From Rhea pennata (Eukaryota; Chordata; Aves; Rheiformes; Rheidae), in contig NW_026907680.1 of NCBI RefSeq assembly GCF_028389875.1, positions 620,001-684,000 on the forward strand: a stretch of DNA of 64,000 bases, in the 5' to 3' direction. The notes under the pieces were generated by a model. It saw only the letters and a program-made list of their open reading frames with translations. It ran no database searches and was not told the origin of the DNA. The translations under genes were made by a program, and so were the position numbers. This document shows positions 1-64,000 of the stretch, piece after piece. Each line of letters starts with the position of its first letter. The stretch's first letter is position 1.

Positions 1-549
1 CCTCTTGTTGTTTATTTTCTGATGATTTATTCTAAAATCCTAATTTATGTAAGCTCTGAGGTGTGTTGCTATTCCTCAGTGCCAACGAGACTGATGCTTG
101 TCTGTACGAGCTTTTGGAGGGAAACATCTAATCTCAATATCAAAATACTAGACTTTTCCTGTACATCTTGATTTTATGATTGAGCCCCGATTGTGACTTG
201 ATTTTCTGATTTCAGAAAAGCTCTTTTAAAAAGCATTTAAAAATATTTGAGGGTGATAATCCATCTAGAAAACAAGCTTGGTCTTTTTCTGGTGTTTGCC
301 TAATTGAAAGATAAGAATTGAGGCAAAACCCCAGCAGTCTAAGCTGTAATACCATTTCGCGAGGTCTCTGTTATAGTTTTTTCTCATCTCTGATGATATA
401 ACAGGCCGACAGGGTGCACACTGCAGTATATGTATCTTGCAAAACATTTTGAAGGAAAAATTGTGCTGCTCCACCTAAGATCAGGACAGGGGATGACAGT
501 TGTTTTAAATAAGACATTCTAAGATATTAGTGTGGTTGTTTGCATGTGA

Positions 550-1308
<759 letters not shown>

Positions 1309-2710
1309 CATCTCTAGCAGGACTGCAGCTCAGAAGAACGATCCTGCTTCTCCGACAAGACGAACTGAGCAGCATCGTTTCACTTGTTGCCTTGAATATG
1401 GACTATGAAATGGGATAATTTAAACTCTGCTTTATGGACAGAGGGGAAATGTTTGTAATTTCTGTACAGTTTTGGGGAGGATACTCTGTAAAACGTTGTA
1501 TTGTTTTTTACTGATGAAATGTATCTAAACAGGAACTCCAGGCAGGTCTTTTCTATTTGGCTCCTCACCTTAACAAATCGTATTTAAACCCCCCTTGCTA
1601 TTTCTGTTGCATTTACTCTTCAAGCACTCTAAAGAGCTTAACTGCCCGCAGGGCTCAGCAATGAACCCGCGCTTGCCGCGTTTGAGGGTGGAATGCAGCA
1701 GCGCAGCTGGGACGTGTCTCCCGCAGTTGTACCCAGCCGCTCGCTGGCGAGCAGTCCCTTGAAAAGACAGTTACTGCAACGCGGCCAACTGCCGGATTCA
1801 CAAGATCCAAGAGATTCCAGACGGGCATAACAGGCGCCAAGTTAGCGCTTACACTGATTTTTGGTTAATTTAATTACATGCGATCTGAAAGGACATTGTC
1901 TTTTATCCCTGCTCATTGGAATAATTGGATTTTGTGACCTCTCTGGATGCTTCAGGTGTCTCCACCGCAGATATAAGGGAAAGAGAAAAATTTTTGACTT
2001 GCTGGTTTCAGTAGGTATTTTTAAAATAGATTTAAAACAAAACAAAATAACCATACCATTCAAATGTGACCATCTTACGAGACAGAAGATGTTGTGGGTG
2101 ATTGAGTACGACTAGAACGTTACCCTGCCTTTGCTTTTTAATTTTTTAAAAATTCTTTTATTTCTCACATTAGCTTTTCTGCTAGCAGCTCCTTACTTTT
2201 AGGGCCTTGCAGACTGGCCTGTGGCTTCAGCATCCCTGCATGAAACCAGAGTGGATACACCTGCGTGGGCTCATCCCAGGAACTTCGGGGAACATCCCGA
2301 AGTTCCTGCTGCCTCGCCAGAGCGTGCCCAGAAATGGCTTTTTTCTCTTTTTTTCTCCTGGGGGCGAGCGGCCGCCGCCTGGCCAGAGCCTCTGGCTTCT
2401 CCGGAACGAGTCAAGCTCTGGGGCCGCCGGCCAAGCTGCGGTTCCCGTTGCAGTGACGGTCTCAAAGCTCGGGCAGCAGTGGAACGTCCCCGCTGCGGAA
2501 CGACGCCTGCGCGAGCGTCTCACCACGCCTGCACGTGCCGCCGTTCCCCTTCTGCGGAATTGGCTTTTGGGGGAAAACACTTGCCTTTGTTTCAAAGAGC
2601 AGGCCCTGCTTTTAAAGGGGGGGAAGCCATTGCAAATTCAGGCAAATCGAAAAGGGGGTTAGAAGTTGATGTGGTTTATTTTTTTAAACAGAGGGGTAAA
2701 ACTGCGATAC
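1309..2710 (+). other. TMEM209 3' UTR and downstream flank (copy 1)
   Basis: The first few hundred bases are probably TMEM209 3' UTR; I see no AATAAA signal. About 2225-2650 is GC-rich and CpG-rich, with several overlapping open frames on both strands but no recognisable protein. It could be a CpG island belonging to a neighbouring gene cut off by the retrovirus that starts at 2711. The same sequence recurs at 60728-62129. Confidence 0.5.
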
Positions 2711-3264
2711 TGTTGTCCCAAAATCTGGGTTCTGTTACCCGATGTGCAAGCAACCAATAGACACACAGGGTCGAGGTATTTGTTTATTTCATTTCTGCGC
2801 AGAGATGGGGGCTAGGTGGTAAATCCACAAAGCTAGCACACCTCCTCCCCGTCCCATTCTTGATTTACACACGCTTTCCAGGGAGTATTTTATACAAATC
2901 TTTCTATTGGTTACAGTTTCGTTAACTCAGGTAATTGCTCTGCGCTTGTGCTTTCACATTCTTGTTAATTAGCATAGGAAGCGAAGAAGAGGCGGTAATA
3001 TCATTATCATGTCATTTCCATCTCATTATTCATTTAGGGGTGTGAAATTTAGTATGTTAATAAGCCTTAATGAACCTAAGGTCACTTCTGGGATATTCTG
3101 CTGTTTTTGTCTTACCTACCCCTCGCAATCTTCACAGCGCTGTGGTTTCATGAAGGTTATTTAGCTGTAGCTGGTTATCCTTTGCAGTACTGTTTTTCTC
3201 TCTCCCTTGTCCTTGAGTCCTGTTAACTATTTGCAAGGTTTTTTCTCACAGTATTTCTCTAGCA
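2711..3264 (-). repeat. 3' LTR of the retrovirus
   Basis: This 554-bp LTR is preceded on the minus strand by a polypurine tract (about 3266-3276, a run of six G). It aligns end to end with 8841-9393 but differs at roughly 40 positions, about 7%, by eye. That is far more than the difference between the two tandem copies of this LTR (one visible difference against 62130-62683). Confidence 0.9.
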
Positions 3265-3713
3265 ATTCCCCCCTCTGAGACTTGTTAATATCACTTATCT
3301 AGCAAGTCTCATTTAAACAACTTCAATTATTCTTACATGGATGTTAAGTTAATTCTAAGTATTTCCCATGGCATGGGTAATCCAGGAGATTTGGGGAATA
3401 GAGAAGCAAATAGTAATATCTGAGTCACTTTTTCTGAAGGCCCGTATAAGCTACAAAATCAGGTTAGCTGTACCAATGAGCGTGCATAACAAAGTTAACA
3501 ATGTCCTCATTTTCCATCTTAACTCTATAGCAAACAAATTAAATTAAACAAATCAATATTCTTGTAAATCAGCTCTATCTATAATTAACAATACTATCAG
3601 AATGCAAAATAACACCTAGTAACACTTAAGAGCACTCTATTTCCATATAAAAGAGTTCAATTTTCCAAGTGCAGTTCATCACTTTTGTAACTTCTGTATT
3701 CTTCTCTTGGGAG
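3265..3713 (-). other. Region between pol and 3' LTR, no env
   Basis: This AT-rich stretch lies where env would be expected. No open frame of useful length is seen on the element's strand, and there are no envelope features. The end next to the LTR is the polypurine tract. Confidence 0.7.
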
Positions 3714-4649
3714 CTATCTTGTGGGTGTGGCAGTCCACGAGTCATTCAAAGGTGCCTTCTGTATTCGGGAATAGTGGGTCCAGGAACTTATTCCCTCCAC
3801 CTTTACTGCAGTAGGAGTTGTCAGAAGCACCAGGTAAGGTCCTTTCCACTTTTCTCTTAGTGGTTCTTCTTTCCATGTCCGAATATAAGCTAGATGCCCA
3901 GGCTTGAAGTCATGCACAGGGGAGTCCAATGGAAGGGGGGTACGTTGATTAAGGTACCTATGTAAAGATGTTAGTACCCGAGACAAAGACAATAAATACT
4001 CTCTCAACATTTCTTCCCCTCTTACATGCATTTGATCACTTCGTCCCCCTATTTCATTAATTGGGTAAGGTTTCCCGTAAAGTGTTTCAAAAGGGCTTAC
4101 TCCCTCTTTTATTCTCAGGGTTATTCTTATTCTCATCAAGGCCATTGGTAATACATCTACCCATTTAAGATGGGTTTCCTGACACAGTCTTGAAATATGT
4201 CTTTTAAGTGTTTGGTTCATTCTTTCTACCTTACCGCTAGACTGGAGTCTGCATGGAGTGTGTAATTCCCATTTCATCTGTAAAAATCTGGATGTTCCTT
4301 GAACCACCTCTGAAATAAAATGAGGTCCATTATCTGAGGATATACCTTCAGGAATCACAAATCGAGGAACTATCTCTTTTAGTAAAATCTTAATTACCTC
4401 TTTTGCATGATTGGTGGAGCATGGGAAGGCTTCTGGCCAACCAGAAAATGTATCTACCAAAACAAGTAAATATTTAAACCGACCACATTTAGGCAATTCA
4501 GAGAAATCGATCTGCCAGTGTTCCCCTGGGGTTAATCCTCTTCTGAGATCTCCCATAGGTGGTTTCTTCTGAATTTTGGGATTAGTTGCACAACAGGTGG
4601 GGCATCTCCTTACAATAAGGTCAGCATTTGATAGCATCTTTGATCCCAC
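3714..4649 (-). pseudogene. Retroviral integrase (pol 3' part, broken)
   Basis: The open frame encodes most of a retroviral integrase. The Cys pair of the N-terminal zinc finger (CPTCC) lies near residue 17. The first catalytic Asp is in WQIDFSELP, the second in SSDNGPHF, and the Glu in GKVERMNQ. A C-terminal SH3-like region follows, rich in Trp and Lys. The His pair of the zinc finger (LHEETH) lies just upstream in another frame, so a frameshift near 4650-4680 splits the domain. The frame ends at a stop at 3714, close to the polypurine tract. It is a relic, not an active gene. Confidence 0.88.
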
Positions 4650-4806
4650 AGCGTATCTTTTTTACGCTGCTTATCATAGCATCTGCTCCCATGTGAGTTT
4701 CTTCATGCAGTCTCTTGAGGAGCACTTCCATCATTTTGGCTGTAGTTAAAACTTGTCCATTTGGGGTGACTCACCACCCTTTAGCATTTTTTGTACATTC
4801 TAGCCT

Positions 4807-5310
4807 TTATGCCAACTGATTGTCTGAATATTCAGGAGGTCTCACCTGTATTTTTCTACTGGGTAATAAAGCCCCAATCACCTGTCCTGCTAGTGCTGCC
4901 TTTTTGGCTGCCATATCTGCTCTCCTGTTTCCTTGTGCCACTTCACTATTTCCCTTCTGGTGGGCTTTGCAATGCATTATAGCTACTTCTTTGGGTTCCA
5001 CTGTTGCTTTGAACAATCTTAATATCTCTTGTCCATACTTGATATTACTTCCTCGAGAATTTAAGAGCCCTCATTCTTTCCAAATCGCTCCATGAGCGTG
5101 AACTACCCCAAAAGCATACTTTGAGTCAGTATCTATATTTACTCTTTGGCTCTTTCCGATTTCAAGGGCTCGTATAAGGGCAATGATTTCAGCCTCTTGT
5201 GCTGAGGTGTTTTGTGGCAATGGTTTAGCTTCTACTTCTTTCCATTGAGTCACTACTGCATATCCAGCCTTTCTCTCTCCATTCTGTACAAAGCTGCTAC
5301 CCAGAGTCAA
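4807..5310 (-). pseudogene. Retroviral RNase H remnant
   Basis: Two short frames, 5071-5310 and 4807-5016, carry pieces of an RNase H domain. The motif DTDSKYAFG fits the region of the third catalytic Asp, and NRRADMAAKKA fits the terminal Asp helix. They are offset from the reverse-transcriptase frame (break near 5300) and interrupted between 5016 and 5071, so the domain is broken at least twice. Confidence 0.75.
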
Positions 5311-6754
5311 TGTGCGGGCCTCTTGTATTAATAAAGACGGTGGCTGCTATAGCCCGGAGGCAGGCCGGCCATCCTTTACTTACTTTGTCTAATTGTTTAG
5401 AAAGATATGCCACCGGTCTTTTCCGGCTCCCAAGCATTTGGGTCATTACTCCCGAGGCCACCTGCTGCCGCTCATGCACATACAATTGAAAGGGTTTAGC
5501 CATATCTGGGAGTCCCAGTGCTGGAGCTTCCGTCAATTTCTTTTTTATTTCATCGAAACTAGCACGGCATTCTGGGGTCCGCTCTAACCATTCTCCCGGA
5601 CCCTTTAGGGCTGCGTATAAAGGTTTAGTTATCAGCCCAAAATTAGAGATCCATATACGGCAAAATCCTGCCATTCCCAAGAATCCTCTCAGCTGTCTTT
5701 TTGTGCGGGGTCCTGCAATTCGGCATATAGCCTCTTTTCTTTCCGCTCCTAGTGCACGTTCTCCTTTTGATATTTTAAATCCAAGATATTGGACTTCCTT
5801 CTTCGCAATCTGAGCCTTTTTCTTTGAAACACGATACCCGGCAAGTCCCAAACAATTGAACAGACTCACTGTCGCCTCTAAACATATTTGCTCTGAATCC
5901 ACTCCACTCAAAATATCATCCACATACTGTAAAAGAGTGACATTTTTGTTACCTTCCTGCCATTGGGCTAGTTCTTTGGCCAAGATCTCACCAAACAGGA
6001 TAGGGCTGTCCTTGAATCCTTGAGGAAGGACCGTCCAGCATAACTGCTCCATCCTCCTCGTAGTGGGACTTTCCCATTCAAAGGCGAAAATTGTCTGGCT
6101 TTGTTCCTCTATAGGAATACAGAAAAAAGCATCTTTTAAATCTAGCACTGTAAAACAACTGTTAGTCTCAGGCACCGAGGCTAAAAGAGTATATGGGTTT
6201 GGCACGCTTGGATGGATATCTTTTGTTATTTGGTTCACTGCCCTCAGGTCCTGGACCAGTCGATATTCTTGGGAGCACGGTTTCCTTACCGGCAGGATTG
6301 GTGTATTGAATTCAGACTGACACTCTCTAAGCAAGCCATATTGCAAGAAGGCATTAATTAGGGGTTCCAATCCTCTACGTGCTTCTAGCTTGATAGGGTA
6401 CTGATGCACCCTAACTGGCTTCGCTCCTGGTTGCAGCTCTATTTTGACCGGAGTCGCGTTTTTTGCTTTGCCTGGCTTTGTTGAGGCCCAAACCAAGGGA
6501 ATCACCGCATCCAATACACTTGAAGGGATACTTGCACTGTTATCGTCTGGAGCCGATCCCATCAAAAGGCAGATTTGTGCTCTCCATGCCAATTCTGGAG
6601 GGCTGTGGAGCTGCACGGAACTCTCAGAAAAGGTCACCTGCGCATTCAGTTTGCATAGTAAATCCCGTCCTAATAAAGGGAGGGGACATTCTGGCATAGA
6701 GAGAAATTCATGAGTCAATTTAGTACCTCTAATCGTGCACTCCATTGGTTGCAA
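5297..6754 (-). pseudogene. Retroviral protease end and reverse transcriptase
   Basis: The 485-codon open frame starts within the C-terminal part of the protease (PLLGRDLL is the conserved late-protease motif) and runs through most of reverse transcriptase. The catalytic motif YVDD is clear near 5915-5926, and the conserved LPQGFKDSP lies upstream of it. The thumb and connection regions follow, and the frame is lost near 5300 before RNase H. The protease active site, LLDSGATHS, is upstream near 6855-6885; a frameshift just after it separates it from this frame. Intact reverse transcriptase with broken ends indicates decay after insertion. Confidence 0.9.
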
Positions 6755-6859
6755 AAAATGGCCTCAAAGCTTTCCTTCCCATAGCCCCAACAATGGTGGT
6801 AGCAGTCTTACTTAAGGGTCCTTTACAACTAGTTATCATGAATGAGTGGCTCCACTATC

Positions 6860-6949
6860 TAATAAAAAATCTATAGTTTCATTCCCCAGCTTTACTGGAA
6901 CCAGGGGATCAGCTGAGGAAATTCTGATTTTCTCCCCCGGTCCCCTTCA
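6860..6949 (-). other. gag stop UGA and in-frame protease start
   Basis: The nucleocapsid frame ends with TGA at 6947-6949. The same frame continues after it into protease sequence reaching the active site DSG before the next break. Gag and pro in one frame separated by a single stop is the gammaretrovirus arrangement, in which readthrough makes Gag-Pol. UGA here, rather than the more usual UAG, may be original or a later change. Confidence 0.6.
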
Positions 6950-8366
6950 TTCCATATGTGACTCCTCTAACATAATTAGGTCGGTGCTTGCTGGGCTCTG
7001 TAGCTTTGTTATCCTTCTTCGATTGGGACATTCATCTTTCCAGTGCCCTTCCTGTCTACAAACTGCACATTGATTTGGACCCAAAGCGGGTCTAGGGAGG
7101 CCTCCTCCTGGCCTCCCTCCCCTTCCACCTCTTCCTCCTCTGTTACCTCTCCTGCTTCCCCTGCCCCTGCCTTGGGATTCATTCCTCTGGACAGCTGCCA
7201 GGAGAAAAGCCTGCAGTTTCATTTGATTTTGTGTTTCTCTTGTTCTCTTTTCATCTCGATTATTCTATACCTTATACGCTATTTCTATCAGCTGTGGAAT
7301 AGACATTCCCCCAGCTCCATCTACCTTCTGCAGCTTCTTTCTAATATCCTGAGCTGACTGGCCAATGAAGAGCATATTAAACAGCCTTTGATTCGCTTCC
7401 TCATTTGGATCCAGGTCTGTCCATTTTCTGGCTCTTTCGCATAATCTTTCATAAAAGGCCAAGGGATTTTCTTCAGGCCCTTGCTTTACTTCATACAATT
7501 TTGACACAGTCTTTGGTTTCGGAACCCCGTACTGAACCTTATATAAAAATAGATATTGATACTGCTTCAATAGCTCCCTACCCTTGCTCCTATTTGGATC
7601 CCACTCTGGATCCTTTCTGGTGGGTAAATAGACCTCAGGTTCCCCCTTTCTGTCCCTTCTCTCACCCTCTTCTTTTGCCTTAGCAATTACCAGCCTCCTT
7701 TCTTCTCCCGTCAGGAAAGCATTCAACAGCGCCTGCACATCTCCCCAGTTAGGATTATGAGTTATCATAATAGTCTCCAAAAGCTGATGCAGCTTCTCAG
7801 GATTTTCCCTATATGATCCAACAGACTGCTTCCAGTTTAGTAAATCCGAGGTTGTAAAAGGAACATGTACAAATACTGGCAGCCCTTCTGGTCCCACTGC
7901 TTGTCTCAAAGGAGCCTGTAGAACAGGTTGTTTCCGTCTCCTAGTTCGGCCAGAAATAGGGCTGGACTCTTGGCTTTCTAGCGGGGGGGCCGATGCTTCA
8001 ACTGCGGTGGAATCGTTTCCACAAGAGGGGGGCACTGTCAGTAGTTGTACATCCTCCTGCTCCTCTCCATTCAGAATTTGTCTGTTAGCACAATACCTGC
8101 TCTCTTCCTTCTTTCCTACTGCAACCATTACAGATTCCTCCTTACTTATAGGTTCACATTCCCTCTGAATTTCTGCTTCCCTATATAGCGACAAAAGCCT
8201 CCACATAGGGTATTTCATCCCACTTCCCCTTCCGGCAACAAAACAGCAGTAACTGTAATATAGTGTTATAGTTCAAGGTCCCATTTTTTGGCCATTGCTC
8301 ATCACATTCCAGCTTATACATTGGCCACCATTGATTACAACATCTTTTCTTTCTTTTTTTTGTCAT
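6947..8366 (-). pseudogene. Retroviral gag: matrix, capsid, nucleocapsid (broken)
   Basis: Matrix-like sequence (8366-8181, with WPKNGTLN and DEIPYVEAF) is in a different frame from the capsid frame (8218-7265), so there is a frameshift near 8200. The capsid frame contains VPFTTSDLLNWK, ITHNPNWGD and QGPEENPLAFYERL, all gammaretrovirus-like capsid features. An in-frame TAG at 7265-7267 then interrupts gag. The frame resumes to 6947 with a Gly/Arg-rich stretch and one zinc knuckle, CAVCRQEGHWKDEC. Two lesions mean no full Gag can be made. Confidence 0.88.
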
Positions 8367-8819
8367 CCGATCTCCTCCAAAAATATTCTAGTGTTTCAAA
8401 ATACAACCCAAAGGGATACAGGGAGGAATCGTGGATTGGCTTGATCCCATGTTAATTACCGAGAAATACCAACCTTATTACTTAGAAATAACTTTTTTCC
8501 CGTACCTTTGTGCGCACTCCGCTCTGACCCCTCTGGTCAATTTAAGGCAACCTTTGCCGAGCGTCTACGTGCGACGTAATTCAACATAGTCTTCCACGTA
8601 AGTAAGTAAATTTGATACTCACCAATCCAAAGATTCACCCCCCTTTCGCCCTGGCACAAATATCTCTGGTCGGCGTTGCACCTTTGAGCCTCTTGTCATC
8701 CCAACTTCGGAGGGAGGTCAGAGGACTCCCCGATCAACAGGTCGGTGCATCCTGGAGCTCGATCCGATCCAGTCCGCTGTCGGGAACGGCAAGATGATCC
8801 AGGCAAGGCCTTCTGGCAA
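8367..8819 (-). other. Retroviral 5' leader
   Basis: This untranslated region lies between the primer-binding site and the matrix-like frame. It is where packaging signals normally sit; none can be named by eye. No other gene is seen. Confidence 0.6.
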
Positions 8820-8837
8820 GTCCCATCTGGGTCGCCA
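8820..8837 (-). other. Primer-binding site
   Basis: Three bases inside the 5' LTR the minus strand reads TGGCGACCCAGATGGGAC, with the TGG start expected of the complement of a tRNA CCA end. It partly resembles the 3' end of an arginine tRNA (UCU anticodon), with mismatches. The primer is therefore unconfirmed, and it does not look like a proline- or tryptophan-type site. Confidence 0.65.
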
Positions 8838-8840
8838 AAC

Positions 8841-9393
8841 TGTTGTCCCAAAATCTGGGTTCTGTTACCTGGTGTGCAAGCAACCAATAGACACAAAGGG
8901 TCGAGATATTTGTTGATTTCATTTCTGCGCAGAGATGGGGGCTAGGTGGTAAATCCACAGAGCTAGCACACCTCCTCCCCCTCTCATTCTTTGTTTATAC
9001 ACGCTTTTCAAAGAGTACTTCATGCAAGTTTTCCTATTGGTTACAGTTTCGTTAACTCAGGTAATTGCTCTGCGCTTGCGCTTTCACATTCTTGTTAATT
9101 AGCATAGGAAGTGAAGAAGAGGCGGTAACATCATTATCATGTCATTTCCATCTCATTATTCATTTAGGGGTGTGAAGTTTAATATGTTAATAAGCCTTAA
9201 TGAACCTGAGGTCACGTCTGGGTTATTCTGCTGTGTTTGTCTTATCTACCCCTCGCAATCTTCAAAGCGTTGTGGTTTCATCAAGGTTACTTAGCCGGAG
9301 CTGGTTATCCTTTGCAGTACTGTTTTTCTCTCCCCCGTGTCCTTGAGTCTTGTTAACTATTTGCAAGGTTTTTCCCACAGTATTTCTCTAACA
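8841..9393 (-). repeat. 5' LTR of the retrovirus
   Basis: This 553-bp LTR begins TGTTAGAG and ends GGGACAACA on the minus strand. It is about 7% different from the 3' LTR. Its outer edge is exactly where homology between the inverted arms of the ampliconic block begins (9394). Confidence 0.9.
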
Positions 9394-9945
9394 CCAACAC
9401 CCCTGCTGCTTCCTCAGGCTGGTTGTGCCCTCCTAGGCACTAACAGCAGCCTTGTGGCCACTGGTGGCCTCTCAGGTCTTGAGGCCCAAGTGAGCTCACT
9501 AGCAGAAGCAGCAGCAAGGTTCCTCCTCCTGGCTTCCAGGTGGGTGGGGCTGGAATCACCTCCCTGTCAGCACTGACACCATTTTCCTGCTGCGAGGCTC
9601 CCGGGTGCACGGCACAAGTGCCCTCACACTCAGCATCAAAGCCTTGTGCCTGCCAGTGGCCATGCTGGGCTGCACTGGAGGGTTTTCCAGTGCATGAGGA
9701 CTGAAGTAGGGGACACAGAACAGATCCAAGAGCAATGTGCTCAGTGCTAAGAGAACGCTGAAAACGCTACATGTCTGTAGCCGGAAGAGAATGGAAGGGA
9801 GCAGAGGGACTGCTTTGGCTAAAAGGCAGCGCCTGCCTGGAGCAAGACCACACGTGTGCTTCCATACAAAATGTTTAGGCAGCTCCACCAAGCTGCAGAA
9901 GAAAGGTTAGCCAGTTGGTTACTCGCACGAGAAGGGACATGGACT

Positions 9946-10284
9946 TTACGGTGCCAGACAAGCTCCGTATCCCTGCAGGCTTGTTAGGGGGAAGTGCAGT
10001 GTGCCTGGCAGTTTTTGAAACCCCTTGGAGTTTAGGTTCAGCCTGCGGCAAGGATTTCTCACAGCCAGACCATTTAGTGGGAAACCATTACCGTGCTGTG
10101 TAAAGCAAATATTTTTCACCAGCTTTGCATAGTGTTTTGTGCCGGTCACATCCTTTCTGCTCAGAATATCACAATGCCTCTGTATTGTCTGGGAAAGTGG
10201 AGTCGTGGGGTACATGTGCATTTGCTGCAGATCCTTCAGTAGATGCATGGAGGCCAACACATGCACTTCCAACTTCACTTGCAC
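9946..10284 (-). CDS. Candidate exon of unknown protein, arm 1
   Basis: A strong acceptor (pyrimidine tract, then CCCAG) ends at 10285. The sequence is open from 10284 to a stop at 9946, with a possible donor (gtaatgg) after 10092. The translation includes VKLEVHVLASMHLLKDLQQ and RHCDILSRKDVTGTK. The mirror copy at 32555-32875 is open in the same frame and differs by an 18-bp, frame-keeping gap. I do not recognise the protein, and with arms this similar the conservation is only modest evidence for coding. Confidence 0.3.
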   Translation of the reverse strand: MQVKLEVHVLASMHLLKDLQQMHMYPTTPLSQTIQRHCDILSRKDVTGTKHYAKLVKNICFTQHGNGFPLNGLAVRNPCRRLNLNSKGFQKLPGTLHFPLTSLQGYGACLAP

Positions 10285-10489
10285 CTGGGAGAGGGGAAAA
10301 AAAATCCAGTGTTAGTTTTACAGCACACGTAGCCCAAAGCATTTGTCGAAATAAATAGTACCTGGGAGTGGATGGTGCAAAAATGTAGAGAGATGTAAAG
10401 CCCTCAGAGGAACTCAAAATGAAAGGGGCCCACACAGATGAAGACATTTGATTTTTTGTGTTTGATTATCACTCAACGGGCTCCTGAAA

Positions 10490-10828
10490 GAGAGTGAAGG
10501 AAATTCCACTGGATATCCCCGTCAAAGGGATGGGGCCGAACTCTTTTCACTAGTGCCACGCAACAGGACAAGAGGCAACGGGCACAAACTGAACCAGCGG
10601 AAGCTCCGCCTCAATATGAGGAGGAATTTCTTCCCTGTGAGAGTGACTGAGCACTGGGAGAGGTTTCCCAGAGACATTGTGGAGTCTCCTCCTCTGGGGA
10701 GATTCAGACCCTGCCCGGATGCAACCCTGTCTAACATGGTCTAGGTGACCCTGCCTGAGCAGGGAGGTTGGACTAGATGATCCCCTGAGGTCCCTTCCAA
10801 CCTTACCCATTCTGTGATTCTGTGATAT
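10490..10828 (+). mobile_element. CR1 LINE 3' fragment
   Basis: The segment has typical avian CR1 3' features: aactgaaccagcggaagctc-type text, a gttggactagatgatcccct block, and a short tail of repeated TTCTGTGAT. It is truncated at the 5' end. The mirror copy is at about 32011-32345 on the minus strand. Confidence 0.85.
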
Positions 10829-12971
10829 GCACCACACGTTTTCAGAAAACCCACCGACCATATCTACTTACACCATTGGCCAACCTGGACCCCTCAGGTC
10901 TCTCTGTCTCCAAGCGTCCCATCTTCTTTCACAGCTCAGAAAGGCAGTTTTATGGAGGACAAATCTTTTAGCCGCTTTCTGCTGAGCCTTCTCGATGGAG
11001 ATGTATATGCATACACAAACACACACACGGGTACCACTTGCCCTGTCGAAACTTCCTTTTTTTCCAGGGAAGCTCCTCTACAGGACTATGTAAAACAACC
11101 AAGAAGACCCTCACTGTCTTCCTGCATCGAGCACAATCAGATAAAGTCTCAGAAGCCAATAAATGACACTGCTCCCAGTCAGCATGGGATGACATTCAAA
11201 AATGCTAGTGTTAGGCAAGAGGTTTGTGGACATGCCAGCAAGTGTTGAAAGCTGTAGAGAAACAAATCACAGTGCTGGGTGAGGAAAAGATCCTGGAGCA
11301 AAAAGGACCTCTCTGAGAGCTCTGTGCTTTGAAATAGGTCCTGTCACAAAGCAGGGACTCCAGAGGAACCAGTTTGCCCTCCTCCTCCGCCCATACCTTT
11401 CCTTTGTCAGAGCCTGGGAAGCACACTGCATACACGAGTGGAAGGCCCACATCTCCAATGGATCTGAGGAGCTTTCCTTCTCTGACAATACCTATGCAGA
11501 CTCTTCCTGTGCCCTTCTGCGAATGGAGCCATTAGGAGCCACAGTCATCTCAGTGTGGCCGGGGACACTGGTGGGGAGTTCTTGTTTTCTTCTTGAAATT
11601 GTATGAGTAAAGAGAAAAGCAAGAACTCAGCCCGTCCAGGAGAGCTCCTGCTGAAGGTGGCAGCCCAGCATGCCAAGAGGCCCACTTTCCTTCTGAGACC
11701 ATACTTGAAGACCAGGCTGAGAAATTGTGGGCTTTCGCTGAGGACTTTGGCTCCCCAGTATGACTTAAGGCCTTTGTGATGAGTTCCCGTGCCCTTTTCC
11801 GATCCAAATCATGCTCCATACGTGCCCCATACAGGCAGCTGACTCTCTGCTGCGACAATCGTGGTCTGGAGGAAAAAGCCAGCCCAAGATGTCTTTCTGC
11901 CTTGCTTGCTTCTGGTAGGGATCAATCTTTTCAAACAAACCAAAACCAGAACCTCTCATTCCTCTCCATGTTATAGGCTCCCCAAATAAGAGCTACAGAA
12001 GGACCAAAGCACAGGGAATGGCTGGGCAATAAAGTGCCAGAGGGTATTTGCTGCAGGAGGAGTGAGGCCTGTTGGGGAGAAAATGACCACATCTGAACTT
12101 TGCATGCACCGGGGCAGGCTGTGAGCTAACAGCTCTTGGTCAGGAAGGAGAGGCAAGAGAGAGGTCGCTGAAAGCCGCATCTCCTTGCCCTGCAGAGGTG
12201 AGAAGAAGCCCAGCAGAAGTGCTTTGAAGAGGAAGAGAGAAGACAAGCAAGGAGCCGCATGTGACCCTGCCACAGGTTGACGGTGTGCTTTCAGCCCAAG
12301 GTGGGGGTGCGCTTCTAAAAGGACCAAGCAGGCAAAGGCTTTGTGTCTCCTGCCTCTGGCTGAGGAAGCTCCCAGGCCTCAGGCTGCTGGAAGAAGACCC
12401 TGTTGGGGCAATCAGTGCATTCTTGGCTGTTCTGCACCTACTTGCTGCTGTTCCAGCCTGTGCTGAAACACCATGTGACTGGAGCCAGTGCTCTCTGCTC
12501 CTGCTCTGCAAAGCTGTTGGCCTAAGCCTCTTCACTCCCTCGGCATCCATGGCAAAGCCATCAAAGGACGCCAGCTTCGGATGAGATCAGTCTAATGCCT
12601 CGTGTTTCCCAGCACAGGAGCTCTGGCTTCCTCCGCTTGCTGCTTTGTTTGCAAGAGCAACCTCTTTTTGTCTCTCAGAGTCCTACCTTTGAAGGGCAGG
12701 CTTGTTCCATTTGTCTTCCCCTCAGGGATGGGAGGTGCAAGAGCAGAATCTGGCAGAAAATAGGACGCAAGCACAGAGCTGAGGAATGAGCCCAAAGACA
12801 GCAAAGGCCTCTTCTCCCACTGCGGGCTGCAGCTCTCGGAACCCTGGCCTCAAGTACTGCGTGAGCTGCAGTCTGCAAGCAGAACCTCCGTGTTTGTGGA
12901 GAAAATGGGCACAGGCATCTTGGATGTCTGCAGTCTTCTCCACGGGACTTGCCAGAGTTGATGTACTGCTA

Positions 12972-13405
12972 TGAAGATGGTTAGAAGGCTGGGTCATCTC
13001 TCTAAGGAGGAAAGGCTGTAAGGACTGTGCTTGTTTAGCCTCCAGAAGAGAAGCCTGAGAGGGGATCTTACCCATGTCTACAAATACCTCAAGGGAGGGT
13101 GTCAAGAGGATGGGAGCGGGCTCTTTTCTGTGGTGCCAAGTGCTAGGAGAAGAGGCAGTGCACACGAACAAGAACACAGGGAGCTCCACCTGACTCTGAG
13201 GAAAAACTTCTTTCTGGTGAGAGTGACCGAGCATTGGGACAGGTTGTCCAGAGAGGTAGTGGAGTTTCCTTCTCTGGAGACATTCAGAGGCTGCCTGGTG
13301 TGATCCTGTGCAGTGTGCTGTAGGTGACCCTGCTTGAGCAGGGGGGTTGGACGAGATGATCTCCAGAGGCCCCTTCCAACCTCCACCCTTCGATGATTCT
13401 GTGAT
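12972..13405 (+). mobile_element. CR1 LINE 3' fragment
   Basis: This is the 3' end of a CR1 element, including a ggggttggacgagatgatct block and the terminal GATTCTGTGAT. Only its last ~100 bases recur in inverted form at about 46411-46515, so the inverted copy there starts inside this element. Confidence 0.88.
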
Positions 13406-14448
13406 GGGCGCTTTCTCTCGCAGCTCCTGCTGTGGGGGTAATGGAAAATGTGTGGAGGACAAAGAGGCTAGAAGCTGGTCTGAGGTGCGGATCCTTACCG
13501 AGGCTTGTCAGCCTGCAGAGAGAAGGGGACTCAATCCTCATGTAGTGCTGATGAAAGTCTCCCTGAGCAGGCTCTCAAGCAAAGCTCCTGCATTTGCAGA
13601 TGCGCACGTACCAGATGGAACGATGAAGCCTGGTCCTCCAGAATCGCCATTGCTAGTGAGGGGCCGCAGGCTTTGCCCTGACTTGGGCTTGCTGGAGTGT
13701 CAAGGTGGAGCAGAGTGGCACTTGGAGGAGGCTCTCCTTCAGCAGCTTAAAGGCCTGCCAGCTTTCCTGAGCTCCTTTGCCCTTCTGAGCTGCCTCCCCT
13801 GTCGTCCCCCTAGCAGGTCTCTGCAGAAGGGGAAGCCTGCTCGCCTCAAGGCCAGCCTCTGGGCTCTGCTGCCCTCCTTCCTACCTGCCCTCCGGCTCTG
13901 CAACTCCACTAGTTCCCGGGTGCTACAGCCCAGGTGGCCATGGATTCTGCTGGCACCAAGCCTCCGGGGTGGCCGCTTCGCCTTCTGGCCTGGGGCACCC
14001 GCCTTCTTCCCCTCACACCCACAAAAGCCCAGCACTCAAGGGCACCCAGGACACACACAAGAGCTGGCAGTTCCCTCCCCACATGCAGCCAGCACTGGGC
14101 CCCAGCAAGGGGGGCCCAGGCTCAAGCACTTCCTCCCCTCAGAGGCATACAGCAGCTTTTTCCTCCTCTCCCCACAGGCCCCCTGCCCCCAGGACATGTG
14201 TTGGCCATGGCACGGCCTTCTCCACGCCTCTCTCCAGCACAACAAGACGCAGCACACCCCTAGGCCACAGCCACCGCAGCTGCAGCCAAAGAGCCACAGC
14301 ACGACCGCGGCGGAGAGCTGCCCTGGCAGCAGCCCCTGAGCCCTGACTCCTCAGCTCTGCTCTTCAGGACTCCCCAAAGCTCCAACGCTGCAAACGGACG
14401 AGCTCACCACACACCCAGCCAAGAGCCACCCAACTTGGGGCAGTTGGT
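13406..14448. other. 3' flank of serine-rich exon, duplicated inverted
   Basis: This segment is the reverse complement of about 45361-46410. It carries a long open frame on the plus strand, but that frame has no recognisable domain and is low in complexity, so I do not call it a gene. For the CCDC81-like gene this is downstream of the stop codon and may hold its 3' UTR. Confidence 0.5.
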
Positions 14449-15159
14449 TTAATTCAGCTTCAGAGAACTTCCTGGGTGCTCGCGTGGCTCACAAGCAGTG
14501 CTGCTGCTGCTGCTGCTGCTGCTGTTGTGGCTGCTGCTGTGGCCACTGCCACTGCCCCTGGGGCTCCCACTGCCGTTGATGCTCTGTCTGACACTGGGTC
14601 TTCGTGTGCCGCTGCCACTGCCAGTGGGGCTGCTGTTGAGTCCAGCATTGGAGCTTCCACTGCCACTGCTGCTACGAGCGGGTTTCCCGCTGTGTCCAAC
14701 ATTGGAGCTCCCACTGTCACTGCCGCTGTGTTTGTCACTGGCACTTGGGCTGCCGCTGTGCCCGCCACTGGGGCTCCCAGTGACGCTGCCACCGCCAGTG
14801 GATCTGCTGCTGCGTCTGCCACTGGGGCTTCCACTGCCCCTGCCGCTGACACTGGGGCTGCCGCTCTGTCTGCCACCCGGGCTCCCACTGCCACTGCCAC
14901 GCTGCCTGCTACTGACACTGGGGCTGCCGTTCTCTTTTGCAGTGGGGCTTCCACTGCCGCTGCCTCTGGGTCTCCCGCTGACACTGCCGCTGATACTGCC
15001 CCTGCCACTGCTGCTGCGTCTTCTGCTAAAACTGGCTCTGCTGGGCTCTTTGCCACTGCTGCTGCGTCTTCTGCTAAAACTGGCTCTGCTGGTCTCTTTG
15101 CCACTGCTGCTGCTCTTTCTTCTGCTTGCCTGTGTCTCTGCACACGGCTCTTCTTCCCC
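14449..15159 (-). CDS. Ser-rich minisatellite terminal exon of CCDC81-like gene
   Basis: After a strong acceptor (cctccttgtgcag) the phase-0 frame begins GEEEPCAETQ. It continues through two SRASFSRRRSSSGK repeats, then a long stretch of SGSGSP / GSPSV type repeats, and ends PGSSLKLN before TAA. It has 236 residues. The DNA is a minisatellite built of 6-base steps (GGCAGT, GGCAGC, CCCAGT), ending in a (CAG)n run on the coding strand near 14501-14523. It should be disordered, and the RRRSSS motifs look like basophilic kinase or SR-type sites. Because the repeat is a multiple of three, all frames are open; the acceptor phase is what selects this one. Related copies lie at 36239-36859 and, inverted, at 44570-45360. 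Confidence 0.65.
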   Translation of the reverse strand, partial: GEEEPCAETQASRRKSSSSGKETSRASFSRRRSSSGKEPSRASFSRRRSSSGRGSISGSVSGRPRGSGSGSPTAKENGSPSVSSRQRGSGSGSPGGRQSGSPSVSGRGSGSPSGRRSSRSTGGGSVTGSPSGGHSGSPSASDKHSGSDSGSSNVGHSGKPARSSSGSGSSNAGLNSSPTGSGSGTRRPSVRQSINGSGSPRGSGSGHSSSHNSSSSSSSSTACEPREHPGSSLKLN

Positions 15160-18100
15160 CTGCACAAGGAGGCAGAAAGAACAGGCTGTGTTCTGCCCTG
15201 CCAGAAAGCCCAGGAAGACTGCAGACTCGTGAGGGCCAGGGATGTTTGCGGGAGCTTCTGAGGGTGTTGCCAGCCTCACCGTCATGGGACAGGGGAGCTT
15301 GTTTGGACACAGCTCATCAGCCCGTGGCAGAGGCTGCTGGTACCAGGACTGGCAGGTACCTGTGTCGTCTTGGCTTCAGCAGTCAGGGAGAGCTTTGCAA
15401 AGGGGCACACCAACGCTGGAAGCATCCCTTTGCGCTCAGCTGCTCAGATCTTGCAGGTGCCACTGTTGGAGGCCATTCTCAGCACTCAACAGCTGCCCCT
15501 TGGCTGGAAGGCAAGGCTGAGCCCAGGCCAGCCCTGTGGCTTGCTCATGGGGCAATGGGGCTGCAGCCGCACTGACACCTTGTCTCTCTCACTCGGCCTC
15601 AGAGCCCTCCTGCTTATCTCCTCCTCTACTCCCTCAACCCCGCTCCCATTTGCAGCCACAGCCCTTCAGCTCCACAGCAGTGCTGGGCATTTGCTGAGTG
15701 CTGCAAGGAGGGACTTAGTGACAGGCTTTAAGCCACATAAATCTCATGTCAGAAAAAGTCACAGCACGCTCTAGGCAGCACAGTGGCTCCGGGATTACAA
15801 GTGGCACCCCTTGCTGCCTCACTGCCTCTCAGTTCTGCCAGGCTTCTCCTGGAGCTGCCACATACCTGCCCTGTCTTGCAAGGCCCCTCTTGACTGTCCA
15901 GCCCTTCCTCCTCTTCCTCTAGGCAGGAGAAGTAGACCTTCAGGGTCACTTGCTTGTCTTCTCCCAGCTGGTATTGGACGATCTTCTGAATATTGGGCTT
16001 TTCTTCAGCCAGATTCTCAGCACCCTCCTGCACCTGCAAGACAACTCCACACTGTGCAATGTGCCCCACTTCCAAGTCCACTCCGCTGCTCTCCACATGC
16101 TCCTCACCAGCATCCAGAGACTGCAGGACCTTGGCAATCACCAGGCCCCTGGCTCTGACCTGGCCTGGGGCACCCGCCGGACAACGGCTGCTGCCACCCC
16201 AGCAGCAGAAGAGCAAGGGGCACCGCAACATGTCCCAGGCTTTGTGACCTTCTCCTGAGCCTTCCTGCCAGCACCCTATTGCCCTGAAGGGAAGACCAGC
16301 CATGCTGAACATCCCCTTCTCATTCGCACCAAGCATCTCAATAATCACACAGCTGAGCAGAAACTCTCCATGGTCTCTCACTGAAAACCCCAGCACTACC
16401 ATGGCCAGAAAAAAAGAGAGGGTCCCAGGGGCTCTGCTGGAGTGTTCGAGGAGGGCGCAGCAGCAAGAGCTATATTGCAAAACTAGAGCCCAAGCAGTGC
16501 CTTTGAAGGCAAGCCCTGGGCCAAGTCAGCCAGGGCTCAGCAGAGCCCATGGGAAGGGCTCTTGTCCCAGAGAAGAATGCTTCTGCAGACAAAGGAGCTC
16601 AGGGAGGAGCACCTACCTGTCTTGCCTTCGGAGCGCTTTCATTCACAGCCCACACAGCTCGCACTCTAGTGCGTGGCGGTTGTTCCCAGGCGCCTGGGGC
16701 CGGCCATTTGGCAAAACACTCTGGGGTGGTGGAAAACATCCTGCAAATAGGCACCAGGGAGGTGGCATGAGCCCGGGGAAGCTGGGGAGTTTGGACTCCA
16801 CGCAGCGCTCCCAAGGAGGGCACCTGCCTCTGCAGCAGAAGGCAGTTCTGCAGCAGCAGCACGGGGGTTCCACTGACGGGGATCACATCCACAGACACGG
16901 AAATCACCTCCCGCCAAAACACCCACAGCTACACAATGTGCCCGCTGGAGAGCTCCGGGTGCCCACAGCGAGACTTTCTCTCCAGGCAGCAAGGAGAGCA
17001 GCAGGGTCCCCTACAAGGACAGCCTCCAACTCACACCATTACCTGTGTCCTGTCAACTGCATTAGCCACTGCTCCGTGGCCCCAAGGACTCGGTGTTCCG
17101 GGATGGGCAATGGATTGCTGCTGGGCACCCAGCAACAGAGAAGGAGAAAGGCATGAAGGCAGCCCAGAATAAAGCCCTTGTGTGGTGGGAGCCAGCACAG
17201 AGTTGGCCAAAGCCCCCCACAGAGCCCATATGAAGGCAGAGCATGCCCGGAGGTCACAGGGACACTGTCGCTGGGAAGTCTTGCTCCCAAAGCACTTTCA
17301 GAGCAGCCTTTGCCAGCCCTGGCACTGCAGCCCTAACAAACCTGCGCCGAGAAGATGCTCTCTTGCTAAACTGGAGGCTAGGGAGCCAACAAATATACTC
17401 ACGTTGGAAACATATGGCGGCGGGGAGTACGGGCCTGGACATCGAGGGCTTTGGTGGCTGCAAGGATCGAGTCTCTCATCTCCAGCATCTGCACAGGGGA
17501 GAAACACAGGTGAGATGCTGCCAAGAAGAGGATCTTGCTGCTCACAAGGGCAGCCAATGTTTGCACTGTTCAGAGAAGAAGCTGCCTCTCAGAACAGCAG
17601 AAACAACCTTCTCTCTTGCTCACTGCAACCCCTCCATTCTACACAATAGCTGCTCCCTGGACATACAGGCAAATGGGGAAAAGCTCTGGCAGGCTTTTGT
17701 CAAGGGCAAGAGCCAAGAGGCTGATCCAGGAGAGCAGTTCTTGCCTAAGGGAGAGACTGAGGGAGGGCAGCGCAGGGGAGGGCCACTGACTAAGATCAAG
17801 GGCAATGTGCAGGGCAGTCCTGCCAGGGAGGACAGGAGGGGGCAGTGGGGGCTACGGCAGGTCTCTTTTCCCAGAAGGGAAGATTATTTCTCAGCCTCTG
17901 CTCTGACCCTTCCCATGCGTCTTCCTGCAAACACCCTACTGCCCTGAAGGAAAGACTAGCAACACTGAACATCCCATTCTCATTAATCACACAACTGAGC
18001 AGAAACTGAATTTTCTATCGCAGAAAGGCTCTGCAGTTCAGAGGCAATCAAAAACGGGACCCCGGTGCCTCTGCTGGTGTGTTCAAGGAGGGCGCAGCAG

Positions 18101-21100
18101 AAAGAGCTATATTGCAAACCTGGAGCACAAGCGGTGCCTGTGAAGGCAAGCCCCGGGCCAAGTCTTGCAAGGCTCAGCAGAGCCCATGGGAAGGGCTCTT
18201 GTACAGCCAGCGCCCATAGCACAAGGCCTGGGCAGAAAGCAGGCTGGCACATGAAGGGCCTCAATGAGGAGCACTTACCACGCCAGACCTCTGACGGCCC
18301 TCGCTCAGAGGACATGCAGCTAGTTCTCTCCGTTTCTTCTTCCTGCCCGCTGCTGCACTCTGTGCAGAGCACTCTGAGGTGACTGGCACCGGCCTGCAAA
18401 TACACACCGCGGAGAGGTGATATGAGCACAGGGGGAGTAGGGTCCCCAGCTGGCCCTCACCAGCTTCACACCTGCTCCTGCAGCAGAAGGCAATTCTGCA
18501 GCAGAAGCACAGGGCTCCCACTGAGTGTGGCCACATCAGAGCATCACCTCCCACCAAAACACCTGGGGCTGCACGTCATGCCTGAAGGAGAGCTCCAGGA
18601 GCCCAAGGGAGACTCTCTCCAGGCAGTGAGGAGAGCAGCAGGGTCATCTGCAAGGACAGGCTCTAAAATACATCATTACCTGCTGTCCTGCCAACTACAT
18701 AAGACCTGAACACTCTGTGTTCAGGGATGGGCAATAGGTTGTTGCTGGGCACCCAGTGTCGAAGAAGGAGAAAGGTATCAAGGCAGTCAAGCATTAAGCT
18801 CTTGCATAGTGGGAGGCAGCACAGAGCTCTGCTGAACCCTCTCCCCACCCACAGAGCCCAGATGAAGGCAGCGCATGCGTGCAGGTCACTGGGACCCAGC
18901 CGCTTGGAATTTTTGCTCCCAAAGCACTTTCAGAGCAGCCTTCACCAGCCCTGGCACTGCAGCCCTAACAAACCCTGGCAGAGAGGCTGCTGCCTTCGTC
19001 AGGCAGGGGGAAAAGAAGGAAGGGAAAGTACTCACCTTAGGAACATGTTTGGAAGAGATGCAGGGGACACAATCGGAGCTGCTTTAGGAGCTGTCGGGAT
19101 TGAATCCCTGTGTATTTTCATCTGCAAAGGTGAGAAAGAGAGGTGAGATGCTGCCAAGTAAAGGCTCTTGCTGCTGGCAAGGGCAGCCCATGTTTCCATG
19201 CTCCGGAGAAGAAGCTGCCTCTCGGAACTGCAGAAACAGCTATCGTTCTTGCTCACAGTAGCCCCTCCATTCCACACAAGCACAGCTGCAGGGGAATATG
19301 GGCAAAGAGCTAAATGTTCTGGCAGGCTTTTGTCAAGGGAAGAGCCAAAAGGCTGATCCAGAAGAGCATGAAGGAGTCAAGGGAGGCAAGCGCAGGGGAA
19401 GGCAGCTCACTAAACTCTAGGGCAATATGCAGGGCAGTCCTGCTAGGGAGGACAGGAGGGGGCAGTGGGGGCTGCAGCAGGTCTCTTTTCCCAGAAGGGA
19501 AAATTATTTCTCAGGCTCTGCTCTGACCCTTCCCATGCGCCTTCCTACAAACATCCTACTGCCCTGAAGGAAAGACCAGTCACACTGAACATCCCGTTCT
19601 CATTTGCACCCAGCATCTCAATAATCACTCAACTGAGCAGAAACTGAATTTTCTATCGCAGAAAGGCTCTGCAGTTCAGAGGCAATCAAAAAACGGGACC
19701 CCGGTGCCTCTGCTGGTGTGTTCAAGGAGGGCGCAGCAGCAAGAGCTATATTGCAAACCTGGAGCACAAGCGGTGCCTGTGAAGGCAAGCCCCGGGCCAA
19801 GTCTTGAAAGGCTCAGCAGAGCCCATGGGAAGGGCTCTTGTACAGCCAGCGCCCATAGCACAAGGCCTGGGCAGAGAGCAGGCTGGCACATGAAGGGCCT
19901 CAATGAGGAGCACTTACCACGCCAGACCTCTGACGGTCCTCGCTCAGAGGACATGCAGCTAGTGCTCGGGCTTCTCTCCGTTCCTTCTTCCTGCCCACTG
20001 CTGCTCCACTCTGTGCAAAGCACTCTAAGGTGACTGGCACTGGCCTGCAAATACACACCGCGGAGAGGTGATATGAGCACAGGGAGAGTAGGGTCCCCAC
20101 CTGGCCCTCACCAGCTTCACACCTGCTCCTGCAGCAGAAGGCAATTCTGCAGCAGAAGCACAGGGCTCCCACTGACTGCGGCCACATCAGAGCATCACCT
20201 CCCACCAAAACACCTGGGGCTGCACGTCATGCCTGAAGGAGAGCTCCAGGAGCCCAAGGGAGACTCTCTCCAGGCAGTGAGGAGAGCAGCAGGGTCATCT
20301 GCCAGGACAGGCTCCAAGGCACAGCATTACCTGCTGTCCTGTCAGCTACATAAGACCTGAACACTCTGTGTTCAGGGATGGGCAATAGGTTGTTGCTGGG
20401 CTCCCAGTGTCGAAGAAGGAGAAAGATATCAAGGCAGTCAAGCATAAAGCTCTTGCATAGTGGGAGGCAGCTCTGCAGAACCCTCTCCCCACCCACAGAG
20501 CCCAGATGAAGGCAGAGCATGCGTGCAGGTCACTGGGACCCAGCCGCTTGGAATTTTTGCTCCCAAAGCACTTTCAGAGCAGCCTCCCCCAGCCCTGGCA
20601 ATGCAGCCCTAACAAACCTGTGCGGAGAGGCTGCTGCCTTTGTCAGGAAGAGGGGAAAGAAGGAAGGCAAAGTACTCACCTTAGGAACATGTTTGGAAGA
20701 GGTGCAGGGGACACAATCGGAGCTGCTTTAGGAGCTGTCGGGATTGAATCCCTGTGTATTTTCATCTGCAAAGGTGAGAAAGAGAGGTGAGATGCTTCCA
20801 AGGAAAGGATCTTGCTGCTGGTAAGGGCAGCCCATGTTTCCATGCTCCGGAGAAGAAGCTGCCTCTCAGAATTGCAGAAACAGCCGTTGATCCTTTGCTC
20901 TTGCTCACAGCAGCCCCTCCATTCCACACAAGAGCAGCTGCAGGGGAATATGGGCAAAGAGCTAAATGTTCTGGCAGGCTTTTGTCCAGGGAAGAGCCAA
21001 AAGGCTGATCCAGGACAGAACGGAGACATCAAGGGAGGCAAGCGCAGGGGAAGCCAGCTCAGAAGCTTCTCCAGAAGGGAAGGTTCTTCCCCAGCCTCTG

Positions 21101-24100
21101 CTCTGAGCCTTCCCGGGAGCCTTCCTGTCAGCACCCTTTTACCCTGAAGGGAAGCCCAGAAAGGCTGAACATCCCTTTCCTGCTTGAAAGAAGCATCTGA
21201 ATTATCACAGAGCTGAGCAGAAGCTCTTCACTTTCTATCACAGAAAGGCCCAGCACTTCCAGTGCCACCAGCAGGAGGGCCCCAGAGGCTCTGCTGGTGT
21301 GTTCACGGAGAGCAAGGTGCAACAGCGTGTGCATTCCACAACTACATTCACCACTGCTGCCTTTGAAGGCAGGACTGGGCGATGTCGGGCAGGGCTCAGT
21401 GAACCCATGGGAAGGGCTCTTGCAAGCCAGCGCCCATAGCACAAGGAGTTTGCAGGAAGCAAGCTGGAAAAGAAGGGCCCCCAGCAGTGACACTTACTGC
21501 TCTGGCATTCTCGTCCACTTCATTCCCAGGCCACTCAGTAGGTGCTCCACCTTCTGATGATGGCTTCCTCCCGCCTGGCACTGCCTTCTGGGCAGAGCAC
21601 TCTGGGGTGCCTAGGAATGGACTGCAAATACACACCACGGGGAGGTGGCATGAGCACAGGGGCAGTAGGGTCCCCATTTCAGCCTGACAAGTTGGGCACC
21701 TGCTTCTACCGCAGAAGGCAGTTCTGTAGCAGAAGCACGTGGGTCCCCCTCACTGGGGTCACATCAACAGAAACGGGGATCACCCCCTAACAAAACACCC
21801 AGGGCTGCAGATCATGCCTGAAGGAGAGCTCTGGACACAACCACAGTGAAAATTTCTCTCCATGCAGGAAGGCGAGCAGCAGGGTCATCTGGCAGGACAG
21901 GCTCCCAGGCACAGCATTACGCGCTGTGCTGCCGACTACATTAGCCACTGCCCCATGGCCCCAAGGACTCTGTGTTCCGGGATGGGCAATGGATTGCTGC
22001 TGGGCACCCAGTGACAAAGACAGAGAAAGGCATCAAGGCAGTCCAGAATAAAGCTCTTGCGTGGTGGGAGACAGCATAAATCTTGGCTTAGGGCCTCCAA
22101 CAGACCCTGTATGAAGGCAGAGCCACTGGGATGCAGCCGCTGGGAAGTCTTGCTCCCAAAGCACTTTCAGAGCAGCCTCCCCCAGCCCTGGCACTGCAGC
22201 CCTATCAAACCTGTGCTGAGAGGCTGCTGCCTTCGTCAGTCAGGGGAAAAGAAGCAAGGCAAAGTACTCACGTTGGAAAAATACTTGGAAGAGCACAAGG
22301 GGCCTCAGTCTCACTCCTCTGGCTGGCTTCGAGGACTGAGTCCCTCATCTCCAGCATCTGCAAAGGTGAGAAACACCGGTGAGATGCTGCCAAGGAAAGA
22401 ATCTTGCTGCTGGCAAAGGCAGCTAAAGTTTCCACTACTCAGAAAAGAAGAAGCTGCCTCTCAGAAACTCTGAAATACCCATCATTGTTGCTCACAGCAG
22501 CCCCTCCATTCCACACAAGACCAGCTGTAGGAGAATATAGGCAAAAGTCTAAAAGCTCTGGCAGGATTATGTCCAGGGCAAGCACAAAGAGGCTAATCCA
22601 GCAGAGCATTGGGAAGTCAAGGCAGGCAAGTGCAGGGGAAGGCAGCTCACTAAACTCTAGGGCAATGTGCAGGGCAGTCCTGCTAGGGAGGATGAGAGAG
22701 GGCAGTGGGGGTTACGGCAGCTCTGTTTTCCCAGAAGGGAAGGTTCTTTCTCAGCCTCTGCTCTGACCCTTCCCTGTCAGTGCTCTTTTACCCTGAAGGG
22801 AAGCCCAGCAAGGCTGAACATCCCTTTCCTGTTTGAACCAAGCATCTGAATAATCACACCGCTGAACAGAATCTCTCCATCTGCTATAGCAGAAAGGCCC
22901 AGCAGTTCCACGGCCACTAGAGCGAGGGCCCCAGAGGCTCTGCTGGGAGAGGTTAATGGAGAGTGAAGGAGTCATGAGAGATGCACTGCAGAAGTAGAGC
23001 ACAAGCAGCGCCTTTGACAGCTAACCCCGGGGACAGTCAGGCAGGGCCCAGAGGAACCCATGGGAAGGGCTCTTGTCCAGCCAGTGCCCACACCACGATG
23101 CTTTGGCAGAAAGCAAGCTGCCAAAAGAAGGACCTCCATCAGGAGCACCTACCTCTCTTGACTTCTGATAGCCAGTCTCGGGCCAGCCAGCTCCTGCTCT
23201 GGCTTCTGGCAGCTGCTTCCTCCAGCCCAGTAAATCCTCCTTTGCAGAGCTAGGCTGAATTGCTGGCAGCATGCTGCAAATACACACCGTGGGGAAGTGT
23301 GACACAGAGACTCCCCACCACCCAACCACCCAGGGCTGCACAGCGTGCCCGAGGGAAAGCTCTGGGTGCCCACATCAAGACTTTTTCTCCAGGCACCAAG
23401 GAGAGCAGCAGGGTCAGCTCCAAGGACAGGCTCCAGGACACACCATTACCCACTGTCCTGAGCACTCCAGTAGCCACTGCTGTGTGGCCCCCAAGGACAA
23501 GCTTTCTTGGAAGCTTCAGAAATGGAACCGGGAATAACTGCTCTGTCCCTTGCAGTCCTTCCGTCTTCAGGCACTCATGTCCCTCCTTCCCATCCTCTTC
23601 AAAGTGCCCAAACAACTCGCCCTTGCCTCTAAGGGCTGCCTGAGCCATGGCCACACCCTCTCGAGCCTGCTGCTCGCCACCCCTGACTGCTGCCTGGAAA
23701 TGACCCTCCTTCCTCCTTGCTGCTGGCAGTCAAAGGAAGGGCATTGCCCAAGGGGAAACACCACAGCTTTGGGGAGATATTCACCCAAGGCATCCTCCCC
23801 TCCAGCAGCATTCCCTGCACACCCCTCTTGCACCTCGCACCAGTTGAGCTTTTCCACTTAGCTCCTCACAAGGCCTGACAAGGGCATGCAGACTCTTCCT
23901 CAGCCTCCAAAATTGCCCTGAGACACCCAGCCCTGCTCTCCACAGAGGAGCAGCATTCTCCTTACTTTCATCTATGGGCTAGGGGAAAAGGCCCTCCTCT
24001 TCCCGAAGGACCAATTACATTGAGTTGCCCAAAGATCTGGAAGCTGGAAGCAGAGGCAGCGGGGGCAGAAAGCCAAGAGCAGGCTCTGCCAGGCACTTGC

Positions 24101-27100
24101 TCTTGTCTGCCCAACCAGCGAGGGAGGCCTAGTCCTCGTGGCAGAGCTTAAAAGGCATTCAGAGCTCCTCAGGACCTTGTGTCCAAGGGAAACATCACCC
24201 TCCAAGACACACAAGGCTACAGGGTCACCCTCCGCCATTCCCCCAAGTGTCTCACCTGCCTCGAGGCTCTTCCTCCACCATGCCTTCCTCCACATTGGTA
24301 GCCACCACTTTGGATTCAGGCTGCCTCTCTCGCTGGAGGAGGCGCTGGCCAGATACATGCTCTGCAATCAGAAGGGAAGAAAACACACAGTCAAGCCAAA
24401 GGCTGTGCTTTGGAAATGTGTAGGAGAAACACAGAAGGCAAGGGCAGAACGAATTGCTTTGAAGGTGGAAGGAAGTCTTGGCACAAGTGAGCAGATTGTC
24501 GACTCCCCATCAGGGCTGAGCTGCCTTGCCTCTAGTGCCTCATGCTAGGCGAGCCACGGTGCTGCAGCCTTGGCTCCAATGCCCTGCCAAGGACCAACAA
24601 AGGAGAAGGTGCAAAGCCCAGCCAGGCATCAGCCACTCCATTACCTTCCTTGCTGCTGGCAACATCTAGTCCCTTCTCTTCTTCCCACGTGGGCTTCACA
24701 GCTCCCACAGATGGTCTTGGAGGGGCACTCTCAAGCACATACCTGTAAACCAGAAAAAGATACCACTCGCAAGGAAGGGCCCTGCATTTCCTTTGCTGCT
24801 TCTGTGAATTCTGGGCGTGCAGGCACATTGCGAAGCTGATACAAACAGCAGCCTTTCCCAAAGGGGGAATATGCAGGACAGGTCATCTCCTGCAGGACTC
24901 CCTCAGGAAGTGCAGGGACCCAGCATCCTGCCTGCAGGGCCACCAGCTTCCTCCTCACACTGCTCCAGGCCTTCCCTCTACCCCTGGGGAGAGAGCTCCT
25001 TCTCAGCTTTCCAAAGCAAACCCTCCAGGTCAACACTGCAGCCTGTCTGACAGCTCCTGAGCAGGCTCCTGTGCAGGCACATCAGACAAGGCCCCTTTCC
25101 TCCAGCTTTCCACCCTCTTAGGAAATTCTAATCTAGACCTCCACAGCCCTTGCAATCCCTCCCAAGCTCAGGGCAGAGCATCTGCAAAGAACAGCCTCCA
25201 TTCCTGGGCCCCTAGTGCAACAAAGGCCTTCACAAGGTGGGAGCCAGCACAGAGCTCAGCAGAACCCCCACACAGAGCCCAAGCAAAGCCAGGGCATGGC
25301 TGAAGCACACGGGGATCCAACTCCTCAGAAGACTTGCTCTGCAAGCACATCCTGAGCAGCCTTCACTAGCTCTGGCAACACACCTCGACCAAACCTGTAG
25401 TGAGGAGCTGCTCTTTGGGTGAGCCAGGAACTCAGGTGGAAAGGAGCAAACCAAAGTACTCACGTTGGAAAGACAATGAGAGAGCCAGAATGGATCAGGG
25501 AAGCCGCTGTTTGGGTGCTTGCGAGAACTGAATGCCTCATCTCTGGCATCTGCAAAGGGCAGAGACATGGGTGAGATGCTACGAAGAAAAGGACCTTGCT
25601 GCCCACAAGGGCAGACCATGTTTCCACTAATCAGAGAAGAAGCTGCCACTCAGAAAGAGGGAAACACCCCTCGCTCTTGCTCACAGCCATCCCCACCTCC
25701 ATTCTACAGACCAGCAGGTGCGGAATAATACAGGCAGATGGCCAGAAACACTGGCAGGCTTCTGTCAAGGGCAAGAGCCAAGAGGCTGATGCAGGAGAGC
25801 ACTTGTTGCATAGTGGAGAAGTCAAGGGAGGCAAACAGAGGCCTTCTGCACCAGAAAGCCCAGGCTGAATGACACGGCTGCACTGGAGACCTGGGCAAAG
25901 GCCCTGGCTTGCAATGACTTTGTCTGTGACAAACCCCGAGAGTCTTCTGCAACTTGAGGAGCAGCTGTTGGACGCACTGCCCCACAATCCCAAACATGGC
26001 CAGAGGAGGCCTGGAGACAAATGGGATCCTAACACAAAGACCCCAAGGAAAGGCTGACTTTCTGGAAGACTTCTGGAGGAAGCCTAGCAGGAAAGAACTC
26101 CCAGGACCTGGCAGTGGGGGGAAAGCGGTTGCTTTGGACTTGGCCAGGCTTGCAAAGGGGTGAGAAGGAGAGCTGTGGAAAAAGGCAGACTTACATCCAG
26201 AAGAGCTTTGAGCAGCTGTGGGGAGGCATTCAGCCTGCGCAGAAAGCCTCTGTAAAACCACATTGTCACCTCTTTGCCTTCAATGAGAAGCACGCCAATG
26301 CCCTTGAAAAGAAGGGCCACGTTCTTCCCATTGGCCAGGCAGCAAGACAGAAGGTACACGGTCTCCTCCACGCAGGCCGCCACTGTTTTCCAAGGCACGG
26401 AGATGGCCACGGCTACGTGAGGATACTTGAGGGTCTCAGCTTTCCTGCGCCCTAGGCAACAAGCAAAGAGCAGCCCAGTCACGGACGGAGCCCTTCAGCA
26501 GGCTCCCACACAGTGCTGGGCGCCTGAAGGTCTTGCGGCAGCACGGAGCTGCAGAGCTCTCTGCTTTAACCCCCACAAAAGCCCCCACAGGAGGCTCCTG
26601 TCAGCCCTCCCTGACCCAGATTCAAAGCACTCTGCAGCCTCCTGGGCCAAGTTTACCGCAGGGCTTCCTTCCCTGCACAGACACCAAGAGCAAGCCCTGG
26701 CCACCTCCTGGGAGCGGGAGGCAGGAGGGCAGGCCAAGCAGAGCAGCAAGGGGGCCAGCTGCCAGCAGAAGGCAGTGCACAGAGGAATGGTGCCGGCACT
26801 CAGGCCATGCTTTGACGAGCCTTAGCTGTGCCATGTCACGCTGGCTCCAAAGGAGGAGGAAAACACATGGGCTGCACAACAGCCTTCCACGCTGCCTCTT
26901 AATCCATTGGTGTTAGGAAGCAATAGGAAGGACTTGTCCTTTTGAGCAGACGGCTGCTGTGGCATCAACAGGGAACAACAGTGGCAACTACACGGCACTG
27001 GAAGCAGCAGCCACAAAAGCCCCACTATGGAGCCACGTGTTCGAGCCAGTGCAAGAGAGAGACACACCGAGAGACTCTCGTTGGATTCTGCATTATAATG

Positions 27101-28258
27101 TTGTGATAATCAAAACACCCTGAAGCTCTGCTCAGCACCCGGGGCAGCAAGTCTCAATTTCTAACAGCCCCTGGGAAACAGCAGAGAGCCACAGCCCCGC
27201 AATGTCCCCAGGGGAAGCCGAGGTTTCAGTCTGCCTTCTTACCAGCAACAGAGGCCTCCTCGTGGCTGAGGCCGTGAAGATCCACAAGGTTGCTTGAGAG
27301 GCGAAATGCGGGTCTCTGAACAGTCAGAGGACTTTTCTTGCCAGCAACGACTTGTTTTGTAGCAACACTGAAGTTGCCAAGGGGAATAATTCTCACATCC
27401 TGCAGCCAGAGAAGTAGAGAGAAGCCTTAGAAGCATGGGAGACAAAGAGAGAGTTGTTCTCCAAGCATGGCCACGGTGCTAGGTGCCCTGCCCATGGCTG
27501 GCATGCAAAGGGGCAAGACAGAGCCTTCTGGAAAGCTTGGCGGAAGCCCTGGAGAACTCCCTGAGAAGGCCATTCCCCATAGTTTCCTCCCCCTCCTCCT
27601 CAGCCTCCAAAGGCAACGTTGCCGCCCCTCCAGCACACGAAGAAAAGGCTTTCCCAGAACGGCTCTCTTTCTGGCCTTGCACTCTGCCAGGATCTCCAGA
27701 GAGGGCCCAGAAAGCCTCCCACCCTTCCAGCAACCACAGCTGCACTGCACATTGGGCACCTCCCTTTTGGGAGAAGTCGGTCTGGGGCACAGCTGTCATT
27801 TGCAGCATGCTTCTGCAGGGAAGTTGCTTCTGCTTGGAGAGGAGGGGCAGGACTATTGCGGCCCATGGCCCCGAGGGGTCAGTGCTGCTGCCAGCATGGG
27901 TATGGGAGGGGAGGGAGAGGATGGCACACCCACCTTGTTCAGCACCAGCTTCTCCTGGATGTAGTTGGAGACACCCTCCCAGATGGGCACGGCCACTGCA
28001 AAGCAAGGCAAAGACACGTCATGCCCCCTGCACCACAAGGCACCATCAGCGGAGGACCCTTGGGGCACCCCCAGCCTGCCCAGGCTCCCCAAAGCCCCCG
28101 GGCATCTACAGCCCATCTTGGCGCTCAGCCTCTCGACAGCGATCCTGGGCAAGGAGGTCGCGAAGGCCTTACCCCGCAGGGGGATGACGGGCACCCGCTG
28201 CTCACGCTGCGTGGCGCGGCACTTGTGGGGCTGCCGTGACCCCCGCACTGGGGAGGTC
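14449..28258 (-). CDS. CCDC81-like HU-domain protein with exon-cassette array
   Basis: I join 17 exons whose phases all agree: 27934-27995, 27243-27399, 26195-26451, 25464-25549, 24645-24742, 24256-24361, 23153-23273, 22272-22357, 21498-21621, 20680-20765, 19918-20044, 19036-19121, 18279-18393, 17403-17488, 16617-16740, 15866-16159 and 14449-15159. They total 2,726 bases, 909 codons with the one base owed by an upstream exon (possibly 28173-28258, weak). The first three exons encode the paired eukaryotic HU domains of CCDC81. Next come repeated two-exon cassettes, an acidic exon and a Ser-rich exon. Human CCDC81 is centrosomal, and its HU domains are thought to bind proteins rather than DNA. 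Bird copies are greatly expanded and their role is unknown. The start codon is not located, and splicing of the whole array into one mRNA is inferred. Confidence 0.7.
15866..16159 (-). CDS. Acidic 98-codon exon of CCDC81-like gene
   Basis: This 294-bp exon (acceptor ccaggccag, donor gtatgt) is phase 0 at both ends. It begins VRARGLVIAKVLQSLDAGEE and ends in an acidic run (LEEEEEGLDSQEG). It fits exactly between the last array cassette and the Ser-rich exon. I do not recognise a domain in it. The isolated unit at 37-38 kb lacks it. Confidence 0.6.
16617..17488 (-). CDS. Cassette U1: exons 17403-17488 and 16617-16740
   Basis: The 86-bp exon begins MLEMRDSILAATKAL and ends two bases into a Thr codon. 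The 124-bp exon supplies the third base and continues in the PEC frame (STTPECFAKWPAPG), ending phase 0 before gtaggt. Together they make 210 bases, 70 codons. Confidence 0.62.
18279..19121 (-). CDS. Cassette U2: exons 19036-19121 and 18279-18393
   Basis: The first exon (86 bp) starts MKIHRDSIPTAPKAA. The second (115 bp) reads PVPVTSECSAQSAAAGRKKK in frame and ends before gtaagt. The 115-bp exon is 12 bases shorter than in U3, a frame-keeping difference. Confidence 0.62.
19918..20765 (-). CDS. Cassette U3: exons 20680-20765 and 19918-20044
   Basis: This is nearly the same as U2. The first exon is 86 bp and the second 127 bp, with RKKERREARALAACPLSE and no stop. Acceptor and donor dinucleotides are intact at both exons. 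Confidence 0.62.
21498..22357 (-). CDS. Cassette U4: exons 22272-22357 and 21498-21621
   Basis: The first exon reads MLEMRDSVLEASQRSETEA (86 bp). The second reads PFLGTPECSAQKAVPGGRK (124 bp), phase 0 at its end before gtaagt. This unit is the source of the inverted fragment at 39.94-40.75 kb. Confidence 0.62.
23153..23273 (-). CDS. Cassette U5: second exon only
   Basis: This 121-bp exon starts in the same phase as the other second exons and reads MLPAIQPSSAKEDLLGWRKQ. The unit has no recognisable 86-bp exon. The preceding exon, 24256-24361, ends with two bases of a codon, so it joins this one in frame. Confidence 0.55.
24256..25549 (-). CDS. Unit U6: exons 25464-25549, 24645-24742, 24256-24361
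   Basis: The 86-bp exon (MPEMRHSVLASTQTAA) follows the HU exons in phase 0. The 98-bp exon reads YVLESAPPRPSVGAVKPTWE and ends one base into a codon. The 106-bp exon accepts that phase and reads HVSGQRLLQRERQPES, then an acidic run. Unlike the array units, this has three exons, and may be the ancestral arrangement. Confidence 0.55.
26195..26451 (-). CDS. CCDC81-like second HU-domain exon
   Basis: The 257-bp exon reads HVAVAISVPWKTVAACVEET, then NGKNVALLFKGIGVLLIEGK and VTMWFYRGFLRRLN. FKGIGVLLI followed by the short basic/aromatic strand is the signature of the second eukaryotic HU domain of CCDC81. Acceptor (tgcctag) and donor (gtaagt) are good. It enters in phase 1 and leaves in phase 0, matching its neighbours. 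Confidence 0.82.
27243..27399 (-). CDS. CCDC81-like first HU domain, core exon
   Basis: The 157-bp exon reads DVRIIPLGNFSVATKQVV, then SPLTVQRPAFRLSSNLVDLH and ends one base into a codon. The IPxLGxF strand and QRPxF segment are hallmarks of the first HU domain of CCDC81. It joins 27934-27995 in phase 0 and 26195-26451 in phase 1. Confidence 0.82.
27934..27995 (-). CDS. CCDC81-like first HU domain, N-terminal helix exon
   Basis: The 62-bp exon encodes IWEGVSNYIQEKLVLNK, the opening helix of the CCDC81 HU domain. The acceptor is tttgcag and the donor gtgggt. It starts with two bases of a codon, so a coding exon must lie upstream. 28173-28258 has the right end phase and plausible sites but no family similarity I can confirm. 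Confidence 0.8.
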
Positions 28259-28299
28259 CTGGGGCAGGGATAACCCCACCGGGGGACCGGCTGGGCTGG

Positions 28300-30259
28300 G
28301 TGCTGCGGCTGCACTCAGCCAGGCCATGGCCCCATGCTGGAAACCTGGCTGCGAGGGGAGGGGGGCAGTGGGGCACTGCACCAGCCTCCACCCATGGCGA
28401 CACAGCACAGGCTGCGGCTCCTGCTGCCCCCAGTGCAAGGAAGTGCTGAGAACGGACCGATGGCAGGGAAACCTCCAGCAAGGCCTTGGCAGGCAGCAAA
28501 GCCCTGGCTCAGTGCCGAAGGAGAAGTTTCTTCCTGCCAGGCGTGGGCAGCTGGTGCATCCTGCCTCTGGGAATGTCCCCCAGAGCCCCCAGATGATGCC
28601 ACACACGGGTCTGTGTCTCTCCACATTGCCCAGGGAGAGCTCGCAGGCTCTTGCGCATGCCCTGGATCACCTCTGGCACCTCTGGTGTCACCCAGTGTTT
28701 CCACGGCAGCAGCTGACTCCCACCTTCCACCACCTTGGACTGGAAATGGGAGGGGGGACAAGGAGCTCGCACACTTCTGTGCACCTCTTTTGGGCACACG
28801 GCAGCTTAAGCAGGATGAATCCCACAACCGTCCTGGGGGTTGGTGGCGTGCATGGGATGGAGGTGTCTGCCCCACCACCTGGAGGGCTTCTCCCCAAAGA
28901 AATGAGGGGCCCAGGCTGACTCAGCTCACTCACTCCCCGAAGCCTGGGGAAATGACTTCCCTGCTGGGTGCAGGAGCAGCTCCTCTGCCAGGAGCCGCAG
29001 TGCTGAGGGCACTGCCTGCCCGTGCTGAGCTGAGCTGAGACAAAACGGAGGGAAGCTCCGGACGCTCAGGAGGGAGGCAGCAGCTGAGAGCTCCTTCTGG
29101 CAGAAATGGGCAGAGCCCTTCCAGTGGGAAGTCTCTGGCTGCAGGGCAGTGCTGCTGAGCTGCTCGCGGGGTCCTGGAGACCTCGCGCAGGTGATGGTTG
29201 AGGCCATCTTTCCAGAGAGCTCTCTCGGTGGAGCAGCTGGTGCTTTAGGGCAGGGACTTGCTGCCACAGTGTCCGAGGGACAGGGCGGCACGGCTTCCTT
29301 CTGCCGGGGAGGGTGTAGGGCTGTGCGAGCAGGGCGTGCGTGCAGCCAGGTGTGCCCAGGGCTGTGCCTGAGAGCAGTGTCCTGGGAGGTCAGGGTGCCC
29401 AGGGCCATGCCTCTGCCACCTGCCTTGGTCAGCACTCAGCCCGCCTGGGCAACTGCCTGCAGCGCTGCGTGGAGAAGCCATGGTGGGAAGTAGCAGCCCA
29501 CAGAAGGGCAGGATCTTGCTGTCCCAGATCAGAGGCTGTGTGGGGCAAGGCTGCTCAGAGCTGCTGCTCAGCCCCAGGAACTTGCCCGGAGGAAAGTCAA
29601 GGCAGGGACCACTCCACAGGGAAGGAGGTTTCCTGAGTGTTGGCTTTCTGTTCCACGCTGTTGTTTTGGGGGAAGGGAAAAGGAGGTGCCAAGGCTGGAG
29701 AAGAGCTGGAGACTGGGGAGGCTGCTGAGGGGTCAGCAGGTCTGTGGGGAAGCTCAGAAAGTGCTTTTGCCCCTGCTCTGCCCACGCACAGCAGCAGCAG
29801 CAGCAGCAGCTCTGCTGGCCCCAGGAGCCTTTGTGGCAGCTGCTCCTTGGCACCTGCCAAGAGGTGGGTGCCCCAAGGCAGTGCCCTGCTGCCGGGAGGG
29901 CTCTCTGGGGCACAGCGAAGTGCCCCAGAAGTGGGCTGGGGTCTGTTGGCTAAGGCAGGCAATGGACGCAGGAGAGGGCATTTGGTGCTGGCAGGAAAAG
30001 CAGCAGGCGGTGGAGCCATGGTGCGAGAAGGGGAGGAAGGCAGAACAGAAGTGCGGTGGGAGGGAGAATTAGGGAATTTAGCTCTCTTCTCCTCCATTGC
30101 AGATGTTTTCCTCCCAGAAAACCCCACATGGCCTCTGCCAGCCCGCAGAGCCTCTGCCCCACAGGCCCCAGGGCCAGGCCAGGCACTGCCTTCTCTGCAG
30201 ACAGACCTCTGGCTGAGGAGAGAGTCCGATTCCAACGAGATGTTACTCCAGCCTAGGCC
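28300..30259. other. Upstream flank of CCDC81-like gene, no gene recognised
   Basis: This is GC-rich sequence with many overlapping open frames on both strands and a short (CAG)7 run near 29790-29810. It should contain the promoter and first exon(s) of the CCDC81-like gene, but I could not place a start codon or TATA-type element. Confidence 0.4.
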
Positions 30260-32010
30260 TCTCTTGCAAAGGCTGGAGCAGCAGCAAGTACATGGAGGTT
30301 CTGCTTGCAAACTGCAGCTCACTAAGTGCTTGAGGTCAGTGTTCTGAGAGCTGCTGGTGCTTCAGCACAGTCTTTCTAGCACAGGCTGGAACAACAGCAA
30401 GTAGGTGCAGAACAGCCAAAAATGCACTGATTGCCCCAACAGGGTCTTCTTCCAGCAGCCTGGGGCCTGGGAGCTTCCTCAGCCAGACGCAGGAGACACA
30501 AAGCCTTTGCCTGCTTGGTCCTTCCAGAAGCACACCCCCACCTTGGCCTGAAAGCACACCGTCAACCTGTGGCAGGGCCAGATGCAGCTCCTTGCTTGGC
30601 TTCTCTCTTCCTCTTCAAAGCACTTCTGCTGGGCTTCTTCTCACCTCCGCAGGGCAAGGAGATGTGGCTTTCAGCGACCTCTCTCTTGCCTCTCCTTCCT
30701 GACCAAGAGCTGTTAGCTCACAGCCTGCCCCGGTGCATGCAAAGTTCAGATGTGGTCATTTACTCCCCAAGAGGCCTTACTCCTCCTGCAGCAAATACCC
30801 TCTGGCACTTTATTGCCCAGCCATTCCCTGTGCTTTGGTCCTTCTGTAGCTCTTATTTGGGGAGCCTATAACATGGAGAGGAATGAGTGGTTCTGGTTTT
30901 GGTTTGTTTGAAAAGATTGATCCCTACCAGAAGCAAGCAAGGCAGAAAGACATCTTGGGCTGGCTTTTTCCTCCAGACCACGTTTGTCACAGCAGAGAGT
31001 CAGCTGCCCGTATGGGAGCATGATTTGGATCGGAAAAGGGTACGGGAACTCCTCATCACAAAGGCCTTAAGCCATACTGGGGAGCCAAAGTCCTCAGGTA
31101 AAGCCCACAATTTTCTCAGCCTGGTCTTCAAGTACGGCCTCAGAACACAAGTGGGCCTCTTGGCATGCTGGGCTGCCACCTTCAGCAGGAGCTCTCCTGG
31201 ACGGGCTGAGTTCTTGCTTTTCTCTTTACTCATACAATTTCAAGAAGAAAACAAGAACTCCCCACCAGTGTCCCCGGCCACACTGAGATGACTGTGGCTC
31301 CTAATGGCTCCATTCGCAGAAGGGCCCAGGAAGAGTCTGCATAGGTATTGTCAGAGAAGGAAAGCTCCTCAGATCCATTGGAGATGTGGGCCTTCCACTC
31401 GTGTATGCAGTGTGCTTCCCAGGCTCTGACAAAGGAAAGGGATGGGCGGAGGAGGAGGGCAAACTGGTTCCTCTGGAGTCCCTGCTTTGTGACAGGACCT
31501 ATTTCAAAGCACGGAGATCATCAGAGAGGTCCTTTTTGCTCCAGGATCTTTTCCTCACCCAGCACTGTGATTTGTTTCTCTACAGCTTTCAACATTTGCT
31601 GGCGTGTCCACAAACCTATTGCCTAACACTAGCATTTTTGAATGTCATCCCGTGCTGACTGGGAGCAATGTCATTTATTGGCTTCTGAGACTATCTGATT
31701 GTGCTAGATGCAGGAAGACACTGAGGGTCTTCTTGGTTGGTTTACATAGTCCTGTAGAGGAGTTTCCCTGGAAAAAAAGGAAGTTTCGACAGGGCAAGTG
31801 GTACCCGTGTGTGTGTTTGTGTATGCATATACATCTCCATCGAGAAGGCTCAGCAGAAAGCGGCTAAAAGATTTGTCCTCCATAAAACTGCCTTTCTGAG
31901 CTGTGAAGGAAGATGGGATGCTTGGAGACAGAGAGACCTGCAGGGGTCCAGGTTGGCCAATGGTGTAAGTAGATATGGTCAGTGGGTTTTCTGAAAACGT
32001 GTGGGGCATA

Positions 32011-32345
32011 TCACAGAATCACAGAATGGGTAAGGTTGGAAGGGACCTCAGGGGATCATCTTGTCCTACCTCCCTGCTCAAGCAGGGTCACCTCGATCAT
32101 GTTAGACAGGGTTGCATCTGGGCAGGGTCTGAATCTCTCCAGAGGAGGAGACTCCACAATGTCTCTGGGAAACCTCTCCCAGTGCTCGATCACTCTCACA
32201 GGGAAGAAATTCCTCCTCATATTGAGGCGGAGCTTCCGCTGGTTCAGTTTGTGCCCGTTGCCTCTTGTCCTGTTGCATGGCACTAGTGAAAAGAGTTCGG
32301 CCCCATCCCTTTGATGGGGATATCCAGTGGAATTTCCTTCACTCT
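32011..32345 (-). mobile_element. CR1 LINE 3' fragment (mirror copy)
   Basis: This is the reverse complement of the fragment at 10490-10828, starting with the ATCACAGAATCACAGAAT tail. Because the same CR1 sits in both arms, it was inserted before the inverted duplication. Confidence 0.85.
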
Positions 32346-32554
32346 CTTTCAAGAGCATGTTGAGTGATAATCAAACACAAAAAATCAAATGTCTTCCTCT
32401 GTGTGGGCCCCTTTCATTTTGAGTTCCTCTGAGGGCTTTACATCTCTCTACATTTTTGCACCGTCCACTCCCATGTACTATTTATTTCCACAAACGCTTT
32501 GGGCTACGTGTGCTGAAAAACTAACACTGGGTTTTTTTTTTCCCCCTCTCCCAG

Positions 32555-32875
32555 GTGCAGGTGAAGTTGGAAGTACATGTGTTGGCTTCCATGCATCTAC
32601 TGAAGGATCTGCAGCAAATGCCACTTTCCAGGGCAGTACAGAGGCATTGTGATATTCTGAGCAGAAAGGATGTGACCGGCACAAAATACAATGCAATGCT
32701 GGTGAAAAATATTTGCTTTACACAGCACGGTAATGGTTTCCCACTAAGTGGTCTGGCTGTGAGAAATCCTTGCAGCAGTCTGAACCTAAACTCCAAGGGG
32801 TTTCAAAAACTGCCAGGCACACTGCACTTCCCTCTAACAAGCCTGCAGGGATATGGAGCATGTCTGGCACAGTAA
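32555..32875 (+). CDS. Candidate exon of unknown protein, arm 2
   Basis: This is the mirror of 9946-10284. It follows a long pyrimidine tract ending CCCAG, is open for 106 codons, and is six codons shorter than its partner. The function is unknown. Confidence 0.3.
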   Translation: MQVKLEVHVLASMHLLKDLQQMPLSRAVQRHCDILSRKDVTGTKYNAMLVKNICFTQHGNGFPLSGLAVRNPCSSLNLNSKGFQKLPGTLHFPLTSLQGYGACLAQ

Positions 32876-33559
32876 AGTCCATGTCCCTTCTCGTGCGAGT
32901 AACCAACTGGCTAACCTTTCTTCTGCAGCTTGATGGAGCTGCCTAAGTATTTTGTATGGAAGCACACGTGTGGTCTTGCTCAAGTCAGGTGCTGCCTTTT
33001 AGCCAAAGCAGTCCCTCTGCTCCCTTCCATTCTCTTCCGGCTACAGACATGTAGCATTTTTAGCGTTCTCTTAGCACTGAGCACATTGCTCCTGGATCTG
33101 TTCTGTGTCCCCTACTTCAGTCCTCCTGCACTGGAAAACCCTCCAGTGCAGCCCAGCATGGCCACTGGCAGGCACAAGGCTTTGATGCTGAGTGTGAGGG
33201 CACTTGTGCCTTGCACCCGGGAGCGTCACGGCAGGAAAATGGTGTCAGTGCTGACAGGGAGGTGATTCCAGCCCCACCCACCTGGAAGCCAGGAGGAGGA
33301 ACCTTGCTGCTGCTTCTGCTAGTGAGCTCACTTGTGCCTCAAGACCTGAGAGGCCACCAGTGGCCACAAAGCTGCTGTTAGTGCCTGGGAAGGAGCAACC
33401 AGCCTGGGGAGGCAGCAGGGGTGTTGGCAAGCTCAGTGCAGGAGAGGAGAGCAGCAGGTGTTGTGCAGCTGCCTCCAGGAGGGCTCCACGCTGTCTCCCA
33501 TTGCTTCTTCAACAATGTCCTGATGAAGCAGGGACTTGGTGTGTAACCAGGGAGGGGTG

Positions 33560-34255
33560 CTGATACCTGGCCGTGCTGGAGAGGAGCTTTTCAGAGAAGG
33601 ACCTGGGGGCTGTGGTGGGCACCAAGCTGACCATGAACCAGCAATGTGCTCTGGTGGCAAAGAGCAGCCATGGTATCCTGGGCTGCATCAGGAAGAGCAT
33701 TGCCAGCAGGTGGAGGCAGGTGATCCTTCCCCTCTGCTCAGCACTGGTGAGGCCGCACCTGGAGAGCTTGGTCCACCAGCACAAGAGAAACATGGACCTA
33801 CTGCAGTGAGTCCAACCACAAAGAAGACTAAGGGCCTGGAGCATCTCCTGTATGAGGAGAGACAGAGATAGCTGGGCCCGTTCAGTGTGTAAGGGGAGAA
33901 GGCTCAGGGCAATTTGAATGTACAGAAGTACCTGATGGGGACATGGCATAAAGAAGACAGAGACAGATTCTTCTGTGACAGCCAGTGGCAGGATGGGAGG
34001 CAACAGGCACATGTAGAAATACAAGAAATTCCATTGAAATGTAAGAAAAGATTTTCTGCTGCAAGAGCGATGGAAGACTGGACCAAGTTGCTCAGCAGGA
34101 CTATGAGTCTCCATCCTTGCTGGTGCTCAAAACCCAACTGGACACAGTCTCAGTCAGCATGCTCCAGGTATACCTCCAGGTATAAAAGAAAAGAGGGTGG
34201 AGGCAGATGTTCTCCAGGGGTGCTTTCCAACTTCAGCAATGCGTTGATTCAGTGA
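33560..34255 (+). mobile_element. Diverged CR1 LINE fragment
   Basis: The text contains CR1-like blocks in order: ctggagaggagcttttcaga, the agcactggtgaggccgcacc reverse-transcriptase end block, and the ggatgggaggcaacaggcac block. It lacks a clean tail and is more decayed than the other CR1 copies here. Confidence 0.75.
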
Positions 34256-34362
34256 TTTGGTGATGCTGCCATTTGTGAAGTCACTTGTGAGCTGCCTAGA
34301 GGAACTTTGCTTCTCCATGGAAGAACTCCTCTGTATCACAGAGCAGTCAGTGCCTCGGCAAA

Positions 34363-34991
34363 TTACTTCTCAAGGGCTTCAACGAGGCGTGGGGGCTTTT
34401 TCTTCAGGGCCTCGTACAGGCGATCCTTGCACCAGGGAGTCCAGCTCGGCATCAGCCTGAACAGCTCATGCATCATGGTGTGGGATGTTTTCTCCGCCAG
34501 AATTCTTTGGTATTGCTCAAAGTCCAGAATGTCCCCGAGCAGGAGGTCCAGGACACCTTTCACTTCTACAACGCGTTCAGTCAGCTCCACTCGGTGCCTA
34601 TCAACAAAGTGTTCCCCTGGGGAGGCCAGAAGCAAAGGGTTAGTCATCTGTGGACACACTGGTGCTCTTTCAGCTGCTTCACAGGTCATGGAGCAGCAGC
34701 CACTTCAGAGAGGGGTTTGCCTGAGCTAGCACGACCCAAGGAGGAAATGAACGGCACCACGGAGCACCCAGTCCTCTCTGTTGTTAGTGGGTGATGGCAG
34801 CATCTAGCCGAAAGCAGAGGCTCGTGTGAATGTCTAATTCAAACTGGGGCTGTGCTGGGGCCAATGCTGTGTTTTAGAGTGGGTGTTTGAGCCCCTGCCC
34901 CTGGTTTTGAGGCATTTTCCCCCAAAAGTCTCACCTGTCACTGCCAACATTTGAACAGATTCTTTGGGGATTTGTTCTCTGCCCCTAAAGC
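34363..34991 (-). CDS. CARD-domain exons, ASC/NLRP1/CARD8 type (partial gene)
   Basis: Two exons join in phase: 34935-34991 (acceptor cccacag, donor gtgaga; FRGREQIPKESVQMLAVT) and 34363-34616 (acceptor ctccccag), which ends at TAA. The second encodes a full death-fold CARD of about 84 residues. It begins GEHFVDRHRVELTERV, has the mid motif DILDFEQYQRILAEKTS, and ends LYEALKKKPPRLVEALEK. This resembles the C-terminal CARDs of ASC (PYCARD), NLRP1 and CARD8, which recruit caspase-1-type caspases in inflammasomes. Upstream on the minus strand I find no PYRIN, FIIND or NACHT sequence, so it is a gene fragment or has distant 5' exons. Confidence 0.72.
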
Positions 34992-34999
34992 CTGTGGGA

Positions 35000-35560
35000 C
35001 AGCAAAACAGAAAAGAAATGAGAGGGGAAGCAATGGGAGGGAGCTCCAATCTTGCATGGTCAATGGGGCGCTGCAGAAGGGAAGGACAGAGCAGACACCT
35101 TTCCAAAGGAGGCTCCTTCCCTTAGGAGACTAGGACTCCCAGGCCACCTCCCAGCCTTGCTGGTGACCCTTTCTCATGGCTGCTCCCATCTCCACTGAGC
35201 CAGTGCCATCAAGTGACAGCACAGCTAATTACAGCCCTATCAGAGACCACCACAGCTGCGCAGTGTGAACTGGCCATGGGAAATGCTGGAGCTATGGATG
35301 ATGTACGATGAGCACCTCTGACAGGGAGGAGACATCCCATCACCTGGTTCAACCTGTATGTCTTGCTGGGAACTCACTGCATTGGAGTTTTAAGCTAATT
35401 TCAGACAGTGTCATGGCAAATACGTTCAATCGAGCTCATCACCCTTGGCTTGTTCTGCAGCAACCATGCACACGTCAACATGGCTGCCCCACAAACACGC
35501 CGACACGCACATGCCAACGACACAGCTGGGCCTTTCACAGGCAAAGACACACACACGGCA
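35000..35560. other. No gene recognised
   Basis: This is ordinary mixed sequence between the CARD exons and the GC-rich minisatellite. No coding or repeat feature could be supported. Confidence 0.5.
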
Positions 35561-35599
35561 GCCCCACGCACACCCATGTGCAGGGCAATGGGGACCACT

Positions 35600-35990
35600 G
35601 GGGCAACATCCCCCCTGCTCCCCCCCACCCCAGGGGTCCAGGCACTCCTCTGCCCCCCTGCACCCCAGGGGCCCAGGCATCTGGGCATTCTCCTGCCCGC
35701 CTCTACCCGAGGGGCCCAGGTGTCCGGGCACCTCTCTTCTGCCCACTACGCGAGCGGCCCAGGCGTACGGGCATCCCTCTGCCCCGCCCTGACTCCAGGG
35801 CCCAGGCATCCGGACACCCCATTGCCTCCCCCTACCCCAGGGGCCCAGGCGTCTGGGCCCCTCCTTCCACGTGCCCAGGAAGTCCCCATCCCTTCCCACG
35901 CCAGGGGCCCAGGCGTCCGAGCACCCTCCCCCCACCCCCGTTACGTGAGCGCCGGCTCGGACGCCTGGGCCCCTCGCCGCGCCCCCTTCC
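35600..35990. repeat. GC-rich minisatellite
   Basis: About seven imperfect copies of a unit centred on ggggcccaggcgtccgggca, about 55-65 bases apart, lie in C-rich spacer. The unit is nearly its own reverse complement at its core. Confidence 0.75.
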
Positions 35991-36238
35991 CTCCCCCAGG
36001 CCCAGCGATGCCGCTGCCGCCCCGCGCCGGGAACTGCAATCCCAGCAGGCAGCGCGGCCGCCGAGCCCCGCCCCCTCCCTGGCGCCTCGCGGGAGCAGCC
36101 GCTGTGAGGAGGAGCCTTCCTGGCCCCGAGCCCCGGCTGCTCCGCTCCGCTCCTCAGGCCTCCCCAGAGCTGCCGCGCTGCAGGCGGGCGAGCGCGCCGC
36201 ACACCCCGCCAAGAGCCACCCGGCCTGGGGCAGCTGGT
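35950..36238. promoter_or_regulatory. CpG island beside Ser-rich exon copy 3
   Basis: This is very CpG-rich sequence with a gaactgcaatcccagcagg block at 36031-36049, resembling the ZNF143-type promoter motif. The homologous flank of the Ser-rich exon at 14340-14448 has lost most CpGs. It may be a promoter, possibly for the CARD exons on the minus strand; that link is a guess. Confidence 0.45.
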
Positions 36239-36859
36239 TTAATTCAGCACACAAGAACTTCCTGGGTGCTCGCGCGGCTCACAAGCAGAGCTGCTGCTGC
36301 TGCTGCCGCCGCTGCCGCCGTTGTGGCTGCTGCTGTGGCCACCGCCGCTGCCCCCGGGGCTCCCACTGCCGCTTCCCCTCTGTCTGACATGTGGTCTTCG
36401 ACTGCGCCTGCCCCTGGGGCTGCCGCTGTGCCCGCCACCGGGGCTTCCACTGCTGCTGCCACCGCCAGTGGATCTGCTGCTGTCCCCGCCACTGGAGCTT
36501 CCACTGCCGCTGCCGCTCTGTCTGACACTGGCACTGGAGCTGCCGCTGTGCCTGCAGCTGGAGCTTCCACTGCCACTGCCAGTGAGGCTGCTGCTGACAC
36601 TGGGGCTGTCGCTCTGTCTGACAGTGGGTTTCCCAGTGCCACTGGGGCTCCCGGTGGGGCTGCCGCTGTGTCTGCCACTGGGGCTCCCACTGCCACTGCC
36701 AGTGGGGCTGCTGCCGGCACTGTGGCTGCCACTGATGCTGCCACTGCCCCTGCCACTGCTGCTCTGTCTTCTGTTGCCACCGGGTCTGCCGCTGACACTG
36801 CCACTGCTGCTGCTCTTTCTCCTGCTTGTCCCTGTCTCCGCCCATGGCTCTTCTTCCCC
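36239..36859 (-). CDS. Ser-rich exon copy 3 (isolated)
   Basis: This copy of the terminal exon has an intact acceptor (ctccttctccag) and a phase-0 frame starting GEEEPWAETGTSRRKSSSSG. It is open for 206 residues to the same TAA as at 14449. Repeat order differs from copy 1. The only upstream unit (38152-37379) has a frameshift, so it is probably not expressed as part of a full protein. Confidence 0.5.
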   Translation of the reverse strand, partial: GEEEPWAETGTSRRKSSSSGSVSGRPGGNRRQSSSGRGSGSISGSHSAGSSPTGSGSGSPSGRHSGSPTGSPSGTGKPTVRQSDSPSVSSSLTGSGSGSSSCRHSGSSSASVRQSGSGSGSSSGGDSSRSTGGGSSSGSPGGGHSGSPRGRRSRRPHVRQRGSGSGSPGGSGGGHSSSHNGGSGGSSSSSSACEPREHPGSSCVLN

Positions 36860-37039
36860 CTGGAGAAGGAGGCAGAAAGGAACAGGCTGTGCCCTCCTGC
36901 GGCAGAAAGGCCAAGGCCGTCCTGCTAGGGAGGACAGGGGTGCGCAGTGGGGGCCAGAGCCGGTCTCTTTTCCCGCAAGGGAAAGGCCTGTTCCCTAACT
37001 CTTCCCGTGAGCCTTCCTGTCAGCACCCTTCTGCCCTGA

Positions 37040-38690
37040 AGGGAAGCCCAGCAAGGCTGAACATCCCTTGCTTGTTCACACCAAAGATCTAACTCATCAC
37101 ACAGCTGAAGAGAAACTCTCCATCTTCTAGCGTGGAAACGCCCTGCAGTTCCACAGCCACCAAGCAGAGAGCCCCAGAGGCTTTGTTGGGTTGCTCACAG
37201 AGAGCGCTGGAGAGGCAGATACATTGCAGAAGTAGAGCACAGCTGGCATCTCTGAAAACAAAGCCCTGCACAAAGCCTTCCAGGGCCCAGCAGGCCTCTT
37301 GTACAGCCAGCGCCCATAGCACAAGGCCTGGGCAGAGAGCAGGCTGGCACATGAAGGGCCTCAATGAGGAGCACTTACCACTCCAGACCTCTGACGGCCC
37401 TCGCTCAGAGGACATGCACTAGTGCTCGGGCTTCTCTCCGTTCCTTCTTCCTGCCCGCTGCTGCACTCTGTGCAGAGCACTCTGAGGTGACTGGCACCGG
37501 CCTGCAAATACACACCGCGGAGAGGTGATATGAGCACAGGGAGAGTAGGGTCCCCACCTGGCCCTCACCAGCTTCACACCTGCTCCTGCAGCAGAAGGCA
37601 ATTCTGCAGCAGAAGCACAGGGCTCCCACTGACTGGGGCCACATCAGTGCATCACCTCCCACCAAAGCACCTGGGGCTGCACGTCATGCCTGAAGGAGAG
37701 CTCCAGGAGCCCAAGGGAGACTCTCTCCAGGCAGTGAGGAGAGCAGCAGGGTCATCTGCAAGGACAGGCTCTGAAACACATCATTACCTGCTGTCCTGCC
37801 AACTACAAGACTGCTCCGTGGCCCCAAAGGCTCTGTGTTCAGGGGTGGGCAACGGATTATTGCTGGGCACCCAGTGTCAAAGAAGCAGAAAGGCATCAAG
37901 CATTTACACACAAAGCCCTTAGCAGGTGGACAACATCACAGAGTTCTGCAGAACCCTATCCTCACCCACAGAGCCCAGATGAAGGCAGAGCATGCCTGCA
38001 GGCAGGTGGGACCCAGCCGCTGGAAAGACTTGTTCCCAAAGCACTTTCAGAGCAGCCTCCCCCAGCCCTGGCAATGCAGCCCTAACAAACCTGTGCGGAG
38101 AGGCTGCTGCCTTTGTCAGGCAGGGGGAAAGAAAGAAGGGAAAGTACTCACATTGGAAAAATACTTGGAAGAGGTTCAAGGGACACAATCGAAGCTGCTT
38201 TAGTGGCTGTCAGGATTGAATCCCTGCGTATTTTCATCTGCAAAGGTGAGAAAGAGAGGTGAGATGCTGCCAAGGAAAGGCTCTTGCTGCTGGCAAGGGC
38301 AGCCCATGTTTCCATGCTACAGAGAAGAAGCTGCCTCTCAGAACTGCAGAAATACCCGTTGCTCTTGCTCACAGCAGCCCCTCCATTCCACACAAGAGCA
38401 GCTGCAGGGGAATATGGGCAAAGAGCTAAATGATCTGGCAGGCTTTTGTCCAGGGAAGAGCCAAAAGGCTGATCCAGGACAGAATGGAGAGAAGAGAGAG
38501 GCAAGCACACGGGAAGGCAGCTCACTAAACTCTAGGGCAATGTGCAGGGCAGTCCTGCTAGGGAGGACAGGAGGGCTCTGTGGGGGCTATGGCAGCTCTG
38601 TTTTCGCAGAAGGGAAGGTTCTTCCCCAGCCTCTGCTCTGAGCCTTCCCGGGAGCCTTCCTGTCAGCACCCTTTTACCCTGAAGGGAAGC
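37040..38690 (-). pseudogene. Isolated cassette unit U7 (frameshifted)
   Basis: This unit matches U2 and U3 throughout. The 86-bp exon is open (38152-38237, MKIRRDSILTATKAAS). The second exon, 37379-37501, is 123 bp because one base is missing (ctagtgcatg where U3 has ctagctgcatg). The frame then hits TGA in the exon. No HU exons or acidic exon lie nearby. Confidence 0.75.
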
Positions 38691-38699
38691 CCAGCAAAA

Positions 38700-39930
38700 G
38701 CCTCTGCTCCTTAGGAAAACAGCCCTGCTCTGGCAAAGGTAGCAACACGCTGACATCATGGAAGGTTTTCTTTTTAAAAGGCAGATTTGCTCTTAGAAAG
38801 GAGAAACTAGTACTTTAAGACAGCCTTGTTTGAAGATGATGGAGCCAGGCCTCCAGCAACAGCAGTGGCAGCCGAAGCCAAGCAGGAGCCCGGGCAAGCA
38901 AAGCCTGGAGTAATTTATCCTCCTTCTAGCTATGTGGCAGAGCTAGGCCCCAAAGCAGCAAAGGTCCCCCAGCTCGTGTGCGCCAGCAGGAACCTTGAAT
39001 CGTTCAAATAGTCAAGATGCACAAAAGCATTGCCTTACCTAGCAGCAAGCCCTCAAACCAGAGCTGCATGCTCTCCAGCGCTGCCTCTGAAAACAAGTCA
39101 GTTGTGGGGTGAAGCAGCAAGGCGCTTTACTCAGCCTTCAAACACTTGTCCCCATGCTGCAGCAGCCACCCCAGGGCTCTGGGAGGGGAGGGATGACCTG
39201 CCCCACACACAGGCTTAGAGGCTGCTGTGTGTTCATGCACACATGATTTTGGCTTTGCACTGTTAGCAGCACCCCACCACCACCGCCCTGAAGATGGCTG
39301 CAGCTTATTTTGGGGGATGCTTTTGAAGACAGAAAGGTGCCTCCCATCACTAGGAAAGATTTGTATCACCTTTTATCAGCAAAGCAAGTCACTGACTGTT
39401 GCTCTGTAACGTTCGCAGCCCTGATGTGTAACACAGGCTATGACGCATGGCTAGAGCTCTGCCAGCAAAACACTTGAAGACAGCAGGGTGGCTCTACTGA
39501 AGAGGTGAGCTATGAGCAGTTGATGGATGCACCAGCAGCTGCTGCTGGAGGAGAGGGCCACTCTCCAGGCTCACAGCACTTGCTGCCCATTAAAGCTCCA
39601 GTGAGCAGAAGAGGTTTGGGTGCAGGTAGATGGGTACCATGTCATGGTGAGCTAGTGGTAAATAGGTACCTTGCAAAGTCTTCCCCAAGACCTGGTCCCC
39701 TCCCACCTCTGCAACACTGAATATGGTGCAGTTCAAGTGTTGAAGACAGAATTAAGAAACTATGACAGAGGGAGAATGAAGCCAGACATGTGCCCTGGCA
39801 CCAGAGTGAGAGCCTGACACCTTTCCTCTCTGCTTTGATCCTGCCTTAACACAACAGCGGTGTGGCTGTATTCCAGCTTAGGCTGTCCCTTGTAGGATGA
39901 CCTCGTAAGGCCACCGGACTAAGGAAGACA
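38700..39930. other. No gene recognised
   Basis: Short open frames only; no domain, repeat or splice-supported exon seen. Confidence 0.5.
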
Positions 39931-39934
39931 GGCA

Positions 39935-40760
39935 GCAAACCATTGCCCATCCCGGAACAGAGTCCCTGGGGCCACGGAGCAGTGGCTAATGTAGCTGGCA
40001 GCACAGCACGTAATGCTGTGCCTTGGAGCCTGTCCTGGCAGATGACCCTGCTGCTCGCCTTCCTGCATGGAGAGAAATTTTTGCTCTGGTTCTGTCCAGA
40101 GCTCTACTTTGGGCATAACGTGCAGCCCTGGGTGTTTTGTTAGGGGGTGATCCCCATTCCTGTGGATGTGACCCCAGTCAGTGGGACCCACGTGCTTCTG
40201 CTACAGAACTGCCTTCTGCGGCAGAAGCAGGTGCCCAACTTGTCAGGCTGAAATGGGGACCCTACTCCCCCTGTGCTCATGCCACCTCCCCGCGGTGTGT
40301 ATTTGCAGTCCATTCCTAGGCACCCCAGAGTGCTCTGCCCAGAAGGCAGTGCCAGGCGGGAGGAAGCCATCTTCAGAAGGTGGAGCACCTACTGAGTGGC
40401 CTGGAATGAAGTGGACGAGAATGCCAGAGCAGTAAGTGTCACTACTGGGGGCCCTTCTTTTCCAGCGTGCTTCCTGCAAAAGCCTTGTGCTATGGGCGCT
40501 GGCTTGCAAGAGCCCTTCCCATGGGTTCACTGAGCCCTGCCCAACATCGCCCAGTCCTGCCTTCAAAGGCAGCAGTGGTGAATGTAGTTTTGGAATACAC
40601 ACGCTGTTGCACCTTGCTCTCCGTGAACACACCAGCAGAGCCTCTGGGGCCCTCCTGCTGGTGGCACTGGAAGTGCTGGGCCTTTCTGTGATAGAAAGTG
40701 AAGAGCGAGTGAAGAGTTTCTGCTCAGCTCTGTGATTATTCAGATGCTTGTTTCAAGCAG
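39935..40760 (+). pseudogene. Inverted fragment of array unit U4 (frameshifted)
   Basis: This is the reverse complement of about 21165-21990. It contains the U4-type second exon at 40309-40431 with both splice sites, but it is 123 rather than 124 bp: gcctggaatg replaces gcctgggaatg. The one-base loss breaks the frame. The fragment abuts the truncated 3' end of the exchanger gene. Confidence 0.75.
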
Positions 40761-40950
40761 GAAAGGGATGTTCAGCATGGACAGCAGGAGGATGACCAGT
40801 GCCCTCCACCAAGACCAGTGGACCACGGCGCTGTGGTGGTGGCTGGGCCCTGGGGGAAAGGAGCAGGGATGAGTCAGAAACCCCATGTGAGCCTCCCAGC
40901 GTGGGAAGGGGAGCAGAGGACTCGCCGAGCGGAGCCGGGGCGGCACTCAC

Positions 40951-43900
40951 TGTGACAGTCGCTGATGTGGATGTCATAGATGTGCGAGTGAGTTTTCAGG
41001 GTGAAGAAGAGGCCGATGAGGTAGGCGGCAGGGAGCAGCAGGGACACTGTGTACACCAGGGGCCTGCGGGACACGGCGCTCAGCCCCACGCGAGAGCCCT
41101 TTGGAGGCCCCGGCGTTCCCCTGCACCACACAGAGCTGAGAACACCGGCGGCTGTCCCAGGACAGAGGGAGATGGACGCAGCGTGGTCCAGCCCTGGGAC
41201 CAGACAGGCACAGCGGTGCCATCCCCAGGAGGGAGGACGCCCTGCCCGCGACCAGGCAGCTCCCCGAGGACCTGTGAGCCAACCCACGAAGTGCCACCCC
41301 GACACGGGGACCGGGTCCACCCCAGGACACTCACTGGATGTGGCTGTAGTAGAGCATGCTGTTGTTCTGCACCTGCAACGGAGAGCCCATCAGCGGGGCG
41401 AGCGCCATGGCCGTGCCCTGGGCACCCTGCAGTGCCCGTTGCGGGCCGCCGGCAAGGAGCCGGGCGGGCTACGGGCGCCCGTGGGTGCCGCGGTTTGGGG
41501 GCTTACCAGGTCGAAGTGGCAGCTCTTGCAGAGGTAGTGGCCCAGCGCGTTCTGGGTGATGTTGTGGCACTCGCCGCACACCAGCCTCCCGTACACCTTG
41601 GAGAAGAGCATCGGGGCGAAGACGCCTGCTGGCAGGAGAGGTGGAAGTGGGCGCCAGGCCATGGCGTGGGACATCTTCCCCCCGACGGCACCACTGCCAG
41701 GGCACTCACCTCCCACGGAGAGGAAGAGCAGGGCCGAGCTGACACCCGCCGAGCGGCTGTTGAACCTCTGCTCCTGGTGCCGGATGCCTCCTATGACCGT
41801 GCACAAGCCCTCGGAGAGAACATGGCTGTCAGTGTGACCTCGGCGAGGAGGTCCTCTCCTCCTCCCACGCTGGAGGACGGGGGCTTTCGTGACACAAGCG
41901 CCTCCTCCCCGCCGGGCTCACCAGGACCAGGAGGACGCAGCCCACCAGGGTGCCCGTCAGCTCCACCTTGACGATCTCCTCGTAGCACTTGCGGGCGCCC
42001 TTGATGAGCGCTGTGATGTAGAAGGTGAGCTCTGTGATGGAGCCAAACGTGGCGTTCACCACCGCCCCCACCGCGACGTTGCTCTGCACCGAGATGCTGC
42101 GGGGACGGGAAGCGCAAAGGGTCAATGGGGCGGGAAGCAGCGCCGCGGGGCGGCCCCGGCACCAGGCAGCTGCTCACCTGGCGATGGCCATGCCGATGTA
42201 GTAGGAGAGGGGCATGATGGAGAGCAGCGCCAGGGCGAACTTCACGGGCGAGCTCGTCACCCAGTTGCGCCCGTCCACGTAGCCCAGCACCAGCGTCACC
42301 ACCACCAGCGGCAGCAGGTCTGCGGCGGCCATCAAGGACGTGTCCGAAGTGGGGGGGGTCGGTGGTTTTTGAGGGGTGGTACCTCAAGGTGGTGCCCAGT
42401 TGACGTGTCCCCCCCTATACACAAAAAGGAAGCAGGGGGGAAAAGGATACTGACAGCGAAGACGTTGATGCCGTCCATGGCGTACTTGTAGTAGTAGGCG
42501 TTGATGGCGCGGTAGCAGCACTTGATCACCTCCGCCTCCAGCGGCACGTTCGTCTGCAGCGGCGGCAGCGGGGCGATGGAAACCAAGCGGGTGACACTGG
42601 TCTGGGTGTCCCCCCCTGCCAAAAGCCAGCCCATCGAGAGGGGACCCTCCACCCCCAGCACCAGGGGCCACCCACCATGCGCGGGCGCCGGATTCGTACC
42701 CGCTCCGGGGGCGGCAGCAGCACCCGGTGGGCCGTGCGGGTGCTCATCTTGGTGACGGAGATGAGGAAGAAGAGGAGCCAGGCGACGAAGCAGACGAGCC
42801 CGTGGGCCAGTGCCAGCGCCGGGTAGCCCAGGCAGAGCCACACGGCAGCAGCGGCAGCGCGTTGCTGCAAGGACGGCCCGGTGGCGGCAGTTTTTTAGGG
42901 TGGAAAAAGCCAAACGGGAGCAGCCGGGCTCCCAAAGAGCCGCCCCTCGGGCCCCGTCCAGCACCTCCCGCGCCGGGCGCTCACCCGGTAGCCGGGGTCC
43001 GCGGGGCACCAGCGGCCGGGCGCTGGGCCGCCGAGCAGGGCCGAGGTCTCCCGGGTGCCGTCGGCCTCCGCGGCGGGACCCTGGCGGAGAGTGAGGAGGG
43101 GCTGGCGGGGACGGACGTACGGACGGCACCCGGCCGTTACCTCCACCCACTGGATCACTTTGCTGAAGGGCCAGAGGAAGTAGCTGCCCAGGTCCCTGCA
43201 GAGCCGCCCTGCGGGGACAGCGGCATCGGGACGCGGGGCAGGACCCCGACGCGCACGTCCCGTCTCCCACCACGACAGCCCGGCCCGGTCGCACCGGGGA
43301 CGGGCACCTGGGGAAGACTCACCGTAAGGAGCCCCCACGACGGTGAGGAACATCTCGGCGGCCACCAGGACGTAGAGGAGCGCCAGCCACCAGCCGAAGA
43401 GCAGCGCGTAGAGGACGCTGCCCAACGTCACCGTGGAGCCTGCAGACAGCGACCGGCCCCTCCGCTGCTCCGCCAGCCGCTTCGCCACGTGCACGGCGGG
43501 GGGGGGGGGGGGGTGTTAACCGGGCTCCCTCCTCCCAACAGGGTTTTGCCGCGAACCCTAGAGCCTCAGCGGCCGCCCACCTCCAAAGCCGCGGATGACG
43601 TTCAGGTTGGAGTAGAGCTCCTTCCTGATCTCCGAGCGGTCCTCCCAGGGCCGGGCGGTCGCGTGGCTCTTCCACTTCTTGAAGCCGAACTGCAGAGAGG
43701 AGAAGGTCGCGGCCAAAGAAAAGACCCCCTCCCCTCCCGTGCAGCAGGATGGGCATGGGCCGCGGGGGGACGGACCCACCTTGACGTCGTTGGAGAGCTT
43801 GTTGGCCTCCACCGCGCTCTCGGCCGTCAGCGTGGTCTTTGCCCCGCAGCTCTCGCACGCCGGCACCTCGTTCAAGTGCTGCTGGCGGGTGACGACTGCG

Positions 43901-44146
43901 GGCGAGAGGCGAGCGGGTGTGGGCGCTGGCACAGGGACCCCCCGCGCGGACCCCCCTCACCGCTGCCGCCGCCGGGCTCCCTACCGGGCAGGATGCGGAG
44001 GGCGAGGATGCGGGGGGCGAGGATGCCATGGGGGTGGGAGGCCGAGGGCAGGTCGCCATGCGGGTCGTTAATGGCGGCGCAGCGGCGGTCGCAGGGCGAG
44101 CCCCACCGCGGGCCCTCGCCCCGCACCTCCGGCTCCCCGGCAGCGG
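40951..44146 (-). pseudogene. CAX-type cation/proton exchanger, truncated gene
   Basis: Fourteen exons are readable: 43985-44146, 43780-43895, 43581-43689, 43323-43439, 43141-43208, 42985-43080, 42700-42864, 42455-42553, 42178-42319, 41922-42096, 41710-41809, 41507-41625, 41335-41372 and 40951-41063. They encode about 540 residues of a multi-pass membrane protein. VVNATFGSITEL is the first acidic-helix (c-1) repeat of the CAX family, followed by GGIRHQEQRFNSRSAGVSSA and VGGVFAPMLFS, and then a Cys pair insert (CGECHNIT...CKSC). Such exchangers (yeast VNX1, zebrafish Cax1) move Ca2+ or other cations into acidic organelles against protons. The second, c-2, half is absent: sequence below about 40.8 kb is array repeat. 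The join 42455/42319 is one base out of phase. The 5' start codon is not found. Confidence 0.82.
43498..43513. repeat. Poly-G run
   Basis: Sixteen G in a row within an exchanger intron. The length may be unreliable. Confidence 0.9.
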
Positions 44147-44264
44147 CTGCAAGAGAGGCAGCGGCCAGGACGGGCCGGGCCAGGCTGAGCCGCGCTAAGC
44201 CGAGCCTGGGAGGCGCCGCGCGTTCGATCCCCTGCAGCCCTGGCGCCGCACCGGAGCCCCTGCT

Positions 44265-44560
44265 TCCCCCCCCCCCCCGAAAAAAACCCCACCCCCTTCC
44301 CAGGCTCATGCACTCCAGCACCCGCTGCAGCCCAACCCAGGAGGGACCCCCGCACACTGTGCAAATCGTCCCCCAGGTGCAACACCCCTGCCATGGAAAG
44401 CCACCCCCCCCCAGTGCAATGTCCAGGATCCCTCCCTGTGGGTGCAACACCCAAAAGGGACCTTCCTCCCCTCCCCCCCCATGCAATGCCCCCCTGTGGA
44501 AAGTCCCCCAGTGCAAGGCTCAGGACCCCTCCCATTGGGTGCAGCACCCCGAAGGGACCC
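44265..44560. repeat. C-rich tandem repeat, about 97-bp period
   Basis: A run of C at 44265-44278 is followed by two or so copies of a unit with cagtgcaa...gggtgca.cacc..aagggacc (cagtgcaa at 44412 and 44509). It lies between the exchanger exons and the inverted Ser-rich region and so marks a junction. Confidence 0.7.
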
Positions 44561-44569
44561 AGAGGCAGC

Positions 44570-46515
44570 GGCAGTGGAAGCCCCACTGCAAAAGAGAACG
44601 GCAGCCCCAGTGTCAGTAGCAAGCAGCGTGGCAGTGGCAGCGGGAGCCCCGGTGGCAGACAGAGCGGCAGCCCCAGTGTCAATGGCAGTGGCACTGGAAG
44701 CCCCACTGTCAGACCAAGCGGCAGCCCCAGTGTCAATGGCAGTGGCACTGGAAGCCCCACTGTAAGACACAGCGGCAGCCCCAGTGTCAATGGCAGTGGC
44801 ACTGGAAGCCCCACTGTAAGACACAGCGGCACCCCAGTGTCAATGGCAGGGGCACTGGAAACCCCACTGTCAAACACAGTGGCAGCCCCAGTTGCAGCCC
44901 CAGTGGCACTGGAAGCCCCACTGTCAGACCAAGTGGCAGCCCCAGTGGCAGTGCCGGACACAGCGGCAGCAGCCGTGGAAGCCCCAGTGGCAGACGCAGC
45001 AGCAGATCCACTGGCGGTGGCAGCGTCACTGGGAGCCCCAGTGGCGGGCACAGCGGCAGCCCAAGTGCCAGCGGCAAACACAGCGGCAGTGACAGTGGGA
45101 GCTGCAATGTTGGACACAGCGGGAAACCCGCTCGTAGCAGCAGTGGCAGCGGAAGCTCCAATTCTGGACTCAACAGCAGCCCCACTGGCAGTGGCAGCGG
45201 CACACGAAGACCCAGTGTCAGACAGAGCATCAACGGCAGTGGGAGCCCCAGGGGCAGCGGCAGTGGCCACAGCAGCAGCCACAACGGCAGCAGCAGCAGC
45301 AGCAGCAGCACTGCTTGTGAGCCACGCGAGCACCCAGGAAGTTCTCTGCAGCTGAATTAAACCAACTGCCCCAAGTCGGGTGGCTCTTGGCTGGGTGTGT
45401 GGTGAGCTCGTCCGTTTGCAGCGTGGGAGCTTTGGGGAGTCCTGAAGAGCAGAGCTGAGGAGTCAGGGCTCAGGGGCTGCTGCCAGGGCAGCTCTCCGCC
45501 GCGGTCGTGCTGTGGCTCTTTGGCTGCAGCTGCAGCTGCGGTGGCTGTGGCCTAGGGGTGTGCTGCGTCTTGTTGGTGCTGGGGAGAGGCATGGAGAGGG
45601 CCGTGCCATGGCCAACGCATGTCCTGGGTTCAAGGGGCCTGTGGGGAGAGGAGGAAAAAGCTGCTGTACACCTCTGAGGGGAGGAAGTGCTTGAGCCTGG
45701 GCCCCCCTTGCTGGGGCCCAGTGCTGGCTGCGTGGTGGCAGGGAACTGCCAGCTCTTGTGTGTGTCTTGGGTGCCCTTGAGTGCTGGGCTTTTGTGGGCG
45801 TGAGGGGAAGAAGGCGGGTGCCCAGGGCCAGAAGGGGAAGCGGCCACCCCGGAGGCTTGGTGCCAGCAGAGACCATGGCCACCTGGGCTGTAGCACCCGG
45901 GAACTAGTGGAGTTGCAGAGCCTGAGGGCAGGTAGGAAGGAGAGCAGCAGAGCCCAGAGGCTGGCCTTGAGGTGAGCAGGCTTCCCCTTCTGCAGAGACC
46001 TGCTAGGGGGATGCCAGGGGAGGCAGCTCAGAAGGGCAAAGGAGCTCAGGAAAGCTGGCAGGCCTTTAAGCTGCTGAAGGAGAGCCTCCTCCAAGTGCCA
46101 CGCTGCTCCACCTTGACACTCCAGCAAGCCCAAGTCAGGGCAAAGCCTGCGGCCCCTCACTAGCAATGGCGATTCTGGAGGACCAGGCTTCATCGTTCCA
46201 TCTGGTGCGTGCGCATCTGCAAATGCAGGAGCTTTGCTTGAGAGCCTGCTCAGGGAGACTTTCATCAGCACTACATGAGCATTGAGTCCCCTTCTCTCTG
46301 CAGACTGACAAGCCTCGGTAAGGATCCGCACCTCAGACCAGCTTCTAGCCTCTTTGTCCTCCACGCATTTTCCATTACCCCCACAGCAGGAGCTGCGAGA
46401 GAAAGCGCCCATCACAGAATCATCGAAGGGTGGAGGTTGGAAGGGGCCTCTGGAGATCATCTCGTCCAACCCCCCCTGCTCAAGCAGGGTCACCTACAGC
46501 ACACTGCACAGAGTG
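44570..46515 (+). repeat. Inverted copy of Ser-rich exon and its 3' flank
   Basis: This is the reverse complement of about 13305-15000. The Ser-rich frame (plus strand here) has lost its 5' end and acceptor. Extra copies of a GSPSVNGSGTGSPTVR repeat are present, and a one-base loss near 44829-44835 breaks the frame. The far end stops inside the CR1 tail at about 46515, beside the TMEM209 upstream region. Confidence 0.82.
46411..46515 (-). mobile_element. CR1 LINE tail fragment
   Basis: About 105 bases of CR1 3' end starting ATCACAGAATCATCGAAGG. It is the mirror of the end of 12972-13405 and was carried along with the inverted duplication. Confidence 0.8.
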
Positions 46516-46989
46516 GCCAAGCGTTAGACACTGTGTTTATCGATAACTGTGCAGTCTAGGCTTGTAGTTAATCTCCTTTTTTAGGCTTTCTTACTTTCAG
46601 GTTGGTGCTTGGGATCTGAGGCAAAGGCAGGAAGGGTTTTGGAGCAGCTGAGGTTGTCCGCTGGCCCGCGCTCACAGAGCGGTCTGCTGTAACTCGTTGT
46701 GCTCCCTTTCAGCCGCCAGCGGTGCTTTTATTCCTCCCTGCTCCTCGTGGTGAGGTTTGCAGGCAGGAGCAACACGTTTGGCCAGGCTCTGGCGTGGGGC
46801 AGCCGGGGGGTGTGCCCGCACGCGGCCGTAGTGGGAGCCGAGCAGGGGAAGGGTACGGCCGGGTGTGGGCACGGCCGGTGGCGGCCAAGGCGGGCGGCAG
46901 GGCGCGGGGGGCGTCGCGGCCGACGCGCTGGGGCCGCCATGGTGCCTGGGGCCGCTTGCGGCCGGGTCGGGCAGGCGCCATCGGCCGAG

Positions 46990-47150
46990 CGTCCGGGGCG
47001 GCTGCGCGAGCGTCTCCCTGGCAACGGCGTCCGGCTGGGATCGGCGTTCCCCTGGCAATGGCATCCCCCTGGCAACGGCATCCGGCTGGGATCGGCGTTC
47101 CCCTGGCAATGGCATCCCCCTGGCAACGGCGTCCCCGCCCCCGCAGAACT
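46990..47150. repeat. Short GC-rich tandem repeat, 51-bp period
   Basis: Two copies of a unit containing tcggcgttcccctggcaatg (47041 and 47092) lie upstream of the first promoter copy, with partial copies on each side. Confidence 0.75.
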
Positions 47151-48110
47151 GCCTACGGTGACGTCACGGGTCCGCGCGACCAATCGTTGGAGGTGGCTGC
47201 GGTGAGGGCGGCTGCGGTGAGGGCGGCAGGCGGAGCCTGGGCCTGGGGCGGGGCCTGGGCGCCCTCGGGGGCGGAGCGGAGCGGAGCGGCGGTGTCGCCG
47301 CCCTCCCGGGGCGCCTGCTGGTTGCGGGGCCGAGTCTGCTTGTGGTCGGCGGGGTTTGGCTGCGGGGGAGCCGGGGCGTGCGCGCTCAGGGCCTGTCAGC
47401 GAGGCCTGGGAGCGCGGCGGGCCGCTGGCAGGTGACAAGTGTCCGTGCGTGTCGTGGTGTGTGCCAGAGTGGGGGGGGTGTGGGGAAGGGTCTAGGGTGG
47501 TGGAGGTGGGAGAGGGCTGTGCGTGTGAAATCCTGTCATTTCAGTCAAACCGCGTGTTCTCTGAGGTAACTCTTGTATGTTTGTGTTCAGCGACGAAGTA
47601 GCTGAGAGGTTTTGAAGCCTGTGGCCGGGGGAGGCGTGGCAGTTTCCTGCGCTGATGGGAGGAGCAGGGAAAGTGGCCAGTGTTACTGCTGTTGTGTGCG
47701 GCATTTTGTGGTGTAAAGGCGGGGGGGTGTGCGGAGGGTCTGGAGACGGACACGGGCGGGGGTTTTCAGTAGGAAAGCGGCCGGGCTGTGCACGGGCGAA
47801 CGTTGTTTTTCAAAAGCGGAGTCGTCTCCCCCGCCCCCCTCCCCCCCCGCTGTTAACGGCATCTCCCCGGCAACGGCGTTCCCCCCCGCCCCGCCTCCCC
47901 CCGCAGAACTGATTCCGGTGACGTCACGTCCGCGCGACCAATCGTTGGAGGCGGCTGCGGTGGGGGCGGCGGGCGGGGCCTGGGCCTGGGCCTGGGCCGC
48001 GGCGCCCTCGGGGGCGGAGCGGAGCGGAGCGGCGGTGTCGCTGCCGACTCAGGGCCTGGCAGCGAGGCCTGGGAGTGCGGCGGGCTGCCGGCGGGTGACA
48101 AGCGCGCCCG
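47130..48110 (+). promoter_or_regulatory. TMEM209 CpG-island promoter, duplicated
   Basis: Two copies of the same promoter block are present. Each has a full CRE palindrome TGACGTCA (47159-47166 and 47919-47926), then a CCAAT box (47180-47184 and 47938-47942), then ggagcggagcggcggtgtcg. There is no TATA box. The non-coding first exon should start in one or both copies and splice to 48713. Downstream text (cattttgtggtgtaaag) is also repeated, at about 47703 and 48191. Confidence 0.75.
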
Positions 48111-48111
48111 C

Positions 48112-48133
48112 GTGTGTGTGTGTGTGTGTGTGT
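48112..48133. repeat. (GT)n microsatellite
   Basis: About eleven GT steps, just after the second promoter copy. Confidence 0.9.
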
Positions 48134-48661
48134 GGCATGGTGTGTGCTAGAGTGATGAGAGGAGTAGAATATGCAGGAAGCGTTATTTCTGTTACATAGG
48201 GCATTTTGTGGTGTAAAGGGGGGAGGGTGTGGGGAGGGTACAGAGCTGTCCTGAGCTGACAGAAGGAGATAGGTGGGTGTTTTCAGTAGGAAAACTGCCA
48301 GGTTGTGCAAGATGTTTTCTTGGTCTGTTTTCCTTGCTTGGAGAAGGCAGTGTTGCCTCAGCATTCCGAAAAATGCTATTTCTCAAAAACGCTGTTGGAA
48401 TCTGGCTCTCTTTTCTGTCCTCTGTACCTCAGTGGAGAAAATGGAAACTGTTTCACTGTGAAGAGGTGACAGTGCTTATGCAGTTTATAAGAGGAATATT
48501 GTTTGGGGTTTTTTGTTTTTGTTTTTTGTTTTTTGTTTTTAAACCACTGAAGCTCATTCTTAACACTACACACGATTTGGTACCTCAATGTGAAGTCCTT
48601 TTATGTAATTTCTTTTTGCTTTTTTACTTTTTTAAAGGTCTTGTACAGAGTGAGAATCTAA

Positions 48662-60727
<12,066 letters not shown>

Positions 60728-62129
60728 CATCTCTAGCAGGACTGCAGCTCAGAAGAACGATCCTGCTTCTCCGACAAGACGAACTGAGCAGCATCGTTTC
60801 ACTTGTTGCCTTGAATATGGACTATGAAATGGGATAATTTAAACTCTGCTTTATGGACAGAGGGGAAATGTTTGTAATTTCTGTACAGTTTTGGGGAGGA
60901 TACTCTGTAAAACGTTGTATTGTTTTTTACTGATGAAATGTATCTAAACAGGAACTCCAGGCAGGTCTTTTCTATTTGGCTCCTCACCTTAACAAATCGT
61001 ATTTAAACCCCCCTTGCTATTTCTGTTGCATTTACTCTTCAAGCACTCTAAAGAGCTTAACTGCCCGCAGGGCTCAGCAATGAACCCGCGCTTGCCGCGT
61101 TTGAGGGTGGAATGCAGCAGCGCAGCTGGGACGTGTCTCCCGCAGTTGTACCCAGCCGCTCGCTGGCGAGCAGTCCCTTGAAAAGACAGTTACTGCAACG
61201 CGGCCAACTGCCGGATTCACAAGATCCAAGAGATTCCAGACGGGCATAACAGGCGCCAAGTTAGCGCTTACACTGATTTTTGGTTAATTTAATTACATGC
61301 GATCTGAAAGGACGTTGTCTTTTATCCCTGCTCATTGGAATAATTGGATTTTGTGACCTCTCTGGATGCTTCAGGTGTCTCCACCGCAGATATAAGGGAA
61401 AGAGAAAAATTTTTGACTTGCTGGTTTCAGTAGGTATTTTTAAAATAGATTTAAAACAAAACAAAATAACCATACCATTCAAATGTGACCATCTTACGAG
61501 ACAGAAGATGTTGTGGGTGATTGAGTACGACTAGAACGTTACCCTGCCTTTGCTTTTTAATTTTTTAAAAATTCTTTTATTTCTCACATTAGCTTTTCTG
61601 CTAGCAGCTCCTTACTTTTAGGGCCTTGCAGACTGGCCTGTGGCTTCAGCATCCCTGCATGAAACCAGAGTGGATACACCTGCGTGGGCTCATCCCAGGA
61701 ACTTCGGGGAACATCCCGAAGTTCCTGCTGCCTCGCCAGAGCGTGCCCAGAAATGGCTTTTTTCTCTTTTTTTCTCCTGGGGGCGAGCGGCCGCCGCCTG
61801 GCCAGAGCCTCTGGCTTCTCCGGAACGAGTCAAGCTCTGGGGCCGCCGGCCAAGCTGCGGTTCCCGTTGCAGTGACGGTCTCAAAGCTCGGGCAGCAGTG
61901 GAACGTCCCCGCTGCGGAACAACGCCTGCGCGAGCGTCTCACCACGCCTGCACGTGCCGCCGTTCCCCTTCTGCGGAATTGGCTTTTGGGGGAAAACACT
62001 TGCCTTTGTTTCAAAGAGCAGGCCCTGCTTTTAAAGGGGGGGAAGCCATTGCAAATTCAGGCAAATCGAAAAGGGGGTTAGAAGTTGATGTGGTTTATTT
62101 TTTTAAACAGAGGGGTAAAACTGCGATAC
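60728..62129 (+). other. TMEM209 3' UTR and downstream flank (copy 2)
   Basis: Same as 1309-2710, with differences at 61314 and 61921. It includes the CpG-rich block at about 61644-62069. No gene recognised beyond the 3' UTR. Confidence 0.5.
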
Positions 62130-62683
62130 TGTTGTCCCAAAATCTGGGTTCTGTTACCCGATGTGCAAGCAACCAATAGACACACAGGGTCGAGGTATTT
62201 GTTTATTTCATTTCTGCGCAGAGATGGGGGCTAGGTGGTAAATCCACAAAGCTAGCACACCTCCTCCCCCTCCCATTCTTGATTTACACACGCTTTCCAG
62301 GGAGTATTTTATACAAATCTTTCTATTGGTTACAGTTTCGTTAACTCAGGTAATTGCTCTGCGCTTGTGCTTTCACATTCTTGTTAATTAGCATAGGAAG
62401 CGAAGAAGAGGCGGTAATATCATTATCATGTCATTTCCATCTCATTATTCATTTAGGGGTGTGAAATTTAGTATGTTAATAAGCCTTAATGAACCTAAGG
62501 TCACTTCTGGGATATTCTGCTGTTTTTGTCTTACCTACCCCTCGCAATCTTCACAGCGCTGTGGTTTCATGAAGGTTATTTAGCTGTAGCTGGTTATCCT
62601 TTGCAGTACTGTTTTTCTCTCTCCCTTGTCCTTGAGTCCTGTTAACTATTTGCAAGGTTTTTTCTCACAGTATTTCTCTAGCA
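62130..62683 (-). repeat. 3' LTR of second retrovirus copy
   Basis: Copy of 2711-3264, with one difference seen (62270). The junction with TMEM209 flank (gatac then tgttgtccc) is the same in both copies, so the retroviral junction predates the 59-kb duplication. Confidence 0.9.
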
Positions 62684-63132
62684 ATTCCCCCCTCTGAGAC
62701 TTGTTAATATCACTTATCTAGCAAGTCTCATTTAAACAACTTCAATTATTCTTACATGGATGTTAAGTTAATTCTAAGTATTTCCCATGGCATGGGTAAT
62801 CCAGGAGATTTGGGGAATAGAGAAGCAAATAGTAATATCTGAGTCACTTTTTCTGAAGGCCCGTATAAGCTACAAAATCAGGTTAGCTGTACCAATGAGC
62901 GTGCATAACAAAGTTAACAATGTCCTCATTTTCCATCTTAACTCTATAGCAAACAAATTAAATTAAACAAATCAATATTCTTGTAAATCAGCTCTATCTA
63001 TAATTAACAATACTATCAGAATGCAAAATAACACCTAGTAACACTTAAGAGCACTCTATTTCCATATAAAAGAGTTCAATTTTCCAAGTGCAGTTCATCA
63101 CTTTTGTAACTTCTGTATTCTTCTCTTGGGAG

Positions 63133-64000
63133 CTATCTTGTGGGTGTGGCAGTCCACGAGTCATTCAAAGGTGCCTTCTGTATTCGGGAATAGTGGGTCC
63201 AGGAACTTATTCCCTCCACCTTTACTGCAGTAGGAGTTGTCAGAAGCACCAGGTAAGGTCCTTTCCACTTTTCTCTTAGTGGTTCTTCTTTCCATGTCCG
63301 AATATAAGCTAGATGCCCAGGCTTGAAGTCATGCACAGGGGAGTCCAATGGAAGGGGGGTACGTTGATTAAGGTACCTATGTAAAGATGTTAGTACCCGA
63401 GACAAAGACAATAAATACTCTCTCAACATTTCTTCCCCTCTTACATGCATTTGATCACTTCGTCCCCCTATTTCATTAATTGGGTAAGGTTTCCCGTAAA
63501 GTGTTTCAAAAGGGCTTACTCCCTCTTTTATTCTCAGGGTTATTCTTATTCTCATCAAGGCCATTGGTAATACATCTACCCATTTAAGATGGGTTTCCTG
63601 ACACAGTCTTGAAATATGTCTTTTAAGTGTTTGGTTCATTCTTTCTACCTTACCGCTAGACTGGAGTCTGCATGGAGTGTGTAATTCCCATTTCATCTGT
63701 AAAAATCTGGATGTTCCTTGAACCACCTCTGAAATAAAATGAGGTCCATTATCTGAGGATATACCTTCAGGAATCACAAATCGAGGAACTATCTCTTTTA
63801 GTAAAATCTTAATTACCTCTTTTGCATGATTGGTGGAGCATGGGAAGGCTTCTGGCCAACCAGAAAATGTATCTACCAAAACAAGTAAATATTTAAACCG
63901 ACCACATTTAGGCAATTCAGAGAAATCGATCTGCCAGTGTTCCCCTGGGGTTAATCCTCTTCTGAGATCTCCCATAGGTGGTTTCTTCTGAATTTTGGGA
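63133..64000 (-). pseudogene. Integrase of second retrovirus copy (cut by window end)
   Basis: Same as 3714-4581. The open frame continues past the window edge. The DNG and GKVERMN motifs are present as in the first copy. Confidence 0.88.

Follow-up and report, generated by a model that had tools for sequence, protein, structure and literature searches.

A predicted HU-CCDC81 gene with a modular exon-cassette arm, repeated in tandem in the Rhea pennata genome

Exons and domains of the predicted gene

The window – the whole 64,000-nucleotide stretch of Rhea pennata DNA analyzed here – contains a predicted HU-CCDC81 gene on its minus strand. We traced its chain from 27995 to 14449 through 17 exons, with the frame open throughout. 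This gives 866 codons rather than the 909 counted in an earlier note on this DNA; in the 866-codon model we chose where the final two exons (E16 and E17) begin and end. E1 begins at an acceptor in phase 1, so a coding exon upstream is absent from the model; no clear first coding exon was found, and upstream translations compared with paralogs gave conserved stretches, some of them stop-broken. Plus-strand open reading frames at 14347-15261 were discarded as the reverse of the Ser-rich exon. The exons, all on the minus strand, are:

E1, 27934..27995, minus: 62 bp, first part of HU domain 1, acceptor at its start
E2, 27243..27399, minus: 157 bp, remainder of HU domain 1; also in paralog loci on C29, C139, C140, C23, C26 and C1
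E3, 26195..26451, minus: 257 bp, HU domain 2 (PF18289, E 2e-19)
E4, 25464..25549, minus: 86 bp, probably the single-copy founder position; likewise 86 bp in paralogs on C29, C139 and C140
E5, 24645..24742, minus: 98 bp
E6, 24256..24361, minus: 106 bp
E7, 23153..23273, minus: 121 bp, second exon of the first cassette
E8, 22272..22357, minus: 86 bp, cassette 2
E9, 21498..21621, minus: 124-bp second exon, cassette 2
E10, 20680..20765, minus: 86 bp, cassette 3
E11, 19918..20044, minus: 127-bp second exon, cassette 3; missing in gene copy +1
E12, 19036..19121, minus: 86 bp, cassette 4; missing in gene copy +1
E13, 18279..18393, minus: 115-bp second exon, cassette 4
E14, 17403..17488, minus: 86 bp, cassette 5
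E15, 16617..16740, minus: 124-bp second exon, cassette 5
E16, 15866..16033, minus: 168 bp, acidic; a model of middling confidence is beta-rich; related places on C29 (three) and C139 (two)
E17, 14449..15159, minus: 711 bp, Ser/Gly/Arg-rich last exon ending in TAA

Judged from its sequence, the gene is a member of the HU-CCDC81 family, as the earlier note had proposed, because both HU domains exceed their curated Pfam cut-offs: HU domain 1 (PF14908) scores 34.3 bits against 26.1, over profile positions 27-88 of 89, and HU domain 2 (PF18289) scores 69.8 bits against 26.1. The HU head also matches CCDC81 chain 8snb_1K across 155 residues (29-183, E 4.4e-19), and the E1-E2-E3 order is kept in all seven paralog loci compared. 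Canonical CCDC81 (PF14908 plus PF18289; 8snb chain 1K) thus has both HU domains in common with this gene, in the same HU1-HU2 order. However, the canonical protein is a 696-residue chain, whereas this gene is unmatched beyond the HU head (E4-E16) and has a cassette array and a Ser-rich tail. With E4-E16 (471 aa, E17 lying outside the query) we found no PDB chain at E 1, 8snb included, a search that weak similarity could escape, and no Pfam family above cut-off. The HU head had no match in a phage collection.

Beyond the head, the gene is built from cassettes of ~70 residues, the size given in the earlier note, each an 86-bp exon followed by a second exon. All of these exons have AG/GT borders. 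Every 86-bp exon opens in phase 0 and ends on two bases of a codon that the second exon completes with one, which bears out the phase 0-0 arrangement read in the earlier note. The second exons it listed as 124, 115, 127, 124 and 121 bp do differ by multiples of three; along the gene they run 121 bp (from 23273), 124 bp (from 21621), 127 bp (from 20044), 115 bp (from 18393) and 124 bp (from 16740). The two exons are adjacent in cassettes 2-5 (four pairs), while the first cassette is split, with the 98-bp and 106-bp exons standing in phase between E4 (86 bp) and E7 (121 bp). Past the array the frame runs on through the acidic exon (16033-15866) and the Ser-rich one (15159-14449, TAA end), a junction that was also correctly described before. 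In order, the predicted protein comprises two HU domains, an array encoded by ~70-codon exon pairs, an acidic segment rich in beta structure (E16) and a basic, Ser-rich end (E17). Folded alone, E16 gave three strands (pLDDT 69.5); a single-exon fold of E3 was unusable (pLDDT 46.5).

The window also holds fragments of related units:

36242..36877, minus: fragment B, Ser-rich exon, no HU exon beside it by tblastn
37379..37501, minus: fragment B, second exon, 123 bp, out of frame
38152..38237, minus: fragment B, 86-bp exon
39932..40776, plus: fragment C, unit piece, 94% to 21164-22000
44558..45360, plus: fragment C, Ser-rich stretch, matches in two different frames

A Pfam scan of five open reading frames at 40796-47432 returned nothing at E 0.01, and Rfam at gathering thresholds gave no match within the window. 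Near 13300-13410 lies what we take to be a CR1-like 3' end.

Gene copies and cassette number

The predicted gene belongs to a large set of near-identical copies. Most of the window is a single unit of a tandem array:

1..59419, no strand assigned: tandem-array unit of 59.4 kb; 1-4581 recurs at 59420-64000 (99.94%)

The flanks of the window repeat it at 99.0% and 99.9%. Among 461 candidate HU2 places in the genome we scored 150, comprising 59 on this 4.05-Mb contig (C143), 20 on C141 and 71 on C140. All 150 pass the PF18289 cut-off and none contains a stop codon, which upholds the idea of many family copies; in control genomes PF18289 matches occurred in 3 of 14, none of them above cut-off.

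Cassette number varies between copies. It could be sized by distance in 38 of the 59 C143 copies (five cassettes in 7, four in 29, three in 1 and 1 unclear), numbers that are inferred from distances beyond the few loci read directly. All seven five-cassette copies have two E10-type exons 1,644 bp apart. The proposal of a length-variable array therefore stands as regards number; the gene being one of many near-identical copies, what varies is many loci with three, four or five cassettes and not a single locus.

Direct reading shows that the number changes by whole units, with the frame kept. Copy +1, the neighboring copy, which differs from the window at 32 of 12,757 sites (~0.25%), lacks only E11 and E12 – one unit lost, frame intact – and seems to have joined E10 to E13 within the intron, judging by the one exon site that separates E10 from E12. 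An inverted copy (L031) runs from E2 to E11 and then to E14, one unit fewer than the window. In copy -1 (stretch L030) exons E7-E17 agree with the window, E4-E6 lying beyond the stretch read. Two further stretches (L025 and L026) hold units resembling fragment B, and another (L029) has no gene copy because array unit lengths differ.

A more distant sister gene on C141 is 86-93% identical over its first 4.5 kb. It keeps the splice sites and the exon lengths 86, 98, 106, 121, 86, 124, 86 and 121, a conservation that, on sequence comparison, is beyond chance. It also carries a chimeric cassette, unit K1. This chimera and the loss in copy +1 are the two cassette rearrangements seen. Since cassettes are phase 0 at both ends, recombination between units can drop, add or recombine them with the frame unbroken.

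Divergence of cassette exons and introns

Cassettes within the gene differ more in their exons than in their introns (p ~0.45 versus 0.22), with the excess present at silent sites too. In two unit comparisons exon p was 0.446 and 0.460 while intron windows averaged 0.217 and 0.218, and none of the 1228 and 1120 windows, respectively, came up to the exon level. Identity falls at exon borders. In three diverged unit pairs both exon indels are 3 bp long, while 12 of the 54 intron indels are multiples of 3; the U10-U12 comparison adds exon indels of 3 and 9 bp. E7 departs from the pattern, its upstream intron being unalignable with the others (p ~0.57, above the exon p of 0.43-0.46).

One reading of this divergence is a burst of diversifying selection, in which recently duplicated cassettes had their exons driven apart by selection on the protein. 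This main rival is compatible with part of the explanation that we prefer; we judge it possible but rather unlikely. Polarized with C29 or C140 as outgroup, unique exon changes number 22-33 in E8, E10 and E14 against 8-9 in E4, introns lacking such an excess; the E4 exon is no faster than its own intron, the E10 branch is ~2.4 times its sister E8 in exons and not in introns, and replacement rates on the array branches are 2.6-3.4 times the intron rate. N/S between the window and C141 is 2.19 for E7, which would favor such a burst, and 1.20 for E6, the two jointly not significant (p 0.39). Silent changes, however, have risen as much as replacements: with both rates free, each is 2.6-3.2 times the intron rate under the exon topology, and letting the silent rate vary raises lnL by 13-17 units under that topology. 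Omega on the array branches is 1.08-1.13, indistinguishable from 1 under both topologies. E12/E13, C139 and C140p were left out of these models as near copies of E10/E11, C29 and C140m, respectively, and E7 because the intron upstream of it is not homologous; the first second-exon-like place on C29, which has no aligned donor, was replaced by the next. A tree from 240 bp of intron recovered the exon topology with support 40 at the array node; a longer, worse-aligned intron set grouped E14 with C29 and C140m (support 70).

Codon positions give the same picture as the codon models, and simple positive selection (omega >1) among cassettes is unsupported by either. The codon-position bias whose absence, by the earlier note, would speak against its reading is indeed lacking in deep comparisons, where the three positions differ almost equally – cassettes 2 and 3 differ at 27, 34 and 30 first, second and third positions over 69 codons – but appears as a silent excess in the recent pair formed by the window and L031. 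Likewise, dN/dS across cassettes is ~0.4 to 1.1 within the gene (NG86, pairwise, silent divergence high) and falls to 0.19 for cassette exons in the recent pair (E8-E14: N 4/376.7, S 7/124.3, p 0.0065). Over all exons compared the recent pair has N 12/867.8 and S 11/290.2, a dN/dS of 0.36 (Fisher p 0.025) that represents 23 changes in one pair of copies, and no exon indel across E3-E11. This shows that the window-L031 pair is under purifying selection, a further point against a burst.

Exon-targeted hypermutation or segment switching, described in exons of some venom genes, would swap exon pieces wholesale and raise silent and replacement changes together. We find it improbable here: it would suit the equal, exon-confined rise of both classes and the drop in identity at exon borders, but exons of the window-L031 pair are less diverged than introns (22/1090 versus 281/6280), so no such process is visible in that pair. 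Copy +1 shows the opposite to L031, exons differing from the window more than introns (13/2,387 versus 19/10,370), mostly through E17, which holds 10 of the 13 exon changes; this also counts against the constraint seen in the recent pair. A decaying or non-coding array, with frames open only since the copies are young, is very improbable: fragments B and C, out of frame or without HU exons, and the lack of Pfam or PDB relatives for E4-E16 would agree with it, but the low dN/dS of the recent pair, the exon lengths and splice sites kept on C141 and the E4 length conserved on three other contigs all speak against it.

A modular arm and its possible function

We consider it likely that the window holds one of the copies of a protein-coding HU-CCDC81 gene amplified into megabase tandem arrays, with a modular cassette arm that combines old exon types with homogenized introns. 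The exon types – E4, E8, E10/E12 and E14 among 86-bp exons, and E7, E9, E11/E13 and E15 among second exons – would be old, distinct and kept, while repeated recombination in introns would homogenize the sequence between them and reshuffle units. The protein would have two HU domains as its head, then an arm of ~70-residue cassettes that is probably flexible, a module that is acidic and beta-rich, and a basic tail rich in Ser, Gly and Arg; the head would bind one constant partner, while reach and binding sites would differ from arm to arm.

Apolipoprotein(a), with its kringle IV type 2 array, and NBPF, with its Olduvai triplets, also consist of phase-symmetric multi-exon cassettes whose number shifts by unequal recombination. 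The array described here appears to work like these, though the proteins are unrelated; unlike them, it varies within a single genome, between dozens of tandemly repeated genes, and its exons are far more diverged than its introns. A literature search on kringle IV cassettes found no paper, as did one on CCDC81, the HU domain and birds, and we claim no absence from print in either case.

As to function, we lean tentatively towards a protein that would bind nucleic acid or foreign elements in the germline, a candidate role that we put slightly ahead of one at the cilium or centrosome. Under the latter, which is possible though somewhat doubtful, the protein would, like canonical CCDC81, belong to the cilium or the sperm axoneme, its arm tuning microtubule binding and its expansion reflecting sperm competition. 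The HU head does match CCDC81 of 8snb, presumably a sea-urchin sperm doublet microtubule, but E4-E16 match neither that chain nor any other PDB chain at E 1. In Tetrahymena, CCDC81b has been put forward as a protein of the axonemal inner junction (PMC11961760), which also favors a ciliary role. A bolder version of the germline role, which we rate as rather improbable, is that the arrays encode combinatorial recognition in the germline: a few old and distinct half-cassettes would be reshuffled by recombination in the intron that separates the two exons of a cassette, across dozens of copies, so that HU-headed proteins would set varied arms against changing targets such as mobile elements.

Avian genomes are known for an HU-CCDC81 expansion with very many clade copies, as in this genome; here we describe, from sequence, an array of multi-exon cassettes, its variation in number and a chimeric unit. 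Burroughs, Aravind and colleagues reportedly discussed this expansion in 2017 and suggested a role in recognizing non-self or invasive elements; to our knowledge, the reason for it is unexplained. Here copies only ~0.25% apart retain the HU head but differ by whole exon pairs in a phase-symmetric arm. Such a modular, recombining arm offers a concrete handle on the expansion in birds, which becomes testable: which exon types exist, in which combinations, where they are expressed and what holds the types apart.

Gene model and cassette structure

The window's HU-CCDC81-like gene runs from an HU head (exons E1-E3) through a cassette region to an acidic exon (E16, net charge -8) and a Ser-rich last exon (E17, 35% Ser, net charge +22).

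27995 to 14449, minus strand: HU-CCDC81 gene, 17 phase-matched exons with AG/GT borders
Within E1-E3, minus strand: HU domain PF14908 (Pfam, 34.3 bits; cut-off 26.1)
Within E1-E3, minus strand: HU domain PF18289 (Pfam, 69.8 bits; cut-off 26.1)

The 17-exon chain gives 866 codons with a single stop, at its end; a search for the first coding exon did not find it. A 155-residue HU stretch of E1-E3 matched PDB chain 8snb_1K, which is named CCDC81 (E 4.4e-19). For the 471 residues of E4-E16, a Pfam scan gave no family above cut-off, and a search of PDB chains gave no match at E 1.

We confirmed five 86-bp exons (E4, E8, E10, E12, E14) and five second exons of 121, 124, 127, 115 and 124 bp (E7, E9, E11, E13, E15); each exon pair contributes ~70 codons. 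Four of these pairs are adjacent; E5 (98 bp) and E6 (106 bp), likewise phase-matched, stand between E4 and E7.

Tandem copies and cassette number

The window (C143:620001-684000, in an assembly of 1.27 Gb and 180 contigs) repeats its opening 4,581 bases at its end with 99.94% identity. The 10 kb preceding it match window 49402-59419 (98.96%) and the 10 kb following it match window 4582-14581 (99.89%). A PF18289 profile search of the assembly returned 461 candidates, and all 150 scored exceeded the cut-off; a match was present in 3 of 14 control genomes, none exceeding it. A search that used the window's own HU2 sequence returned 449 candidates. The 150 scored, none of which contained a stop, lay on C143 (59), C141 (20) and C140 (71); copy counts from both searches are lower bounds. 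HU2 spacing on C143 recurs as a block of ~310 kb.

Other arrays and elements were also observed. Six HU2 copies ~19.5 kb apart, without an E14 match, form a sub-array at C143:3532747-3630736. C23:303995-1007466 holds at least 48 HU-CCDC81 places on one strand throughout, mostly ~13.6 kb apart, and spacing in the C29 and C139 arrays is about 26-32 kb. Within the window, a gammaretrovirus-like provirus (2709-9393, minus strand) has LTR-like repeats at 2709-3264 and 8839-9393 (92.4%) and ORFs with Gag_p30, RVT_1/RNaseH and rve/MLVIN_C domains; it lies partly within the stretch that recurs at the window end. Two inverted repeats (9394-12485/33427-30359, 95.1%; 13306-14964/46511-44845, 94.3%) overlap or flank the gene's 3' end and a partial gene copy, fragment C (39932-40776 and 44558-45360, plus strand), and the array also contains inverted gene copies such as L031. 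Window 40800-48000 has 63-69% GC and long ORFs, five of which were scanned with no Pfam match at E 0.01.

Cassette number varies among copies. The neighbouring copy -1 has the same E7-E17 as the window, over a fetched stretch that did not reach E4-E6. Copy +1, on the other side, lacks E11 and E12 only, so that E13 follows E10; placing the join in the intron downstream of the 86-bp exon depends on the single site that distinguishes E10 from E12. L031 runs from E2 to E11 and then E14, where its fetched stretch stops, and has one unit fewer.

We sized C143 copies by the distance from HU2 to an E14 match on the same strand within 15 kb (40 of 54 candidate E14 matches scored), which made 38 of 59 HU2 places sizable. 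Four cassettes (7.29-7.39 kb) were found in 29 copies, five (~8.93 kb) in 7 and three (5.73 kb) in 1; one copy at 6.76 kb is ambiguous. All 7 five-cassette copies carry two E10-type exons 1,644 bp apart, though as 40 of 174 E10-type candidates were scored, absence of a second exon from other copies is no proof. Copy 703970 has four cassettes, whereas its counterpart in the ~310-kb block, copy 1191442, has five; its cassette loss therefore seems to postdate the block duplication.

Divergence of cassette exons and introns

Outside exons, repeat units U8, U10 and U14 share 77-79% identity, against 50-59% within exons, with the fall located at exon borders. Cassette exons gave p of 0.446 and 0.460, reached by 0/1228 and 0/1120 equal-length intron windows. 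E7 is exceptional, as its upstream intron is unalignable with other cassettes' introns. Against paralogous references on C29 and C140, E8, E10 and E14 differ by 0.395-0.523 and introns by 0.18-0.34; the E4 exon (0.244; intron 0.27-0.29) is not faster. Between C29 and C140 themselves, exon and intron are about equal (0.116 and 0.152; second exon 0.331, intron 0.307).

In our codon model, array branches had an omega of 1.08-1.13 and the remaining branches 0.70-0.79, a difference that is not significant. With branch lengths fixed to a weakly supported intron tree, array branches showed 2.6-3.2 times the intron rate for replacement and silent changes alike (0.9-1.3 on other branches). Faster silent change is not a prediction of positive selection on the protein alone, but is one of old exon types combined with homogenised introns. 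The sister gene on C141 contains a chimeric unit whose 86-bp exon and upstream flank resemble E10 and fragment B (a partial copy at 36242-38237, minus strand) and whose second exon and preceding intron resemble E9, which shows recombination between a cassette's two exons. That the E8 and E10 branches are unequal suggests an additional contribution from true acceleration. We regard old exon types with homogenised introns as part of the best explanation of the locus, a probable one; confidence in it is slightly lowered by how weakly the intron tree and the position of the copy +1 join are supported.

One recent pair of copies points to constraint. The window copy and L031 differ at 22/1,090 exon and 281/6,280 intron sites, with no exon indels in E3-E11. 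By NG86, E3-E11 plus E14 gave N 12/867.8 and S 11/290.2 (ratio 0.36, Fisher p 0.025), and cassette exons E8-E14 gave N 4/376.7 and S 7/124.3 (ratio 0.19, p 0.0065). Against the C141 gene, the N/S ratio was 0.73 for five exons pooled (E4, E5 and E9, 0.15-0.34; E6, 1.20; E7, 2.19). Between copy +1 and the window, 13/2,387 exon and 19/10,370 intron sites differ, which counts against this picture; E17 holds 10 of those 13 exon differences. The window's E17 differs from each of two neighbouring copies at 10 sites, the remaining exons being almost identical, and may be a conversion tract, possibly from fragment C.

Relatives and possible function

E1-E2-E3 order is kept in all seven paralog loci (C29, C139, two on C140, C23, C26 and C1), and E4 is present in the C29, C139 and both C140 loci. 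The C29, C139 and C140 loci have one cassette-type 86-bp exon each in the 17-19 kb fetched per locus; judged over that span, cassettes seem to have multiplied in the C143 and C141 clade only. C29 has three places with an E16 relative and C139 has two, and the threefold presence of this acidic, beta-rich module in the C29 region suggests that multiplication in other clades may involve a different exon.

Burroughs and colleagues reportedly suggested that HU-CCDC81 proteins may act in recognition of invasive elements. Tetrahymena CCDC81b has been proposed to be an axonemal inner-junction protein (PMC11961760). The predicted protein, with a conserved head, a length-variable arm of low hydrophobicity and a basic tail, would fit either a nucleic-acid adaptor or a microtubule-linked protein.
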